Source of the DNA: Acidobacteria bacterium Mor1
Lineage (GTDB): Bacteria > Acidobacteriota > Polarisedimenticolia > Polarisedimenticolales > Polarisedimenticolaceae
Assembly (NCBI GenBank): GCA_001664505.1
Contig: CP011806.1
Span: forward strand, 240,882-304,881
Reading direction: 5' to 3'
Length of the DNA stretch: 64,000 nt
Of the stretch, positions 1 through 64,000 are shown one piece after another. The notes under the pieces were generated by a model, which saw only the letters and a list, made by a program, of their open reading frames with translations, did no database searches and was not told the origin of the DNA. How positions within the stretch are numbered: the stretch's first letter is position 1; the number at the start of each line of letters is the position of its first letter. A program made the translations under genes and the position numbers.

Positions 1-1194
1 GCGGACTACGACCTGGACGGGGATCTGGATCTGTTCGTCGGCAACGAGCACGGCGAGCTCACGGCTCCGTCGCAGCTGTTCCGCAACAACGGCGACGGGA
101 CCTTCGTCGACGTCGCCGTCGAGGCCGGAGTCGACAACCTGCGTTTCGCCAAGGCGGTCAGCTGGGGGGATTACGACGGGGATCGCTATCCGGACCTGTT
201 CGTCTCGAACATGAGTCAGGGCTCGGCGGAACGGGGGACCAATCGTCTCTACCGCAACAACGGTGACGGAAGCTTCACCGACGTGGCGCCGAAGCTCGGA
301 CTGACCGAACCGGTGGCCAGCTTCCCCGCCTGGTTCTGGGACTACGACAACGACGGACACCTGGATCTCTACGTCTCTTCCTACGGCGGGCTGGGCGTGC
401 CTCCCCAGGTCGCGGTGGTCGCCGCGGCCTATCTCGGCTGGGGACATCCCGGGGAGAAGGCGCGGCTCTACCGGGGGGACGGGGGCGGGGGATTCACCGA
501 CGTGGCCGCCGAGGCGGGGTTGCAGCGGGCCGCGCTACCCATGGGTGGCAACTTCGGGGATATCGATCAGGACGGATACCTCGATGTCTACCTCGGCACC
601 GGCTATCCGCTCTACGAAGGGCTGATGCCCAACGTGATGTACCTCAATCGAGGGGGCCGTTTCGAGGACGTGACCTTCAGCGCGGGCTTCGGCCACTTGC
701 AAAAGGGGCACGGAATCGCCTTTGCCGACGTCTCCGGCGACGGCTACCCCGAGGTCATCGCCCAGATGGGCGGGATGTATCGCGGCGATGCCTTCGCCAA
801 CGCGCTGTTCGAGAACCCCGGCTTCAGCGGACGGTCGCTGGTGTTCCAGCTCAGGGGAGAGCGGAGCAACCGGGCCGGGGTCGGAGTGCGGTTGACCGTC
901 GAGGTGCTGGCCGGTGGCAGCCGGCGCCAGGTACACCGGGAGATCGGTTCCGGCGGAAGCTTCGGGGCCAACCCGCTGCAGCGCTACCGGGTCGGCCTGG
1001 GAGAGGTCGATGCCGTCGAGCGGGTCGAGGTCTACTGGCCTGCGACGGACAGGCGCATGGTCTTCGCCGGCCTGGACGAGAGCGGCGCACACCCCCTGGG
1101 CCGGGGACAGCACCGGTTCACCGTCGACGAAGGTGAGCGGGTCCTCGAGGCTTCGGGGCCTGCCGGGACGTTCCGCTACCCGGCCCGACCCTGA
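1..1194 (+). CDS. FG-GAP/VCBS propeller protein with C-terminal ASPIC/UnbV domain (CRTAC1-like), 5' end outside window
   Basis: The reading frame is open from base 1, so the N terminus (and any signal peptide) is missing. The readable 397 codons are propeller blades carrying the calcium-binding signature DxDxDGxxDL, for example DYDLDGDLDLFVGN at the very start, DYDNDGHLDLYVSS near base 340 and DIDQDGYLDVYLGTG near base 560, alternating with LYRNNGDGSFTDVA-type segments. The last ~110 residues (about bases 830-1160) look like an ASPIC/UnbV domain, including the ERVEVYWPA strand. Family members are exported or surface-bound, and their ligands are mostly unknown. A second, complete paralogue lies at 5531-7342. 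The stop is TGA at 1192. No downstream partner is on the same strand; a minus-strand gene converges on it. Domain call is firm, function unknown. Confidence 0.9.
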   Translation, partial: ADYDLDGDLDLFVGNEHGELTAPSQLFRNNGDGTFVDVAVEAGVDNLRFAKAVSWGDYDGDRYPDLFVSNMSQGSAERGTNRLYRNNGDGSFTDVAPKLGLTEPVASFPAWFWDYDNDGHLDLYVSSYGGLGVPPQVAVVAAAYLGWGHPGEKARLYRGDGGGGFTDVAAEAGLQRAALPMGGNFGDIDQDGYLDVYLGTGYPLYEGLMPNVMYLNRGGRFEDVTFSAGFGHLQKGHGIAFADVSGDGYPEVIAQMGGMYRGDAFANALFENPGFSGRSLVFQLRGERSNRAGVGVRLTVEVLAGGSRRQVHREIGSGGSFGANPLQRYRVGLGEVDAVERVEVYWPATDRRMVFAGLDESGAHPLGRGQHRFTVDEGERVLEASGPAGTFRYPARP

Positions 1195-1271
1195 ACTCCG
1201 CCGCCGTCCGGCATACAGGCTCCAGCCTCGGCGTTCCGCTTCGACCCTCGGGTTTCTGCACGGCAAAAGAA

Positions 1272-1297
1272 GAGGGGCCGGATCGCTCCGGCCCCTC
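1272..1297 (-). terminator. Intrinsic terminator of the beta-helix gene
   Basis: A perfect 11-bp inverted repeat (GAGGGGCCGGA / TCCGGCCCCTC) with a 4-nt loop. Read on the minus strand it is followed by TTCTTTT, so it terminates the minus-strand gene ending at 1325. On the plus strand there is no U-run, although the hairpin may still block read-through from the propeller gene. Confidence 0.8.
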
Positions 1298-1324
1298 GCT
1301 CGTTCGTTCGGTCTGTTCCCGGGT

Positions 1325-3808
1325 CTACAGGTCCGGGATCGGCGCGTTCTCGCACTGGTCGGTCGTCGTACGCTCGACCATGTCGGTGGATTCGCCGTAG
1401 GTCCCGATCGCGCAGGAGTTGAGCCCGCGCACCAGGTAGTAGTAGGCCTCGCCGACCGGCGGATCCGGTCGCACATCGTCGTAGAAGTCGACGATGTTCA
1501 GGGTGGCGAGACAGGTCGCGTTGATCGTGCCGCCGTCGGTCTGCAGATCGGCGAGGTCACCGCTGGCGATGTCGTAGCGGAAGGCGACGCCGATATTCTG
1601 GTAGGTGATGCGGGTCACCACCGGGTTCATGCCGTCGTCGAAGGGGTTGACCTGAAGGCCGGTCACCTCGGTCGGCGGCGAGTTGGCGAACTGATCGTCC
1701 GGGTTGCAGTCGCAGACATCGTCGACGCCGTCGGAGTCCCGGTCGATCTGGGACGGGTCGGGATCGTCCGGGCAGCTGTCGCAGGCATCGCCCACGAAGT
1801 CGAAGTCTCTGTCCAGCTGCTCGCCGTTGGCCACGGCGGGGCAGTTGTCTTCGAGATCGACCAGGCCGTCACCGTCGGTGTCGACACCCATCGCCGAGGG
1901 GCAGGGCGCCCCGATGGGACCGTACTCGACGCCGTCGCTGGTGATGCCGAGACGGCTGGTGCCGCAGATGTTGGAGTTTTCCACCAGGTAGTAGAAGCCG
2001 GTGCCCGGCGCGGGCTCGTCTTCGTCGACGGTGGTCATCGTCAGCAGCGGTCCGTCGTAGCAGACCTCGTTGCGGGTGAACAGGCCCGCTCCGAAGGTGC
2101 CGCGGTAGACGTTGAATACCCGGCCTTCGACGCCGGGGGACCAGAAGATCGTCGGGTTGTTGAACTCGTTCTCGATGAACCAGTCCAGGGTGTTGCCCAC
2201 CGGTCCGGCCACCTGGGATACCGAGGTGTTGAAGGGCGCGCAGTCGGACGCATCGGGAGTCCCGTCGTTGTCGTCGTCGGGGTCGGTGTCGTTGATGTCG
2301 CCGTCGGCGTCCCAGTCGTTGGTGAAGGTGTGTTCGTAGGCGCCGGGGTCGACGGTGGCGGTGGTGTCGCCGTCGCCGTCCTGGATGCGCGCGTCGCCGT
2401 CGAGGTCGAGGCTGCTGGCCAGGGCGTTGGAGCCGGAGTCGAGAATGCGGCTCGACTCACGCAGGCGCAGGTCGCGGCCGACGCCGTTCTGACGGTCGAC
2501 GAACCCCGGGTTGATCGAGACGTTGCCGCTGTTGCCGATGAACTCTTCGGGCTGGGAGTCGCCACCGATGTTCTCGGCGTTGATGCGACCGGGGTCGCCG
2601 ATGTTTCCGAAGATGTCGGTGAAAGACACGTCCGGGTTGGCGTAGTAGGTGGCGAAACCACCACCCTCGATCCCCGCGGTGTTGAAGGTCAGGATGCTGT
2701 TGGACAGCTCGGCGTCGTAAGCCGCCGATGCGGTCGTATCGAAGTGCAGCGCCGCGCCGTAGCGGTCGGCGGTGTTCTCGATGAACGTGTTGCTGCGGAA
2801 CGCGGCCGTGGTGGTGTTGGTGTGGGCACCACCGCCGTCGCGTCCGGACTCGTTGTACTCGAACAGGTTGTTTTCGATCAGGCCACGGGACGGGGTATAG
2901 GAGCCGCCGTCGAAGAACTGACCCATCTTCACGCCGCCGCCGGCCTCGCCGACGATGTTGCCGCGGATGACGTTGCGGGTGATGGTCGGGGTGGCGGCGT
3001 TGGAGTAGATCACCATGCCGCCGCCTTCGGAGCCCTGGCTGACCTTGGCCACGTCGCCGGCCCGGTTGGCCTCGATGGTGTTGCCCTCGACCAGGGGAGC
3101 CGCGTTGCCGCCGATGTAGATGCCGCCACCCTGGGCGCGTGCGCTGGCCAGGTCCGGCGGGTCGGCGATGTTGTCCATGATCATGTTGTTGGTGATCGTC
3201 GGCTCGGCCCGGCTGCTGGCGCCGGAGCCTTCGACGTAGACACCGCCACCGAAGTAGTTGTCGGTGGCGCCGTTGTTCAGCACGTTGGCCACGATCTGGT
3301 TGTTGGTGATCGTCGGCGAGCTGTTGAACACGAACACGCCGCCGCCGGCGACGAACTGCAGACCGCCACCCACGTCGCGGAAGATTCCCGAGCCGCCGGT
3401 GATGCGGAAGCCGTCGAGGGTGACCTCGGCTCCGGTGGCGAACACCACGGCAGAGCAGGTGAGGTTGGTCGGGCTGGGCTGGCAGTCGCCCTGGGTGCAT
3501 GGCTGGCCGGTGGCGTCGATGATCGTCACTTCAGGTCCATCGGTGGACATGACGTTCACGTTGGGCAGCATGCGCAAAGATTCGTTATAGGTCCCGGGAC
3601 GCACCATGACGTCGCCCCCGCCGCTGCCGTTCAGGTCGCAGATGGCGTCCTGGATCGAGCAGAACGGGTCGAGGTCGGTACCGGAGCCGGGGCCGGGACA
3701 ATTGTCATCGTCCACGAACGCGGTCTGGGCGCTCGCAACCCCGCCGGTTGCCGCGAGGAGGAGCGAGAGAAGCACCAGTCGCGTCAGTGTGGTTCGGAGA
3801 ACAGGCAC
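1325..3808 (-). CDS. Secreted right-handed beta-helix protein with thrombospondin type 3 repeats
   Basis: Probable extracellular protein of 827 aa. I place the start at the GTG at 3808, because AAGGGGA sits 6 nt upstream and the protein then begins directly with a signal peptide (LTRLVLLSLLLAATGGVASA). An ATG 23 codons upstream has no such support. Residues ~30-430 are a parallel beta-helix of the DUF1565/polymorphic-outer-membrane type: repeated N-x-I/F-x-x-N rungs (TITNNQIVANVL, NTIEANRAGD, NVIRGNIVGE). This is followed by VDPGAYEH, DxDxDGxxD repeats of thrombospondin type 3 type, and two copies of a module ending FYYLVENSNICG and YYYLVRGLNSC. Related C-terminal modules occur in the subtilase at 43435-45771. 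Substrate unknown; adhesin or polysaccharide-binding roles are typical of the fold. A strong terminator follows. Confidence 0.85.
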   Translation of the reverse strand: MPVLRTTLTRLVLLSLLLAATGGVASAQTAFVDDDNCPGPGSGTDLDPFCSIQDAICDLNGSGGGDVMVRPGTYNESLRMLPNVNVMSTDGPEVTIIDATGQPCTQGDCQPSPTNLTCSAVVFATGAEVTLDGFRITGGSGIFRDVGGGLQFVAGGGVFVFNSSPTITNNQIVANVLNNGATDNYFGGGVYVEGSGASSRAEPTITNNMIMDNIADPPDLASARAQGGGIYIGGNAAPLVEGNTIEANRAGDVAKVSQGSEGGGMVIYSNAATPTITRNVIRGNIVGEAGGGVKMGQFFDGGSYTPSRGLIENNLFEYNESGRDGGGAHTNTTTAAFRSNTFIENTADRYGAALHFDTTASAAYDAELSNSILTFNTAGIEGGGFATYYANPDVSFTDIFGNIGDPGRINAENIGGDSQPEEFIGNSGNVSINPGFVDRQNGVGRDLRLRESSRILDSGSNALASSLDLDGDARIQDGDGDTTATVDPGAYEHTFTNDWDADGDINDTDPDDDNDGTPDASDCAPFNTSVSQVAGPVGNTLDWFIENEFNNPTIFWSPGVEGRVFNVYRGTFGAGLFTRNEVCYDGPLLTMTTVDEDEPAPGTGFYYLVENSNICGTSRLGITSDGVEYGPIGAPCPSAMGVDTDGDGLVDLEDNCPAVANGEQLDRDFDFVGDACDSCPDDPDPSQIDRDSDGVDDVCDCNPDDQFANSPPTEVTGLQVNPFDDGMNPVVTRITYQNIGVAFRYDIASGDLADLQTDGGTINATCLATLNIVDFYDDVRPDPPVGEAYYYLVRGLNSCAIGTYGESTDMVERTTTDQCENAPIPDL

Positions 3809-3973
3809 AGATTTCCCCTTCAATTGAAAAGAAATCCTTCTCACTCTGGGGGGGACACAGAGCAGGCGGCGGACCATGTTTATTTACAACGGTGCCTGCG
3901 GTTCGACAAGCAGCAAAATCGCGAAAACGGCGTTTCCAATGCGTGTCGAGGAATTATTTCAGACAAAGAAAAA

Positions 3974-3999
3974 GCCCGTGGCGAATAGTCGCCACGGGC
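3974..3999 (-). terminator. Intrinsic terminator of the Cys-rich protein gene
   Basis: Perfect 11-bp stem GCCCGTGGCGA / TCGCCACGGGC with a 4-nt loop. On the minus strand it is followed by TTTTTCTTTG, a strong U-tract. It lies 34 nt past the TAA of the gene at 4033-4617. Confidence 0.85.
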
Positions 4000-4032
4000 C
4001 TTTCCAATCGCTTTGCTTTTGCTAGCTGACGA

Positions 4033-4617
4033 TTACGGGCAGACCGAACCGTTGCTCAGCGAGTCCGACACCACCAGGTTCAGCTTCCAGGCGTTGATCG
4101 GATCCGTCGGGGTTTCCTTCGGACGACGACGCTCGCAGAGGCCGGAGCAGGTACCCTGCTCGCAGAAACCGAAGTTCGAGCAGGTGCCGCGGTCGGAGCA
4201 GGTACCGCCGGTGCAGACGCCCTGGTCACCGCAGTCATCGGCCTTCTTGCACTGACGGCCATCCTTCGGGCCACCGACGCAGACCTTACCGCAGATATCG
4301 TTGTTGAAGCAGATGCGACCGGGGCGGAAACCGCCGACGCAGGTGCCACCGCAATCGTTATCGGCGTCGCACTGACGACCGTCGGTGGTGCCACCGACAC
4401 AACCAGCGACGCAGTCCGAGTCGCCGGCGCACTGACGCTTGTTACGAGCGCCACCGCGGCAGATGTTTTCACAGTCGCTATCGTTGTCGCAGAAGTAATC
4501 GACAGAGCGACCGTTCTCACAGCAGGGGACCAACTCCTGGGCAGCGACAGAACCGCCCAGAGCGAAGACCGCCACGCAACAAATCATGACAAACAACAGA
4601 TGCGAAACCTTTTTCAT
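4033..4617 (-). CDS. Secreted cysteine-rich tandem-repeat protein
   Basis: 194-aa exported protein of unknown function. The start ATG at 4617 is preceded by GGGGAGGT and gives a clean signal peptide (MKKVSHLLFVMICCVAVFAL, cleavage near VAAQ). An ATG 16 codons upstream lacks this. The mature part has about 23 cysteines, mostly arranged in ~22-residue repeats of the form C-x-GG-x4-R-x-C-x2-D-x-D-C-x3-C (CVGGTTDGRQC, CVGGFRPGRIC, CVGGPKDGRQC), then a denser Cys run and a Cys-free tail. The spacing suggests a disulfide-stapled rod, as in other Cys-rich repeat surface proteins. I do not recognise a named family. It has its own promoter region and terminator, so it is probably monocistronic. Confidence 0.8.
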   Translation of the reverse strand: MKKVSHLLFVMICCVAVFALGGSVAAQELVPCCENGRSVDYFCDNDSDCENICRGGARNKRQCAGDSDCVAGCVGGTTDGRQCDADNDCGGTCVGGFRPGRICFNNDICGKVCVGGPKDGRQCKKADDCGDQGVCTGGTCSDRGTCSNFGFCEQGTCSGLCERRRPKETPTDPINAWKLNLVVSDSLSNGSVCP

Positions 4618-4705
4618 CAGACCTCCCCTCGGGCAGGACGTGCCGGGACCAGCCCGTGTCTCCACATCGGCCCGTCACGACTCCGAAATCGTTATTTGGC
4701 GCTTA

Positions 4706-4736
4706 TGGAAGTACTTCCACGCAACATTCGGGTCAA
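4706..4736 (-). promoter_or_regulatory. Candidate promoter with perfect palindrome upstream of the Cys-rich gene
   Basis: On the minus strand a TTGACC -35 (4736-4731) is followed after 17 nt by TACTTC (4713-4708). A perfect 14-bp palindrome, TGGAAGTACTTCCA (4706-4719), covers the -10. The -10 match is poor, so the palindrome is better supported than the promoter. A repressor operator is the simplest reading. It is about 90 nt upstream of the start codon. Confidence 0.35.
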
Positions 4737-4892
4737 GCAAAATTTTGTGTCAGCTTCAGGAGAATTCCCGAAGATGCCAACTCCTCGCACGGCAGCCACT
4801 TGACACTGAAGTATGCCTCTCAACCGGGCCCCCGGACTGTGACGGTCCGAAGACAATTTACCGGTTTCGGGCATCTCTTCGCCCCCTCTTCG

Positions 4893-5345
4893 CTAGCTCG
4901 GGTCCGCCAGGACGGCCTTTGGGGCGCGTCTGACGCGAATCCGAACATCGTCCGCGGGTGCCCCGAGCGTGTCGACGGCAGCTCCCACCCTGGCCTTGCC
5001 GGTCAGGTGATCGCCGAAAACCGTAACGAAACGCTCGATCTCGGCCCGCGTGAACCGATCTTGAGGTGTCCTCGTGGACAGGTTCAGACCGAGAGCCTTC
5101 GAGATGGCCACGACGTCCTTTTCCAGCAGGACTTGGTCCAGGGCCAGCTGGGGAATGGCATGACCTGAGTCTCGAAGGGCCTGTTCGGCCATTGCCGCGT
5201 TATCCGCGGACAGATGTTTGACGTGGGCGATTCGCAGCAAGAAATCCCCGACGGTCTCCGGCTGGCCGGCCGACGTGCTCGTGAGAGCCGCCAGGCAGAC
5301 AAAACCCGCGATCGCCGTCATTCCAAGATGCTTCAGTACAGTCAT
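4893..5345 (-). CDS. Secreted protein of unknown function
   Basis: 150 aa with an N-terminal signal peptide (GMTAIAGFVCLAALTSTSAG, cleavage after TSAG). The mature domain is mostly helical and includes a recurring phrase seen in exported acidobacterial proteins, VGDFLLRIAHVKHLS, plus QDRFTRAEIERFVTVFGDHL. No catalytic motif or metal site is evident. It is divergent from the propeller lipoprotein at 5531, with 185 nt between them. I do not recognise the family. Confidence 0.65.
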   Translation of the reverse strand: MTVLKHLGMTAIAGFVCLAALTSTSAGQPETVGDFLLRIAHVKHLSADNAAMAEQALRDSGHAIPQLALDQVLLEKDVVAISKALGLNLSTRTPQDRFTRAEIERFVTVFGDHLTGKARVGAAVDTLGAPADDVRIRVRRAPKAVLADPS

Positions 5346-5530
5346 TCTTCCTCACAGTTGGCCGCCGGAAAAAATCGACGGTCCCCCCCACTGATCGAAG
5401 ACACGATCCTTATACGTTCATTCCGGCCACGGTCAAGGAATGCCTGTGCCTGGGACGCACCAAACATCGGTGGCACAATGGCCCGAATCAGGGGAAATAT
5501 ACGCCTTCGAACGGACTTGGAGAGGGGTAA

Positions 5531-7342
5531 GTGACTGAAATCACACCGTGGAGCGCTTGCGGACCCGCCGTCCGGGCCGTTTCGGCCGGGGTTTGCGGAT
5601 TGCTGCTGGCTATTTTAGCCCTCGGTTGCCCGGGCTCCCCGGACCCTGAAAAGGGGGATGGGGCGCAGGCTCCACAGGCGGGGCAGTCCGCCCCGGCGGT
5701 CCAATCCTCGGTCCGCTTCGTCGATACCGCCGCCGAGTCCGGGGTGGAACTCGTTTCAGTGTTCGGGAACCTCGAGAAAAATCACCTCCTGGAATCAACC
5801 GGTGGTGGAGCCGCGATCGCCGACTACGACGGCGACGGGGATCTGGACCTCTACCTGACCACCGCCCAGACCACCGACGACTGGTTGGCCGGGCGCCGGC
5901 CGAAGGCCAATGCGCTCTACCGGAACGACGGGGCCGGCCGCTTCGAGGAGGTGGCCGAGGCGGCGGGGGTGGCCCATGCGGCCTGGACCGCCGGCGCCTA
6001 CTTCGTCGACTACGACTCGGACGGCGACCGGGACCTGTTTCTGACCACCTGGGGCCCCAACGTCCTCTACCGCAACGACGGAGACGGCACCTTCACCGAC
6101 GTGACCGCCCAGGCCGGGGTCGCCGGCGGGGCCGGGGACTGGAGCGCCAGCGCCGCGTTCGGCGATCTGGACGGGGATGGCGACCTGGATCTCTACGTCA
6201 CCAACTACTGCGAGTACGACCTGGCCAACCCGCCCTACGGCGGGGACAAGGTGCTCTGGCGGGGGTTCCAGACCTACCGGGGGCCCAAGGGCTTCGTGGC
6301 CCAGCCGGACCGCCTCTACGAGAACCTGGGGAACGGCCGCTTCCGCGACGTCTCCGACAGTTCGGGTGTTGCCGGCTCGCCGCCGCTCTACGGCCTCGGA
6401 GTCGTCTTCGCCGACCTCGAGGAGGACGGCGACCTCGATATCTACGTGGCCAACGATTCCCGCTCGAACTACCTGTGGCGCAACGACGGCGGGCTGCGAT
6501 TCAGCGAGATCGCCTCCTTTGCCGGGGTCGCGACCAACGAGGACGCCAAGGAGCAGGCGGGGATGGGGATCGATGCCGGCGACTACGACGGCGACGGACG
6601 CCTCGACCTGGTGGTGACCAACTTCTCCCACGACTGGGACACCCTGTACCGCAACGAGGGAGGCCTGCAGTTCCTCGACGCGACCTTCATGGCCGGTCTG
6701 CGAGACACCTATCTGGATCTGGCCTGGGGCACCAAGCTGTTCGACTTCGACAACGACGGGCACCTCGATCTGTTCGTGGCCAACGGGCACATCTATCCCC
6801 AGGTCGACGAGCACCCGCAGCTCGGCCTGACCTACGCCCAGCAGAACATCCTGCTGCGCAACACCGGGCAGGGTGGGTTCGTGGATGTCTCCGACGTCAC
6901 CGGACCGGGGATGGCCCTGATCGAGGGCTCCAGGGCCTTCGCCATCGAGGACCTGGACTTCGACGGCGACCTGGATCTCCTGATCGGCAACCTGGACGGG
7001 CCTCCGAACCTGCTGCGCAATGACGGAGGCAACGCCGGGAGTTGGATCTCGGTGGAGCTGGTCGGCACCGAGTCCCCCCGGGACGCGATCGGAGCCCGTC
7101 TCACCCTCGAGTTCGCCGGGCGCCGCCTGGTCCGTGAGGTCAACCCCTTCGGTTCCTATCAGTCCCAGAGCGCCTACGCGGTGCACTTCGGGCTGGGTGC
7201 CCACGAGGACACCGCGGAGCTCACCATCCGTTGGCCCTCGGGTCTCGAGGAGACGATCTCTTCGCTGCCGTCCCGCCGGTTCCTGCGGGTTACCGAGGGG
7301 CAAGGGGCCTTCGAGGTCCTCAGGGAAGGAAGCGGGTCATGA
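5531..7342 (+). CDS. CRTAC1-family FG-GAP/ASPIC-UnbV lipoprotein
   Basis: 603 aa. The start is GTG at 5531 behind GAGAGGGG. A hydrophobic segment ends in the lipobox LALGC, so the protein is probably a lipid-anchored periplasmic or surface protein. Blades with DYDGDGDLDLYLTT, DLDGDGDLDLYVTN, DFDNDGHLDLFVAN and similar segments run from residue ~75 to ~490. An ASPIC/UnbV domain follows (GRRLVREVNPFGSYQSQS, AELTIRWPSG). It overlaps the following TPR lipoprotein by an ATGA junction, so the two are translationally coupled and may act together in the envelope. TPR proteins and CRTAC1 propellers are often adjacent in Acidobacteriota and Planctomycetota; the shared function is unknown. It is paralogous to the fragment at 1-1194. 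Confidence 0.92.
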   Translation: MTEITPWSACGPAVRAVSAGVCGLLLAILALGCPGSPDPEKGDGAQAPQAGQSAPAVQSSVRFVDTAAESGVELVSVFGNLEKNHLLESTGGGAAIADYDGDGDLDLYLTTAQTTDDWLAGRRPKANALYRNDGAGRFEEVAEAAGVAHAAWTAGAYFVDYDSDGDRDLFLTTWGPNVLYRNDGDGTFTDVTAQAGVAGGAGDWSASAAFGDLDGDGDLDLYVTNYCEYDLANPPYGGDKVLWRGFQTYRGPKGFVAQPDRLYENLGNGRFRDVSDSSGVAGSPPLYGLGVVFADLEEDGDLDIYVANDSRSNYLWRNDGGLRFSEIASFAGVATNEDAKEQAGMGIDAGDYDGDGRLDLVVTNFSHDWDTLYRNEGGLQFLDATFMAGLRDTYLDLAWGTKLFDFDNDGHLDLFVANGHIYPQVDEHPQLGLTYAQQNILLRNTGQGGFVDVSDVTGPGMALIEGSRAFAIEDLDFDGDLDLLIGNLDGPPNLLRNDGGNAGSWISVELVGTESPRDAIGARLTLEFAGRRLVREVNPFGSYQSQSAYAVHFGLGAHEDTAELTIRWPSGLEETISSLPSRRFLRVTEGQGAFEVLREGSGS

Positions 7343-8661
7343 CGCATCGTCGTGCCCTTCTGTCGGCGGGAGGGATGCTGTTGACGCTGGCCGTGCTGTC
7401 CTCCTGCGCAGGTGGTGGGGATACCGCCGCGCCGGCCGCCGGTCCTGCGCCGGCCCCGCCGGGGCCGGAGTACGCCGCAGCGCTGGCCCAGGCCGACGGG
7501 CTGCTGTCCCAGGGGGACCTGCAGGGGGCCCTGCGGGCCTCGACCCAGGCGCTGCTCGCGGCGCCGGCGCTGTCCGAACCCTATGAGCGGGTCAGCAGCC
7601 TCTACAGTCAGATGGGGCGCCACGATCAGGGGGCCGGGTTCTTCACCATGGCGGCGGAGCGCTTTCCCCGGCAGGCCGAACCGGCGTTCTACCAGGGGAT
7701 CCACCTTTATCAGCTCGCACGCTGGGACGAGGCGCTGGCGGCCTTCGATCGCTGCGTCGCCCTCCGGTCGGACATGTCCGAGGCGCACTTTCAGCGCGGC
7801 GTCGTGCTCCAGGCCAAGGCGGACTTCGACGGAGCCATCGCGGCCCTCCAACGCGCCGGCGAACTGAGCCCCAGGGATCCGTTCATCGCCGTTCGCCTGG
7901 CCCGCATGCTGCGGGTCGCCGGCCGCTACGACGAGGCCCGCACGGTGGTCGAGGGCGCCCGCCGGTTGAGTCCCGGGGTGCCCGCGGTGCACTACGCCCT
8001 GGGGCAGGTGCTTCAGCGGGTGGGAACCGACGAAGAGGCCGAGGCGGCCTATCGCCGCGCCATCGAGCTCGATCCCGGGCATCGGCGGGCCCGTCACGAC
8101 CTGGGGAGGCTCCTGGCCCGCAACGGCCGGAATGCCGAGGCGCGGGTCGAGCAGGTGCTTTCGGGCTACATGAAGAAGGTCGAGGAGGAACGGGCTCAGC
8201 TGGTGCGGCTGGTCGGCCTCTCGGAGCAGGATCCGGCTCCCGCCCTGGCGTTGGCCGATCTGGAGATCTCCGCGGGCCGTCTGTCCGAGGTCACCCGCTG
8301 GGTCGGCCGCGCCGAGGCCCTGGGCGCCGACGGGGGAGCGGTCTCGCGCCTGAGGGCCCGGGTGGCCTACCTGAGCGGGGATCCCGGTGGCGGAGACGCG
8401 GAACTGGGCGGAGCCGCCGAGGGGCCTCTGATGAACGCCCACCGCGAGCTGGCCAAGGGAAACGGCGGAAGAGTCGCGGAGCTTCTGGGGGCCTGGGCGG
8501 GATCGTCGGAACGGTCCGCCGCCGAACTGCGCGCCGCCGCGTCGCTGCATCGCCGGCTCGACCGCCTCGACCCGGCGGTCGATCTGCTCGAACGAGCCGC
8601 GCGGCTGCCTTCGGTGCTCGAACCCTTCGCCGGCCAGATCACCGGCCAGACGCCCGGCTAG
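7339..8661 (+). CDS. TPR-repeat lipoprotein
   Basis: 440 aa. The ATG at 7339 overlaps the upstream stop (ATGA) and has AGGGAAGGA as ribosome site. The signal peptide ends with the lipobox LSSC, followed by an Ala/Pro/Gly linker. From residue ~45 there are about eight tetratricopeptide repeats, for example EPAFYQGIHLYQLARWDEAL, AVHYALGQVLQRVGTDEEAE and RARHDLGRLLARNGRNAEA. The C-terminal third (from ~residue 285) is also helical and repeat-like but more degenerate. It is likely a scaffold for protein contacts at the outer or inner membrane, coupled to the CRTAC1-like partner upstream. No enzymatic residues are visible. Confidence 0.88.
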   Translation: MTHRRALLSAGGMLLTLAVLSSCAGGGDTAAPAAGPAPAPPGPEYAAALAQADGLLSQGDLQGALRASTQALLAAPALSEPYERVSSLYSQMGRHDQGAGFFTMAAERFPRQAEPAFYQGIHLYQLARWDEALAAFDRCVALRSDMSEAHFQRGVVLQAKADFDGAIAALQRAGELSPRDPFIAVRLARMLRVAGRYDEARTVVEGARRLSPGVPAVHYALGQVLQRVGTDEEAEAAYRRAIELDPGHRRARHDLGRLLARNGRNAEARVEQVLSGYMKKVEEERAQLVRLVGLSEQDPAPALALADLEISAGRLSEVTRWVGRAEALGADGGAVSRLRARVAYLSGDPGGGDAELGGAAEGPLMNAHRELAKGNGGRVAELLGAWAGSSERSAAELRAAASLHRRLDRLDPAVDLLERAARLPSVLEPFAGQITGQTPG

Positions 8662-8679
8662 CAAGCCGCAGGGGCGTCG

Positions 8680-9423
8680 CTACTCGCCGAACATCGCTCC
8701 CAGGTGGAAGCGGGCCTGCCGGCGCCACCAGGGCCACTCGTGGGAGACGTCCTGACCCCAGATGTCGACCTTGTGGCTGATCTCCTTCTGGGCCAGCATG
8801 CCGCCCAGCATCCGCGCCTCGTCGACGTTGCCATCCTCCCAGCGGCCCTGGCCGCAGACCAGGGTCAGATGGGTGTTGCGCTTGATGCGCTCCAGCGCCT
8901 CTCCCTCGAGGCCGGGCACGAAGGCCATGGGGTTGTTGAAGTAGACCTCGGGGCTGTCGAGCCCGCCGCAGAACTCGGTGATGTCATAGCGGGCGCTGAG
9001 GCAGAGGGCATAGCGGAAAGTCTCGGGGTACTTGAGGGCGAAGAGCGCCGAGTAGTAGCCGCCGAGGCTCGTGCCGCTGACGCCGATCGGAATGTCCGGG
9101 GACTTGCAGTCCTCGCGGATGAACGGCACGAGCTCGTTCATCACGTATTGCTCGAAGGCTTCGTGGCGGGACAGGCGCCAGCGGGGGTCGCTCTCCTTGC
9201 GGGTCCAGGCCTCGGCCACGTTGGATTCGCTGGTGTAGAGCTTGAGTTTGCCCGCTCCGATCAGGTCGGCCAGGGCCTCGACCATCCCGTGGGCCTGCCA
9301 CTCGTGGGCCATGCCCGAGGCCGAGGGAAAGACCAGCAGCGGCGGTCCGTAGTGGCCGTAGCGCCACAGGTGCATGCGGCGACCCATCGACTGGCTCGGA
9401 ATCATCTCGTGCTTGGCAAACAT
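8680..9423 (-). CDS. Esterase-family alpha/beta hydrolase
   Basis: 247 aa. I choose the ATG at 9423 (MFAKHEMIPSQSMGRRMH), with GGGGGCG ahead of it, over the ATG 26 codons upstream. The sequence fits the putative-esterase (PF00756-like) group: N-terminal beta strands LWRYGHYGPPLLVFPSASG, a nucleophile elbow GTSLGG (Ser near residue 127), and a catalytic His in DVSHEWPWWR near the C terminus. The family hydrolyses carboxylic esters such as S-formylglutathione, feruloyl or mycolyl esters; the substrate cannot be read from the sequence. No signal peptide, so probably cytoplasmic. Convergent with the TPR lipoprotein, 18 nt apart. Confidence 0.85.
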   Translation of the reverse strand: MFAKHEMIPSQSMGRRMHLWRYGHYGPPLLVFPSASGMAHEWQAHGMVEALADLIGAGKLKLYTSESNVAEAWTRKESDPRWRLSRHEAFEQYVMNELVPFIREDCKSPDIPIGVSGTSLGGYYSALFALKYPETFRYALCLSARYDITEFCGGLDSPEVYFNNPMAFVPGLEGEALERIKRNTHLTLVCGQGRWEDGNVDEARMLGGMLAQKEISHKVDIWGQDVSHEWPWWRRQARFHLGAMFGE

Positions 9424-9571
9424 GTCGCCCCCGCCTCGGGGTTCCCAGCCGCCGGCGTGATGCCGAGCGGCCGCCCCGCCGAAACCGGGAGGATACCCCA
9501 ATCGAGGCTATACTCGCTCCTCGATCCAACGGACGGCCCGCCCAAGGGGCCGCCGGGCGCCGGTGGGGTGG

Positions 9572-10432
9572 ATGGGACTGCAGGTTCATCTGGTCGACGG
9601 GACATACGAGTTGTTCCGCGCCTACTACGGAGCGCCGCCCTCCAAGGGGGCCGACGGCTCCGAGGTGGGGGCCGTCAAGGGGCTGACCCGCTCGATGCGG
9701 GCGCTGACCGGCCGTGAGGGTGCGACCCATGTGGGTGTCGCTTTTGATAGCGAGATCCGGTCGTTCCGCAACGAGCTGTTCGACGGCTACAAGACCGGAG
9801 AGGGGATCGAAGAGGAACTGCTGGCACAGTTCCCCCTTGCCGAACGGGCCCTCCGGGACCTCGGCTTTCGGGTGTGGTCGATGATCGAATTCGAGGCCGA
9901 TGACGCCCTGGCCACCGCGGCCAACCGTTTTGCCGCCGACCCGGCGGTGGAACAGGTGCTGATCTGCACCCCCGACAAGGATCTGGCCCAGTGCGTTCAG
10001 GGGAACCGCGTGGTGATGCGTGATCGCCGCCGGGAGCGGACCCTCGACGAGGCGGCGGTGGTGGAGAAGTTCGGCGTCTCGCCGGCGTCGATCCCCGACT
10101 GGTTGGCGCTGGTCGGCGACAACGCCGACGGTATTCCAGGCGTGCCCCGCTGGGGTGCGCGCTCGTCATCGACGGTATTGGCCGCCTACGGCCACGTCGA
10201 CGCGATCCCCGACGACGCCGAGCAGTGGAGTGTCAAGCCCCGAGGGGCCGCCGGCCTGGCCCGCAACCTGGCGGAGCACCGGGAAGCGGTGGCGCTCTAT
10301 CGCAAGCTCGCCACCCTGCGTCTGGACGTTCCCATCGACGACGACCTGGCCGGCCTCGAGTGGCGCGGGCCCGGCGGCGGCTGGGCGGACATGGCCGCGT
10401 ACCTGGGAGAACGGGACGGAGGGATGGCCTGA
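9572..10432 (+). CDS. 5'-3' exonuclease (FEN/PolA-N-terminal-domain-like), stand-alone
   Basis: 286 aa, the nuclease domain alone without a polymerase. Metal-binding acidic clusters of the family are visible: VDGTYELFRAY, VAFDSEIRSFRNELF, EFEADDALATAA and CTPDKDLAQCV. A helix-hairpin-helix segment (LALVGDNADGIPGVPRWGAR) follows. The canonical GDSSDNIPGVPGIGPKTA is changed in its second half, with R-W-G-A-R-S-S-S replacing G-I-G-P-K-T-A. Start ATG 9572 is preferred; a GTG nine bases upstream is an alternative. The 3' end overlaps the kinase start (ATGA), an unusual coupling of a DNA-repair nuclease with a membrane Ser/Thr kinase. Role: processing of 5' flaps or RNA primers. Confidence 0.9.
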   Translation: MGLQVHLVDGTYELFRAYYGAPPSKGADGSEVGAVKGLTRSMRALTGREGATHVGVAFDSEIRSFRNELFDGYKTGEGIEEELLAQFPLAERALRDLGFRVWSMIEFEADDALATAANRFAADPAVEQVLICTPDKDLAQCVQGNRVVMRDRRRERTLDEAAVVEKFGVSPASIPDWLALVGDNADGIPGVPRWGARSSSTVLAAYGHVDAIPDDAEQWSVKPRGAAGLARNLAEHREAVALYRKLATLRLDVPIDDDLAGLEWRGPGGGWADMAAYLGERDGGMA

Positions 10433-12936
10433 TGAGCGGCCTCGAACAGCTCGGTCCCTATCGCATCGTCGAACTCCTCGGCTCCGGGGCGATGGGCGAG
10501 GTCTACAAGGCGATCGACAGCAAGATGTTCGACCGCGTCGTGGCGGTGAAGGTGCTCTCCGAGCGGCTTTCCGCCAACGAGCAGGCCCGGCTTCGCTTCC
10601 GGCGGGAGGTCGAGGTGGCCTCGCGCTTGTCCCACACCAACGTGGTCAACACCTACGACCACGGGGAACACGAGGGCCGGGCCTACTTCGTGATGCAGTT
10701 CGTCGACGGGGACGACCTGTCCCGGGTGATCGCCGACCGTAGCCGAAGCCTGACCGACCGGATGCGCATCGCGATCCAGATCTGCGCCGGGCTGGGGCAC
10801 GCCCACGGGAACCAGGTCGTCCACCGTGACGTCAAGCCGAGCAACATCATGATCTCCCGGCTCGGCGACCGGGATCACGTGACGTTGGTCGACTTCGGCA
10901 TCGTGCATGTCGAGGATTCGGACCTGACCCACACCGTGACCCAGCCGGGCACCTATCGCTACATGTCGCCGGAGCAGCTCCGCGCCGAGCCGGTGGGCCA
11001 CCGCAGCGATCTGTTCTCCCTCGGCATCGTGCTCTACGAGTTGTTCTGCGGGCACCATCCCTTCGATGCGCCGAGCGAGGCGTTGACGACCAGCATGATG
11101 TTGCGGGAAGACCCGGAGCCGATGCGGACCCGGGTCCCGGAGCTGCCGGCGGAACTGGATGACATCGTGTCGCGGCTGTTGGCGAAGGATCCCGAGGCGC
11201 GTCCGCCCCATGCCGAGCAGGTGCTGGAAGAGTTGGATCAGGTCTTGACCCGGGTCGCGGCAGGCACCGACCCCGGATTGCTGGGCGCCACCACGCCGAC
11301 CCATCTGGTCGCCATCGAACGGGTGCTGGATACCGGGGATACCGAACAGGCGCGCCGCATGCTGGTCGACGCCATGCGTGAGGACCCGACCGACGGAGCC
11401 GCCCGGGGCATGCTCGACCGGGTGATGAGCATCAATGCCGAGGGGGTTCCCTACCGGGAGTACCGTGCGGCGTTGGCCCGCAGCACGGCCGCGTTGCGTG
11501 CCGGGGAATGGGCCGGTGCCCGCAGCGCCGCCCAGGAGGCCCGGGAATTGTGGCCGGCGGACTCCCAGTGGCAGGTGCAGCTGTCACAGATCGATATCAA
11601 GGAACGGGAGTCGAGCCGGTCTTCCCGGCCGGGAACCCCGCGGCCCCGTCCGGTGGCGGTCCCCGACCCGCCGCAGCAAGACGAGCCCGAGGTAGCCGAG
11701 CCCGCTCCCGAAGAGCCGGAAGCTCGAGTTGCCGAGCCGGCGGAACCCGAGGTCGAGGCGCAGCCGGAGCAACCGCAGGCCGCGGAAGCGGCGCCTGACG
11801 AGCCGGACCGCTGGGACGAAGAAGACGAAGCATTCGACGAGCACTCGGATGAACCGGTGCCGCAAGCGCCCAGGCGGCGCCGCAGCGATTGGCGCGGCAC
11901 CCCCGCCAAGGCCCCCGAGCCCGAGCGGCGAGGCGGCAGGGTCCTGATCGGAATCCTGGCCGTGGCCGGTCTTGCCCTCGTGGCCCTTGCCGCCTTCTGG
12001 TTCCTCGGGCCGGGCGCCGGCGAAGCCGTCGAGCCCGAAGTGCAGGCCGTGGTGCCAGCCGAGCCCCAGGATCCCGGCGCGGGGGACCGCGAAGCCGCCG
12101 AGGGGGCGCGCATCGAGACGCTCCTGGCCGCCGCCCGCGAGCAGGTTTCCATTGCCGAGGCCTACTCCAGTGAGGATGGCGCCGGCCTCGCCGGGGCGTT
12201 GGCGGTGTACGACGCGGCGTTGCGCATGGTCGATCAGGTCCTGGACGAACGGCCCGAGGATGCCGAGGGCCTGGCGCTGCGGGACGAGATCGAGGGCCGG
12301 GTCCTCGAGGCCAAGGCGAGCCAGACCCGTCTCGCAGAGCAGGAGCGGGAGCGAGAGGCCCGGGAACGGGCCGAGCGCGCGGCGTCACGGCCGGAGCCGA
12401 GGCCGCAACCTCCGGCGGCCGAGCCGGTCGATCGAGCGTCGACGCAGCAAACGAAACCTCAGGTGCCTGCGCAGGAATCCGCCGCTGGGGACGATCCCGC
12501 CGAGGCGGACGGGGCCATCGCCGAGGCCGATCCCGCCGGCGAGGGCGCAACGCCCGCAGAGAACGCCGAGGACCGGATCGCGTTGATCGGTACCGAGACC
12601 GCCCGGATCCAGACCGCCCTCGACCGCTGGAAGTTGTCCCACGAGCGCTTCGACGTGTTGGCGCTGCGTAGCGTGTTTCCGCGCTTCCAGAATTTCGAGG
12701 CGCTGCAGCGGCAGTTCGACGCGCTCAAGTGGCAACGGCTGGAGATGACCACGCCGCAGATCGTGTGGGGTGAGGGACTGCGCACCGCCGAGGCCGCCGT
12801 CGACGTCACCACCGAGTTCATGACCAAGCAAGGGGTCAACCCCGGTCCCCGGGAGCTCTCGCTGGTGTTCTTCATGCAGCGCAGCGGTGAGATGTGGATC
12901 ATCGACCGGATGGATGTCGGAGATTCCGGTGAGTAA
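10432..12936 (+). CDS. Membrane Ser/Thr protein kinase (Hanks type) with extracytoplasmic C-terminal region
   Basis: 834 aa. The start ATG 10432 overlaps the exonuclease stop. Kinase domain ~residues 9-270: glycine loop GSGAMGEVYK, VAVKVL (Lys40), catalytic loop HRDVKPSN (Asp133), VDFG (Asp154), and YMSPEQL in the activation segment. A short TPR-like stretch (~300-380) and a long acidic Pro/Glu linker follow. One TM helix spans ~505-526 (LIGILAVAGLALVALAAFWFL), then a Glu/Arg-rich coiled-coil-like segment, a second disordered stretch and a ~115-residue C-terminal domain (from DRWKLSHERFDVLALRSVF) resembling NTF2/SnoaL-type folds. The kinase faces the cytoplasm and the C-terminal domain the periplasm, giving a receptor layout. 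No PASTA repeats. Confidence 0.92.
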   Translation: MSGLEQLGPYRIVELLGSGAMGEVYKAIDSKMFDRVVAVKVLSERLSANEQARLRFRREVEVASRLSHTNVVNTYDHGEHEGRAYFVMQFVDGDDLSRVIADRSRSLTDRMRIAIQICAGLGHAHGNQVVHRDVKPSNIMISRLGDRDHVTLVDFGIVHVEDSDLTHTVTQPGTYRYMSPEQLRAEPVGHRSDLFSLGIVLYELFCGHHPFDAPSEALTTSMMLREDPEPMRTRVPELPAELDDIVSRLLAKDPEARPPHAEQVLEELDQVLTRVAAGTDPGLLGATTPTHLVAIERVLDTGDTEQARRMLVDAMREDPTDGAARGMLDRVMSINAEGVPYREYRAALARSTAALRAGEWAGARSAAQEARELWPADSQWQVQLSQIDIKERESSRSSRPGTPRPRPVAVPDPPQQDEPEVAEPAPEEPEARVAEPAEPEVEAQPEQPQAAEAAPDEPDRWDEEDEAFDEHSDEPVPQAPRRRRSDWRGTPAKAPEPERRGGRVLIGILAVAGLALVALAAFWFLGPGAGEAVEPEVQAVVPAEPQDPGAGDREAAEGARIETLLAAAREQVSIAEAYSSEDGAGLAGALAVYDAALRMVDQVLDERPEDAEGLALRDEIEGRVLEAKASQTRLAEQEREREARERAERAASRPEPRPQPPAAEPVDRASTQQTKPQVPAQESAAGDDPAEADGAIAEADPAGEGATPAENAEDRIALIGTETARIQTALDRWKLSHERFDVLALRSVFPRFQNFEALQRQFDALKWQRLEMTTPQIVWGEGLRTAEAAVDVTTEFMTKQGVNPGPRELSLVFFMQRSGEMWIIDRMDVGDSGE

Positions 12937-12942
12937 GCCCTG

Positions 12943-13527
12943 ATGCGGCGTTCGCTTCAGCCGGTTGCCTCGCTGTTCGTCGTCGCCCTGATCACCGCCT
13001 GCGGCGGCGGTGGCGGCGATGCGCCCACCACACCTCCGCCGGTGGCGGGTTTCCAGGCCAGCGGCACCGCCGCCGCGCCCGACGGTGTGCGTCTGGTAGA
13101 GGCGGCGCGGAACGGCAACACCGTCGACCTCTCGGTGGTGGTCGGCGGCCCCTCGACCAGCAACGACATCTTCGGCTTCGCCTTCGACCTGGTGATCGGG
13201 ACGACCGGTGTGTTGGCCTACTCGGGGTTGGACCCGGTGGTCGGGCCGGCGCTGGACGATTCGGACCCCTCGTGCAGCGGTGCCGAGGCATTGGCCAGCC
13301 AGAGCGGCGACCGTGTCGTGGTGGGGGTGACCAAGCTGGGTGCCGGCTGTCCCGGGAACGGCATCGGAGCCGGCGAACCGGCGCTCGTGACCTTGCGCTT
13401 CCAGGTGACCCAGACCGGTAGTTCCACCCTGGCTTTCGACGGTAGCGCCGAGGCCCTGGACTCCCTGGGCAACACCATCGGATCGATCGCCTTCGACGGC
13501 GTCTCGGCGACGGTCACCGGTAGCTGA
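12943..13527 (+). CDS. Lipoprotein with cohesin-like domain
   Basis: 194 aa. Signal peptide with lipobox ITAC followed by a Gly run, so it is lipid-anchored. The mature part is a single beta-rich domain of cohesin/dockerin-partner style: VDLSVVVGGPSTSNDIFGFAFDLVIG, then LVTLRFQVTQTGSSTLAFDG. Secreted cohesin-like domains outside cellulosomes occur widely and usually act in surface assembly. It starts 6 nt after the kinase stop and may be co-transcribed with it. No clear ribosome site is seen beyond GAGTAAG. Confidence 0.72.
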   Translation: MRRSLQPVASLFVVALITACGGGGGDAPTTPPPVAGFQASGTAAAPDGVRLVEAARNGNTVDLSVVVGGPSTSNDIFGFAFDLVIGTTGVLAYSGLDPVVGPALDDSDPSCSGAEALASQSGDRVVVGVTKLGAGCPGNGIGAGEPALVTLRFQVTQTGSSTLAFDGSAEALDSLGNTIGSIAFDGVSATVTGS

Positions 13528-13552
13528 CCGCTGCCCCTGGCAGGGGGGCGCC

Positions 13553-16500
13553 CTAACCGGCCGCCGACCCCTGAGCCGCGACCCGGTTCAACCGTTCCAG
13601 TGCCGTGAGCATGGCTGCGGCCTTCTCCTGCTCGGGGCCGAGCCCCGCCCTCGCCGCGATCTCCCGGGCTTCGCCGGCGTAGCGCGCCGCGGGTCGGGGT
13701 TGCCCGAGCTGTAGCTCCACCGCCGCCGCGGTGAGCAGCGCGTCGGTCTGCAGCCCGTCGTCTCCGGCCCTGCGGGCCACCTCGAGCCCTTGATTCACGA
13801 TCTCCCGGGCGCCGGTGCCTTCGCCGGCAGCCGCGATGCGTTGAGCGGTTCCCATCATCTGCTTGAGCCAGGAGAGCAGCAGGTGGTTGGACAGACCCAG
13901 CGCCGAGTTCAGCTCCACCCGGTGGAGTTCCAACGACTGGGCCGTGGGCAGGATGCCGTGGAGCGCCGGCGGAAGCTGTTCCAGCAAGGGCCGGATGTGC
14001 CGCTCGCAGTTGCGGTAGTAGCTGGTGGTGATCGACGTGTGGTCCTCGCCGATGCGGTACCAGTAGAGCGCTTCGGGGACCACCTGAAGCCTCCGGCCGG
14101 CGAGCACCATGCGCATGAAGAGTTCCCAGTCTTCGTGGGTGATGCCGTAGTCCTCGGTGAATCCACCGACGGCGTCGAAGGCGTCTCGCCGCACCAGGGA
14201 GAAGGCGTCGCCGAACACGTTGTGGAACAGCCCCGCCGAGGGGGCGGCGCCGACGAACACCGAGCGCTCAGGCGGGCGGGCGTCGAAGTCCGGAGGGCCG
14301 TCGCCGCGGAAAAGATCACGGAAGCAGGTCAGCGCGTCGGCGCCGGTATGCCGGGCGACCTCGACCAGCCGGCGGATCGCCTGGGGCTTGGCGTAGTTGT
14401 CGTCGTCGAGGAACAGCAGGTACTCGCCACGGGCGTGGGCTACCGCCGCATTGCGCGCGGCACCCAGGTAGCGGTTCTCCTGGCGCACGATGCGCCAGGA
14501 ACGCTCGCGAAACTCCGGCTCCAGCGCATTGAGGCAGGCCTTGGCGTCCTCCTGCCAGCTACCGTCGTCGACCAGCACCAGCTCGATGTCCGGGTAGTCC
14601 TGGTCGCGAATCGACTGGATCGCCTGTTCGAGGTATTCGGGGCGGTTGTGGTGGGGCAGGCAAACGGTGACCAGGGGCGATACCACCGTCGCTTCGATCC
14701 CCGACGGCTCGCTGCTTTCCTCCCGGGCAGGCAGGGCGGCGTGCCAGTCGAGCCAGGCCTGCTCGTTCTCCTCGAAGGGCACCGCGGGGCGGGCGGGTCG
14801 GATTCCCGCTTCCAGGGCGTGGGCGATTCGCTCCGCGATCAGGTGGCCGCGGTAGTCGAAGCAGATCTCCTCGGCATCTTCGGGGTGGATCAATTCGGGG
14901 ACGCCGCCGGCGCGGCAGGCGATGAACGGAATGCCGGCGCCCAGGCACTCGTAAACCGTGTTGGGTGAGTTGTCGATCGGCGATGCGATCACGCCCATCC
15001 GTCCCTCACCAAGCAGGTAGGCGATCGCCTGCGGCTGATCGAGGTCGCTGAGGATCTTGACCTCGAAGGGCCAGTCCGCCGACCGCTCGGCGATGTAGCG
15101 GGCGCTGTCCTTGCTCCCCACCCGCGCATGGCGGCCGAGGAAGGTCACGGCGAGTTCGGTCACCCCGTCCCGGGCAAGTTCGTCGACGGCATTGCAGAAC
15201 ATCGCCAGCCCTTTGCGGGTCTCGAGGCGGCCGAAGAACACCGCTTCGCGCACCGGCCGGGACGAGCGGTCGGGCGCCGTCGCCTGGCGGGCCGCCGTCG
15301 GCAGGATGTACTGGCGCACGTGACAGGTCTCGGGCATTTCCCAGTCCCGGTCCCGCAGCCACGAGAGCAGGTAGCGGCTGGGGCCCCACAGGACGTCGGC
15401 CATGGCGACGCTCTGTTGTTCGGCGTAGTCCCGCTGCAGTTCGCAGGGGTCGGTGATCCAGGTCTGGTTGGCGTGACGGATCCACTCATGGGGGCTGTGG
15501 GTGCCGACGATCATCGTCGTCCCTGCGAACGCGGTGCCCTGGCGTTTGGCCAGTTGGGCGTAGTAGCCGATGCCGCACATCTCGTGGAAGTGGATCGCGT
15601 CGAAGCGATCGTTCTCACGCAGCCAGGAGTAGACGTGGTAGGGCAGGGTCACGCCGACCGATCCGCCGACGACCGGGTAGGCGGGCATGGGTAGCGGCAC
15701 GAACTCGATCTGTTTGTCGTCGAAGTGCCGGATCCAGTACTCGAAGTTCTGGTTCTCGCAGCGGTCCTTGGCGTAGAGCAGGGTGACCTGGTGGCCGGCC
15801 GCGGCGAGGGACTCGCCCAAGGTCGTGCTGGCGGTTCCGATGCCGCCGTTCTTGTAGGGACCGATGAACTCGGTACTGACGATGCAAATCCGTCGCTTGC
15901 CGCGAGGGGTCGAGGCTTCGGGGACCGGGAGCGGCTCGATGGCGACCGAACCCCTCCCCGCGGCGTCTCGCTTCGCGGCGGAGTGGGAGGCGGAGCGTGA
16001 GGGGGCCAGTTCCACGGGGGCGACCAGGCGTTCCCAGACCCGCCGGTCGTTGCGCAGTTCGGCGGCCGCCGCCAGGGTCGCCGGGGTGAGCGGGCCCCGG
16101 CTGAGCAGTTCATACAGTTCGAGGGTCGCCGGCGAGAGGCCGGCAGGATCGTCGGACCGATGGTGGCGGAGATCACCGCGCAACACCTCGGAGATCGCGG
16201 TCTCGGCCTGGGCGGCACCCGGCGCTTCCAGCTCCCGGGCGAAGGCGGCGACCCGCTCGGCGGTGCCGTTGGCATTCTGGAACCAGTGGTCGTAGTCCAC
16301 GGTGCAGCCGATTCGTTCGCCGGCAAACTCCAGCGCATCCAGGTAGGTGCGCAGCCACAGGGCCTCGCCGTGGGCGGGGGGCAGTCCGTTGCGGCGTTCC
16401 AGGGAGCGCACTACCGCGGCGGGGTGGCGCAAGGCGAGGATGAACTGCGGGGTCGCGCCGGCCGCGGAAAAGATCGAGTCCCACATCGGCAACAGGCTGG

Positions 16501-16852
16501 CGGTCCGGGGGTCCTTGAACCCGAAGAGCCCGCCGCCGGCCAGTTCCCGTTCCAGGATCCCGGAGAGCCGCGAGCGCAAGCTGCCCAGGCTGTCCCGGGT
16601 CGGCCAGTTCTCCGGGTAGGGCAGGCCGACGTGCGGCCCGTTCCAACCGCGATCGAGCCGGCGCTGCAACTCTTCGTGAAGGTCGAGGAGATCCCGGCGC
16701 TCGAAGTAGCCGCCGGCGTTCCAGTCGTCGGCTTCCAGCAGGTCGTCGCCCAGGCGAACCCCGAGCCGGGACAGCAAGTGGGTCAGCAGCGAGGTGCCGC
16801 TGCGGTGGCTGCCGAGGATGACCAGGACCTGCGTATCGCTGCGAGAGGGCAT
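13553..16852 (-). CDS. Sulfotransferase - GT4 glycosyltransferase - GT2 glycosyltransferase fusion
   Basis: 1,099 aa, start ATG 16852 with GGAG eight nt ahead. Three enzymes in one chain. (1) Residues ~5-240: sulfotransferase-like, with the PAPS-binding loop SHRSGTSLLTHLL and GFKDPRTASLLPMW. (2) ~320-690: GT-B glycosyltransferase of GT4 type, opening RRICIVSTEFIGPYKNGGIG with donor-side motifs FGRLETRKGL and SPNTVYECLGAGIPFIAC. (3) ~725-960: GT-A family 2 transferase with VCLPHHNRPEYLEQAIQS, LVDDGS (first Asp pair) and LLFLDDDNYAKP (DxD). A helical, TPR-like tail closes the protein. No signal peptide or TM. Probable role: synthesis of a sulfated surface polysaccharide or glycan. No other polysaccharide genes are adjacent. 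Confidence 0.88.
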   Translation of the reverse strand: MPSRSDTQVLVILGSHRSGTSLLTHLLSRLGVRLGDDLLEADDWNAGGYFERRDLLDLHEELQRRLDRGWNGPHVGLPYPENWPTRDSLGSLRSRLSGILERELAGGGLFGFKDPRTASLLPMWDSIFSAAGATPQFILALRHPAAVVRSLERRNGLPPAHGEALWLRTYLDALEFAGERIGCTVDYDHWFQNANGTAERVAAFARELEAPGAAQAETAISEVLRGDLRHHRSDDPAGLSPATLELYELLSRGPLTPATLAAAAELRNDRRVWERLVAPVELAPSRSASHSAAKRDAAGRGSVAIEPLPVPEASTPRGKRRICIVSTEFIGPYKNGGIGTASTTLGESLAAAGHQVTLLYAKDRCENQNFEYWIRHFDDKQIEFVPLPMPAYPVVGGSVGVTLPYHVYSWLRENDRFDAIHFHEMCGIGYYAQLAKRQGTAFAGTTMIVGTHSPHEWIRHANQTWITDPCELQRDYAEQQSVAMADVLWGPSRYLLSWLRDRDWEMPETCHVRQYILPTAARQATAPDRSSRPVREAVFFGRLETRKGLAMFCNAVDELARDGVTELAVTFLGRHARVGSKDSARYIAERSADWPFEVKILSDLDQPQAIAYLLGEGRMGVIASPIDNSPNTVYECLGAGIPFIACRAGGVPELIHPEDAEEICFDYRGHLIAERIAHALEAGIRPARPAVPFEENEQAWLDWHAALPAREESSEPSGIEATVVSPLVTVCLPHHNRPEYLEQAIQSIRDQDYPDIELVLVDDGSWQEDAKACLNALEPEFRERSWRIVRQENRYLGAARNAAVAHARGEYLLFLDDDNYAKPQAIRRLVEVARHTGADALTCFRDLFRGDGPPDFDARPPERSVFVGAAPSAGLFHNVFGDAFSLVRRDAFDAVGGFTEDYGITHEDWELFMRMVLAGRRLQVVPEALYWYRIGEDHTSITTSYYRNCERHIRPLLEQLPPALHGILPTAQSLELHRVELNSALGLSNHLLLSWLKQMMGTAQRIAAAGEGTGAREIVNQGLEVARRAGDDGLQTDALLTAAAVELQLGQPRPAARYAGEAREIAARAGLGPEQEKAAAMLTALERLNRVAAQGSAAG

Positions 16853-17025
16853 GGTTTTCTCCGCGGCGGTACGACAGACCGCCGTCGAGGTTGAAGGCAA
16901 AGCAAGCCCGGTGCCGTCAAAAAGCCCCTGTTTTCAGGCACATGGGGTCGATAGTTCGACGCTCCGGGCACAGGGGGCGACGACTTGCCGACAGGTGTTC
17001 GGGACGCCGGTCGGGGTTTGTTCTG

Positions 17026-17074
17026 TTTTTGTCCAGAAAAATACTGGACAAAAAGTTGACGGCCGGTTTACTAT
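17026..17074 (+). promoter_or_regulatory. Promoter with 11-bp-arm inverted-repeat operator
   Basis: The arms TTTTTGTCCAG (17026-17036) and CTGGACAAAAA (17044-17054) are perfect reverse complements separated by 7 nt (AAAAATA). A promoter overlaps the right arm: -35 TGGACA (17045-17050), 18-nt spacer, -10 TACTAT (17069-17074). The operator therefore covers the -35 element, the typical place for repression. The controlled gene starts at 17106 behind CGGAGGAAG. The bound regulator is not identifiable from sequence. Confidence 0.6.
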
Positions 17075-17105
17075 CTCCGGCGTGGATGGTCGATCGGAGG
17101 AAGAC

Positions 17106-17537
17106 ATGCGTAAGCCAACCCTCATGAGTGGACGGATGGTGCTGCTGGCCCTGGCGGCGACCCTACTGGTGATCTCGATCCCGGCGGTCAGCTACGCCCT
17201 GTCCACCTACCGGATCGGCCCGGAACGCTTCGAGTTGATGGTCTCGACCGGCGGGGTCCAGCAGGCCTGGCAGGTCGGTGACGATCTGGTCGGGTGGGGC
17301 ACCCGAGAGCAGGGCGGTCGTTTCGGCTTCGTCATTCCCGACGTGACTCAGACCCATCTGGCCCGGCTGGAGAGCGCCGGGGTGCCCTACGGCATGCCCC
17401 GGGCGGCGTCGACCTACTGGGTCGGTCTCGTCTGGCTGGTCGTTCCGGCGGCCACCATCGCGGTGCTCGCCGGCCTGCGTGGGTTGCGCCGCAAGCCCGT
17501 TCCCGTTGCCGTGCAGCCCGGCCTGCGCCTGCGCTAG
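17106..17537 (+). CDS. Small two-TM membrane protein of unknown function
   Basis: 143 aa, ATG 17106 with GGAGGA seven nt upstream. There is one TM helix at the N terminus (MVLLALAATLLVISIPAVSYAL), a ~65-residue extracytoplasmic loop (RFELMVSTGGVQQAWQVG... THLARLESAGVPYG), and a second TM helix (TYWVGLVWLVVPAATIAVLAGL) ending in a basic tail (RGLRRKP). This puts both ends in the cytoplasm. I do not recognise the family. It has its own promoter and operator, which implies a response to some specific signal, and it stands alone before the AOS-family gene 95 nt downstream. Confidence 0.65.
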   Translation: MRKPTLMSGRMVLLALAATLLVISIPAVSYALSTYRIGPERFELMVSTGGVQQAWQVGDDLVGWGTREQGGRFGFVIPDVTQTHLARLESAGVPYGMPRAASTYWVGLVWLVVPAATIAVLAGLRGLRRKPVPVAVQPGLRLR

Positions 17538-17632
17538 CGGCGGATTCGGCCCGTCGCAGTTCGTCGCAACCCGTCGGCGCTCCTGGTAGGCTTTGCCCGG
17601 CGGATTCCACCGCCACCAGGAGGACAGGCCAG

Positions 17633-18859
17633 ATGCCGTTGGACAGGCTGGACCCCACGCTCGTTTCCCAGGTCGATGCTCTTCGTGAGGAAGGGCGAGC
17701 CAAGGCCCCGGAACGGATCATCGAAGGTTGCATCCCCGCGGAAGGCGCCCTCGGTCCCCGCTACAAGATGCGCGGTTCCGACCAGGCCTTCCTGCGGATG
17801 AACTCCAACAGCTACCTATCGCTTTCACACCATCCGGATCTACTGAAGGCGGCGGATGACGCCGCCCACGCCTTCGGTGCCGGCCCCGGCGCGGTGCGTT
17901 TCATCGACGGCACCTTCGCGCCGCACGTCGAGCTCGAGTGCTGTATCTCCGGGTTCACCGGCCGCCCGGCAGCCCGGGTATTCAACTCGGCCTACACGTC
18001 GATTCTCGGCCTGGCCCTGGCGCTGACCGGCAAGGACACCTACTGGGTCGGTGACGAGCTGAACCACAACTGCATCATCCGCGCGATGCGGGTCGCCAAC
18101 GTGCCCCGGGAGCGTCGCTCGATCTTCCGGCACAACGACGTGGCCCATTTGCGGGAGTGCCTGGACGCCGTACCCGAGGGCATCGGTCGCGTAGTTGTGA
18201 TCTTTGACGGCATCTTCAGCATGCGCGGCGATCACGCTCCGCTTCAAGAGATCGCCGACCTCTGTGCCGGCTACCACGAACGGTTCCGCGACGGCGTGAT
18301 CACGGTCATGGACGACTCCCACGGGATCGGCGCTTACGGCGACACCGGCCGGGGCACCGAAGAACACTGCGGCGCCAGGGCCGATGTGCTGGTCGGCACC
18401 TTCGGCAAGGCCTTCGGCGTCAACGGCGGTTTTGTCGCGGCCAGCGAGGCGGTGATCGAGGCGGTGCGCCAGATGGCGGACACCTACATCTACACCAATC
18501 CGCTGGGGGCGCCCGACGCGGCGGCGGCGGTCGCGGCTGTCCGGCTCGCTGACAGCGACACCGGACGTGGGCAGCTGGCCAATCTGCGGGCGCGGACGCT
18601 TCAGTTCCGCGCCGGACTGGAAGCGCGAGGGCTCGAGTCGATCGATGGGCCTCATCCGGTGGTGCCGTTGCTGGTCCGGGACACCGATCGCACCCGCGGG
18701 TTGGTGAGCAACCTGTTCGAGCAGGGGGTCCTGGCGGTCGGGTTGACCTTCCCGGTGGTGCCTCGCGGCGACGAGACGATCCGATTCCAGATCAACGCCG
18801 CGCACACTGAAGCGGACATCGAGCAGTTGCTCGGATCGCTGGATCGCTGCCTGTCCTGA
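17633..18859 (+). CDS. Alpha-oxoamine synthase-family PLP enzyme (KBL/BioF-like)
   Basis: 408 aa, ATG 17633 with AGGAGGA. Fold-type I aminotransferase of the alpha-oxoamine synthase family (glycine C-acetyltransferase, 8-amino-7-oxononanoate synthase). Visible family marks: MNSNSYLSLSHHPDL, GAGPGAVRFIDGT (the equivalent of GTGGSR), DELNHNCIIRAMR, VIFDGIFSMRGDHAPL, VMDDSHGIGAYGDTGRG (Asp and His stacking on PLP) and GTFGKAFGVNGG (Schiff-base Lys). The family condenses an amino acid with an acyl-CoA. The substrate is uncertain. No biotin or threonine-degradation genes are adjacent, and the C-terminal stretch TFPVVPRGDETIRFQINAAH is typical of the KBL branch. Confidence 0.85.
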   Translation: MPLDRLDPTLVSQVDALREEGRAKAPERIIEGCIPAEGALGPRYKMRGSDQAFLRMNSNSYLSLSHHPDLLKAADDAAHAFGAGPGAVRFIDGTFAPHVELECCISGFTGRPAARVFNSAYTSILGLALALTGKDTYWVGDELNHNCIIRAMRVANVPRERRSIFRHNDVAHLRECLDAVPEGIGRVVVIFDGIFSMRGDHAPLQEIADLCAGYHERFRDGVITVMDDSHGIGAYGDTGRGTEEHCGARADVLVGTFGKAFGVNGGFVAASEAVIEAVRQMADTYIYTNPLGAPDAAAAVAAVRLADSDTGRGQLANLRARTLQFRAGLEARGLESIDGPHPVVPLLVRDTDRTRGLVSNLFEQGVLAVGLTFPVVPRGDETIRFQINAAHTEADIEQLLGSLDRCLS

Positions 18860-18872
18860 TTGCGGAGTGAGA

Positions 18873-18889
18873 CCGGCGCGCTGCGCCGG
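18873..18889 (+). terminator. Weak hairpin after the AOS-family gene
   Basis: CCGGCGC-GCT-GCGCCGG, a perfect 7-bp stem 14 nt past the stop, followed only by a broken T-run (CTGCTTTCT). It could terminate inefficiently before the sensor-kinase gene. Confidence 0.35.
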
Positions 18890-18935
18890 CTGCTTTCTGC
18901 TCGATGGTTTGCAGACTGAGTTAGACTCGACGGCA

Positions 18936-21900
18936 ATGGGGGGACCGTTGACGAGCGATCGCCGTTGGTCGGGCCTTTTCGTGGGCCTGCTGTTGTCGCT
19001 GTGGGCGCTCCCGGCCGCTGCGGGGCAGTTGCACTTCGTGCACTACGACAACCTCCAGGGCCTCCCTCAACGCCAGGTTCTTTCCGCATTCCAGGACGCC
19101 CGCGGCTACCTCTGGTTCGGCACCTACGGCGGGCTCAGCCGTTTCAACGGTCAGGAATTCCGCGCCTACACCGCCGAGGACGGCCTGCCGTCCAACGTCA
19201 TTCGCGACATCGATCAGCTCGCCGACGGCCGGATCGTCCTCGCACCGGAGAGCGGCGGCGTCTGCTTTCTCGACGAGTCCGACCGTGTGGAGTGTGTCCG
19301 CTCCGGGGGCGGGATCGATCTTCATCGGGTGCGCCGCGTCGCGGTGAGCGCCGAGGGAGTCTGGGTCGCGCGGGACGAGGGGATCGCCCTGGTGCGCGAC
19401 GGGCAGGTAGAGGATCTGTCGGCGGCGGTCGCGGGTCGCGCTTGTTTCGACGTCGCTGTCGACGACCGGGGCGTTGTCTGGGTCGCCACCGAGGCCGGGC
19501 TGATGCAAGGCGGGCGAGCAGGCTTCGACCCTGCGGCCGGCGCTCCCGCCGGGAGACGTTTCGATGTGGTCGACGTCACCGCCGAGGGGATCTTCGCGGT
19601 GGATGAGAGCGGCCGGGTCTGGCGCACTCCGGGTGGTGCAGCACCACTTTCCGCCTACGCGTTGGGCGGCGAGGCGCCGGTTTCCAAGCCGCGCCGGTTC
19701 GCTGCCGGTGGGAACGGGACGCTATGGACGGCAACGGTTGACGGCCTGTACCGCTGCCGCGATGCCCGCTGCTCCAGGGCCGATCTGGAGGAGGAGCTGA
19801 CCTCGACTCTGGTCTGGGACCTGATCGTCGATCGGGAACACTCGCTCTGGGTCGGAGGGGATGCGGGAGTCTCGCGGATCACCGAGACCTCGTTCCGCGC
19901 CTTCGGCAGCCGGCACGGCCTGCCCCATGACTTCGTGCGGGGACTTAGGGAGGGGAGCGACGGGCGCCTGTGGGTCGCGACCCGCGGCGGCATCGCCTAC
20001 CTGGATCCCAGCGAGGGACGGTTCAGGGCAATCGCGACCAACACCGCAGGCGAGCGGATCTTCGCGATCTTGCCCCTCGACGACGGATCGTTGCTCTACG
20101 GCTGTGATCACGGCCTGTTCTTCCGGGGGCCGGATTCGAAGAGCCGTTGGAGGCGAGCGGAAGGTCTCGGCGAGGCGGTCTATGCCCTGGAGCCGGCGGT
20201 GGATCGCGAAGGAGTGTGGGTCGGCACCCGCGGTGGATTGATGCTGTGGCACGACGGGGCGTTGAGCGACCCGCTGCTCGAACCTTTCAGGTCTCCGATC
20301 GTCTCGATGGACATCGACAGTCGCGGAAGGCTGTGGATGGGGCTGATGGATGGCGGAGCCGCCCGCTTGAACGGAGACGCCGTCGATGTCTTCGGCGAGG
20401 AAGCCGGCTTCTCCGACCAGACCGTCTGGGACATCAGTTCCGACGGCCGGGGCGGCGTCTGGCTCGGTACCAACGGCGAAGGGGTGTTCCACGGCGGAGA
20501 CGACGGGTTCCGGCGCCTGACCCGGGACGAGGGATTGGTCAACGACTTCGTCTGGCAGGTGCTCGTCGATCGCCACGACAACCTCTGGGTCTTCACCAAC
20601 CAGGGATTGGCTCGCTTCGACGGCGAGCGGTTCAAGACCTACGGCAGCAGCGACGGGCTGCTGGATATCGAGGGTAGCGCCACCGCCGCCGTCGAGACCG
20701 GCGACGGCCGGCTCTGGTTCGGGACGGCGCGGGGGCTTCATGAGTACCTGCCGGAGTACGAAGACGAACACCTTCCGGTGCCGGCGCCGGTCATCGAAGG
20801 GGTCTTCTCTTCGAACGCCGGCCCGCTGGTGCCCGGTCAGCGGCTGAAGCACGATCACGGGACCCTGCAGGTCCGCGTCGCGACCCTCGGATTTCGCGCG
20901 CCCCAGTCGATTCAGGGGCGCTACCGGCTGCGCGGCGGGCCCGAGCCCTGGAGCCCGCTCTCCCGGGACGGCATGTTGAGCATTGCGGAACTGCCGCCGG
21001 GTTCCTACGAGCTGCAGGTCGCCGTCTCCCGGGACGGTTTCGCCTGGACCGATCCGCCGGCGCGCTTCCCCTTCGACGTGGCGCCGCCGCTGTGGGCATC
21101 CACCGGCTTTCGGTTGGCGGCCACCCTGGCGCTGTTGTCCTCGGTCATCGGCATCTTGTGGATTCGATCCCGGCGGAGCCGCGAGACTCGACGCCGGCTC
21201 GAGGCGGAAGTCTCGGCCCGCACCTTCGAGCTGCGCAGCCAGGCCCAGTCGCTGCAGCGGGAGATCGCCGAACACCAACGCACCGAGGAGCAGCGGCTGG
21301 AGCTCGAACAGAACCTGCTCCATGCCCAGAAGATGGACGCGCTGGGCCGGCTCGCCGGGGGTATCGCCCACGACTTCAACAATCTGCTGACGACGATCAC
21401 CGGCTACACCAGCTTGCTGGGGGACCGGCTGCCCGACGCCGACGGCCGCTATCCCGAGGTCATGGAGATCGATCGGGCCGCCGAGCGGGCTGCGGAGCTG
21501 ACCCGCAAACTCCTGACCTTCAGCCGCAAGCACATCACCCAGGCGCGGCGGGTCGATCTCAATCAGGTGGTGCGAGATGTATCGCGGATGTTACGCCGTC
21601 TGATCGGCGAGGACATCGCGCTGACCACCCGCCTGGCTGCCGAGGAGATCCCGATCGAGTTGGATCCGGTGCAGCTCGAACAGGTGTTGATCAACCTGGC
21701 GACCAACGCCCGGGACGCCATGCCCGAGGGCGGCAGCCTGGTCATTACCACCTGGGTCGTCGGCCGCCCGTCCGGGGACATGGCGATGCTCGAGGTGCGG
21801 GACGACGGGGTCGGCATGGACGCCGAGGTGCGGGCCCGGGTGTTCGAACCGTTCTTCACCACCAAGGACGAGGGCAAGGGCACCGGCCTCGGTCTCTCGA

Positions 21901-22439
21901 CGGTTTACGGCATCGTCAAACAGCACGAGGGTTTCCTCGAGTTGGACACCGCCCCCGGAGAGGGCTGCGCCGTGCGGGTCGCGTTCCCGCTGGCCGACGG
22001 GTTGTCCGAGCCCGAGGTGGCCGACCCTCCGGCCAGCTCGGTGGACGCGGCAGGGGAGACGGTCTTGGTCGTCGAGGACGAGGCCGAGGTGCGCCGGCTG
22101 GTGGCCGAGCTCTTGCGCTCCGGGGGGTACCGAGTCCTCGAAGCGGAGAACGGCGGGGCGGCGATGGATCATTGCCGGGAGCATCCGGGACCGATCGAGT
22201 TGGTCTTGACCGACGTGGTGATGCCCGGCCAGGACGGCCCCGAGGTCGTCCGCCGTTTGCGCCAGGTTCGCCCCGAACTCGCCGTGGTCTACATGTCCGG
22301 GTATTCCGCCGAGCGTTTCGAGGCCTCGGGGGTGCCGGCCGATGCCGGCTTCCTGAACAAGCCCTTCAGCCGGGGCGCGCTCCTGGGTTCGATTCGCCGT
22401 GCACTCGACCGGACGGCGGCGCCCCGGGCCGGATCCTGA
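18936..22439 (+). CDS. Hybrid sensor histidine kinase with Reg_prop beta-propeller sensor and receiver domain
   Basis: 1,167 aa from ATG 18936. A TTG at 18948 has a better ribosome site (GGGGGGA) and is equally possible; both give a signal peptide ([18 protein letters not shown]). Sensor: two-component regulator propeller repeats (~40-620) with the signature G-L-S-R-F-N-G and [27 protein letters not shown]. Then a Y_Y_Y domain (~640-715), one TM helix (~724-745), a coiled coil, the HisKA dimerisation helix with phospho-acceptor [11 protein letters not shown] (His812), an HATPase domain ([28 protein letters not shown]) and a C-terminal receiver ([14 protein letters not shown] with Asp1093, Lys in NKPF). 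The whole phosphorelay except the output is in one chain, resembling glycan-sensing hybrid systems. The molybdoenzyme genes start 84 nt downstream. Confidence 0.93.
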
Positions 22440-22523
22440 TTCCGGCCGCATCCCGCCGAAACCGAAGGTAACCGGGGCCGCGGTGTGGCATAGTGCCGTC
22501 TTCGCGTCTGGAGGAGGCCGTAC

Positions 22524-24098
22524 TTGCAGCTCGGATTCGTCATCGACCACTCCCGTTGCATCGGATGCCACGCCTGCACCGTGGCCTGCAAATCGGAGAA
22601 CGACGTACCGCTGGGAAACTTCCGCACCTGGGTCAAGTACACCGAGGAAGGAAACTTTCCCGAGGTCAAACGGTCGTTCGCCGTCCTGCGCTGCAACCAA
22701 TGCTCGAGCGCGCCCTGCGTCACGATCTGTCCGGTCAAGGCGCTGCACAAGCGGGACGACGGCATCGTCGACATCGACCCCGCCGCCTGCATCGGCTGCA
22801 AGGCCTGCATGCAGGGCTGCCCCTACGACGCGCTCTACATCAACGAAGACAAGGGCACGGCGGAGAAGTGCCACTTCTGCGCCCACCGCACCGAGGTCGG
22901 CCTGGCGCCGGCGTGCGCCGTGGTCTGTCCCACCGAGGCGATCATCCCCGGGGACTTCCACGATCCGCGCAGCCCGGTATCCCGCATGCGCCAGGATCAT
23001 GACCTGACCGCCCGCAAGACCGAGGCGGGGACCGGTCCCAACGTGCTCTACCGCGAGGCGGCACCGGCGGGGCTGGTGCCCCTCGATACCAATGCCGCCG
23101 GCGGCTACCTGTGGTCCAACCCGATGCCCTGGCTCGACATGGACGCCGAGCGCTTCAACGCGCTGCAGCAGGAGGCGGAGCAGCAGTCCGATGCCCGCAC
23201 GACCTACGACGTCGACCACCGGCCCTGGTGGGGCTGGAAGGTCTCTGCCTACCTGGTGACCAAGGCGCTCTCGGCCGGCGCATTCCTGATGATGGCGATC
23301 CTGCAGTTCGCCGCTCCGGCCGGCGCCGACCGGATGGTCTTCGGCGCGTCGATCCTGTTGCCCTTCGCCGGGTTGTTCTTCCTGGCGGTGACCGGGGCAC
23401 TGTTGATCGCCGACCTGCGCAAGCCGGCGCGGTTTCTCTATATCCTGTTGCGTCCGAACTGGAGTTCGTGGCTGGTGCGGGGCACCTTGGTGATCAGCGG
23501 CTACGGCGCGGTCCTGCTGCTCTGGCTCCTGCACCTGGCAGGCGGAGGGGTCGGGGTCGGTAGCGCCGCGACCGGGCGGGATCCGGCGGGCCTGGCGATC
23601 CTCGTGACCGGTTCGTTGTTCGCGGCGTTGACCGCGGGCTACACCGGTTGGCTCTTCGCCCAGGCCAAGGGCCGGGTGCTCTGGATGCGCCGGGGACTGT
23701 GGCTCCACCTGATCGTCCAGGCGCTGATCGCCGGTTCGGCGTTGACGTTGATCCTCGGCCCCCTGTTTCTCTACACCACCCGGCACTCGATGGGAGTGAC
23801 CTCGGCGACCCTGCTGGTCGGCCTGGTGCTTCACGCCCTGTTCGTGGTGCTCGAACCCAAGCTCTCCCCCAAGAACCGGGAGCGGGAGTACGACAGGGCT
23901 TCGGAGCTGATCCTGTCGGGGCCCTACGCCCGCCGCCATCGCTGGGTCGGGCTCTTCGTCGGCGTGGTATTGCCGGCGCTGTTGCTGTTGCCCCCCTTCC
24001 CGCTCTGCTGGCTCTTGGCCGGTGTGCTTGCGCTGGTGGGGCTCTACGCCGAGAAGGACATCCTGGTGCGCGCCGGTCAGGCGCTGGCCATCAGCTAG
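22524..24098 (+). CDS. Fusion of four-cluster ferredoxin subunit and NrfD/PsrC-like membrane subunit
   Basis: 524 aa, TTG start at 22524 with GGAGGAGG six nt ahead. Residues 1-~175 are a DmsB/NrfC-type electron-transfer subunit with four [4Fe-4S] ligand sets: C-IG-C-HA-C-TVA-C at 12-22, then CNQCSSAPCVTIC, CIGCKACMQGC and CHFCAHRT...CAVVC. After a linker (~175-240), eight to nine hydrophobic helices follow, of the NrfD/PsrC family that exchanges electrons with quinol. The usual B and C subunits are thus fused. Because the Fe-S domain precedes the first helix without a signal, it should sit in the cytoplasm. The catalytic subunit follows 9 nt downstream. Confidence 0.9.
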   Translation: MQLGFVIDHSRCIGCHACTVACKSENDVPLGNFRTWVKYTEEGNFPEVKRSFAVLRCNQCSSAPCVTICPVKALHKRDDGIVDIDPAACIGCKACMQGCPYDALYINEDKGTAEKCHFCAHRTEVGLAPACAVVCPTEAIIPGDFHDPRSPVSRMRQDHDLTARKTEAGTGPNVLYREAAPAGLVPLDTNAAGGYLWSNPMPWLDMDAERFNALQQEAEQQSDARTTYDVDHRPWWGWKVSAYLVTKALSAGAFLMMAILQFAAPAGADRMVFGASILLPFAGLFFLAVTGALLIADLRKPARFLYILLRPNWSSWLVRGTLVISGYGAVLLLWLLHLAGGGVGVGSAATGRDPAGLAILVTGSLFAALTAGYTGWLFAQAKGRVLWMRRGLWLHLIVQALIAGSALTLILGPLFLYTTRHSMGVTSATLLVGLVLHALFVVLEPKLSPKNREREYDRASELILSGPYARRHRWVGLFVGVVLPALLLLPPFPLCWLLAGVLALVGLYAEKDILVRAGQALAIS

Positions 24099-24107
24099 GC
24101 GGGACCC

Positions 24108-26837
24108 GTGAGCGAACACGATTCGAGCCGAGGACGGCAATCTCCCTGGGACCTCAGCGTCGGTCCGCCGCCTGAATCCTGGGACGACTGGGTCGAGCTG
24201 GATCCCAAGGAATGGCCCAAGAAACTGGAACGGCACTACCGCTGCGTGCCGACGATCTGCTTCAACTGCGAGTCGGCCTGCGGGCTGCTGGCCTTCGTCG
24301 ACAAACGCAACGGAGAGATCGTCAAGTTCGAGGGCAACCCGGTTCATCCTGGAAGCCGCGGCCGCACCTGTGCCAAGGGGCCGGCCACGATCAACCAGGT
24401 CAAGGATCCCGAGCGGATCCTGAAGCCGCTCAAGCGCAACGGACCCCGGGGCTCGGGAAAGTTCGTCGAGACCACCTGGGAAGAGGCGCTCGAGGATATC
24501 GGCGGCCGGATTCGTGAGGCGATCGGCTCGGGGCGTCACGACGAGGTGATGTACCACGTCGGCCGGCCCGGCGACGATCACTTCATTCCGCGGCTGCTCA
24601 ATGCCTGGGGGGTCGACGGGCACAACTCCCACACCACCGTCTGCAGCGCCTCGGCGCGCACCGGTTTCGCCTTCTGGTGCGGCGCGGATCGTCCCTCTCC
24701 GGACTACTCCTGCACCAAGTTTGCGCTGCTGCTCTCATCGCATCTCGAGACCGGCCACTACTTCAATCCCCACGCCCAGCGGATCATGGACGCCAAGAGC
24801 CGCGGGGCGCGGATCGGCGTGGTCGACACACGGCTGAGCAACACCTCGACCCACGCCGATCTCTGGATCTCTCCCTGGCCGGGGAGTGAAGCGGCGCTGC
24901 TGCTCGGCGTGGCCCGCAACCTGATCGTCAGCGGCCGCATCGACCGGGACTTCGTCGAACGCTGGACCAACTGGGAGCAGTTCCTCGGCAAGTTCGACTC
25001 GGCGACCCCCGCCGGCGCCGGCGGCGTCGATCGCTTCCTGGAGCTGCTGGCCGAACGCTACGCCCGCTACACGCCGGAGTACGTCGCCGAGGAGTGCCGC
25101 ATTCCCGGGGACACCCTGGAGAAGCTGGCCGACGAGATCGCCGCCGCCGGGTCCCAGTTCACCAGTCATCTGTGGCGCAACACCGCCGCGGGCAACCTGG
25201 GAGGCTGGCAAACCGCGCGGTCGCTGCTGTTGCTTCATGTGTTGACCGGCAGCTTCGGTACCCCGGGCGGGTTGAACCCCAATTCCTGGGACAAGATCAC
25301 TCCGGCGCCCAGCGAAGCGCCGCCGGCTCACGACCAGTGGAACGAGTTGATCTGGCCCCGGGAATACCCGCTGGGCCACTACGAGATGAGCCACATCCTG
25401 CCGCACCTGATGGAGCATCAGGACAAGCGGCTCGAGGTCTACTTCACCCGGGTCTACAACCCGGTCTGGACCAACCCCGACGGCTGCACGTGGATCCAGA
25501 TGCTGGAAGACCCGGCCCGGGTCGGCTGTCACGTGGCGCTGACCCCGATCTGGAGCGAGACCGCCCAGTGGGCCGACTACGTGCTGCCCATGGGGCTGGG
25601 GCCCGAGCGTCACGATCTGATGAGCCAGGAGACCCACGCCGGGACCTGGATCGGATTCCGCCAGCCGGTGCCGCTGCAGTACCGGCGGCTTCAGGGTGAG
25701 GAACACCTCGACCGCACCCTGGGCACCAACCCGGGACAGGTCTGGGAAGAGGCGGAGTTCTGGATCGACCTGACCTGGAAGATCGATCCCGACGGTTCCA
25801 TGGGTATCCGCCGCTTCTACGAGTCCAAGCAGGATCCGGGCAGCAAGATCACCCTCGACGAGTATTACGCCGACATCTTCGAGTCCTCGGTTCCCGGACT
25901 GCCCGAGGCGGCGGCGGCCGAGGAGATGAAGCCGCTGGAATACATGCGGCGCTACGGAGCCTTCGCCGCCCCCTACGGCGGCCAGCGCCGCTACGAGCAG
26001 GAAGGCTTCCCCACGCCGAGCAAGAAGCTCGAGGTCTACTCGCCGACTCTCGAGGAGTGGGGTTGGGAGGAGCACTCGGTTCCCGAGTATCAGCGCAGTC
26101 ACGTCCACTGGCGGGAACTCGACGAGGCGGCGGGGGAGATGGTGCTGCTGCCGACCTTCCGCCTGCCGACGCTGATCCATACCCGTTCGGGCAACGCCAA
26201 GTGGCTGCAGGAGATCAGTCATTCGAACCCGCTGTGGGTCCATCCGGTCGACGCCGAACGGCTCGGTGTGGAAACCGGAGACCTCTGCCGGGTCAAGACC
26301 CGCATCGGCTACTTCGTGCCGCGGGTTTGGGTCACCGAGGGGATTCACCCGGGGATCGTCGCCTGCTCGCATCACGTCGGACGCTGGCGGACCAACGTCG
26401 TGGTCGGCGGGCAGCGGATGGCGTCGTCGTTGGTCGACATCGAGCGGGGGCGGGGGACCTTCCGCATCCGGCATCGACAGGGCGCCGGCCCCTACGCCAG
26501 TAACGATCCGGACACCAAGAAGGTCTGGTGGCACGAGGTCGGGGTGAACCAGAACCTGACCTTCGCCGTGCAGACCGATCCGGTCAGCGGCATGCAGTGC
26601 TGGCATCAGCGGGTGTTCGTGCTGACCGCCGAGCCCGACGATCGCTACGGCGACGTGTTCGTCGATACCCACAAGTCCCGGGAGGCGTTCAAGGAGTGGC
26701 TGGCCAAGACCCGGCCGGCCCCCGGCCCGGGTGGCCTGCGGCGCCCCCTGTGGTTGAAGCGGCCGCTCCATCCCAAGCAGGAGCGCTACTACTTCGGCGA
26801 CGGCCCAGGGGCGCGAGGGGGTTCGTCCGGCGAGTAG
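24108..26837 (+). CDS. Molybdopterin oxidoreductase catalytic subunit (DMSO reductase family), no Tat signal
   Basis: 909 aa, GTG start 24108, nine nt after the Fe-S/NrfD gene. The N terminus has no RRxFLK motif or hydrophobic stretch, so it is probably cytoplasmic. An [4Fe-4S] site is formed by C51-x2-C54-x3-C58-x29-C88 (CFNCESACG ... RGRTCAKG). The likely Mo ligand is Cys179 in TTVCSASAR, in the position of the Cys/Ser/Asp ligand of the family. Other marks: ARIGVVDTRLSNTSTHAD, DRDFVERWTNW, and a C-terminal molybdopterin-dinucleotide domain (HSNPLWVHPVDAERLGVETGDL). It resembles polysulfide/thiosulfate/arsenate-type reductases or oxidases with NrfD partners; the substrate is not deducible. 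Together with the previous gene it is a complete quinone-linked complex. Confidence 0.9.
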   Translation: MSEHDSSRGRQSPWDLSVGPPPESWDDWVELDPKEWPKKLERHYRCVPTICFNCESACGLLAFVDKRNGEIVKFEGNPVHPGSRGRTCAKGPATINQVKDPERILKPLKRNGPRGSGKFVETTWEEALEDIGGRIREAIGSGRHDEVMYHVGRPGDDHFIPRLLNAWGVDGHNSHTTVCSASARTGFAFWCGADRPSPDYSCTKFALLLSSHLETGHYFNPHAQRIMDAKSRGARIGVVDTRLSNTSTHADLWISPWPGSEAALLLGVARNLIVSGRIDRDFVERWTNWEQFLGKFDSATPAGAGGVDRFLELLAERYARYTPEYVAEECRIPGDTLEKLADEIAAAGSQFTSHLWRNTAAGNLGGWQTARSLLLLHVLTGSFGTPGGLNPNSWDKITPAPSEAPPAHDQWNELIWPREYPLGHYEMSHILPHLMEHQDKRLEVYFTRVYNPVWTNPDGCTWIQMLEDPARVGCHVALTPIWSETAQWADYVLPMGLGPERHDLMSQETHAGTWIGFRQPVPLQYRRLQGEEHLDRTLGTNPGQVWEEAEFWIDLTWKIDPDGSMGIRRFYESKQDPGSKITLDEYYADIFESSVPGLPEAAAAEEMKPLEYMRRYGAFAAPYGGQRRYEQEGFPTPSKKLEVYSPTLEEWGWEEHSVPEYQRSHVHWRELDEAAGEMVLLPTFRLPTLIHTRSGNAKWLQEISHSNPLWVHPVDAERLGVETGDLCRVKTRIGYFVPRVWVTEGIHPGIVACSHHVGRWRTNVVVGGQRMASSLVDIERGRGTFRIRHRQGAGPYASNDPDTKKVWWHEVGVNQNLTFAVQTDPVSGMQCWHQRVFVLTAEPDDRYGDVFVDTHKSREAFKEWLAKTRPAPGPGGLRRPLWLKRPLHPKQERYYFGDGPGARGGSSGE

Positions 26838-26849
26838 CGCTGCGGGGTT

Positions 26850-28967
26850 CTAGCGCCGGGTCACGATCCAGGCGCGGAGCCGCGGCCGGCGCGCGAAGTC
26901 CTCGGGGGTCACCTCGGCGGTGATCTCCCGGGCGTCGAGGCCGTCCAGTTCGTCCAGCTCGAAGTCCCGGTAGTTGGTGCTGAACAGGATCTCGCCGTCC
27001 CGGTTCAGGTGATCCGCCGACATGCGCAGCAGGTTGCGGTGGTCCCGCTGCACGTCCAGGTCGCCGTCCATGCCCTTGGACTTGGAGTAGCTCGGCGGTG
27101 CCAGGAAGATCCGGTCGTAGCCGCCGCGCCGGTCGGTCTGCAGGAACCGCAGGGCGTCTCCCCGCAGCAGCGTGTGCTGGTCCCGGTCCTTGAAGCCGTT
27201 GAGTTCCATGTTCTGCCGGCCCCAGGTCAGGTACACGTTGGACAGATCCACGCTGACGCTGTGGCTGGCGCCGCCGGCCGCCGCGGCGACGGTGGCGGCG
27301 CAGGTGTAGGCGAACAGGTTGAGGAAGCTGCGCCCCCGGGCCTGTTCACGGATGCGTTGCCGCAGCAGCCGGTCATCGAGGAACAGGCCGGTATCGAGGT
27401 AGTCGTGGATGTTGACCACGAAACGCATCCCGTGTTCTTCGACCTGGCTGAAGCGGGAGCGGTCGCCGTAGCGCATCGCCTGGTCGTGAGGGCCGCGCTT
27501 GTGCCGGACCCGCAGCACGATCTCCGCCGGGTCGATCTCCAGCACCTCGGCCACCACCTGGACCGCGTCCTTGAGCCGGCGATCGGCGGCGGCGGGGTCG
27601 ACCTTCTTGGGTCGGGAGTACTCCTCGACGCGCACCCCGCCGGCGTACCAGTCGACCGAGAGGTTGTAGGTCGGGACATCGGAGTCGTAGATCCGGTAGG
27701 CGGTCACGCCGGCGCGTTTGGCCCACTTGCGTCGTTCCCGCAGGTTGGCCTCGAGGCGTTTCTTGAAGCCGCGGGCCTCTTCGCCCGCTTTGCGCCAGCC
27801 GGGCCCCTTGGATTGAGGCGCTGCCGCTTGAGTGATCGGGTACTCCAGCAGGCGGCAGTCGATCGGCCCGTTGTAGAGCACGTGGCGCCGCGCCGGACGC
27901 AAGCCCACCCGTTTGTCCAGCGCCCGGTTCCCCGACAGCACGAAGGCGGTCCAGCCGGCGAAGCGCTGTTTGAGCACGTCGCCGAGCCCTTCGTAGAGCG
28001 GGCCCAGTTCGCCCGCCTCGCCGAGGCGTTCGCCGTAGGGCGGGTTGGTGATCAGGATGCCCGGATCGTTCCACGGAGGTTTGGCGTCCCGAAGTTCGCC
28101 CCGGGACACCCGCACCTTGGCCGAGAGCCCCGCCTGGGTGATCCGTTCCCGGGCGATATCCAGGGCGGCGGGGGATACGTCGCTCCCCGCTATGCGGAAC
28201 ACATTCTTGCGGGAAGCTTCCCGGCGCTCCTGGGCCTCGTCGAGCAAACGCTGCCACAGCCCCTTGTCGTGGGCCCGCCAACCCTCGGCGCCGAAGCGCA
28301 TGCGGGTCAAACCGGGTGCGATGTCGAGGGCCATCGAGGCTGCTTCGAGCAGCAACGTGCCCGAGCCGCACATCGGATCGTACAGCGGATGGGTCGGATG
28401 CTTTTCATGCCAGCCGGCAATGCGCAGCAGCACCGCGGCGAGGTTCTCCTTGAGCGGCGCGGCAGCGCCCTTGGTTCGGCCACCCCGTTCGTGGAGGCCG
28501 CTCCCGGCCAGGTCGATGCTGACGGTGGTGCGTGGGCCGCGCACGTGAACGTGGAGCCGCACGCCGGGCCGGACCTTGTCGATGCTGGGCCGGTCCCCCT
28601 CGTCCTCGCGGATGCGGTCGACTACCGCGTCCTTGGTCTTGAGGGCGACGAAGTGGGAGGGACCCGCAGGGGACTGGGTGCCGGCCACGTTGACCGCCAT
28701 GGTCGCCTCGGCGCCCAGATGTTCGGTCCAGGGGAGCTCGATGACCCGGTTGTACAGGTCGTTGGCGTGGTGCACCTCGAACTCGGCCAGGGGCAGCAGC
28801 ACCCGGCTGGCGGTGCGGGAGCCGATACAGGCCCGGTAGCCGTCTTCGAGCCGGCGGCCGAAGCTGACCCCGCCCCGGTGGAGCGCCACGTCGGGCAGGC
28901 CGAGCTCTCGGAGCTCGGCGGCCAGGATCTCTTCCGCGCCGCGGGTGGCGGCCGCGAAGAACTGCAT
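26850..28967 (-). CDS. rlmL: Bifunctional 23S rRNA methyltransferase RlmKL
   Basis: 705 aa, close to the ~700 aa of E. coli RlmKL. I choose the ATG at 28967 (MQFFAAATRGAEEILAAEL, preceded by AGGAAGGG) over a frame that stays open 184 codons further. Order: THUMP domain (~40-155), first SAM methyltransferase (RlmL: DPMCGSGTLLLEA and catalytic NPPYGERLG), then a second RlmK part (FLNLFAYTCAATVAAAAGG, substrate loop APPSYSKSK). Known activities are m2G2445 and m7G2069 of 23S rRNA. It is divergent from the kinase gene at 29112. Confidence 0.93.
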   Translation of the reverse strand: MQFFAAATRGAEEILAAELRELGLPDVALHRGGVSFGRRLEDGYRACIGSRTASRVLLPLAEFEVHHANDLYNRVIELPWTEHLGAEATMAVNVAGTQSPAGPSHFVALKTKDAVVDRIREDEGDRPSIDKVRPGVRLHVHVRGPRTTVSIDLAGSGLHERGGRTKGAAAPLKENLAAVLLRIAGWHEKHPTHPLYDPMCGSGTLLLEAASMALDIAPGLTRMRFGAEGWRAHDKGLWQRLLDEAQERREASRKNVFRIAGSDVSPAALDIARERITQAGLSAKVRVSRGELRDAKPPWNDPGILITNPPYGERLGEAGELGPLYEGLGDVLKQRFAGWTAFVLSGNRALDKRVGLRPARRHVLYNGPIDCRLLEYPITQAAAPQSKGPGWRKAGEEARGFKKRLEANLRERRKWAKRAGVTAYRIYDSDVPTYNLSVDWYAGGVRVEEYSRPKKVDPAAADRRLKDAVQVVAEVLEIDPAEIVLRVRHKRGPHDQAMRYGDRSRFSQVEEHGMRFVVNIHDYLDTGLFLDDRLLRQRIREQARGRSFLNLFAYTCAATVAAAAGGASHSVSVDLSNVYLTWGRQNMELNGFKDRDQHTLLRGDALRFLQTDRRGGYDRIFLAPPSYSKSKGMDGDLDVQRDHRNLLRMSADHLNRDGEILFSTNYRDFELDELDGLDAREITAEVTPEDFARRPRLRAWIVTRR

Positions 28968-29111
28968 CGGTGTCCCTTCCTCGGCTTTGCCGTCGTCTAA
29001 TCGGGCGACGACTGTAGCACCGGCCCGGAAAGCACTATGCTTAGCCCCCGGGAGGTCACCCGCCTCCCGTCGCGATCCCGGGTTCGGGCGCGTATCGGAG
29101 GCCCCTGGCAC

Positions 29112-31871
29112 GTGTTGCTCGAGCCCGATCAGAAACTGCTGCACTACCGCCTGGTGTCCCCGATCGGTGAGGGAGGCATGGGGGTGGTCTGGCGGGCGGT
29201 CGACGAATCGCTCGACCGGGACGTCGCGATCAAGATCCTGCCTGCGGAGTTTGCCGGGGACGCGGTGCGGCTGGCCCGCTTCGAGCGAGAGGCCAAGGTG
29301 CTGGCCTCGATTCGCCACCCCAACATCTGCCAGGTCTACGGCCTCCACGAGGTGGAGTCCGAGTCCGGTTCGGTGCGTTTCCTGGCCATGGAACTTCTGG
29401 CAGGCGAGGACCTCTCCCGGCGGCTCCAGGGGGGCGGCCTGGGCATCGACACCACCATCGAGATCGGCCGCCAGATCTGCGCGGCATTGGAAACCGCCCA
29501 CGGTCAGGGGGTGATTCACCGGGATCTGAAGCCGGCCAACATCATGATCTCCCCCGAGGGAGAGGTCACGGTGTTGGACTTCGGCCTGGCCCGGATCGGT
29601 GAGGCGGACGGCTCCCTGGCGGACGCCTCCCGTTCACCCACGCTGACCACGCCGGCGACCGCGGCAGGTGCGTTGCTCGGCACCGCGGCCTACATGAGCC
29701 CCGAGCAGGCCCGGGGACGGGTCGCGGACAAGCGCGCCGACCTCTGGGCCCTGGGCTGCGTGCTGTTCGAATGCCTGACCGGGCAATCGATCTTCGCCGG
29801 CGAGACCATCTCCGACACCCTGGCAGCGGTGTTGCGCGGGGAGCCGGACTGGGACGCGTTGCCGGCGGGCACGCCTCCGCGGCTGCGGGGGTTGCTGCAA
29901 CGCTGCCTACAGAAGGATCTGGATCAGCGCCAACGGGACGCGGGAGATGCCGGGCTTGATCTCGCCGCGGCGTTGCTCGATGACGAGAGCGGCGCCGGCA
30001 GCGCGCCGTCGGTGCAGGCAGGCAGCGCAGGAGGGCGTTGGGGTTGGGTGGCGTTGGCACTCGTGGCGCTGGTCGCCCTGGGCGCGATGTTGCGACCGGG
30101 ATGGTTCGGTTCGGCAGGGGAGGATGCGCCGAGGGTAGTGCGCAGCACCCTAAACCTGCCCAGCGGTTGGCAGTCGGAGACGGTACGCATCAGCCCCGAC
30201 GGACGGGTCGTCGCGGTCGTGGCGAGCCCTGTCGGACTCCCCGGCGACGGCCGGGGGCAGCGGGCGTTCGTGCGGGTGCTCGACCGGCACAGCGAGTTCG
30301 TGCAGTTGCCCGGCGAACTGGACAACAGCTGGCTGCGCTTCTCCCCGGACTCCAGCGAGGTCGCGGTCTTGCAGCGGGTCGTCGCCGGCGTCAGCGGTAT
30401 CGGACTCGTGCGGATCCCCTCCGACGGGTCGGCGCCCCCCGCGTTGATCACCGAGTGGCAGGATGAGTGGCACTCCGATGTGATGTGGCGGGCCGACAAC
30501 GAGATGCTGGTGCTCGGCATGGAGCCGCCCCGGCTGATTCGCCTGCGGCTCGACGGCAGCCCGGCTCCGGACCCGGTGCCGATCGAATTCGACACGCAGA
30601 ACTCCTTCTTCGAGATGCACGGGTTGTTCCCCGACGGTTCGATCCTGGGTACGGTCGAATCCTGGGTCGGTGGATACCACCAGGACGCAGCCCGCCTCGA
30701 CCCGGCTACCGGCAAGGTCACGGAACTGATCGATCGTGCCTTCGAGCCGGTCTATCTGTCGTCAGGGCATATCGCCTTCACCCGCAGGGATCAGCTGTTG
30801 GTGGTGGACTACGACGACGCGGCGCATCGGGTCACGTCGGTGCCCCGCCTGATCGAGTCGGGGCTGCGGGCGGGAATCGACCTGACCGCAGCGATCTTCT
30901 CGGTGTCGGATCGTGGGGATCTGGCGCACCTCGAGGGGGGCATGGTCGGTGAGAAGCGCCAGCTGGTCTGGGTCGAGCCCGACGGCTCGACGACCCCCTG
31001 GTCCGATGAGCGCGCGGCCTTCGTCGCCGGGCACCTGGACGACAGCCAGGACGGCAAAGTCATCGCCTTCGTACGCCTGGCCACCAGCGGCCTGTTCGAG
31101 GTCTGGGCCAGCGAGGTCGACGACCCTTCCCCGCGCAAGGTGCTGGCTTACCCGGAGATGGACTGTTCCGACATCACCGTGTCGCCGCGGGGCAGGCGTG
31201 TCGCCGCCCACTGCCTCGGGGACCTGCAGCGCCGGGGGCTCTACATCGCGGAGTTTCCCAACGTCGGCTCCGCCGGGGTGCGGGTCTACGCGACGGCACC
31301 GGAGGCGCAGACCCGGCCGTCGAGCTTCGGTCCGGAGGGGCGGCAACTCTTCTTCACCGAGCGCCGCCAGGGTGTCTACAGGCTCAAGCTGCTGGAACTC
31401 GACGACGAGGGCAACGCCACCGAGCCACGCACCGTCGAGGGACTAAGCGGAGACGTCGCCTTCGCCATGGTCTCCGACGACGGCAAGTTGATCGCCTTCT
31501 CCGAATGGGACGGCAACGCCTGGTCGATCCAGGTGGCTCCCTGGGACGGTGTGCGCCCGGGACCGGCGCGGCCGGTGATGCGTTCGGAGATGTGGGCCTT
31601 CGACTGGTCCGGTATCCGCAAGGGGGATGCCTGGGAGCTGGTGGGTACGCCGATGAACGGGGGATCCACCCGCTTCTGGATCGACCCCCGGGGCCGCGTG
31701 ACCGGCACCGAACCGATCGTCGGAACCATGATGCAGAACATGCGCCTGATCGGCTTCACCTTCCTCCCCGACGGTCGCACCCTGGCGATCGAGTCCGGCC
31801 AGAAGGAGATGGAGGGGGGCGACGTCCGGCTGGTGACCGATTGGGGACGGCTGGTTGCGGCGGGTGACTAG
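29112..31871 (+). CDS. Membrane Ser/Thr kinase with C-terminal PD40/WD40-like propeller
   Basis: 919 aa from GTG 29112 (GGAGG ten nt upstream). This gives the N terminus usual for the family (LLEPDQKLLHYRLVSPIGEG). ATG 29037 is a possible longer start. Kinase ~residues 12-285: GEGGMGVVWR, VAIKIL (Lys41), HRDLKPAN, DFG, YMSPEQARG, DLWALGCVLFE. One TM helix at ~310-332 (WGWVALALVALVALGAML). The remaining ~590 residues form repeated beta blades of TolB/PD40 type (RISPDGRVVAVVAS, LRFSPDSSEVAVLQRV, MVSDDGKLIAFSEWDG). This is the common acidobacterial kinase-propeller receptor architecture; the ligand is unknown. nei follows 21 nt downstream. Confidence 0.92.
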   Translation: MLLEPDQKLLHYRLVSPIGEGGMGVVWRAVDESLDRDVAIKILPAEFAGDAVRLARFEREAKVLASIRHPNICQVYGLHEVESESGSVRFLAMELLAGEDLSRRLQGGGLGIDTTIEIGRQICAALETAHGQGVIHRDLKPANIMISPEGEVTVLDFGLARIGEADGSLADASRSPTLTTPATAAGALLGTAAYMSPEQARGRVADKRADLWALGCVLFECLTGQSIFAGETISDTLAAVLRGEPDWDALPAGTPPRLRGLLQRCLQKDLDQRQRDAGDAGLDLAAALLDDESGAGSAPSVQAGSAGGRWGWVALALVALVALGAMLRPGWFGSAGEDAPRVVRSTLNLPSGWQSETVRISPDGRVVAVVASPVGLPGDGRGQRAFVRVLDRHSEFVQLPGELDNSWLRFSPDSSEVAVLQRVVAGVSGIGLVRIPSDGSAPPALITEWQDEWHSDVMWRADNEMLVLGMEPPRLIRLRLDGSPAPDPVPIEFDTQNSFFEMHGLFPDGSILGTVESWVGGYHQDAARLDPATGKVTELIDRAFEPVYLSSGHIAFTRRDQLLVVDYDDAAHRVTSVPRLIESGLRAGIDLTAAIFSVSDRGDLAHLEGGMVGEKRQLVWVEPDGSTTPWSDERAAFVAGHLDDSQDGKVIAFVRLATSGLFEVWASEVDDPSPRKVLAYPEMDCSDITVSPRGRRVAAHCLGDLQRRGLYIAEFPNVGSAGVRVYATAPEAQTRPSSFGPEGRQLFFTERRQGVYRLKLLELDDEGNATEPRTVEGLSGDVAFAMVSDDGKLIAFSEWDGNAWSIQVAPWDGVRPGPARPVMRSEMWAFDWSGIRKGDAWELVGTPMNGGSTRFWIDPRGRVTGTEPIVGTMMQNMRLIGFTFLPDGRTLAIESGQKEMEGGDVRLVTDWGRLVAAGD

Positions 31872-31892
31872 AATGCGGAACTGGAGGTTCCC

Positions 31893-32714
31893 GTGCCCGA
31901 AGGTCCCGAGATCCGTCTGGCCGCCGATCGTGTCGCGTCGGTCATCGAGCGCAAAGGCCCGCTTGAAGTCTGGTTTGCCTTCCCCGAACTGAAGCTGTTC
32001 GAACCGCTGCTCTCCGGCCGGGAAGTGCAGTCGGTGGAGACCCGGGGCAAGGCGCTGCTGCTCCGTTTCCCCGACGGGCTCAACGTCTATTCCCACAACC
32101 AGCTCTACGGTAAGTGGTACGTGACCAAGCCGGGGGTGAGCCCGAACACCAAACGAACGCTGCGGCTGGCGCTGCGAGGGAAAGCGGGTAGCGCGCTCCT
32201 CTATTCGGCGTCGGAGATCGAGGTCTTGCAGGACGACCAACTGGAGGAGCACCGGTACCTGGCTAAGCTGGGGCCCGATGTGCTCGACTCGGATGTGAGG
32301 CCGGCGGATGTGACCGCTCGGATGCGGGAGCGGCGTTTCTCAGGGAGGTCGCTGGGAGCGCTGCTGCTGGATCAGGGTTTCCTCTGCGGCATCGGCAACT
32401 ACCTGCGCAGCGAGATCCTGTTCGTCGCCGGTCTCGACCCTGCCTGCCGCCCCCGGGACCTGGACGCTGCCGCCCGGCTGCGCTTGGCCCGGGCGGCGCT
32501 CAAGATCAGCCGCAGGGCCTACGACACCCGGGGGATCACCGCCGACGACAAGCTCGTACGGCGGCTCAAGGCCGAGGGGCTGTCTCGCCGACGCTACCGG
32601 CACTTCGTGTTCACCCGCGGTGGACAACCCTGCTACACCTGCGGCAGCGCTATCGAGTCGATCACCTCCGCCGGACGCAACCTGCAGCGTTGCCCCGGCT
32701 GCCAGGCGGTCTGA
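31893..32714 (+). CDS. nei: Endonuclease VIII (Nei-type DNA glycosylase/AP lyase)
   Basis: 273 aa, GTG start at 31893 with GGAGGT. Fpg/Nei family: catalytic N terminus P-E-G-P-E-I after Met removal (Pro as Schiff-base nucleophile, Glu as general acid), H2TH region (LLDQGFLCGIGNYLRSEILF), and a C-terminal zinc finger C-x2-C-x16-C-x2-C (CYTC...CPGC). PEGPEIRLAADRV and the branch-typical HNQLYGKW favour Nei over Fpg. It excises oxidised pyrimidines. Possibly read from the kinase transcript (21-nt gap). Confidence 0.93.
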   Translation: MPEGPEIRLAADRVASVIERKGPLEVWFAFPELKLFEPLLSGREVQSVETRGKALLLRFPDGLNVYSHNQLYGKWYVTKPGVSPNTKRTLRLALRGKAGSALLYSASEIEVLQDDQLEEHRYLAKLGPDVLDSDVRPADVTARMRERRFSGRSLGALLLDQGFLCGIGNYLRSEILFVAGLDPACRPRDLDAAARLRLARAALKISRRAYDTRGITADDKLVRRLKAEGLSRRRYRHFVFTRGGQPCYTCGSAIESITSAGRNLQRCPGCQAV

Positions 32715-32778
32715 GCCCGTTACAACTTTTTGCAACAGGCTCCGGAGCATCGGAGTAGCCTCTTCATAGGAGGCTTCC

Positions 32779-34167
32779 ATGCGCCGACGCGTTCTGTTGC
32801 GCTTGCTGGGTGCCGGCTCCGCCGGTTTGATCGCCGCTCCCTACGCGTTGGCGAAGCCGTCCGGAATTCGCGCCGACCGCCTGGACGATCTGGCGCTGCG
32901 CTTGCGCGAGGCCAAAAGCGGAGCGGTGCTCGGCGTCGCGGCCGATGCGGTCTCCCGGGGCGCGCGTGCGGCAGACATCCTCGGCGCGACCTTCCTGGCA
33001 GGCGTCCACGACATCCGTCCGCAGCCGGTGGGCAACCATCTTCATGTGCTGATGACCGTCGAGTCCGGCTTCCGCATGGCCGAGCGTTTGCCCCGCAAGG
33101 AGGGCCTGCTGGTCGCGCTCTGGATGGTGGCCACCTTCAAGGAGTCCCAGCATCAGGACGACGGTTGGACGTTGCCGCCCGCGCCGAAGGTGCCGGCGGT
33201 GTCTCCGGTCAAGGCCGAAGCGGATCTGATTCGAGGACTCGAGGACTGGGACGCTGAGAAGGTCGACCGGGCGATCGTGCAGCTCTTGCCCCATCGCGAC
33301 CGACAGTCGATCTACAACCTGCTCTGGCCCTGGACCGCCCGCTGCATGGCCAGTCTCGGTCACAAGATCGTCTACGGGGCGATGACCGAGGCGGTACTGT
33401 GCCGGCTGGACTGGCGCCATGCCCAGCCGACCCTCCGTTCGCTGCTCCACGGGCTGATGGCCTTCGGCCGGGTGGGCAAACCGTTGGATGCCTCGTTCGA
33501 CAGCGCGCGAGAGATCGTCACGACGCTGCGGCCGCACCCGGAAGACAAACCCAGGGAGGAATCTCCCGAGGCGAGCATTCCGCTGGTGCGGATCATCAGC
33601 AAAGGAACACACCGGGAAGCCCAGACGGCGGTTGCGGCGGCGCTCAACGACGGCGTGCATCCACGGGTCGTCTGGGACGCGGTGCAGCTTGTTGCGGCCG
33701 AACAGTTCCAACGGCGCAAGTCACAGCGGCCGTTGAGCGGAGAAGCGATCCGTGCCGCCCACGCGGTCACCGAGATGTGGTCAATGGCCTACGCGGCGCG
33801 CCGTTCGACTCCGGCGGTGCGGAATCTGCTGACGCTCCAGGCGGCGGGCTGGCTCGCCGACTTCCGCGGCATGCTGTTGGACCGGGACGCCATCGGCGCC
33901 GAGATCGACATCCTCGCGGGCGCGGAGCCGGGCGTGGACGTGACGCCGCGGTTGGCCCGCTGGGATCGCCAGGCGGCAACCCGCAGTGTCGAGTACCACC
34001 AGTTCAAGGTGATCTGCGCCCTGATCGAGGAGACCCGCCACGTTCACCCACGCTGGCACGGGGCGATCGTCGACTCGGCCGAGGGATATCTGCCCGGGGC
34101 AACGGTGGCGACCGGTGAACGGACCCGCAGGGGAGAGGCGGCGTTGCGCAAGGCGGGCGTGCTCTAG
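32779..34167 (+). CDS. Tat-exported protein of unknown function
   Basis: 462 aa, ATG 32779 behind AGGAGGCTTCC. The N terminus MRRRVLLRLLGAGSAGLIAA has a twin-arginine start and a hydrophobic core ending at YALA, so Tat-dependent export is likely. The body is mainly helical, with HLHVLMTVESGFRMAERLP, a conserved-looking His/Asp stretch (ATFKESQHQDDGWTLPP) and the closing YHQFKVICALIEETRHVHPRW. The clustered His residues could bind a metal or haem, but there is no CxxCH. Homologous proteins of this type occur in planctomycetes and acidobacteria without assigned function. No operon partner. Confidence 0.65.
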   Translation: MRRRVLLRLLGAGSAGLIAAPYALAKPSGIRADRLDDLALRLREAKSGAVLGVAADAVSRGARAADILGATFLAGVHDIRPQPVGNHLHVLMTVESGFRMAERLPRKEGLLVALWMVATFKESQHQDDGWTLPPAPKVPAVSPVKAEADLIRGLEDWDAEKVDRAIVQLLPHRDRQSIYNLLWPWTARCMASLGHKIVYGAMTEAVLCRLDWRHAQPTLRSLLHGLMAFGRVGKPLDASFDSAREIVTTLRPHPEDKPREESPEASIPLVRIISKGTHREAQTAVAAALNDGVHPRVVWDAVQLVAAEQFQRRKSQRPLSGEAIRAAHAVTEMWSMAYAARRSTPAVRNLLTLQAAGWLADFRGMLLDRDAIGAEIDILAGAEPGVDVTPRLARWDRQAATRSVEYHQFKVICALIEETRHVHPRWHGAIVDSAEGYLPGATVATGERTRRGEAALRKAGVL

Positions 34168-34218
34168 GCCCGGATTGGCACGAAAGCGCGATGCCCGGCG
34201 CTGCGCTACCATCGGCCC

Positions 34219-34566
34219 ATGGAATCCACCGACCTTCGCGCCGCCCTGCGCCTGCTCAACGGCCTCGAATCCGGCGCCATCTCGACCTACGATGCCGGCC
34301 CGATCGCCGCCGATCTCGATCCCGTGCTTTGCTGGGCGATCATCCACTTCCTGCGGGAGACCTATCCCGCGTCGGATCCGGCCGCCTCGGGCGTACTCGG
34401 TCGGGTGGTCGAACTCACCGGCAAGAATCCCGACCTGGTCAAGAAGGTGGGGCAGGGGCAGGCCGACCCGATCTCCGAATGGTTCCGCTCCGAGTACGCC
34501 TTCCGCGACTTCCGCGGCCGAGGCGAGGAACTGCTGGAACTGCTGGTCGAGAAACTCGAGGGCTAG
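34219..34566 (+). CDS. Small helical protein of unknown function
   Basis: 115 aa, ATG at 34219 without a strong ribosome site. No signal peptide or TM helix, so cytoplasmic. Acidic and helical (LRAALRLLNGLES ... RGEELLELLVEKLEG) with a central hydrophobic helix LDPVLCWAIIHFLRETYP. Codon use matches the flanking core genes. I do not recognise the family. Confidence 0.6.
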   Translation: MESTDLRAALRLLNGLESGAISTYDAGPIAADLDPVLCWAIIHFLRETYPASDPAASGVLGRVVELTGKNPDLVKKVGQGQADPISEWFRSEYAFRDFRGRGEELLELLVEKLEG

Positions 34567-34587
34567 CCCGGACCACGGATCGGGCTA
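34564..34587. terminator. Hairpin between convergent genes
   Basis: TAGCCCG / CGGGCTA, 7-bp perfect arms with a 10-nt loop. It spans both stop codons of the converging genes at 34566 and 34585. No U-run on either strand, so termination is uncertain. Confidence 0.3.
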
Positions 34588-35145
34588 CAGCTGCCAGAAG
34601 CCCTGTTCGATCCCGCCGTGGATGAACACGGCGAACTTACCCTGGCCGGGCATGTCCATCGGCGGCATCGCGATCTGGGCGCCGGCTTCCGCCGCCTGGG
34701 CCACCGAGGCCTCGATGTCCTCGACCAGGAAGTAGGGGCGGACCACCGGGCCCTCGTCGTCGCGGAGCGGGGCGCGAACGCCGAATTTGCCGCCGGTCGG
34801 AAGGTCGGCGACCCGAGCGTTGCCGAAGGCCGCGATGGGCTCGCTGAACTGAAGGCCGAGCATCTGTTCATAGGATGCGCAGACGGCCTCGGCATCGGGA
34901 CTCACGATCTCCAGGTATTGAATCTTCATCTCGGCTCCAGTTTCGGACGTGAACTTGTTTTCGCTTGAACCGCTGTCGGTCGCGGAATCGCCGGCAGGGG
35001 AGTCTCCATCCTCGTCCGGCGCGCAGCCGAGATGGAGTCCGGCCAGCAGCGGGAACGCCAGGGATGCGGACCCGATGCGGAGGAACTCCCTCCGGTTGGT
35101 CTTGGTCATTTCTCGCTTCGAATCGAAGGTCTGCGTGGGCTTCAT
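34585..35145 (-). CDS. Tat lipoprotein with glyoxalase/VOC domain
   Basis: 186 aa. The start ATG 35145 overlaps the stop of the upstream VOC gene (ATGA). An internal ATG at 35109 would also work. The leader TNRREFLRIGSASLAFPLLAGL ends at the lipobox LHLGC and carries the twin-arginine pattern RREFLRI, so it is a folded, Tat-exported lipoprotein. After an acidic Ser/Gly linker, the second half is a VOC beta-alpha-beta-beta-beta module (YLEIVSPDAEAVCASYEQML, FLVEDIEASVAQAAEAGAQI). VOC domains in periplasmic lipoproteins are unusual. It is third in an ArsR-VOC-VOC operon, so a shared small-molecule substrate is likely but unknown. Confidence 0.8.
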   Translation of the reverse strand: MKPTQTFDSKREMTKTNRREFLRIGSASLAFPLLAGLHLGCAPDEDGDSPAGDSATDSGSSENKFTSETGAEMKIQYLEIVSPDAEAVCASYEQMLGLQFSEPIAAFGNARVADLPTGGKFGVRAPLRDDEGPVVRPYFLVEDIEASVAQAAEAGAQIAMPPMDMPGQGKFAVFIHGGIEQGFWQL

Positions 35146-35534
35146 GACGGGTAGTCCTGCACGATTTGAATCAGGTTGCCGCAGGTGTCGTCGAACACCG
35201 CGGTGGTCACCGGGCCGTATTTCATCGGCGGTTGGGTAAAGGCGACGCCGAGGTCGGTCAAGCGTTTGTGCTCCGCCTCGATATCCTCGACGCCGAACAT
35301 GGTCCAGGGGATGCCGTCGCGGACCAGGGCGTCCTGAAACGGCTTGATCGCCGGATGGGCGTTGATCTCGAGCAGCAACTCGACGCCGGTGGAGTCGCCG
35401 GGGGAGGTGACCGTCAACCATCGGTGCTCGCCGGCCGGGACATCGTGTTTCTTCTCGAACCCCAGGACCTCGGTGTAGAAGCGCAATGCCTTGGCCTGGT
35501 CGTCGACGGGCACGCTGGTGCCGATGATCTTCAT
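35142..35534 (-). CDS. Cytoplasmic VOC-family (glyoxalase-like) protein
   Basis: 130 aa, ATG 35534 overlapping the ArsR stop (ATGA), with AGGCAGGACGG upstream. Single VOC module: IIGTSVPVDDQAKALRFYTEVLGF, then VELLLEI, PWTMFGVEDIEAEHKRLTDLGV, and TTAVFDDTCGNLIQIVQ. The DDTCGNLIQ end is the usual metal-ligand strand. The family includes glyoxalase I, dioxygenases and antibiotic-binding proteins. ArsR-VOC pairs are common two-gene operons of unknown substrate. Confidence 0.88.
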   Translation of the reverse strand: MKIIGTSVPVDDQAKALRFYTEVLGFEKKHDVPAGEHRWLTVTSPGDSTGVELLLEINAHPAIKPFQDALVRDGIPWTMFGVEDIEAEHKRLTDLGVAFTQPPMKYGPVTTAVFDDTCGNLIQIVQDYPS

Positions 35535-35839
35535 GGGCCGTCCTGCCTGCTCTTCTTCAGCCAGCGGTCGATCAGGGGCAGCGCTGACGGGAGTTTGGTG
35601 CTGTGCAGCTTGGTGCGGCCCTGCCAGTTCGTTTCGATCAGGCCGGCTGCCTCGAGAACCCCGAGGTGCTTCGAGATCGACTGTCGTTTCATGGTCAATC
35701 CGTAACCCTCCAGGCGAACGCAGATCTCGAACAACGATTGTTGGTCCCGCTTGGAGAGTTCCTCGAGGATCGTTCGCCGGGTCGGGTCGGCGAGCGCGTG
35801 AAACACGGCATCGAGGTCGGCTGGTTCCTTGCGAGTCAC
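35531..35839 (-). CDS. ArsR-family transcriptional regulator
   Basis: 102 aa from GTG 35839. An ATG at 35869 would put the first codons inside the operator and the -35, so the GTG is preferred. Winged helix: DAVFHALADPTRRTILEELS, then the recognition helix region MKRQSISKHLGVLEAAGLIETNWQGRTKLHST. No CxC or His metal-sensor motif is present, so this is the metal-independent subgroup that controls VOC/START-domain genes. First gene of the three-gene operon. It probably represses itself through the palindrome at 35850-35869. Confidence 0.88.
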   Translation of the reverse strand: MTRKEPADLDAVFHALADPTRRTILEELSKRDQQSLFEICVRLEGYGLTMKRQSISKHLGVLEAAGLIETNWQGRTKLHSTKLPSALPLIDRWLKKSRQDGP

Positions 35840-35846
35840 GAGGGAT

Positions 35847-35874
35847 GTTATGCAGCCGAGTGGCTGCATGTCAA
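35847..35874 (-). promoter_or_regulatory. ArsR operon promoter with operator palindrome
   Basis: On the minus strand: consensus -35 TTGACA (35874-35869) and -10 CATAAC (35852-35847), with a perfect 8-bp-arm palindrome ATGCAGCC-ACTC-GGCTGCAT (35850-35869) filling the 16-bp spacer. The predicted transcription start (about 35840) falls at the GTG start codon 35839, so the mRNA would be leaderless. Confidence 0.65.
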
Positions 35875-36015
35875 GCGGTACTTGGCAATCGGGCGGCTCG
35901 AGTGGAGCAAGTTCGACGTTGGAGGAACCTGCTCCTCGGAGCATCCAGCACGCCACGGCCTTCCTCTGCCGGACTGGTTAGAATGCGGTATTCGGAAGGT
36001 CGTCTAGGACCACGG

Positions 36016-36084
36016 TAGCTGGGTGCCTGCGCCGCAGCAGCTAGTGCGCCAAGATGCGCATGGCCTCCGGTTCTGCCGCACTAG
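36016..36084 (-). repeat. Compact nested inverted repeats at the 3' end of the nuclease gene
   Basis: Perfect arms: CTAGTGCG (36041-36048) with CGCACTAG (36077-36084), enclosing TGCGC/GCGCA (36045-36049 with about 36056-36060), and next to it TAGCTG (36016-36021) with CAGCTA (36038-36043). The outer arm contains the nuclease stop codon (TAG at 36083-36081). There is no U-run, so this is not a textbook terminator. It could be a structured 3' UTR or a small RNA. Confidence 0.5.
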
Positions 36085-36824
36085 AACCTTGTGTCGAGGG
36101 TAATATCGCGCTCGTCGAAGTAGCTCAGTAGCTCTCGAAAGACTTCGCGCGGCGAGTAGCCCCCCGATATCTGTCTGACCACACTGTCGACGGAAAACTT
36201 GTACCAAAGGGACCTGCGAGGGTTCAGGAAGCCTCCGTACTCCCACCGATGATCTGTGTCCGTGGTCGTGAGCGCGAGGTAGATCAGCAACTGCCGTAGG
36301 TCTTTCCCTGCGATATTCCGGTTGACTGTCTTGACTTCGAAAAGAGTGTCTCCAACGGCGAGGTCAGCTTCCCCGGTGGGAAGGACGCCCCAGCCATTGA
36401 TTCTCGGCGAGAACTGCACAGGGTCGTGGCTATGGATGCGGAGGAAGGCAGCGTACCGGTTGGCAAGGAGGCGAACCTCTGACCATTCTTCGGTGGACAA
36501 CTCAATGCTTCCTGGCGAGTACTTTGTCGAGCGCAGGGCAGTATCGGTGAGTTCGCGTCGAACCTCCTTGGAGCGGAGAACTCGCGTTGCATTACTACCT
36601 TGCTGGTGGGCCCGCTTCGCTGCGACGAACGCTGTTTCGGCGACAACGTCTGGAAAGCGCAGTCCATCGCCGGTCGGCACCGCCCTTAGCGGCTTTCCAG
36701 TGCGTCCAACCAGCGGCAACTCATGGCTTCCGTTGAACGATGCTACAAAGCTAGGCGTAAGGAGCGGGAGTACTTCTTGCCATACCGTCTGGAAGCCCCG
36801 TGCGAGTTTGCGTTCGGATCCCAT
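36081..36824 (-). CDS. PD-(D/E)XK-type nuclease, partner of the reverse transcriptase
   Basis: 247 aa, ATG 36824, eight nt after the RT stop, so the two genes form one operon. The C-terminal half holds a clear PD-(D/E)XK core: GEADL (Asp154), FEVKT (Glu163, Lys165), then Q178 in LRQLLIYLAL, the order and spacing of restriction-endonuclease-like enzymes that cut DNA with Mg2+. The N-terminal ~130 residues are helical and unrecognised. They contain ELPLVGRTGKPLRAVPTGDG and may recognise a partner or nucleic acid. No signal peptide. GC is visibly lower than in the flanking core genes. In context it is a candidate effector of an RT-based anti-phage system; a DNA-processing role in RT replication is the alternative. 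Confidence 0.75.
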   Translation of the reverse strand: MGSERKLARGFQTVWQEVLPLLTPSFVASFNGSHELPLVGRTGKPLRAVPTGDGLRFPDVVAETAFVAAKRAHQQGSNATRVLRSKEVRRELTDTALRSTKYSPGSIELSTEEWSEVRLLANRYAAFLRIHSHDPVQFSPRINGWGVLPTGEADLAVGDTLFEVKTVNRNIAGKDLRQLLIYLALTTTDTDHRWEYGGFLNPRRSLWYKFSVDSVVRQISGGYSPREVFRELLSYFDERDITLDTRF

Positions 36825-36832
36825 GTTCTACC

Positions 36833-38407
36833 CTAGTTTTGTGGGCGTGCCCATTGGGCGATGATGTTGTCCATAGGCGACCAAGTATGTTTCGTGTGCT
36901 GTCGCCAGTGTTTGCCTTCGTCCCCTAGTCGGTAGGAGGCGTAGATGAAGACGCGTTTCTCCCACAGTGACAGCTCTCCAAACCTTCTCTTGATTTGACT
37001 GAGCCAGTAGTGACAGTCCCACTCAGCCATAGCGAGCATTACTTCGCGTCGCACGAGAGGGTTGGGGACCGAGTCGAATAGGTCGATGAGAATCTCTTCT
37101 TTTTCTGCTGATCTTCGCCTTGACAGAGCTTGGACGTAGTAGCTCTGGTGAATCGGAAGGCTCAGCGCCCTATTCTCGTTCTGGAACATGTCGACGAGTT
37201 GACGGTCGACGAGTTCTTTAGTGTCGTCATCAAGTTCGTCATAGACGCCTCGGACGCAACGAACAACCGTGGCAAAAACTGGGGAAAGTACTGCCAAGTT
37301 CGAGGGGTCGAGGAGCGTTCTTATTGCGCCTGACTTGTAGTTCGAGTCTAGGGCACGGATCGCGTTGATGGCCTGCTTGGTGATAGTCGTGTCGATCGTC
37401 GTTTTCGCAACTTCTCGCGCAAGTATCCCGACAATATCGATTTCCTGGAGCGACGCACGTAGTCGCTCGTAGTCTTCGGCAGCTGATTCGGAGTATGGAT
37501 CGAAACGAACTGCTATTCGAAGCAGCTTGCTCTCGTCGTCGTCCGGGGTTTGGTCGTCAGGGTCCAGAAAGCTTGAGGAATCCAAGAACTCGCTGCTCGA
37601 CATTATTCGAGTCTTGCGCTTCTGGAGGACGAGGCCTTCGTCAATCAGTGCCTCAGACAGGAGTACCAGAATCCGGTAGGCTTCAGAGTGATCATTGCAG
37701 AAGATTGTGAAGTCGTCCGCGTAGCGACAGAACTCGATCTTCTGTCTGGAGAGGCGAAGGTCGACATCCGCGAGACAGAGCTCGGACAGGATCCTGGAGG
37801 CCGGCCCGCCGATGGGTAGCCCGTACGACACGTAGGTTCCAGAGAACTCGCCAACTAATTTCATCAATCGCGCCGGAACGTCGCCCGGGCTCGGAAGCCG
37901 CTTCAAGGCGTTCTCTAGGCGATGGTGGTAGATCCTCGGGTAGAAGTCTGCAATATCTGTAGTGATGACATGTTTGTGTTTTCGCGCAAGCTGAAGCGCC
38001 CGTGCGCGGTAGTCTTTCCATGCAGTCTCGGCGAACAGTTTCGAGTCGGAGCCGTCGTAGCAGAACCGATATGAAAAAACCTGTTTCTTGGCCTCTGGGA
38101 TTCGAGTCTCTTCGATCTTCGAAGCTAGCGCTATGCATAGCGCTAGGTAGTACGCGTTCCAGAACGGTTCGATCTGAGTGGCCCAACGAAAGCCCGTGTA
38201 GCCAACGGGAGTAAGTGCATTGATCGTGCTTGGGGGATGCTGCGCAAGGTGGTCGTCCAGCGACTTGTGCATCCGCTCGAGGAGATCGAGGCACGGGCGT
38301 TTCGACTCGGAGAACACGCGTCGTTCGATCGAGAAAGGGAAGATGTCCGTATCGCCAAACGATACGATGTTATCTAGGGCTGCTTGAGCGGCGTCCTTGA
38401 ACTTCAA
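36833..38407 (-). CDS. Reverse transcriptase, UG/Abi (DRT)-like
   Basis: 524 aa, TTG start at 38407 with AGGA about 9 nt upstream. RT palm motifs are intact: motif A TDIADFYPRIYHH (Asp151), motif B-like GLPIGGPASRILSELCLADVD (196-216), and the catalytic C motif RYADDFTIF (YADD, 229-232). Residues ~320-524 are a helical, HEAT-like extension with the phrase NPLVRREVMLAMAEWDCHYW and LGDEGKHWR. There is no maturase (X) or HNH domain of group II introns and no retron VTG signature. This layout (compact palm plus alpha-helical C terminus, no intron) fits the UG/Abi defence RTs. I cannot assign a known DRT type. Operon with the nuclease downstream. Confidence 0.85.
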   Translation of the reverse strand: MKFKDAAQAALDNIVSFGDTDIFPFSIERRVFSESKRPCLDLLERMHKSLDDHLAQHPPSTINALTPVGYTGFRWATQIEPFWNAYYLALCIALASKIEETRIPEAKKQVFSYRFCYDGSDSKLFAETAWKDYRARALQLARKHKHVITTDIADFYPRIYHHRLENALKRLPSPGDVPARLMKLVGEFSGTYVSYGLPIGGPASRILSELCLADVDLRLSRQKIEFCRYADDFTIFCNDHSEAYRILVLLSEALIDEGLVLQKRKTRIMSSSEFLDSSSFLDPDDQTPDDDESKLLRIAVRFDPYSESAAEDYERLRASLQEIDIVGILAREVAKTTIDTTITKQAINAIRALDSNYKSGAIRTLLDPSNLAVLSPVFATVVRCVRGVYDELDDDTKELVDRQLVDMFQNENRALSLPIHQSYYVQALSRRRSAEKEEILIDLFDSVPNPLVRREVMLAMAEWDCHYWLSQIKRRFGELSLWEKRVFIYASYRLGDEGKHWRQHTKHTWSPMDNIIAQWARPQN

Positions 38408-38519
38408 TTGGGAATCCTAGTCCCTCGGAATCATTGGATGTCTGGCGCTAGTTTATCAGCCGCAAGGTGCGCCGGAACGGAAATTCGCCGGCTAGGGAAC
38501 GCAAGGGCTGGTGTGTATC
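38408..38519. other. Upstream region of the RT operon (possible non-coding RNA position)
   Basis: 112 nt between the RT start and the tRNA-like fragment, with no open frame worth calling. A small hairpin (GCCGG / CCGGC, about 38487-38512) is present. Several defence RTs use an ncRNA in exactly this position, but I see no strong promoter or terminator that would prove one here. Confidence 0.3.
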
Positions 38520-38564
38520 GAGTCGACGAGCGGACTTGAACCGCTGACCTGCTGATAACGAATC
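38520..38564 (-). repeat. Degenerate copy of the tRNA-Thr 3' portion (candidate attachment-site scar)
   Basis: 45 bp matching 41459-41503 in the same orientation with four mismatches. It covers the acceptor 3' strand, T arm, variable loop and the 3' side of the anticodon arm, then diverges abruptly. It lacks the 5' half, so it is not a tRNA gene. Such a partial repeat at the far side of an insertion is what integration into a tRNA 3' end leaves. Confidence 0.75.
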
Positions 38565-38634
38565 CGAGGAAGGGGCGAAAAGGGCGGCTTTTTGCGTCTG
38601 TCCTTTCGCCAATCTTGCCAATCGCGTCGTCGGA

Positions 38635-38652
38635 GGTCACAATCTGGTCACA
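38635..38652 (+). promoter_or_regulatory. GGTCACA direct repeats one helical turn apart
   Basis: GGTCACA at 38635-38641 and again at 38646-38652, an 11-nt period, 31 nt before the start of the 59-aa gene. Same-face repeats of this kind are typical binding sites for a regulator or recombinase arm protein. Which one cannot be told. Confidence 0.3.
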
Positions 38653-38682
38653 GGCTAGAGCCAGAGCGACAAGGGAGTTACT

Positions 38683-38862
38683 GTGCCACAGTTCGTTCGA
38701 GTCACGGACCCCTCGGAGCGCGAGTGTCTTCTGAACCCCGAACCCCTCGCCACGATTGTCGACAAGGGCAAGTACAAGGCGATCTACCTAGTCAGCCACG
38801 CTTCGGGCGCCGTCAGATCAACTCACCACGAGGTCGCCGACCTCCGACAGAAGATCGCCTGA
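38683..38862 (+). CDS. 59-aa island protein of unknown function
   Basis: Short gene starting at GTG 38683 with AAGGGAG six nt upstream. The frame is open only from there and ends at TGA 38860. The product begins PQFVRVTDPSERECLLNP and contains VDKGKYKAIYLVSHASGAV and HHEVADLRQKIA. It is basic-acidic mixed, soluble, without TM helix or signal. Good ribosome site, codon use with G/C third positions, and tight spacing (25 nt) to the next gene support it as real. No family recognised; small island genes of this size are often antitoxins or accessory switches. Confidence 0.6.
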   Translation: MPQFVRVTDPSERECLLNPEPLATIVDKGKYKAIYLVSHASGAVRSTHHEVADLRQKIA

Positions 38863-38887
38863 TTCAGTTCAGAGGGAGGCGAGCGAC

Positions 38888-39220
38888 ATGCTTGCGGACT
38901 GGTCACCGGAGTACGTGAAGGCGCTGTTCGAGAGCGACAAGGTCGACGATCCAATCTTCGTGAGTTTCGAGTCAGACGAGGGCGTCGATCACTTTCTTCA
39001 GGCGGTTGTTCCTGGCCGCTCTACAGGGCTTTCTGTCGTGCCCGTGGACTCCGCGGTCCCACCTGTTGCGCGGGCCGGTGTCGGGCTTGACCACCCGAAG
39101 ATGCTGTTGGTGACTATTGAATCCCCGGATGAGTTGACGCAAGGGCGCTTGCTGGACCTGGTAAGGCTTGCTCCCAAGTACGGCGGCACGTTCCGTCTAC
39201 CTGGAGCCCTAGAAGGCTGA
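38888..39220 (+). CDS. 110-aa island protein of unknown function
   Basis: ATG 38888 preceded by GAGGGAGGCGAGCGAC. Soluble, acidic N terminus (WSPEYVKALFESDKVDDPIFVSFESDEG), a core with HFLQAVV and a VPVDSAVPPVARAGVGLDHP segment, and a C terminus TQGRLLDLVRLAPKYGGTFRLPG. No motif of known catalysis. Follows the 59-aa gene by 25 nt, probably in the same transcript. Confidence 0.6.
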   Translation: MLADWSPEYVKALFESDKVDDPIFVSFESDEGVDHFLQAVVPGRSTGLSVVPVDSAVPPVARAGVGLDHPKMLLVTIESPDELTQGRLLDLVRLAPKYGGTFRLPGALEG

Positions 39221-39330
39221 GACTCGCACAAGCTAGTCGATTCTGATTCGTTCTGTAGCCGGAGCGGGCGGATATTCCCGTTGCCCTACCCCTTGTCGCG
39301 GGTGCGGTCAAGGCATGGCGATGTCGCTCG

Positions 39331-40146
39331 TCACTTAGCGCGGAGAATGCGCAGCCCGCGTTCGTAAATACTCCTAGGGCCGTGGCAGCGAATAGTGAAA
39401 CGACCGCGAGTCGGAACCGTTTCATAGAACGCGCAACCCATAAGAACAGGGAGCTTGGCTCCCCATCGTCCATTCTTGTCCATTTCGATTTCAACCTGCC
39501 AGACCCCGCCGCCGCTGGTCCCCCGGAAGTTCGCCGGAAGCTCGGCCTCTTCCTCGGGCACGCCGAGCTCCAGGTAATCGTGCTCTCCGCGTCGGCAGTA
39601 CTCATCGACTCCGATCCAGTGAGCGGTTTGGGTGAACCCGAGATCACTTGGGTCTTCAAGATCGCTCGTTTCCGCTGGGGCACCAACCAGAGCCCAAAGC
39701 CCCATTTCCGTGGCGGGATCGTCCTTGCCTAGATGCTCGCCACGTCCGAGGTTAAAGAAGATTTTGTGAGCGCAGAGTGTTCCGATATCGCTGGCTGGGA
39801 TCTTGAGGAACGCCAGGTCCGGCCCCAATTCCTCGGTCTTCGGTTCGTCGACGAAGATCGGCCCAAGATTCGGCATTACGAATCGGTGCCGATAGTCGAC
39901 TAGGACTAGGCCGATCGCGTCCCACTGGGAGAGCGCCCTCGCACAGTGTGCTGCTGTCAAGACAAGTGGCTCGTTGGCGTGCATTACGAGCGTTCCCGAG
40001 CCGCAGTGAGCGAACTGGGATTCATCGCGCAGCCCAACCAAGTTGACAGAGTACTTTTGGAGGATCGCGGAGAGGTCCTCCGTCATTGCTTCTGGAATGT
40101 CGGTAACCGGGATTGCTTTGATAGTTCGCTTGCGTTTGGCGGGCAT
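39331..40146 (-). CDS. Cytoplasmic trypsin-like serine protease
   Basis: 271 aa, ATG 40146 with GGAGG eight nt upstream. Complete chymotrypsin-fold triad: His67 in LTAAHCA, Asp110 in LGPDLAFLK and Ser211 in RGTSGGGVW, with the oxyanion GTSGG. No signal peptide and a basic N terminus (PAKRKRTIK), so it works in the cytoplasm, unlike most trypsin-like bacterial proteases. Stand-alone cytoplasmic proteases of this fold are recurrent effectors in defence islands. Adjacent to the HEPN-like gene (same strand, about 540 nt apart) and opposite to the two small proteins. Confidence 0.85.
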   Translation of the reverse strand: MPAKRKRTIKAIPVTDIPEAMTEDLSAILQKYSVNLVGLRDESQFAHCGSGTLVMHANEPLVLTAAHCARALSQWDAIGLVLVDYRHRFVMPNLGPIFVDEPKTEELGPDLAFLKIPASDIGTLCAHKIFFNLGRGEHLGKDDPATEMGLWALVGAPAETSDLEDPSDLGFTQTAHWIGVDEYCRRGEHDYLELGVPEEEAELPANFRGTSGGGVWQVEIEMDKNGRWGAKLPVLMGCAFYETVPTRGRFTIRCHGPRSIYERGLRILRAK

Positions 40147-40682
40147 CGATCGAGCCTCCGTTGGTCTGCGAATAGTATCGCAGGGTGCTCCCGGATCTGG
40201 GTAGGTGCCGGGGTCTCAGCCCCCGCACGCGCGGGCACTCGAGCTAGTTCCGGTTTCTCAGAGAAACAACCACAAGTGCACACGCGGTGAGCATACGGGC
40301 CGTGAAGGCGGTCCCGCTGATGTTCGCGATCGATAGCATGGTGCAACAATGTGGGCTCTATTTTGGAGGGCCGCGTCTAACGTCGGCGATAGCTGCCTAT
40401 TACTGTGGCTCGTCGAGCATTTGTGGCTGGACAGGATCGGTGGTCAGTTCTGGGGCACCTTGACCTGAGCATCCGGCGACGCTACTTGCGCGTGCTTGTC
40501 GCGTCCGCCGAACGGTGGATCGGCCGTCTCCGCTATCGCTGAGATCCCGTGGAGCGGGCCTGGAAATTGCGCTGAGGCAGAACTGCAGTATGTCTGGTGG
40601 GCACGATTACCGAGAAGTTGCCCTCAGGGGGATCCGTTCCTGGGGTTCGGATTTGCTTTCCTGACCTTCCGGGCCTGAGCCG
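40147..40682. other. Non-coding stretch in the island
   Basis: 536 nt without a convincing gene. A 60-codon plus-strand frame (40496-40678) has no ribosome site. The only structure I see is the inverted repeat at 40166-40183 (listed separately) and a GC-rich hairpin near 40230. Confidence 0.5.
40166..40183 (-). promoter_or_regulatory. Inverted repeat around a -10 box of the protease gene
   Basis: CTGCGA-ATAGTA-TCGCAG, perfect 6-bp arms. The centre reads TACTAT on the minus strand, a good -10 located 26 nt from the start codon. The -35 is poor (CCAGAT at 17 nt), so an activator or extended contact would be needed. Operator-like placement. Confidence 0.35.
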
Positions 40683-41237
40683 CTACGGTCGATCTCGTGT
40701 CCTTGGCTCGTCAAACCGGGCTTGCATCAGAACAGCGCCTGGGCGGTTTGTGTCTGCGCAGAACTCAAGTTGAAGGGCGATGAGAGCGGCACAGATGGCG
40801 AAGGTGTCATCCCGTCCACTCTTGGCAGCCCTGAACCTCTCCAAGATCACTTGCCACTCCGAACCTTCCACTGAGACGAGGGCTTGCATGTGGTCGACTC
40901 GGTCTGCAAAAGGCGAATTGCCAAGCGTGTCTCTATCGTAGGAGTGAGCGAAGCTGTTGCGAATACGGCGCATTTGGTTCAGGGCCTGGTAGAAGCTGAG
41001 GCTGAGCAGGCCCAGACGATATCCAAGGCTGATTTGAGCTGAGAAAGTGCCGAGGGGTTGGTCTGGTGCGAAGATGTCTTTTGCCTTTCCCGTTGGGGCG
41101 GGGTGTAGAGTCGCCTTTAGGGCCCGCTCTAGAGCGAACTGAACCCGGGCGGCAGCGCAAATCACCAAAGAACGATCGTCGACTTGACTCAAGCGTTGAA
41201 AAACGGACCAAATCTCAATCAGGCGATCATCGTCCAT
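40683..41237 (-). CDS. MtlR/YggD-like protein with HEPN-type RxxxxH motif
   Basis: 184 aa, ATG 41237 with AGGAGAG. Helical. The central part (PLGTFSAQISLGYRLGLLS ... FYQALNQMRRIRNSFAHS) matches the pattern of the mannitol-repressor/YggD (MtlR-like) family, and R93-NSFA-H98 is an Rx4H motif typical of HEPN domains, many of which are RNases or defence toxins. Whether this one cleaves RNA cannot be told; MtlR proteins are described as transcriptional regulators. It lies between the protease and the tRNA, as the last gene of the island. Confidence 0.7.
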   Translation of the reverse strand: MDDDRLIEIWSVFQRLSQVDDRSLVICAAARVQFALERALKATLHPAPTGKAKDIFAPDQPLGTFSAQISLGYRLGLLSLSFYQALNQMRRIRNSFAHSYDRDTLGNSPFADRVDHMQALVSVEGSEWQVILERFRAAKSGRDDTFAICAALIALQLEFCADTNRPGAVLMQARFDEPRTRDRP

Positions 41238-41456
41238 GGTTCTCTCCTACCAATAGGAGGGTGAGGTCGCCGGCTAACTTGGAAAATCCGGCTGTGCGCG
41301 GTTCGCTTTGTTTTCGGCGCAACAAACCGCTGGGCCGCGCGAAAACTCGGCGAGGCTCCCTGTACCAGTATTTCGGCAAGGAGGCTATCGGAAGCCGCCG
41401 CCATATTCTCAAACGAGGACCGCGCTCGGGCTCAAGCCACCCCCCATGAGCGATCC

Positions 41457-41532
41457 TGGAGCCGACGAGCGGAGTCGAACCGCTGACCTGCTGATTACGA
41501 ATCAGCTGCTCTACCAACTGAGCTACGTCGGC
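41457..41532 (-). tRNA. tRNA-Thr (anticodon CGT), CCA encoded
   Basis: Complete cloverleaf on the minus strand: acceptor GCCGACG / CGTCGGC, D arm GCTC / GAGC, anticodon arm GCTGA-TTCGTAA-TCAGC with anticodon CGT (reads ACG, Thr), T arm AGCGG / CCGCT with loop TTCGACT, discriminator T and encoded CCA (41459-41457). 76 nt. Its 3' end faces the island and is partly duplicated at 38520-38564. Confidence 0.95.
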
Positions 41533-41615
41533 ATCAGAAGTGCGAGTGCCGCGGGTTATACCAGAGCCGGGCGGCGAGCGGCAAACGAAAGCGCCTCACT
41601 AGGGCTGCCTTCGTC

Positions 41616-41644
41616 TTGCTTTCGCGTTGGATTTCGGTCATACT
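41616..41644 (+). promoter_or_regulatory. Promoter of the DUF1579 gene
   Basis: -35 TTGCTT (41616-41621), 17-nt spacer, -10 CATACT (41639-41644), 50 nt before the ATG at 41694. A usable sigma-70-type match. Confidence 0.45.
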
Positions 41645-41693
41645 CAGGTGGCTGTAACGGGGCGTTCGTGGGCCTGCCCCGGCGGAGTTTCCG

Positions 41694-42272
41694 ATGCGCC
41701 TTTCTCTACGCTTCCTTTGCCTTCTTGTCCTCCTGATTGCCGCGCCCGTCCTGTCGTTGGCCACCGAGCCTGCCTCGGCCGATGACGCCGGCTGGGCCAT
41801 CCCCGGGGAGCGCTGCCCCGACCACGATGCGCTGCGCGCCCTGGTCGGCGAGTGGGACGCCGAGGTCCGCATCTGGACCATACCCGGGCAGCCGCCCGAG
41901 GGCGCCACGGGGCGGGCGGTCATCGAGGAGATCCTCGACGGGCGTTTCGTGCGCACCGAGTTCAGCGGCAACTTCAAGGGGCAGAAGATCGAGGGTTTCG
42001 GTGTCGAGGGCTACGATCGGCTGAAGCACAAGTACGTCGGCGTCTGGATGGATTCTCTCGGCACGATGATGTTCCACTTCGAGGGTAGCTGCGACGACAG
42101 CGGCAACGTTCGCACCATGCGGGGCACCTACGAGCTGCCGGACGGCGACACACGGGAGACCCGCACGGTCACCACCCGCATCAACGACGACACCTTCCGC
42201 TTCGAGTCCTTCGACATTGCCGACGGTCAGGAACTGAAGTCCTTCGAGATCCTCTACACTCGCCGTGGCTGA
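41694..42272 (+). CDS. Secreted DUF1579-family protein
   Basis: 192 aa with a signal peptide (RLSLRFLCLLVLLIAAPVLSL, cleavage near LATEP/ASA). The mature domain shows the DUF1579 lipocalin-like pattern: HDALRALVGEWDAEVRIWT, then RAVIEEILDGRFVRTEFSG, GYDRLKHKYVGVWMDSLG, and closing FRFESFD. The function is unassigned in this family, which is widespread in soil bacteria. The 3' end overlaps the radical SAM gene by eight bases, implying co-expression. Confidence 0.85.
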   Translation: MRLSLRFLCLLVLLIAAPVLSLATEPASADDAGWAIPGERCPDHDALRALVGEWDAEVRIWTIPGQPPEGATGRAVIEEILDGRFVRTEFSGNFKGQKIEGFGVEGYDRLKHKYVGVWMDSLGTMMFHFEGSCDDSGNVRTMRGTYELPDGDTRETRTVTTRINDDTFRFESFDIADGQELKSFEILYTRRG

Positions 42273-43344
42273 TCCGGGGCGGACGCCGCTCAAGGGGCGG
42301 GGAGCGGTCACCAACCGCACCGGGCGCTTCGAGCGGCTGTCGGTGGACCCCTTCGACGACGGCTGGGGCACGGTCGAGGAGCGGCCGGAGAAGGCTCGCA
42401 CCGAACTCCACGCCGAGGACACCCGCACGATCATCGCGAAGAACGATTCGCCCGACATACCGTTCTTCCAGTCGATCAATCCCTACAAGGGGTGCGAGCA
42501 CGGTTGCGTTTACTGCTTCGCCCGCCCGACCCACGCCTATCTCGGGTTGTCCCCGGGCCTCGACTTCGAGACCAAGATCTTCCACAAGCCCCGGGCGGCC
42601 GAACTCCTGCGCAAGGAGCTGTCGAAGAAGAGCTACAAGGCGGCGGTGCTGGCGCTGGGTGCCAACACCGACCCTTACCAGCCCGCCGAGCGCAAGCTGC
42701 GGATCACCCGTTCGGTGCTCGAGGTGCTGGCCGAGTTCAACCACCCGGTCAACATCGTCAGCAAATCGAACCTGATGCTGCGGGACCTGGATCTGCTGGC
42801 ACCGATGGCGCAGAAGGGGCTGGCCAGTGTGTTGATCTCGATCACCACCCTCGACCGGGAGCTGGCGGGCAAGATGGAGCCGCGGGCCGCGACCCCCTCC
42901 CGCCGGCTGGAGGCGGTGCGAGCGCTTCACGAGGCGGGGGTGCCGGTCGGGGTGCTGACCTCGCCGATGGTGCCGGGGCTCAACGATCACGAACTCGACG
43001 CGCTGCTCGAGGGCGCCCGGTCCGCCGGCGCCGAGTACGCCAACTACGTGCTGCTGCGGCTGCCCCTCGAGATCAAGGATCTGTTCGCCGAGTGGCTGGA
43101 GGAGCACTATCCCCATCGTGCCGCCCGGGTGATGAGCCTGATGCGTCAGAGCCACGGCGGACGGCTCTACAACGCCGACTTCGGCCGCCGCATGCGGGGG
43201 GAGGGTCCCTACGCCCAGGTGCTGGAGCGGCGTTTCCAGCTGGCCTGCAAGCGGCTGGGGTTGGTCCGCAAGTTTCCTCCCCGGCGCACCGACCTGTTCC
43301 GTGTTCCGCCCCAACCCGGAGACCAGCGCTCCCTGTTCGGTTGA
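42265..43344 (+). CDS. Radical SAM protein of the spore-photoproduct-lyase-like (PA0069/Rv2578c) family
   Basis: 359 aa, GTG 42265 inside the preceding gene. The radical SAM cluster motif C-EHG-C-VY-C (C-x3-C-x2-C) is present near residue 76-83, preceded by NPYKG, with FARPTHAYLGLSPGLDFETKI typical of the family. Then LGANTDPYQPAE, IVSKSNLMLRDLDLL (TIM-barrel strands) and a C-terminal Arg-rich region. The family resembles SPL but its substrate is unknown; DNA lesion repair is often proposed. Confidence 0.9.
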   Translation: MADPGRTPLKGRGAVTNRTGRFERLSVDPFDDGWGTVEERPEKARTELHAEDTRTIIAKNDSPDIPFFQSINPYKGCEHGCVYCFARPTHAYLGLSPGLDFETKIFHKPRAAELLRKELSKKSYKAAVLALGANTDPYQPAERKLRITRSVLEVLAEFNHPVNIVSKSNLMLRDLDLLAPMAQKGLASVLISITTLDRELAGKMEPRAATPSRRLEAVRALHEAGVPVGVLTSPMVPGLNDHELDALLEGARSAGAEYANYVLLRLPLEIKDLFAEWLEEHYPHRAARVMSLMRQSHGGRLYNADFGRRMRGEGPYAQVLERRFQLACKRLGLVRKFPPRRTDLFRVPPQPGDQRSLFG

Positions 43345-43369
43345 GCGGGCGATCGGGGACAAAAAAAAT

Positions 43370-43397
43370 GGCCCCGCCGGTCGATGCCGACGGGGCC
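43370..43397. terminator. Bidirectional terminator
   Basis: GGCCCCG ... CGGGGCC stem (7 bp, one mismatch, then 3 bp; loop 6 nt) flanked by A8 on the left (43361-43368) and T5 on the right (43402-43406). It serves the radical SAM gene on the plus strand and the subtilase on the minus strand. Confidence 0.85.
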
Positions 43398-43434
43398 GTC
43401 CTTTTTGTGGGTGACCTTGTGAGCCTGAAGCCTG

Positions 43435-45771
43435 CTAGCGCAGGGTCTCGCCGCAGGCGTTGTTGCCGAACACCAGGTAGTAGTAGTCGCCGCCGTCACC
43501 GGCCGCGCCGGCGTCGGTGAAGGCCACGCCGTCGCCGGTGGGCGACGGATCCAGCAGGTCGTCGACCAGGGTTTCCGGCTGCCCCTGCATGAAGCTGCCG
43601 GAGTTCCCCCGGTAGATCGTGTAGCTGGCGTCGCTCTCGCCCCAGTTGAGGCTGACGTCGGTGCCGTCCTCATCGAGGATCAGGGTCTCGCCGATGCCGC
43701 TCGGGGCGGCCAGTCCGGCGCAGTTCTGCCCCAGCGGCGCCACCGTCACCAGGGCGTAGTCCTGGGGATGCAGATCGACGTCGACGATATCCGTCGCCTC
43801 GACGGTGATGGTCACCGGGCCGGGGTAGGGGAACTCCAGCCAGACCGCTTCCTTGTTGTTGAGGGTGTCTGGGGTGTCCGACTCGGCGACGGTCCAGCCG
43901 CCGGCGGTGCCCTGGTTGCCGCGGAAGGTGCGGCCGTCGGCGGTGGTGACCAGCAGATCGAGGTCGTTGATCAACGCCCGGGACGCACCCGACGCCGCGG
44001 GCGCGTCGGTCCAGGTCAGCACCACGTTGAGCGGCTCGTTGCCGGTCAGGTGCATTTCATAGCTATGGCTCTCGCCGCTGGCGCTGAAGCCGGTGTTCAT
44101 GTTGCGGTCGTCGAGGACCCGCAGGGTTTCCTCGGCGGGGTCGCCGGGGAACCAGAGGGAGTCGTCGAGGGTCAGCCGGCCGTAGCCCTGGTCGCTGTTG
44201 GGCCGGTCGCCGGCGCCGCTGCTGGTCATGTCCCGGGTCGAGGCCAGCATCGTGGCCTTGATCAGCGCGGCGCTCGGGGTGAACTCGTCGGCCGCCTGGG
44301 GCGCGCCGCTGGGGTACCAGCCTTCGTTGTAGTACTCGCGCACCAGCGCCGCGCCGCCGGCGGCTGCCGGAGTCGCCATCGACGTGCCGGTCTTGCCGGT
44401 CCAGCCGCAGCTGGTGCGGTTGAGCGCCGACGAGACGCCCTGGGCCGGCGCGGTCAGGTCGGGCAGGGTGCGCCCGTCACCGGCCGGACCACGGCTGGAC
44501 GAGCCGTACATGTTTTCCATGTTGCTGCCGTTGCGGGTGCCGCCGACGGTGATCGAGTTCTTGGCGTTGGAGTAGCTACCCAGGCCGTTGCTGCCGCCGT
44601 TGCCGGCGGCGAACAGGATCAGGAAGTCCTGGGTCTCCCACATGTAGCTGTCGATGTTGCGGGCAGCACCGCCGTAGCTGTTGCCGCCGCCACCCCAGGA
44701 GTTGGTGTGGATGAACGAGCCGCGGCCGCGGGCGTCGCTCCAGGCGCTGCTCAGCGGGCTGGGAGGGCTGACGCTACCGAACAGGCAGGAGAAGGTCCCG
44801 CCTCCCTGAATGTCCTGCAGGATGATGTCGGCGTCGGGGGCCAGACCGTCATGGTCGCCGCCGTTGGCGCAGGCCACGGTTCCCGAAACGTGGGTGCCGT
44901 GGTCGCTGTTGCAGATGGCGCCGAGCTGGCCGCCGCCCCACGCGCGGTTGTCGACGATCTTGCCCGAACCGTCGAAGCAGCAGTGGTCCACGTCGATGCC
45001 CGAGTCCATCACGGTCACGATCTCATCGGAGCCGCGCACGCCGTGGAGGTGGACCGCCTCGTTGCCGACCTCCGAGGTCTGGGTGATGCCCCGGCTGGAG
45101 TCGTTGAGCAGGCGCGGGTCTTCGAAGGGCTCGATGAAGAGCACTTCCTCGAGACGGGCGAGAGAGACCACCGACTGGGCGTCGGGGGCGGAGACGTACA
45201 TCCCGTCTCCCCAGGCGTCGTCGACTTCGATGCCGAGTGCGGCGAGGCGGGTTTGAAGTGCCGGCGTCCCGTGGCCGGAGAGGGACAGGCGCAACCGCCA
45301 GGCTCCCTCGGCGGGTGCACTGAGATAAGGGGACATGCGCAGGCCGGGGTGGTAGCGGCCGGCCCAGACCACCTCGGACATACCGCGGAGCTCCGCCTCG
45401 GCTCCGGCGGGGATGCGGGCCAGGCGAGCCCGGCGGGGGACGGCGGGACCGACCTCGGCGCCGATGGAGCGCAGCAGCTGGTCCATGCGCGCGGCGGGAA
45501 CGTCCGGGCCGAACTGGACGATGGCCCAGCCCCCCTGGCGCAGCGGGGTGCCCCGCAAGGCGCCGGGCAGTGCGGCCTGGAGATCCCCGGGAGCGATCCG
45601 GGCCGTATCGAAGGTCCCGGCCTGGAGATGAATGGTGCGTTCGCCGCCGGCCTCGGCGATGAAGGGGGCGGGACGCCCCTCCGGCCAGAAGGCCGGTCCG
45701 TCGGCGGCCTGAATGCCGCCGACTGTGGCGATGAGCAGAGCAAAAGTCCCGAAAACGGTCTGGAATCTCAA
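43435..45771 (-). CDS. Secreted subtilisin-like serine protease (S8)
   Basis: 778 aa, TTG start 45771 with AAGGGG six nt ahead. Signal peptide MRFQTVFGTFALLIATVGGIQA. An N-terminal prodomain (~25-225) precedes the catalytic domain with all four sites: Asp in VTVMDSGID, His in DHGTHVSGT, Asn in AAGNGG, Ser in GTSMATPAAAG. Then a P-domain-like beta sandwich (PLNVVLTWTDAPA ... VTITVEATDI). The C-terminal ~90 residues end in DYYYLVFGNNACGETLR, a module shared with the beta-helix protein at 1325-3808. No TM anchor. Extracellular proteolysis for nutrient acquisition is likely. Confidence 0.93.
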   Translation of the reverse strand: MRFQTVFGTFALLIATVGGIQAADGPAFWPEGRPAPFIAEAGGERTIHLQAGTFDTARIAPGDLQAALPGALRGTPLRQGGWAIVQFGPDVPAARMDQLLRSIGAEVGPAVPRRARLARIPAGAEAELRGMSEVVWAGRYHPGLRMSPYLSAPAEGAWRLRLSLSGHGTPALQTRLAALGIEVDDAWGDGMYVSAPDAQSVVSLARLEEVLFIEPFEDPRLLNDSSRGITQTSEVGNEAVHLHGVRGSDEIVTVMDSGIDVDHCCFDGSGKIVDNRAWGGGQLGAICNSDHGTHVSGTVACANGGDHDGLAPDADIILQDIQGGGTFSCLFGSVSPPSPLSSAWSDARGRGSFIHTNSWGGGGNSYGGAARNIDSYMWETQDFLILFAAGNGGSNGLGSYSNAKNSITVGGTRNGSNMENMYGSSSRGPAGDGRTLPDLTAPAQGVSSALNRTSCGWTGKTGTSMATPAAAGGAALVREYYNEGWYPSGAPQAADEFTPSAALIKATMLASTRDMTSSGAGDRPNSDQGYGRLTLDDSLWFPGDPAEETLRVLDDRNMNTGFSASGESHSYEMHLTGNEPLNVVLTWTDAPAASGASRALINDLDLLVTTADGRTFRGNQGTAGGWTVAESDTPDTLNNKEAVWLEFPYPGPVTITVEATDIVDVDLHPQDYALVTVAPLGQNCAGLAAPSGIGETLILDEDGTDVSLNWGESDASYTIYRGNSGSFMQGQPETLVDDLLDPSPTGDGVAFTDAGAAGDGGDYYYLVFGNNACGETLR

Positions 45772-45952
45772 GAGTGGCCCCTTTTTGAGCCCGCGCGGAC
45801 ATCCTCCTGCGGTCCCCTGGTCCGCGCGGCACTCTTTAACTACCCCGAAAATGGCGTTGGGGCTACGTTGCTATTTCAGCAAAAGTTGTGGTAAGCCGCT
45901 GAACTCGAAGCATCTTCAGGCAGCCCAGGGTGTCGCTTCCCGGCCTTTGTGC

Positions 45953-45958
45953 TATAAC
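45953..45958 (+). promoter_or_regulatory. Extended -10 promoter of rpsN-rpmE2
   Basis: TGCTATAAC: TATAAC at 45953-45958 preceded by TG one base upstream (extended -10). There is no good -35. It lies 87 nt before the rpsN start codon. Confidence 0.4.
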
Positions 45959-46044
45959 CAGCGTTTCCGCATGGGCAATCTGCGGGTCAGGGGAGTGTGT
46001 GGACACGCCTCGGAACCCGTCGAATCAGGAGACGGCAGGAAGAC

Positions 46045-46350
46045 ATGGCCAAGACCTCGTTGATCGCGAAAGATCTACGCCGCAAGAAGCTGATCGACCA
46101 GTACGCCGAGAAGCGTGCCGAGCTGCGCAAGATGATGCGCGATCCCTCGATTCCGGCGGATCAGAAGATCGAGGTGCAGAAGGCCTTCGCCAAGCTGCCT
46201 CGCAACTCCTGCCCGACCCGGCTCACCCGCCGCTGTTTCCTTTCGGGCCGTCCCCGCGCCTACAACCGCAAGTTCGGCCTGTCCCGTATCGCCCTGCGCG
46301 ATCTGGCGCTCCGCGGTGAGCTGCCGGGCGTGACCAAGTCCAGCTGGTAG
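46045..46350 (+). CDS. rpsN: 30S ribosomal protein S14 (long, zinc-free form)
   Basis: 101 aa, ATG 46045 behind GCAGGAAG. The sequence [21 protein letters not shown] and [23 protein letters not shown] are diagnostic. Only two Cys are present ([11 protein letters not shown]), not the CxxC...CxxC zinc ribbon of the short form, so it is the C- type. It sits outside any ribosomal protein operon, ahead of L31 by 10 nt. Confidence 0.95.
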
Positions 46351-46360
46351 GACCGCGACC

Positions 46361-46606
46361 ATGAAGAAAGACATTCATCCCGAATACCATCCGGTTCTGT
46401 TCGTCGACGTCGGTACCGACTTCGAGGTCGCCACCCGCTCGACGATCAAGAGCGAGGAGACCCGCACCATCGACGGTGTCGAGCATTACGTCGTCAAGGT
46501 CGAGATCTCCTCGGCGTCGCATCCCTACTACACGGGTAAGCAGCGCCTGGTCGACACCGCGGGCCGCATCGAGAAGTTCCGCAAGCGCTACGGCGGCGGC
46601 AAGTAA
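46361..46606 (+). CDS. rpmE2: 50S ribosomal protein L31 type B (zinc-free)
   Basis: 81 aa, ATG 46361. MKKDIHPEYHPVLFVDVGTDFEVATRSTIKS and SSASHPYYTGKQRLVDTAGRIEKFRKRY mark L31 type B. The CxC and CxxC zinc ligands of type A are absent. Two-gene unit with rpsN, closed by a terminator. Confidence 0.95.
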   Translation: MKKDIHPEYHPVLFVDVGTDFEVATRSTIKSEETRTIDGVEHYVVKVEISSASHPYYTGKQRLVDTAGRIEKFRKRYGGGK

Positions 46607-46636
46607 CCCTGCCCGAAAGCGTCCCACGGTTTCACG

Positions 46637-46663
46637 AGTGCCCCGTTCCCCGGGGCACTTTTT
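46637..46663 (+). terminator. Intrinsic terminator after rpmE2
   Basis: AGTGCCCCG-TTCCC-CGGGGCACT, perfect 9-bp stem, followed by TTTT. It separates the ribosomal pair from hisS. Confidence 0.85.
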
Positions 46664-46682
46664 GCATGAGGACGTTCCTGGT

Positions 46683-47948
46683 ATGAGTCGAGACGATCTG
46701 CGGACCCTCAAGGGCTTCCGCGATTTCCTGCCTGCCGAGAAGAGAGCCCGGGACCACGTTCGGGGCCGCATCGTCGAGGCCTTCCGCCGCTACGGCTTCG
46801 AGCCGGTGCAGACACCGACCCTGGAACTGGCGTCGGTGATCCTCGGCAAGTACGGGGAGGAGGCGGACCGGCTGGTCTACAGCTTCGAGGATCGTGGCGG
46901 CCGCCGGGTCGCGCTGCCCTACGACCAGACCGTACCCACGGCGCGCTTGCTGGCCCAACACGCCAACGCCTTGCCGCGCTTCTTCCGCCGCTACTCCATC
47001 GCCAGCGTGTTCCGCGCCGACAAACCACAGCGCGGCCGGTATCGCGAATTCACCCAGTGCGACATCGACATCTACGGCAGCGCCTCGTCCCTGGCCGACG
47101 CCGAGATCCTGGCCTGCACCCACGCTGCGTTCAAGAGCGTCGGCTTCGACCGGGTCGAGCTCAGGATCAACGACCGGCAGACGCTGATCCAGACCCTCGA
47201 GCCCTTTGCCGTCGACGGCTGCGACGTCTACTCGATCATCCAGACCATCGACAAGCTGGACAAGATGAGCCGTGACGCGGTGCTCGGTGAGCTCGACAAG
47301 AAAGGCCTGGGCGAGGCCCGGGCCGTCGAGGCGATGGCGGCGATCGAATCGGCCAAGCCTTCGGAGAACCTGGCGGAGATCATGAGCGCGGCGTCGAACC
47401 TCGGCGTCACCGAAGATGCGCTCTGCTATGCGCCGACCCTGGCCCGGGGGCTCGACTACTACACCGGGATGATCTTCGAGGTGCACCTCGGTGACGCTTG
47501 CGCCGGATCGGCGGCCGGGGGCGGCCGCTACGACAACCTGATCGGCGGGCTCGGCGGGCCGGACACTCCGGCGGTCGGCGTCGGCTTCGGTTTCGATCGC
47601 ATTGTCGAGGCGGCCCAGGCTTCGGGACTGGTTCCCGGTGTCGACCGGGGCGCCGATGTCCTGGTGACGCAGCTCGACGCCGCGACCCTCGCCGAGGCGC
47701 TCCAGGCGGCAGGCGAACTGCGGGGGCAGGGGATCGCCGTCGAGGTCTATCCCCAGACCGACAAACTGGGCAAGCAGTTCAAGCTGGCCGATGCCAAGAA
47801 GATTCCGCTGGCGCTGATGCTCGGTTCCGATGAGGTCAAGGCCGGCGAGGTCACGGTCAAGGATCTGCGCAGCGGCGACCAGCACAAGGTCGCCCGGGGC
47901 GATCTGAGCGGGACGGTGAACCGGCTGCTGGCGGACGCGCCGGCGTGA
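46683..47948 (+). CDS. hisS: Histidine-tRNA ligase
   Basis: 421 aa, ATG 46683. Class II synthetase: motif 1 region (RGRIVEAFRRYGFEPVQTPTLE), motif 2 FRADKPQRGRYREFTQCDIDIYG, histidine-specific signatures LARGLDYYTGMIFEV and AAGGGRYDNLIGG, motif 3 GVGFGFDRI, and an anticodon-binding C-terminal domain (VLVTQLDAATLAEALQAAG ... KIPLALMLGSDE). Length matches the family. Overlaps the NUDIX gene by a GTGA junction. Confidence 0.96.
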   Translation: MSRDDLRTLKGFRDFLPAEKRARDHVRGRIVEAFRRYGFEPVQTPTLELASVILGKYGEEADRLVYSFEDRGGRRVALPYDQTVPTARLLAQHANALPRFFRRYSIASVFRADKPQRGRYREFTQCDIDIYGSASSLADAEILACTHAAFKSVGFDRVELRINDRQTLIQTLEPFAVDGCDVYSIIQTIDKLDKMSRDAVLGELDKKGLGEARAVEAMAAIESAKPSENLAEIMSAASNLGVTEDALCYAPTLARGLDYYTGMIFEVHLGDACAGSAAGGGRYDNLIGGLGGPDTPAVGVGFGFDRIVEAAQASGLVPGVDRGADVLVTQLDAATLAEALQAAGELRGQGIAVEVYPQTDKLGKQFKLADAKKIPLALMLGSDEVKAGEVTVKDLRSGDQHKVARGDLSGTVNRLLADAPA

Positions 47949-48613
47949 CCCTGAGGGAGCTCGAGGCGCTGCTGCTCGAGAGGCTCGGCGATCTACCGGG
48001 CACCGAGGGCCAGCTGCCCATGTCGCCGGTGCCGCGCTACGACTGGGTACCCGGTCACATCCCCGACGTGCATCGCCTCGGCGCCGGGTTACTGCCGCTC
48101 TATCAGGGCGACGACGGTGTGCACCTGGTGTTGACCGAGCGCAACCATCGCCTGCCCAAACACCCTGGGCAGATCTCCCTTCCGGGGGGCGCGGTCGAGG
48201 AAGGGGAGACCATCGAGCAGGCGGCGCTGCGGGAGGCCCACGAAGAGGTGGCCATCGATCCCGGGCAGGTGCGGGTGCTCGGCCGGCTCACGCCGCTGCA
48301 CATTCCGGTCAGCGGTTTCGTGCTGCATCCGGTGGTCGCGGTGATCGACGGGGTGCCCGAGTTACGCCCCGAGGAAAACGAGGTGGAGCGGATCCTCGAC
48401 ATCCCCCTCGACTACTTCTCCGATCCGGTACTGGTCGTCGAGAAGCGTAAGTTTCGTGAGCGCTTCTATCACGTGCCCTACTACCTGCTGCCCGGCGAGG
48501 CCAAGCTTTGGGGGGCCACCGCCATGGTGATCACCGAGTTCCTGGCGCTCCTGGGAATCGTGCCGGATCCGTGGGGCGACACGCGCCCCGACGTTCACTT
48601 CGACAGCCCGTGA
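47945..48613 (+). CDS. NUDIX hydrolase, CoA pyrophosphatase-like
   Basis: 222 aa, GTG 47945 overlapping the hisS stop. The Nudix box GGAVEEGETIEQAALREAHEEVAI (read here as G-x5-E-x7-R-E-x2-E-E) is intact. The preceding LTERNHRLPKHPGQISLPGG matches the UPF0035/CoA-pyrophosphatase signature (LLTxRSxxLRxHxGQVxFPGG). It cleaves CoA or its oxidised derivatives to 3',5'-ADP and 4'-phosphopantetheine in that family. The last 19 bases overlap the convergent cytochrome gene. Confidence 0.9.
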   Translation: MTLRELEALLLERLGDLPGTEGQLPMSPVPRYDWVPGHIPDVHRLGAGLLPLYQGDDGVHLVLTERNHRLPKHPGQISLPGGAVEEGETIEQAALREAHEEVAIDPGQVRVLGRLTPLHIPVSGFVLHPVVAVIDGVPELRPEENEVERILDIPLDYFSDPVLVVEKRKFRERFYHVPYYLLPGEAKLWGATAMVITEFLALLGIVPDPWGDTRPDVHFDSP

Positions 48614-48825
48614 CAGCGTAGGCAGTCGTTGCCGATCGGGTGGTCGTCGGGCCTGGCCTGGGGCCGGCCGACCCCGTGGCACTCGAGGCAGGCCTCGCTA
48701 TGGATCCAGCGGTGATCGGCGTCGGCCGGCAGCACCGGCGGCTGCGGATTGCGCAGCATCAGGGCCAGCAGGGCGGTCCCCACCAGGGCCAGGGCGATCA
48801 GCAGGATGCGCTGGGTCTTGTTCAT
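48595..48825 (-). CDS. Small membrane-anchored dihaem c-type cytochrome
   Basis: 76 aa, ATG 48825. One N-terminal TM helix (ILLIALALVGTALLALML) followed by a short domain with two haem c motifs, CLECH and CLRCH, and extra His (HRWIHSE, DDHPIGN) that can be axial ligands. Periplasm-facing, haems attached by the cytochrome c maturation system. Similar one-helix, two-haem proteins are electron relays (NapC/NrfH-like miniature forms). Overlaps the NUDIX gene end by 19 bp. Its electron partner is not in the window, apart from possibly the NrfD complex 22 kb away. Confidence 0.82.
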   Translation of the reverse strand: MNKTQRILLIALALVGTALLALMLRNPQPPVLPADADHRWIHSEACLECHGVGRPQARPDDHPIGNDCLRCHGLSK

Positions 48826-48914
48826 GGCTCTCCGTGTCCCGCCGGCGGCCGGTGGGGCCGGGCATTATAGGCGCCGGTTGACCGGGGCGCCCCGCGGACC
48901 TAACGTCCACCCAG

Positions 48915-49628
48915 ATGGCGTCACAGGTTCAATCGTCGGTCGTGGTCGTTACCGGAGGCGGATCCGAGCCCCCGGTCATCGAGATCCTGCGCAAGCGGAC
49001 CGAAATCCAACTCCAGATCGTCGATGCCTCCTGCGACCTGCTGGCCCTGGGGCAGCAGGACCAGCCCTCGCTGATCGTGTTCGCACCGGACACCTCGGCC
49101 CACCGGGATGTCATCGGAGCCAGCACCGCCCTGCGGTCGCTGCCGGTGACCGCCGACATTCCGTTGATGCTGGTGGGTGGTCCCGATTGCCGCAAGCTGG
49201 CCCGGGAGATCGATTTCGACGCCGTGGTCTACGAACCGCTGGTCCACGACGACCTGCTGGCCAAGGTCCGGCGCTACGTGCCGCTGCGCTACCGGCGTCA
49301 TCCCCGCTACCCGATCAACCTGCGCTTCACCTTCCAGGGGGGCGAGGTTCGTGGACAGGCGTTCTCGCGGGTCCTTTCCTGCGGCGGCGCCTTTCTCAAG
49401 ACCGACCGGGTGCTCGAAGTCGGCGACACGATCCATCTCTGTTTCCGGCTGCCCGGCGCCGCAAGTGAGACCCGCTGCAACGGAGTCATCCGCTCGTCGC
49501 TCCAGTGGTTCCAGGACCCGAGCGCCACGCCCGGCTTCGGCGTCGAGTTCCGCGACCTCGCCCGGGACGATCGGGAACGGCTCAACCGCTTCGTCGAATC
49601 TCTCGAACGCCGCGCCGTCAATCGCTAG
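48915..49628 (+). CDS. PilZ-domain protein with receiver-like N-terminal domain
   Basis: 237 aa, ATG 48915. Residues ~5-120 look like a degenerate response-regulator receiver (SVVVVTGGG, IVFAPDTSAHRDV, IPLMLVGG) without the acidic pocket or phospho-Asp. Residues ~125-230 are PilZ: RYRRHPRYPINLRFTF (RxxxR c-di-GMP motif as RRHPR), SCGGAFLKTDRVLEVGDTIHLCF and PGFGVEFRDL. Probable c-di-GMP effector; a paralogue type common in Deltaproteobacteria and Acidobacteriota. Confidence 0.85.
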   Translation: MASQVQSSVVVVTGGGSEPPVIEILRKRTEIQLQIVDASCDLLALGQQDQPSLIVFAPDTSAHRDVIGASTALRSLPVTADIPLMLVGGPDCRKLAREIDFDAVVYEPLVHDDLLAKVRRYVPLRYRRHPRYPINLRFTFQGGEVRGQAFSRVLSCGGAFLKTDRVLEVGDTIHLCFRLPGAASETRCNGVIRSSLQWFQDPSATPGFGVEFRDLARDDRERLNRFVESLERRAVNR

Positions 49629-49731
49629 AACTCGACCAGGGCCAATCCGCCAGAACCCCCGCCCGGTGCGGGTTTCTGCTTGTCCCTCCCGGTAGCTGCC
49701 GTTAGACTCGAAGGAGTCCGAAGGAGCGTCC

Positions 49732-50079
49732 GTGAGCGATGAGAAAGCACACCCTGAACGCTTCGGCAGGGACGCCCTGCTGATGCGGACCTGGAGCGAC
49801 GGCGAAGCCGCGCTGGTGCGCCAACTCCTCGAACACGCCGGCATTCCCTGTCACGTCATCGCCGACGAGTCCCACACCGTGCTTCCGATCGCCATCGATC
49901 GCCTCGGTGAGACCCGTATCTACGTGTTCGAACAGGACCTCCGCCGCGCCCGGGGATTGATCGCCGAGCACCGGCGCTTCGGACTTCGTGTCGTCGACGG
50001 CGGCCGCGCCGACGAACCACACCCTGCTCCTCAGGCCGAGGATCCGGCCTCCGAGCGCGAGAGGGATCAAGGCTCTTGA
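49732..50079 (+). CDS. DUF2007-like small protein
   Basis: 115 aa, GTG 49732 with AAGGAGCG upstream. LMRTWSDGEAALVRQLLEHAGIPCHVIADESHT and ETRIYVFEQDLRRARGLIAEHR follow the DUF2007 (putative signal-transducing protein) pattern, an ACT/PII-like alpha-beta fold. The C-terminal tail is disordered. Overlaps the GHMP kinase start (TTGA), so translationally coupled. Confidence 0.75.
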   Translation: MSDEKAHPERFGRDALLMRTWSDGEAALVRQLLEHAGIPCHVIADESHTVLPIAIDRLGETRIYVFEQDLRRARGLIAEHRRFGLRVVDGGRADEPHPAPQAEDPASERERDQGS

Positions 50080-51086
50080 GTTTGCGTGTGAGCGCTTCGG
50101 CGCCGACCCGGGTCGACCTGGCCGGCGGAACCCTCGACATCTGGCCGCTCTCGATGATCGTCGCCGACGCGGCGACGGTGAACGTCGCCATCGGTTTACG
50201 GGCGAAGGTCTCGATCGAGGCTCGCAAGGGGCGGAGCGCCCGCTTCGTGTCCGTCGATCGCGGCGCGACGCAGCGTTGCCGGCTCCCGATCCGCGAGGCG
50301 GATCTGGATGGCCCGCTCTCCTGGCTCGTGCGGCTCGCCGCCGGCTTCGATCTGCAGGAAGGCTTCGAGCTCCGCTGTGAGGCCGAGGCGCCCGCCGGGG
50401 CGGGGCTCGGAGGCTCGTCAGCCCTCGGTATTGCCGCCGGCGCCGCCCTGGCTCGTTTCGCCGGCGAGCGCCTGAGCAAGGAGGCGCTGCTGCGCCGGGT
50501 GATGAACCTGGAAACCCGCCAGCTGAGCGTTCCTACCGGGAACCAGGATTACCTGGCCGCGATCCACGGCGGAGTGGCGACCTACCACCACGAACCCGAC
50601 GGAACCCGGCGGGAGGCGCTGCCGGGCATCGAGGGTCTGAACCGCCGGTTGGTCGTGGCCTACACCGAGGAGCCGCGCAACTCCGGCTACAGCAACTGGG
50701 ACATGTTCCGGCGCTTCGTCGAGGGGGAGCGCACCACCGTGCGCCGGATGGAGGCGATCGCCGATGTGGCCCGGCGCATGTCCGCGGCGCTGGGGGCCGG
50801 AGATCTCGACGCCGTCGGGGCCCTGCTCGGAGAAGAGGGAAACCTGCGAGCGCGGCTCGCGCCCTCGGTGACCACCGACGCGATCCGCCGTGCAGGCCGG
50901 GCAGCTCGCCGGGCCGGTGCCCTGGGCTTCAAGGTCTGTGGTGCCGGTGGGGGAGGGTGCGTGGCGGCGCTGGCGGCGGAAGGCCGCCGCGAAGCGGTCG
51001 CGGCGGCGCTTTCCAGGGCGGGCGCGACGCTGCTCGACGCCCCCGCCGTGAGCCGCGGCCTGACGGTTACGGCCCGCCGCGGCTAG
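50076..51086 (+). CDS. GHMP-family sugar kinase (D-glycero-D-manno-heptose 7-phosphate kinase-like)
   Basis: 336 aa, TTG 50076 overlapping the preceding stop, with AGGGATCAAGG upstream. N-terminal SAPTRVDLAGGTLDIWPL is the heptose-kinase/HddA pattern. The ATP loop is EAPAGAGLGGSSALGIA (GLGGSS), and GFKVCGAGGGGCVAAL is the third GHMP motif. The family phosphorylates a sugar at C1 with ATP in LPS or S-layer heptose synthesis; the substrate assignment is by family only. No other heptose genes in the window. Confidence 0.85.
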   Translation: MSLRVSASAPTRVDLAGGTLDIWPLSMIVADAATVNVAIGLRAKVSIEARKGRSARFVSVDRGATQRCRLPIREADLDGPLSWLVRLAAGFDLQEGFELRCEAEAPAGAGLGGSSALGIAAGAALARFAGERLSKEALLRRVMNLETRQLSVPTGNQDYLAAIHGGVATYHHEPDGTRREALPGIEGLNRRLVVAYTEEPRNSGYSNWDMFRRFVEGERTTVRRMEAIADVARRMSAALGAGDLDAVGALLGEEGNLRARLAPSVTTDAIRRAGRAARRAGALGFKVCGAGGGGCVAALAAEGRREAVAAALSRAGATLLDAPAVSRGLTVTARRG

Positions 51087-51092
51087 GCGTGG

Positions 51093-51551
51093 CTACTCGA
51101 CGGTCAGCGGGAAGCGAACCGTCTCTTTCTTGGGCGCGCAGAAACCGCTCTCGACGACGCAGTAGAAGTACTTGATCTTGGCGGTCATCTCGTGCTGACC
51201 GGGAGCCACCTCGGGGTCGAGAGAGACCTCGAGACCCAGCGGGGAGATCTTCTTGAAGTAGTTCTCGTCCATGGCGTCTGGGTTCGGCGGCTCGTCGTTG
51301 CCCAGCTGGGCGACCGCCTCGAAGGGCACCCCGTCCTGGGCCGGAATGGTGAACTTGATCTTGGGATACTTGTTGATCTTGATCCCGGGCTTGGGTGCCA
51401 GCGAGAGCTGGAGGGCGACGGTGCCGCCGGGAGTCGCCTTGCCGTCGACCTTGACGTCGAGCTCGGCCGGGTGCTCCGGAGGCTTGGGATTGGCCGACGC
51501 CGCGCAGGCGGCCAGGACCACGATCAGGGTGAAAAGGATTGTTTTCTTCAT
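51093..51551 (-). CDS. Secreted DsbD-alpha-like domain protein
   Basis: 152 aa, ATG 51551. Signal peptide with possible lipobox LAAC (VVLAACAASA). The immunoglobulin-like beta domain resembles the N-terminal (alpha) domain of the thiol-disulfide reductase DsbD, ending in KYFYCVVESGFCAPKKETV. In DsbD-alpha the equivalent Cys pair accepts electrons, though here the spacing is C-x6-C. No transmembrane DsbD part is attached, so it is a stand-alone periplasmic partner. Convergent with the GHMP kinase. Confidence 0.75.
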   Translation of the reverse strand: MKKTILFTLIVVLAACAASANPKPPEHPAELDVKVDGKATPGGTVALQLSLAPKPGIKINKYPKIKFTIPAQDGVPFEAVAQLGNDEPPNPDAMDENYFKKISPLGLEVSLDPEVAPGQHEMTAKIKYFYCVVESGFCAPKKETVRFPLTVE

Positions 51552-51673
51552 GATGCGGCCATTTTACCGGCCGTCCGGCAGGGCCCGCAACCGGTCCGGT
51601 GGGCCCCACGGAGCGCCCAGAATGGCCCCGGAGAGCTGCGGACGGAGAGGCAAAGTCATTCAAACATAACGAG

Positions 51674-51707
51674 TTGCCCGCCCTGAGCCTTCAGCGTACA
51701 CTCAGGG
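51674..51707 (+). promoter_or_regulatory. Promoter with inverted repeat upstream of the Gly/Ser-rich protein
   Basis: -35 TTGCCC (51674-51679), 17-nt spacer, -10 TACACT (51697-51702). CCCTGAG (51681-51687) and CTCAGGG (51701-51707) form perfect 7-bp arms around the spacer and -10. ATG follows at 51736 after GAGGATGAGG. Confidence 0.45.
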
Positions 51708-51735
51708 AACCGTTCGATCGGAGGATGAGGAACCC

Positions 51736-52491
51736 ATGCGTATTCAGGCATTGATCCGCGGATTTGTGGTGCTCGGCCTGTTGGTCTCTCCGGCAGCCTT
51801 CGCCGAGGAGATCATCTACTTCACCAACGGCACCACGATGGCCATCAAGGACCACACCGTGGACGAGGAGAAGGACGTGATCCAGGTGGACCTCGGGTCC
51901 AACGGGTTCATCGCCTTTCCCCGTTCCAGAGTGGAGCGGATCGAGCGCGCAGGTTCCAACGTCTACCTGAGCCCCAGTTACCAGACCGAGGCGCCGGTGG
52001 TGCGCCGGGCGGCCGGTGGCTCCAACTTCAGCCTCGGCTCCAGTGGGGGCGGAGCGGCCCCGGTCAGCGGTGGCGCGTCCTCGTCCCGCCGGGGAGCCAG
52101 CCAGGCCGATCGTCAGCGTCAGTGGGACTCGATGCTGGGCCAGTCCGGACTGAGCCGGGTCGGTAGCGACCTGCGGGGCAACGCCGTCCAGTACAAGGAA
52201 GGCAACAACCCCAACCGTTCGATTCGACGCATGGGTGCGACCGCGGGTGCGGTGGGGCGTTCCGACATGCTGGGCGCCGCGCGCCGCGGCCAGGGCAATG
52301 TCGTTCAGACCGCTTCTTCCAACGATCCGCGTAACCGAGTCAGCAACCCGATCACCAACCTGCAGTTCAAGGGCAGCGCGTCCCCGGGCGAGCCTCCGGC
52401 GAGCTCCGGCGATGCTGGCAGCGGCAGCACCGGCGGTGGTGAAAGTTCCGGTGGCTCCAGCTCCGGTGGTTCCAGCGGCGGCGACAGCTAG
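51736..52491 (+). CDS. Secreted Gly/Ser-rich protein of unknown function
   Basis: 251 aa. Signal peptide MRIQALIRGFVVLGLLVSPAAFA. The first ~70 mature residues are a small beta domain (EIIYFTNGTTMAIKDHTVDEEKDVIQVDLGSNGFIAFPRSRVERI), an SH3-like pattern frequent in acidobacterial exported proteins. The remainder is low-complexity and Arg/Gly/Ser-rich, ending in a GGGESSGGSSSGG tail. No lipobox. Function unknown. The kinase-like gene starts 15 nt downstream. Confidence 0.72.
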   Translation: MRIQALIRGFVVLGLLVSPAAFAEEIIYFTNGTTMAIKDHTVDEEKDVIQVDLGSNGFIAFPRSRVERIERAGSNVYLSPSYQTEAPVVRRAAGGSNFSLGSSGGGAAPVSGGASSSRRGASQADRQRQWDSMLGQSGLSRVGSDLRGNAVQYKEGNNPNRSIRRMGATAGAVGRSDMLGAARRGQGNVVQTASSNDPRNRVSNPITNLQFKGSASPGEPPASSGDAGSGSTGGGESSGGSSSGGSSGGDS

Positions 52492-52506
52492 GCGGAAGAC
52501 GATCTC

Positions 52507-53046
52507 TTGGTCCTCGGTCTGACGGGGCCCAACGCCGCAGGGAAGGGGGAGATCGCCTCTTTCCTGGCCGGCCGGGGCTACCGCCTTCACTCTCTCTCCG
52601 ACATCATTCGCGAAGAGGCGCGCAGGCAAGGTCTGCCCGCCGAACGCGAGCACCTCATCCGGATCGGCAACGAGTTGCGCGCAAGCGGTGGTCCCGGCGT
52701 GCTGGCGGAGATGATCCTGCCCCGGCTCACCGGACAGGAGGTGGTCGACTCGATCCGGAACCCCGGAGAGGTCGAGGTGCTGCGCCGGTTGCCCCGTTTC
52801 GTCTTGATCGCCGTATCGGCCCCCGAGCGGCTCCGCTTCGAGCGCAGCCTGGTGCGGGCCCGGCCGGGCGACCCCCAGAGCCTCGAGGAGTTCCAGGCCC
52901 GGGAGCGTCAGGAAAACGCCACCGATCCCAAGGCCCAGCAACTGCGCAAGACCTTCGGCATGGCCGATCACGTGGTCGACAACGCCGAGGGCATCGGTGC
53001 CCTGCATCGCCAGATCGGGGAGCTGCTGACCGCTCTCGAGGGTTGA
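52507..53046 (+). CDS. P-loop nucleotide kinase-like protein
   Basis: 179 aa, TTG 52507 with GGAAG nine nt upstream. Walker A TGPNAAGKGEIASFL at the N terminus, then FHSLSDIIREEARRQG (a substrate-lid pattern) and an Arg-rich C-terminal half with TDPKAQQLRKTFGMADHVVDN. It fits the dephospho-CoA-kinase/NMP-kinase-like group often found fused to dCMP deaminase in other bacteria, but no deaminase domain is present. Substrate uncertain. Confidence 0.7.
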   Translation: MVLGLTGPNAAGKGEIASFLAGRGYRLHSLSDIIREEARRQGLPAEREHLIRIGNELRASGGPGVLAEMILPRLTGQEVVDSIRNPGEVEVLRRLPRFVLIAVSAPERLRFERSLVRARPGDPQSLEEFQARERQENATDPKAQQLRKTFGMADHVVDNAEGIGALHRQIGELLTALEG

Positions 53047-53059
53047 TTCGCCAGGGTTA

Positions 53060-53089
53060 TTGACCGGTTTCGGTCGGTTCCGGTATGGT
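53060..53089 (+). promoter_or_regulatory. Promoter of the leucyl aminopeptidase gene
   Basis: -35 TTGACC (53060-53065), 18-nt spacer, -10 TATGGT (53084-53089). ATG at 53125 behind AAGGGAG. Confidence 0.5.
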
Positions 53090-53124
53090 CCTGTGCCAAG
53101 CGCACCTCAAGGGAGTTCCATCGC

Positions 53125-54609
<1,485 letters not shown>

Positions 54610-54643
54610 GGCCGGCCGGAGCGAGCCGGCCGGAGCGAGCCCG

Positions 54644-55030
54644 CTAGCTCGCGGGGCTCTTGCTCAGGTGGCGGACCGCCTCGTCGGGGGCGGCGAACGT
54701 GTGGAAGATCACGTCGAACCCGACCATGGTGAACATCTGCTCCACCGGGCGTCCCAGGCCGCTCAGCACCAGTTCGCCGTCACGCCCCTTGATCGTCTTC
54801 TTGAGCGCCAGGAGCGCGCCCAGGCCGGCCGAATCGAAGAACTGGATGCGGCCGACATCGAGGACCACGTCCACCGACGGGTTCTCGGCCCGGGTGGCCT
54901 CTACGGCCCGGTCGAGTTCGGCGAGCACGGCGTTGCGAAACGCCTCGGCGTTGTTGACGTCGATCTCGAGCTCCTCGGCGATCTCGATCAGCGCGACGTT
55001 CTTGGCCTTGATCTGGTGGGTGGTCAGCAT
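54644..55030 (-). CDS. STAS-domain anti-sigma-factor antagonist-like protein
   Basis: 128 aa, ATG 55030. The STAS fold has the phospho-site signature RIQFFDSAGLGALLALKK (Ser phosphorylated in SpoIIAA/RsbV), followed by ELVLSGLGRPVEQMFTMVGFD. Likely a partner-switch regulator. No anti-sigma kinase or phosphatase is adjacent. Convergent with pepA, divergent from the YggX-like gene. Confidence 0.85.
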   Translation of the reverse strand: MLTTHQIKAKNVALIEIAEELEIDVNNAEAFRNAVLAELDRAVEATRAENPSVDVVLDVGRIQFFDSAGLGALLALKKTIKGRDGELVLSGLGRPVEQMFTMVGFDVIFHTFAAPDEAVRHLSKSPAS

Positions 55031-55107
55031 CGGTTCCTCGGGGTAGGGGGTTTGGCCCCGGAATGGCCGGGAATGCTAATTTGTTGTCTCTGAACCGGAG
55101 GTGCCAG

Positions 55108-55356
55108 TTGGAGACCCAGGTAACCTGTTTGCGATGCAACAACACCCAGGCTGGCCTGCCCTCGGCGCCGGTTCCGGGGGAACTCGGGAAGCTGGTTCTC
55201 GAGAATGCCTGCGGGACCTGCTGGGGTGAGTGGCTCAAGGCCCAGGTGATCCTGATCAACGAGAACCGCTACACCGGTGCGAATCCGGAGCACGTCAAGG
55301 CACTACTCGGACATATGCGGGCATTTTTGAACCTGCCTGCCGAGGACGCCGGTTGA
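55108..55356 (+). CDS. YggX-like probable Fe(II)-trafficking protein
   Basis: 82 aa, TTG 55108 with GGAGG six nt ahead; a longer frame starting at 55063 lacks a site. PGELGKLVLENACGTCWGEW and QVILINENRYTGANPEHVKALL align with the YggX family (PGELGK ... W ... LINE ... HRK). The N terminus has C-x2-C (TCLRCNN) instead of the single Cys of E. coli YggX, and another C-x2-C (CGTC) replaces its middle. The family protects Fe-S enzymes from oxidants. The Fe-S carrier ErpA follows. Confidence 0.85.
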   Translation: METQVTCLRCNNTQAGLPSAPVPGELGKLVLENACGTCWGEWLKAQVILINENRYTGANPEHVKALLGHMRAFLNLPAEDAG

Positions 55357-55457
55357 CACCTTTCCGTCCCTGTCATACCTTCATGGGACGCGATGAAGAG
55401 GCGAAAGCCCCCGTCCCCGGCGGGATTCCCGGACGGGATTCGAGCGAGGAACACATC

Positions 55458-55781
55458 ATGCTGCAAATCTCTGAACGAGCCATCGCCAAGGTCAAGCAAC
55501 TGCTGGCCGCCGAAGACAAGAACGGCTACGGCCTCCGGGTCGCCGTTCAGGGAGGCGGCTGTTCCGGGTTCCAGTACGGCCTGACCTGGGAAAACGAGCA
55601 GCGGGACAACGACCAGATCCTCGATTTCGACGGGCTGCCGGTCTACGTCGACCCCATGTCCGGCATGTACCTCGGCGACGTCAGCATCGACTACGTCGAC
55701 GGCCTCAACGGATCGGGGTTCAAGATCGAAAACCCCAAGGCCACCGGGACCTGCGGCTGCGGGAGTAGCTTCTCGGTCTAG
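55458..55781 (+). CDS. erpA: Iron-sulfur cluster carrier/insertion protein ErpA (HesB/IscA family)
   Basis: 107 aa, ATG 55458 behind GAGGA. A-type carrier: LQISERAIAKVKQLL, VAVQGGGCSGFQYGL and the C-terminal CGCGSSFSV give the three ligand Cys (C-x60s-C-x-C). Length is normal. The ErpA-like LDFDGLPVYVDP and YLGDVSIDYV favour ErpA over IscA. Adjacent to the YggX-like gene. Confidence 0.9.
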   Translation: MLQISERAIAKVKQLLAAEDKNGYGLRVAVQGGGCSGFQYGLTWENEQRDNDQILDFDGLPVYVDPMSGMYLGDVSIDYVDGLNGSGFKIENPKATGTCGCGSSFSV

Positions 55782-55800
55782 CCCTGCTATCCTCTGGCCC

Positions 55801-56976
55801 ATGGCCGAGCGTCCCAGTTTCGACCAGGTTCCGGACCTCCCGCAGGAAGCGTCCCTTGCGAGCTATGCCCAGAGTTCCGCGGCCAGCCGCGGCCGGCGCT
55901 GGCCCGAAGGGGAGCACACCTACCGCAGCCCCTTTCAGCGGGACCGGGACCGGATCATCCACTGCCGCGCCTTCCGCCGCCTCGAGTACAAGACCCAGGT
56001 CTTCGTCAATCACGAGGGGGATCATTTCCGCACCCGGCTGACCCACAGCATCGAGGTCAGTCAGATCGGACGCACCGTCGCCCGGGCGTTGCGGCTGAAC
56101 GAAGATCTGGTCGAGAGCCTGGCGCTCTCCCACGACCTCGGGCACACGCCGTTCGGGCACCTCGGCGAGGAGGTGTTGGACGACGTGATGGCCGGTCACG
56201 GCGGCTTCGACCACAACCGGCAGACCCTGCGGATCGTCGAACACATCGAGCGGCCCTACGCCGATTTCCCCGGGCTCAACCTGACCTGGGAGGTTCGAGA
56301 AGGCATCGCCAAGCACTCGGGGCCGATCGACGTTGCGGCCGCCCCTGAATTCCGGGAGTACGAGCCGGAGCGGCGCCCGCCGCTGGAAAGCCAGTTGATC
56401 GATCTCGTCGACGAGATCGCCTACAACCACCACGACATCGACGACGGCCTCGAGTCCCGCCTGCTCGACGTCGAGGCCCTGGCCGCCGAGGTGGCGCTCT
56501 TCGGCGAGCCGCTGGCGCGGGTGCGCCGGGAACGGCCCGATCTGACCCAGCGGCAGGCGACCCGGGAGGCGTTGCGCGGGCTGATCGACACCCTGGTCAG
56601 TGACCTGATCGGCGAGAGCGCGCGCAACATCGCCGCCGCCGGGGTTACCGGTGTCGACGACGTGCGGGCCGCCGGAAGAGATCTGGTCGGGCTCTCGAGT
56701 GAAGTCGGAGCCGCCAACCGGCTGCTCAAGGAGTTCCTGCGCGAGCACCTCTACCGCAACCATCGCATCGAACGGATGAAGGACAAGGCCAGCCGCATCC
56801 TCTACGCCCTGTTCGAGCGCTACCGGAACAATCCACGCCTGCTCCCCGACGAGCCTCGCGGCCGTATCGAGCGTGAAGGGGTCGAGCGTGCCATCGCGGA
56901 CTACATCGCGGGCATGACCGACCGATACGCTTCCGAGGAGTACATGCGGCTCTACGATCCGACGGTCCGGGTCTGA
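55801..56976 (+). CDS. dgt: dGTP triphosphohydrolase-like HD protein
   Basis: 391 aa, ATG 55801. HD-domain metal site: RTRLTHSIEVSQIGR (His), ALSHDLGHTPFGHLGE (His-Asp), and a later Asp in VDEIAYNHHDIDDGL. The start YRSPFQRDRDRIIHCRAFRRLEYKTQVF is the dGTPase signature. It hydrolyses dNTPs to nucleoside and triphosphate. Length fits the shorter (type 2) branch. Confidence 0.9.
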   Translation: MAERPSFDQVPDLPQEASLASYAQSSAASRGRRWPEGEHTYRSPFQRDRDRIIHCRAFRRLEYKTQVFVNHEGDHFRTRLTHSIEVSQIGRTVARALRLNEDLVESLALSHDLGHTPFGHLGEEVLDDVMAGHGGFDHNRQTLRIVEHIERPYADFPGLNLTWEVREGIAKHSGPIDVAAAPEFREYEPERRPPLESQLIDLVDEIAYNHHDIDDGLESRLLDVEALAAEVALFGEPLARVRRERPDLTQRQATREALRGLIDTLVSDLIGESARNIAAAGVTGVDDVRAAGRDLVGLSSEVGAANRLLKEFLREHLYRNHRIERMKDKASRILYALFERYRNNPRLLPDEPRGRIEREGVERAIADYIAGMTDRYASEEYMRLYDPTVRV

Positions 56977-56998
56977 CGCGTCGCAGGGTGGCCTGACC

Positions 56999-57376
56999 AT
57001 GAGCGAGAAACGCATCCTGGTCGTCGACGACGAACCGGACATTATCGAGTTGCTGCGCGACTTCTTCGGTGGAGAGGGCTACGCCGTCGACGGTGCCCTC
57101 GATGCCACCGGGGCCCTGGCTCTGATCCGCGACCAGATCTACGACGTGGCGATTCTCGATTTCAACCTGCCCGACATGAACGGCATCATGCTGCATCGCC
57201 AGATCCGGCAACTGGATGCCGAACTCGCCGACCGCACGTTGTTCGCCTCGGGGTTGATCCAGTCCGACGAAAACCTGGGATACTACGACTCTCAGCAGAG
57301 CGCGTTCCTGGCCAAGCCCTTCGATTTCGACGAGGTGCTGGGAGCGGTCAAGAAGGTGCTGGGAGAAGACGGTTAG
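56999..57376 (+). CDS. Single-domain response regulator
   Basis: 125 aa, ATG 56999. CheY-like: ILVVDDEPD (acidic pair), VAILDFNLPDMNG (phospho-Asp), Ser/Thr in TLFASG, and Lys in FLAKPFDFDEV. No output domain, so it acts by protein contact. It follows dgt by 22 nt and precedes the bestrophin gene by 32 nt; no cognate kinase is next to it. Confidence 0.92.
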   Translation: MSEKRILVVDDEPDIIELLRDFFGGEGYAVDGALDATGALALIRDQIYDVAILDFNLPDMNGIMLHRQIRQLDAELADRTLFASGLIQSDENLGYYDSQQSAFLAKPFDFDEVLGAVKKVLGEDG

Positions 57377-57408
57377 GCCCGCCGGCGGCGAGGCCGCAGG
57401 GGGCCTCG

Positions 57409-58470
57409 ATGCTGACCAAGGTTCGTTACTCACCCAAGGACATTCTGCTCTGGACTCGCTGGGAGACCGGGTTCCTGCTGCTCTACATGGGCGGGGTCAC
57501 GGCGCTCTACGAGGTCTTCGACCTGCGCTTTCTGCACGTGCCCTGGGCTCCGGTCGCGGTGCTCGGCACGGCGGTCGCCTTCATCGTAGGGTTCCAGAAC
57601 AACGCCGCCTACGGGCGGATCTGGGAGGCCCGCAAGATCTGGGGAGGGATCGTCAACGTCTCCCGCACCTGGGGCATGCAGACCCTGGACATGGTCGACG
57701 GGCGCAACGCCGAGAGCCCGGTGTCCGAGGAGGAGCTGCAGCAGCACCGGGAGATCCTGATCCATCGCCACGTGGCCTGGCTCACCGCGCTGCGCCATGC
57801 CATGCGCCAGCCGCGAAAGTGGGAAGGGTTCCGGAGCCACAGGACCAACCGGGAGTGGACCGACAAGATGCATATCCCGGAGCGGCTGTCCAACCTCGAG
57901 GAGGACCTCGCGGGGTTGCTGCCCGAGGGGGAGTGCGGCGAGGTGTTGGCCCGCACCAACCGGGCGGCGGGGATCCTGAACATGCAGTCCCGGCACCTGG
58001 CCCGGCTGGCCGCCCGGGGGATCGTCTGGAAGTTCGCGTTCCTGCGCCTCGAGGACCTGCTCAAGCAGATGTTCGAGCTTCAGGGTGCCTCGGAGCGGAT
58101 CAAGAACTTCCCGTATCCGCGGCAGTACGCGACCCTGAGCTTCCAGTTCGTGCGCATGTTCGTGGTGGCGTTGCCCTTTGCGGCGGTCCCGGAGTTTTCG
58201 CGCATCGGCCGGGAGATGGCCGAGAGCACCCCGCAGGTGGCGCCCTGGTTCATCTGGGCCGCGGTGCCTTTCCTGGCGATGATCTCCTGGGTCTTCCTGA
58301 CCATGGAGCGCATCGGCCGGGTCGGCGAGAACCCCTTCGAGGGCACGGCCAACGACGTGCCGATCTCGACGATGTCCCGGGGAATCGAGATCGACCTGCG
58401 CCAGATGCTCGCCGAGGAGCCCGGCTCGATTCCCGAGCAGTACCCCGAAGCCCACAACGTGCAGATGTAG
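57409..58470 (+). CDS. Bestrophin-family membrane channel
   Basis: 353 aa, ATG 57409. Bestrophin/YneE signature FIVGFQNNAAYGRIWEARKIWGGIVNVSRTW, preceded by two TM helices (GFLLLYMGGVTALYEVF; APVAVLGTAVAFIVGF) and followed by two more (FVVALPFAAVPEF; ATWFIWAAVPFLAMISWVF). The C-terminal DVPISTMSRGIEIDLRQM is typical. Bacterial homologues form pentameric ion channels. Confidence 0.88.
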   Translation: MLTKVRYSPKDILLWTRWETGFLLLYMGGVTALYEVFDLRFLHVPWAPVAVLGTAVAFIVGFQNNAAYGRIWEARKIWGGIVNVSRTWGMQTLDMVDGRNAESPVSEEELQQHREILIHRHVAWLTALRHAMRQPRKWEGFRSHRTNREWTDKMHIPERLSNLEEDLAGLLPEGECGEVLARTNRAAGILNMQSRHLARLAARGIVWKFAFLRLEDLLKQMFELQGASERIKNFPYPRQYATLSFQFVRMFVVALPFAAVPEFSRIGREMAESTPQVAPWFIWAAVPFLAMISWVFLTMERIGRVGENPFEGTANDVPISTMSRGIEIDLRQMLAEEPGSIPEQYPEAHNVQM

Positions 58471-58492
58471 CGTGCAGACATAGCCGGGGTGC

Positions 58493-58519
58493 GGTGCGGG
58501 CGCGCGCTGCGCCCGCACC
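58493..58519. terminator. Hairpin between convergent genes
   Basis: GGTGCGGGCGC-GCGCT-GCGCCCGCACC, perfect 11-bp stem with a 5-nt loop between the bestrophin and TPR gene ends. No U-run, but the stability suggests a transcription stop for both. Confidence 0.45.
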
Positions 58520-58525
58520 CGATCG

Positions 58526-58981
58526 TCAGGCGCGCAGGGCGCGCCCCAGGGCGACGTTCAACGGGTTCGAACGGCTGAGGAAGGGGAGCACCGGCTTGCG
58601 CCGTTGGCCCATCTTTTCCTTGAGCCGCAGAAGCTCCTTGTGGTCCGGCTCCATGTCGAGCCCGACCCGGACCGCGTCCCAGGCGTCCCGGCGCCGGTCG
58701 GCGAACAGCAGAACCCGGGCCAGGTTCAGGTAGAGCTCCGGATCGAAGCCTTCCTGCTGAACGGCCTCGCGGCAGAAGTAGGCGCCCTGCCGGATCTGCT
58801 TGGTCTCGAGGGCGAGGCATAGCCCGTAGTAGGACAGGTAGCGTGCCTGGATGCGATGGTTCCCGTTGCGTCGCTCGAGTTCGATGGCCGACTCAAAGAG
58901 GGCCAGCGCCTCGAGCATCCGCCCACGCCCGAGGGACTGGCGTCCCCGGCGAAAGCTCTCTTCCGCGCCGTGATGCAGCAT
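58526..58981 (-). CDS. TPR-repeat protein
   Basis: 151 aa, ATG 58981 behind GGAGGAGG. About three tetratricopeptide-like helical pairs: EALALFESAIELERRNGN, ARYLSYYGLCLALETKQ, PELYLNLARVLLFADRRRDAWDAVRVGL. Basic C-terminal tail (RRKPVLPFLSRSNPLNVALGR). Cytoplasmic adaptor, partner unknown. Confidence 0.78.
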   Translation of the reverse strand: MLHHGAEESFRRGRQSLGRGRMLEALALFESAIELERRNGNHRIQARYLSYYGLCLALETKQIRQGAYFCREAVQQEGFDPELYLNLARVLLFADRRRDAWDAVRVGLDMEPDHKELLRLKEKMGQRRKPVLPFLSRSNPLNVALGRALRA

Positions 58982-59102
58982 GTTGACCTCCTCCGATCCC
59001 TGACTCCCGGATGGGGTCGATGACCCGCATCCAGAGGGAATATCGCGCCGAGAAGGCGGCTCAATCCATAGTAATTGTGGTAGCGGGGAATGACGCGATC
59101 GT

Positions 59103-59134
59103 GATGACGAAAAGGCGGGCTCGGTTTCGTCATC
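59103..59134. repeat. 10-bp perfect inverted repeat in a promoter region
   Basis: GATGACGAAA (59103-59112) and TTTCGTCATC (59125-59134), spaced by 12 nt, 122 nt upstream of the TPR gene start and 55 nt past the PpiD-like gene end. Operator or hairpin; there is no U-run. Confidence 0.4.
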
Positions 59135-59138
59135 GTGC

Positions 59139-59162
59139 GCCCGCGGGTGTCCACCCGCGGGC
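59139..59162 (-). terminator. Stable hairpin after the PpiD-like gene
   Basis: GCCCGCGGGT-GTCC-ACCCGCGGGC, perfect 10-bp stem 27 nt beyond the stop of the minus-strand gene. No U-run follows. Confidence 0.4.
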
Positions 59163-59188
59163 TATCTCGATGTCGGGAGTACTTGGGG

Positions 59189-61096
59189 CTAGCCCTGGAA
59201 GCGTTCCAGGACCGCCGGGTTGAGCTCGGTGTTGTAGCGCTCGTTGAGTTTGCCGATGGCGGCCTGCTCGACGCTGCGCAGGCGGTTGGTGACCAGCTCT
59301 TCCAGCAGGGCGGCCTTGCCCGCCTCGAAGGCGGTCCGGTCGAACTCTTCCCGGGAGGTGATCTTGTAGATCAACGCACCGGCGGGGACCCGGACCGCTC
59401 CGGTGGCGCCGACGGCCACGCCGGGCCCGAACAACGCCTCTTCCAGTTCCGGCGTGTTGCCGCCGGTGTTGGGCATGCGCTGGCCGCGGACCAGGTCTCC
59501 CGAGCTGACCACTTCGCGGCTGACCTGACGCGCGACCGCATCGAGATCCGAACCGTGGCGGTTGTGGGCCCGCTCGGCGGTGGCCAGGGCGGCGTCCTTG
59601 AGCTTCTGGTTCATCAGATCGACGGTGACGTCGGTCTTGACCTCCTCGAAGGGAGCGGGCTTGGCGTCGACGACCTGGTCGATGGTGGCGACCGCCATGC
59701 CGCGGAGGACCTGGAGCGGCCGGGAGACCGCGCCGGTCTCAAGGGTGAAGATCGTGCTGGTGAACTCGGGGGAGGGGCGCAGATCGCGATCCGGCTCGCC
59801 CTGAGACATGGTGGCGATGGTGACCTCGAGACCCGCCTTCTCGGCGGCCTCGGAGAAGCCGTCACCGTTCTCCAGGGAGTCGGAGAAGCTCTGGGCCTCT
59901 TCACGGGCGAGTTCATCGGCACGCCGCAGCTTGAGGGCCTCGACGATCTCCTCCCGGACCTCGTCCAGCGGCGCAGGGCCGGCATCCCGCAGGCCGGTGA
60001 CCTGGAACACGTGGAAGCCGAGAACGGTCTGGGTCACCGGACCGACCTGGCCTTCGCCGGTCTGCCAGGCCTGGTTGGCCAGGATGTGGGAGCGGTTGAT
60101 GTAGCCGAGGTCGCCGCCGTCGCCGGAGGTATCGGCATCCTGCGAGAGTTCCCGGGCCAGGGCCGCGAAGTCGCCGCCGCCGGAGGCGCGCTGCAGCGCC
60201 TGTTCGGCCTGGGCGCGGGCGGCGTCGCGGGTTGCCTGGTCGGCGCCCTGCTCGACGGGGAACAGGATGTGGCTGACCCGGCGCTCTTCCGGGCGGGCAT
60301 AGGTCGACTGGTTCAGCTCGTAGTGGGCTTCGATCTCGTCGTCGGTGACCTGGGCCTTCTCGGCCATGGCCTGCCGCTCGAACACGACGTAGCGCACTTC
60401 CCGGCTCTCGGATTCGAGGTAGTCGTCCAGGTGGCTGTCGTACCAGGCGCGGAGTTCGCTGTCGCTGGTTTCCTCGTCGGGCATGTCCTGGCTGCGCACC
60501 AGCACGTAGTCGATGCCGGTCTTCTCGTTGCGGTCCCGCCAGGCTTGCTCGACGTCGGAATCCGGCACCTGAATCGAGGCGGCCAGGAGCGACCGCCACT
60601 TGTCGGTCAACAGGTCGCTCTCGAGCTGTTCCTCGTAGGCTCCGACGGAAATCCGGAAGTTCTGCCGGATGGCCTGTTCGTAGGCCTCGGTGCCGATGAA
60701 GTTGCCTTCCTGATCGAGGTGGGCCGGGTAGGTGCGGATGTACTCGGCCAGTTCGGAGTCGGTGACATGCAGCCCCATGGTGCGGGCTTCCTTGATGATC
60801 ACCTCACGCTGGGCCATCGAGCGAAGCAGGTCGCTCATCACCTGGGCGCGGAACTGCGGGTACTGCTCGCCGAGGACGCCTTGCCAGTATCCCTCGCGAT
60901 CCCGGGCGGCGCGGAGGAACGTGGACTCGCTCACCGCGGTCTCGCCGTCGACCCGGGCGGCCCATGCGCTGGTTCCGCCGGCCGGCTCGCTGAAGAAGTA
61001 CGAGCCGAGATAGAGGGTCAGGGACAGGGCGACCAGGATCAGAAGCCCCTTGAGCCAGGGCTGATTCTTGAAGTTGTCGCGCATCATGTTGAGCAT
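59189..61096 (-). CDS. SurA/PpiD-like membrane-anchored periplasmic peptidyl-prolyl isomerase
   Basis: 635 aa, ATG 61096. One N-terminal TM helix (GLLILVALSLTLYLGSYFF), then a SurA-N-type helical chaperone domain (VMSDLLRSMAQREVIIKEARTMGL ... TYPAHLDQEGNFIGTEAYEQ), and a rotamase/parvulin domain (RRVSHILFPVEQ ... ALARELSQDADTSGDGGDLGYI ... VGPVTQTVLGFHVFQV). A C-terminal SurA-like region follows. The layout is that of PpiD, which assists folding of outer-membrane proteins just after SecYEG export. Active-site residues of the parvulin domain are largely kept. Confidence 0.9.
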   Translation of the reverse strand: MLNMMRDNFKNQPWLKGLLILVALSLTLYLGSYFFSEPAGGTSAWAARVDGETAVSESTFLRAARDREGYWQGVLGEQYPQFRAQVMSDLLRSMAQREVIIKEARTMGLHVTDSELAEYIRTYPAHLDQEGNFIGTEAYEQAIRQNFRISVGAYEEQLESDLLTDKWRSLLAASIQVPDSDVEQAWRDRNEKTGIDYVLVRSQDMPDEETSDSELRAWYDSHLDDYLESESREVRYVVFERQAMAEKAQVTDDEIEAHYELNQSTYARPEERRVSHILFPVEQGADQATRDAARAQAEQALQRASGGGDFAALARELSQDADTSGDGGDLGYINRSHILANQAWQTGEGQVGPVTQTVLGFHVFQVTGLRDAGPAPLDEVREEIVEALKLRRADELAREEAQSFSDSLENGDGFSEAAEKAGLEVTIATMSQGEPDRDLRPSPEFTSTIFTLETGAVSRPLQVLRGMAVATIDQVVDAKPAPFEEVKTDVTVDLMNQKLKDAALATAERAHNRHGSDLDAVARQVSREVVSSGDLVRGQRMPNTGGNTPELEEALFGPGVAVGATGAVRVPAGALIYKITSREEFDRTAFEAGKAALLEELVTNRLRSVEQAAIGKLNERYNTELNPAVLERFQG

Positions 61097-61418
61097 GGCG
61101 AGTCCTCGAGTGCGGTCCGGGCCGCAGGCGGTTTCCGGCGAGAAGACGGGAACGAAACCGGGAGTTTACTGCACCCCCGGAGGGTGGGCAAGGGACGGAA
61201 ACGGCCCGTTTTCCGGCCTCTCGGGCCCTTCGGCCGCCACTTCCCGGCCCCTCGCGGGTCCGGGGACCGGGGGGCAGGGGTGTCCGGGCTCCCGGGGCGG
61301 GGTCCCGGCATGTTGATTTGGCATCGACCGGTGCCTAAGTTCGCCCGAGCGGCCCTGTTTTCCGCCCGGAGGCGTCTGCGCATCCGGGGAGGGGGGACCG
61401 CGGGAGGTCCGGGCTCGG
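61097..61418. other. Divergent intergenic region between the PpiD-like and FecR-like genes
   Basis: 322 nt, very GC-rich with no reading frame of note. A TTGATT element (61313-61318) is followed after 17 nt by TAAGTT, a poor promoter match toward the FecR-like gene. Otherwise I see nothing specific. Confidence 0.5.
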
Positions 61419-62876
61419 ATGGCGCGCCAAGGCTACAAGTCGTCGATCATCAACGTCGAGTGGTTCAACGTCACCTACAAGAGCGTGGCGATGGCGGTGG
61501 GCGGTGTGCTCCTCCTGCTCCTCGGCGCCGGGCTCTACTGGTACTACTTCCACTCCTACGGACCCCGGGAAGCTGCCGGCGAGGCGATCCAGAACGCCGA
61601 GCGGGCGCTGATCAAGACCAGGACCCTCGACTCCACCGAGAAAATCGATCGTAGCCGCGAAAGCGCCGAGGTCGCTCTCGGTGAGGCCCATTCCGCCTTC
61701 AGCTTTCACAACTACGAGACCGCCGAGATCGCGGCGATCCGTTCGCTGAACCTGTCCCAGCAGGCCCTGAGCCTCGCCGTCGATGACGGAACCGCGCTGC
61801 AACTGGTGCGCATCGTGCGCCTCGAAGGGGACGTGCGGGTCAAACGGGCCGGTGAGTTCGCCTGGGAGGCAGCCGACCGGCGTCAGGAATTGCGTGTCGG
61901 AGACCAGGTCAAAACCGCCTCGTCGGGTTCTGCGGAGCTGATCTACATGGACGGCACCGTCACCCGGATCGAGCCCGGGTCGCTCCTCGAGATCCGCGAC
62001 CTGTTCGAGGATCCGGTCACCAAGGTGCGCCGGGTGCGGGAGCGGCTGTCGTGGGGTGAGGTGACCTCCTCGACCCGGGAACCGCAGGTAAATGGTTCAT
62101 ATCACGAGGTTTCTGCCGGCCGTGTGTCGGCGCGCGCGGTCGATGCCGGTGAGATCCGGGTCGCCTTCGACCGTCAGCAGAAGACCTCGGTGATCGACGT
62201 GTTCAAGGGCACCGTCGAGGTCGAGACCCCTGACCGGCGGGAAGCGCTGGAGGAAGGGGAGCGCATCCGGGCCAACGCCTCGGGCCAGCTCGGGGCCAAG
62301 GAACTGCTGCCGGGTATCCCGCGCCTCGTGAGCCCCTCGGACGAACGGGTCTTCGTCCACCAGGATCCTCGCCAGTTGACCCTGAGCCTCAACTGGGAAG
62401 AGGTCCCCGGAGCCCGAGAATACAAGCTGATGATCGCCGACCAGATCCTGTTCACCAATCCGATCTACGACGCCATCCGCAAGGGGACGTCGGCTGAGAT
62501 CCAGGGGGTGGACGCGGGCGACTACTACTGGCGCGTTGCTGCGGTCTCGCCCGGCAACGTGCAGGGATCGTTCAGTGCGCCGCGCCGCTTCCGGGTCTCG
62601 AGCCAGGTCATTCGCGATCGCGCCGACACCACGCCGCCGGAAATCCGCGTTACCGAGTTCGTGCAGGTCGGACCGATGCTGATCATCAACGGCATGACCG
62701 AGCCCGGAGCGAATCTCTGGATCGACAACGAGAAGATCGACGTCAGCGAAGACGGTTCTTTCTACTCGGTGGTGCGCTTGCGGGAAGAGGGGGTCAACGA
62801 GGTGCGCTTCGTTGCCCAGGACAACGCCGGAAACGAAGCGACGACTACACGTTCGACCTTCGTCGAGCAGTGGTAG
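61419..62876 (+). CDS. Membrane-anchored FecR-domain protein
   Basis: 485 aa, ATG 61419. One TM helix (~24-45, VAMAVGGVLLLLLGAGLYWYYF), a helical stretch of TPR-like length (AAGEAIQNAERALIKTR ... SLNLSQQALSLA), then a FecR domain (QLVRIVRLEGDVRVKRAGEFAWEAA ... LRVGDQVKTASSGSAELIYMDGTVTRIEPGSLLEI). The C-terminal half has fibronectin-like beta segments (LNWEEVPGAREYKLMIA, PGDYYWRVAAVSPG-type) and a bacterial-Ig-like end (GANLWIDNEKIDVSEDGSF). The soluble part faces the periplasm. No sigma factor/FecA pair is adjacent, so it is not a classical FecR. Confidence 0.85.
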   Translation: MARQGYKSSIINVEWFNVTYKSVAMAVGGVLLLLLGAGLYWYYFHSYGPREAAGEAIQNAERALIKTRTLDSTEKIDRSRESAEVALGEAHSAFSFHNYETAEIAAIRSLNLSQQALSLAVDDGTALQLVRIVRLEGDVRVKRAGEFAWEAADRRQELRVGDQVKTASSGSAELIYMDGTVTRIEPGSLLEIRDLFEDPVTKVRRVRERLSWGEVTSSTREPQVNGSYHEVSAGRVSARAVDAGEIRVAFDRQQKTSVIDVFKGTVEVETPDRREALEEGERIRANASGQLGAKELLPGIPRLVSPSDERVFVHQDPRQLTLSLNWEEVPGAREYKLMIADQILFTNPIYDAIRKGTSAEIQGVDAGDYYWRVAAVSPGNVQGSFSAPRRFRVSSQVIRDRADTTPPEIRVTEFVQVGPMLIINGMTEPGANLWIDNEKIDVSEDGSFYSVVRLREEGVNEVRFVAQDNAGNEATTTRSTFVEQW

Positions 62877-63032
62877 GGACCGCTCCGACCCGCGCTCGCC
62901 GGCTCCGCATCGGGGCCCCTCGGCATTTTTGCCCCGCCTCCGGCCGGTTGCATCGGGTCAACCTGACCCGATCCTGGCCCGGTTCTTGCCATCCCCGAAA
63001 CCGGAAAATCACGAAAAAAGAGGCACCCGGAG

Positions 63033-64000
<968 letters not shown>

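What the first reader, a model, noticed from the sequence alone, without database searches (positions are those of the whole stretch)
22524..26837. Fe-S/NrfD fusion with a Tat-less molybdoenzyme, pointing to a cytoplasmic-facing complex
The two subunits usually called B and C are one protein. The catalytic A subunit has its [4Fe-4S] Cys set and a probable Cys Mo ligand but no twin-arginine leader. Most Psr/Phs/Ttr-type complexes are exported. A complex with its active site in the cytoplasm would imply a different substrate or electron direction.
Basis: partly seen in the sequence, partly recalled or inferred. Interest (0 to 1): 0.65.

Follow-up and report, generated by a model that had tools for sequence, protein, structure and literature searches.

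The report
Inward-facing fused sulfite-oxidising membrane complex
Two adjacent genes encode a membrane enzyme whose molybdenum active site is predicted to sit inside the cell, unlike its exported cousins; relatives next to sulfur-oxidation genes suggest it turns toxic sulfite into sulfate and feeds the electrons to respiration, in many little-studied bacteria and some salt-loving archaea.

Summary
BC (22524-24098) is one 524-aa protein: a TtrB/PsrB-like Fe-S domain joined to an eight-helix NrfD anchor. A (24108-26837) is a 909-aa molybdopterin subunit with an Fe4S4 Cys set and an invariant probable Cys Mo ligand (C179). Neither gene can gain a Tat leader: in-frame stops lie directly upstream. 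This is a family trait, not a local loss. A scan of GTDB genomes gave 579 relatives (capped); of the best 80 plus plasmid homologues, BC is fused in 79 of 79 loci where it is found, and no credible Tat leader appears in 91 A subunits. Charge distribution puts the Fe-S side in the cytoplasm in 73 of 73 BC proteins; exported controls give the opposite, xsc-linked SoeABC the same. Neighbourhoods point to sulfite: persulfide dioxygenase near BC-A in at least five phylum-level groups, sox/fcc clusters in Rokubacteria, a TauE-family putative sulfite exporter in haloarchaea. Best reading: a sulfite:quinone oxidoreductase facing the cytoplasm. It works like SoeABC but is not in the SoeA clade (AU p = 0.0015): its anchor is NrfD-type, fused, and its nearest relative here is Tat-exported. 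Substrate and electron direction are inferred; no activity was measured.

The parts
22510..22517 (+). Shine-Dalgarno sequence GGAGGAGG in front of the BC start
   Evidence: Direct reading of the sequence; 6-nt spacer to TTG 22524.
22524..24098 (+). BC: fused 4-cluster Fe-S subunit plus NrfD-type quinone-reactive membrane anchor, 524 aa, no signal peptide
   Evidence: ORF and translation; Fer4_11 and NrfD; TtrB/ArrB-like; AlphaFold2 mean pLDDT 84.7 with eight long helices; fused in 79 of 79 related loci where BC was found.
22524..23093 (+). Fe-S domain of BC (about residues 1-190), PsrB/TtrB/ArrB fold
   Evidence: Family and PDB matches; Foldseek best hits ArrB 6cz7_B and PsrB 2vpw_B; invariant Cys C12, C15, C18, C22, C57, C60, C65, C69, C89, C92, C95, C99, C116, C131, C135.
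23232..24083 (+). NrfD anchor of BC (residues 237-520), eight helices, loops on the Fe-S side rich in Lys/Arg
   Evidence: AlphaFold2 helices 237-263, 269-296, 316-339, 354-379, 392-415, 420-442, 469-487, 493-520; 14 K+R on the Fe-S side against 1 on the far side; Foldseek match to ActC and PsrC 2vpw_C.
24096..24098 (+). TAG stop of BC, in the reading frame of A and three codons upstream of its start; excludes a longer A N-terminus
   Evidence: Sequence reading.
24108..26837 (+). A: molybdopterin catalytic subunit, 909 aa, GTG start, no Tat leader
   Evidence: ORF; Pfam domains; AlphaFold2 mean pLDDT 76.3 with best PDB matches ArrA 6cz7 and PsrA 2vpw.
24258..24371 (+). [4Fe-4S] Cys set C51-x2-C54-x3-C58...C88 of A
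   Evidence: All four Cys in 89 of 90 aligned family members, one gap.
24642..24644 (+). C179 of A, probable Cys ligand of Mo (motif N-S-H-T-x-V-C-S)
   Evidence: Cys in 89 of 90 family members, one gap, and at the same position in the exported Azoarcus relative. The ligand role is inferred from the family position.

Best explanation
BC-A is a membrane-bound sulfite:quinone oxidoreductase with its active site in the cytoplasm. Sulfite made inside the cell, for example by persulfide dioxygenase, is oxidised to sulfate at the bis-MGD molybdenum centre of A. [quoted passage not shown] That domain is inserted upside down relative to PsrC, TtrC and NrfD, so the quinone site faces the cytoplasm. Shown here by sequence: the gene structure, cofactor motifs, absence of any export signal, and conserved fusion. 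Predicted: the topology. Inferred: substrate, electron direction, cofactor loading and quinone site.
For: Topology: no start codon or Tat leader is possible upstream of either gene. No credible Tat leader in 91 family A subunits, while PhsA, DmsA, six class-level Psr-like A subunits and the Azoarcus relative all show RRxFL by the same scan. K+R on the Fe-S side average 14.9 against 2.0 in 73 of 73 BC proteins; E. coli NrfD, TtrC, DmsC and the Azoarcus and Sulfurovum anchors are reversed, and E. coli HybB comes out with its known N-in orientation when modelled with 10 helices; three SoeC proteins, one beside xsc, match the family, 18:1, 14:1 and 18:0. Function: in Rokubacteria BC-A lies between a persulfide dioxygenase-rhodanese, YeeE/YedE, flavocytochrome c sulfide dehydrogenase and soxY, soxZ, soxXA-like and soxB genes. 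A persulfide-dioxygenase-type gene (E below 1e-20) is near BC-A in 14 loci, also in Myxococcota, Chloroflexota, Acidobacteriota, Actinomycetota and haloarchaea; about 0.34 expected by chance in the 80 genome-contig loci, 11 seen there, not corrected for shared ancestry. Rhodococcus jostii RHA1 adds TusA and DsrE2-like genes; haloarchaea add a TauE/SafE-family gene directly upstream. The window's own genome encodes a persulfide dioxygenase-rhodanese homologue elsewhere (37% identity).
Against: The window's own subfamily stands alone: its neighbours are a hybrid sensor kinase and rlmKL, and close Planctomycetota/Acidobacteriota relatives have no widely conserved sulfur genes beside them. The window genome lacks SoxZ (where no control genome rang; the same model did ring in 8 of 19 genomes) and FCSD_central. 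No member of the family has a measured activity that I could find. A persulfide dioxygenase neighbour also fits enzymes acting on persulfide or thiosulfate. In Beggiatoa, SoeABC proteins were not detected under the aerobic conditions where persulfide dioxygenase acts, so that coupling is not automatic (PMC11507549).
Confidence: 0.68

Rival explanations
1. It is an ordinary SoeABC, i.e. a member of the SoeA clade in which SoeB and SoeC have fused.
For: Same predicted orientation and absence of Tat leader as xsc-linked SoeABC; same likely chemistry.
Against: The A subunit scores 136 bits (22% identity) against Paraburkholderia SoeA-type but 367 bits (30%) against a Tat-exported Azoarcus enzyme. 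A clade of the family with SoeA alone is rejected (p-AU 0.0015), although a wider clade that also holds Azoarcus is not (p-AU 0.158). The anchor is NrfD PF03916 and has no BLASTP similarity to the DmsC-type SoeC.
Confidence: 0.12
2. It works the other way: a quinol-driven reductase in the cytoplasm acting on polysulfide, persulfide, thiosulfate or tetrathionate.
For: Sequence kinship of B with TtrB and PsrB and of A with PhsA, PsrA and ArrA.
Against: The neighbourhoods are oxidative (sox, flavocytochrome c, O2-dependent persulfide dioxygenase). Members occur in Rhodococcus jostii and haloarchaea, which are mainly aerobic (general knowledge).
Confidence: 0.12
3. It oxidises another cytoplasmic substrate (formate, arsenite, an organosulfur compound) and the sulfur neighbours are incidental.
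For: The window's subfamily has no sulfur neighbours, and molybdopterin enzymes of this superfamily change substrate easily (general knowledge).
Against: Sulfur neighbours recur in unrelated phyla with different gene orders. Window and Rokubacterial members are about 60% identical with many invariant residues.
Confidence: 0.1
4. A is exported by riding on a Tat-bearing partner (hitchhiker), so the complex faces outward after all.
For: Hitchhiking through Tat is known for some cofactor enzymes (general knowledge).
Against: The only partner, BC, also has no leader and starts directly with the Fe-S domain. No TorD-type chaperone was seen in the annotated family loci, whereas the exported Azoarcus and Sulfurovum loci have one. 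The charge bias is opposite to exported complexes.
Confidence: 0.03

Closest known systems
SoeABC, cytoplasmic sulfite:quinone oxidoreductase (Allochromatium vinosum type; reference operons used here: xsc-linked Azospirillum TSH58, Indioceanicola, Paraburkholderia graminis)
   Same: No Tat leader; predicted Fe-S and molybdenum subunits on the cytoplasmic side; 8-helix anchor with the same charge bias; linked to sulfite-producing genes.
   Different: SoeA-SoeB-SoeC are three separate genes and SoeC is a DmsC-type anchor. Here B and C are one protein, C is NrfD-type, gene order is BC-A, and A falls outside the SoeA clade.
Tat-exported B-C-A enzyme of Azoarcus sp. KH32C plasmid pAZKH (and a frameshifted Sulfurovum mangrovi homologue); function unknown
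   Same: Closest intact relative of A outside the family found here (30% over most of the length); same gene order B, C, A; NrfD anchor.
   Different: Separate B and C, Tat leader on A, TorD chaperone gene, anchor in the opposite predicted orientation.
TtrABC, PsrABC, PhsABC, ArrAB
   Same: Same superfamily, cofactors and fold: BC matches TtrB, ArrB, PsrB and PsrC; A matches ArrA and PsrA.
   Different: They are exported through Tat (general knowledge; Tat motif seen here in PhsA); B and C are separate proteins; they act on tetrathionate, polysulfide, thiosulfate or arsenate.
NrfD-like quinone modules (ActBC, QrcCD, NrfCD) reviewed in PMC8076601 and PMC6303296
   Same: Same Fe-S plus NrfD redox module with the quinone site in helices 1-4 (PMC8076601).
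   Different: There the two parts are separate proteins with a P-side quinone site; SoeC is the only member described as inverted. A one-protein inverted module is not mentioned in the passages found.

Membership tests
SoeABC | Catalytic subunit without Tat leader | tested here: met
SoeABC | Fe-S and catalytic subunits on the cytoplasmic side with inverted anchor | tested here: met
   Charge bias, prediction only: 73 of 73 family members and three SoeC proteins agree.
SoeABC | A subunit belongs to the SoeA clade | tested here: not met
   Separate clade; exclusive grouping with three SoeA-type sequences rejected, p-AU 0.0015. No biochemically proven SoeA sequence was available; the xsc-linked operon served as reference.
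SoeABC | DmsC-type SoeC as a separate subunit | tested here: not met
   NrfD PF03916, fused to B; no BLASTP similarity to SoeC.
SoeABC | Sulfite:quinone oxidoreductase activity | not testable with these tools
   Only genomic context.
Psr/Phs/Ttr exported reductases | Tat leader on A (and outward-facing Fe-S/anchor) | tested here: not met
Psr/Phs/Ttr exported reductases | Matches the curated equivalog models of PhsA, TtrA, TtrB or ArrA above cut-off | tested here: not met
   Best scores are far below the cut-offs, e.g. PhsA 172 against 694, TtrB 177.5 against 416 bits.
NrfD-type quinone module | 8-helix PF03916 domain paired with a 4-cluster Fe-S domain | tested here: met

The most novel reading that the evidence does not exclude
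A second, separately evolved cytoplasmic sulfite:quinone oxidoreductase: an exported NrfD-type enzyme lineage lost its Tat leader, fused its Fe-S and membrane subunits, and turned the anchor upside down in the membrane. It would be a main route of sulfite oxidation in Acidobacteriota, Planctomycetota, Rokubacteria, Chloroflexota and haloarchaea, where SoeABC was not reported in the survey cited (SoeC found in Proteobacteria, Clostridia and Aquificae, PMC8076601).
Probability: 0.55. Interest if true: 0.7.

Novelty: new variant of a known kind. Interest (0 to 1): 0.6.

Why it matters
NrfD-type anchors are normally placed with the quinone site on the outer side, and SoeC is the one inverted case described in the review read here (PMC8076601). 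A fused protein makes the orientation readable from sequence, because the Fe-S domain sits on the N-terminus of the anchor. The family is a clean test of whether such an anchor works inverted and which way protons move. If it oxidises sulfite, sulfur-oxidation potential is being missed in several abundant and mostly uncultured phyla, because searches for SoeABC would not find this clade reliably.

Tried and rejected
A hidden Tat leader upstream of A or BC: excluded by in-frame stops. Selenocysteine: 'TGA inside' flags in the genome search matches were stops at or near the C-terminus, and the Mo-ligand position is Cys in 89 of 90 members with one gap. Leader lost only here: rejected. Twin-Arg-like strings in a few A frames (L015, L053, L068, L074, L079, L089, L099, L102, L104, L105) and in BC of L046 and L081: judged to be upstream of the likely start, lacking a hydrophobic stretch, or immediately next to the Cys motif; this was read by eye, not scored with a signal-peptide program. 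The Ruegeria conchae plasmid hit was not SoeABC. Ten literature searches found no paper describing this fused family in the held library.

Full report
What is there. Window 22524-24098 encodes one 524-aa protein and 24108-26837 a 909-aa protein, both on the + strand, 9 bases apart. The first starts at TTG behind GGAGGAGG. Its N-terminal 190 residues match four-cluster Fe-S subunits (TtrB model 3e-52; PsrB 41% identity in the structural alignment), and residues 234-520 match NrfD PF03916. AlphaFold2 gives eight long helices between 237 and 520 (mean pLDDT 84.7). The second is a molybdopterin enzyme with the Fe4S4 Cys set and C179 at the Mo-ligand position. Its model (mean pLDDT 76.3, moderate) is closest to ArrA and PsrA.

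No leader. A's reading frame is closed three codons upstream by BC's own stop codon. BC's frame is closed at 22491 with no start codon in between. Neither can be extended.

Not a local loss. They come from Planctomycetota, Acidobacteriota, Rokubacteria, Chloroflexota, Myxococcota, Nitrospinota, an Actinobacteria MAG and others. Plasmid homologues occur in Thermomicrobium roseum, Rhodococcus jostii RHA1 and haloarchaea. BC is present and fused in 79 of 79 loci where it could be found. Four further loci end at the contig edge, and three (L083, L087, L089) have A with no BC within 8 kb. In the window's phylum 30 of 247 sampled genomes carry A. No credible Tat leader was found in 91 A subunits, while the scan picks it up in every exported control.

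Topology. Counting Lys+Arg in the loops of predicted helices, the side bearing the Fe-S domain has a mean of 14.9 and the other side 2.0, in 73 of 73 family members. E. coli NrfD, TtrC, a DmsC and the Azoarcus and Sulfurovum anchors give the reverse, as expected for their known or Tat-implied location; E. coli HybB, modelled with 10 helices, comes out N-in as known. With the AlphaFold helix limits the window protein gives 14 against 1. Three SoeC proteins, one of them beside xsc, give 18:1, 14:1 and 18:0. This is a prediction, not a measurement, but the controls support it.

Function. In Rokubacteria BC-A is embedded in a sulfur-oxidation cluster: persulfide dioxygenase-rhodanese, YeeE/YedE, flavocytochrome c sulfide dehydrogenase with a c-type cytochrome upstream, and soxY, soxZ, soxXA-like and soxB genes downstream. 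Persulfide dioxygenase is also near BC-A in Myxococcota, Ktedonobacteria, Terriglobia, Rhodococcus and, as an MBL-rhodanese protein, in haloarchaea. At the copy number measured in 20 of these genomes (42 in 121 Mb) about 0.34 would be expected in the flanks of the 80 genome-contig loci; 11 were seen. Because several Rokubacterial loci share ancestry, the fair count is about five or six independent lineages, which is still far above chance. Haloarchaea carry a TauE/SafE gene directly upstream, R. jostii TusA and a DsrE2-like gene, and T. roseum a CsoR-family regulator gene. Persulfide dioxygenase makes sulfite (PMC11507549), and sulfite inside the cell would meet an inward-facing active site. 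The window's genome has such a dioxygenase homologue elsewhere, an assimilatory-type sulfite/nitrite reductase gene and one TauE homologue. It has no detected SoxZ or FCSD, so the sulfite source there would be persulfide oxidation or something else not identified.

Relation to SoeABC. It works like SoeABC but is not in the same clade. A is 22% identical (136 bits) to a SoeA-type protein against 30% (367 bits) to the Tat-exported Azoarcus enzyme. In two trees the family is one clade at SH-aLRT 100 with Azoarcus next to it (93 and 99), and SoeA apart. Grouping the family with SoeA alone is rejected (p-AU 0.0015); a clade of family, Azoarcus and SoeA is not rejected (0.158). Branches are long and only one intact exported relative could be used, so two independent origins of the cytoplasmic form are likely, not proven. 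Reversion from a cytoplasmic ancestor to export in Azoarcus is possible.

What remains inferred. Substrate, electron direction, cofactor loading and the quinone site were not measured. The window's own subfamily lacks sulfur neighbours, so its function rests on about 60% identity to members that have them.

Noticed in passing
window 18867-22439 (+): Directly upstream of BC lies a 1190-aa hybrid sensor kinase with a two-component-regulator propeller and a receiver domain. Whether it regulates BC-A is unknown.
   Followed up: partly
window 26850-29519 (-): Convergent gene for an rlmKL-type bifunctional rRNA methyltransferase ends about 13 bases after A.
   Followed up: partly
L083, L087, L089: In three planctomycetal loci (two titled Phycisphaerales) A has no BC within 8 kb upstream; the partner may be elsewhere or different.
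   Followed up: partly
L112 (Sulfurovum mangrovi plasmid NZ_CP087125) about 5800-9150: A relative of A with a twin-arginine leader (SRRSFLK) is broken by frameshifts and unannotated; it may be a pseudogene or a sequencing error.
   Followed up: partly
L025, L030, L041, L043, L045 downstream of A: Five close relatives share a downstream gene for a roughly 170-aa protein with a Cys-containing N-terminal part and a rhodanese domain.
   Followed up: partly
L105 7084-7362 (Thermomicrobium roseum): A CsoR/RicR-type repressor gene ends 11 bases before BC; CstR-like sulfur sensing is possible but not tested.
   Followed up: no
tree of A: Acidobacteriota and Planctomycetota members interleave in the window's clade, and haloarchaea group with a Myxococcota member, suggesting horizontal transfer.
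   Followed up: no
G000:C1:2895106-2896074: The genome's only other NrfD-family match; an ActB-sized molybdopterin-like ORF at 2899027 suggests alternative complex III.
   Followed up: no
window 10225-12936 and 29037-31871 (+): Two large Ser/Thr protein kinases with TPR-like or WD40-like C-terminal parts.
   Followed up: no
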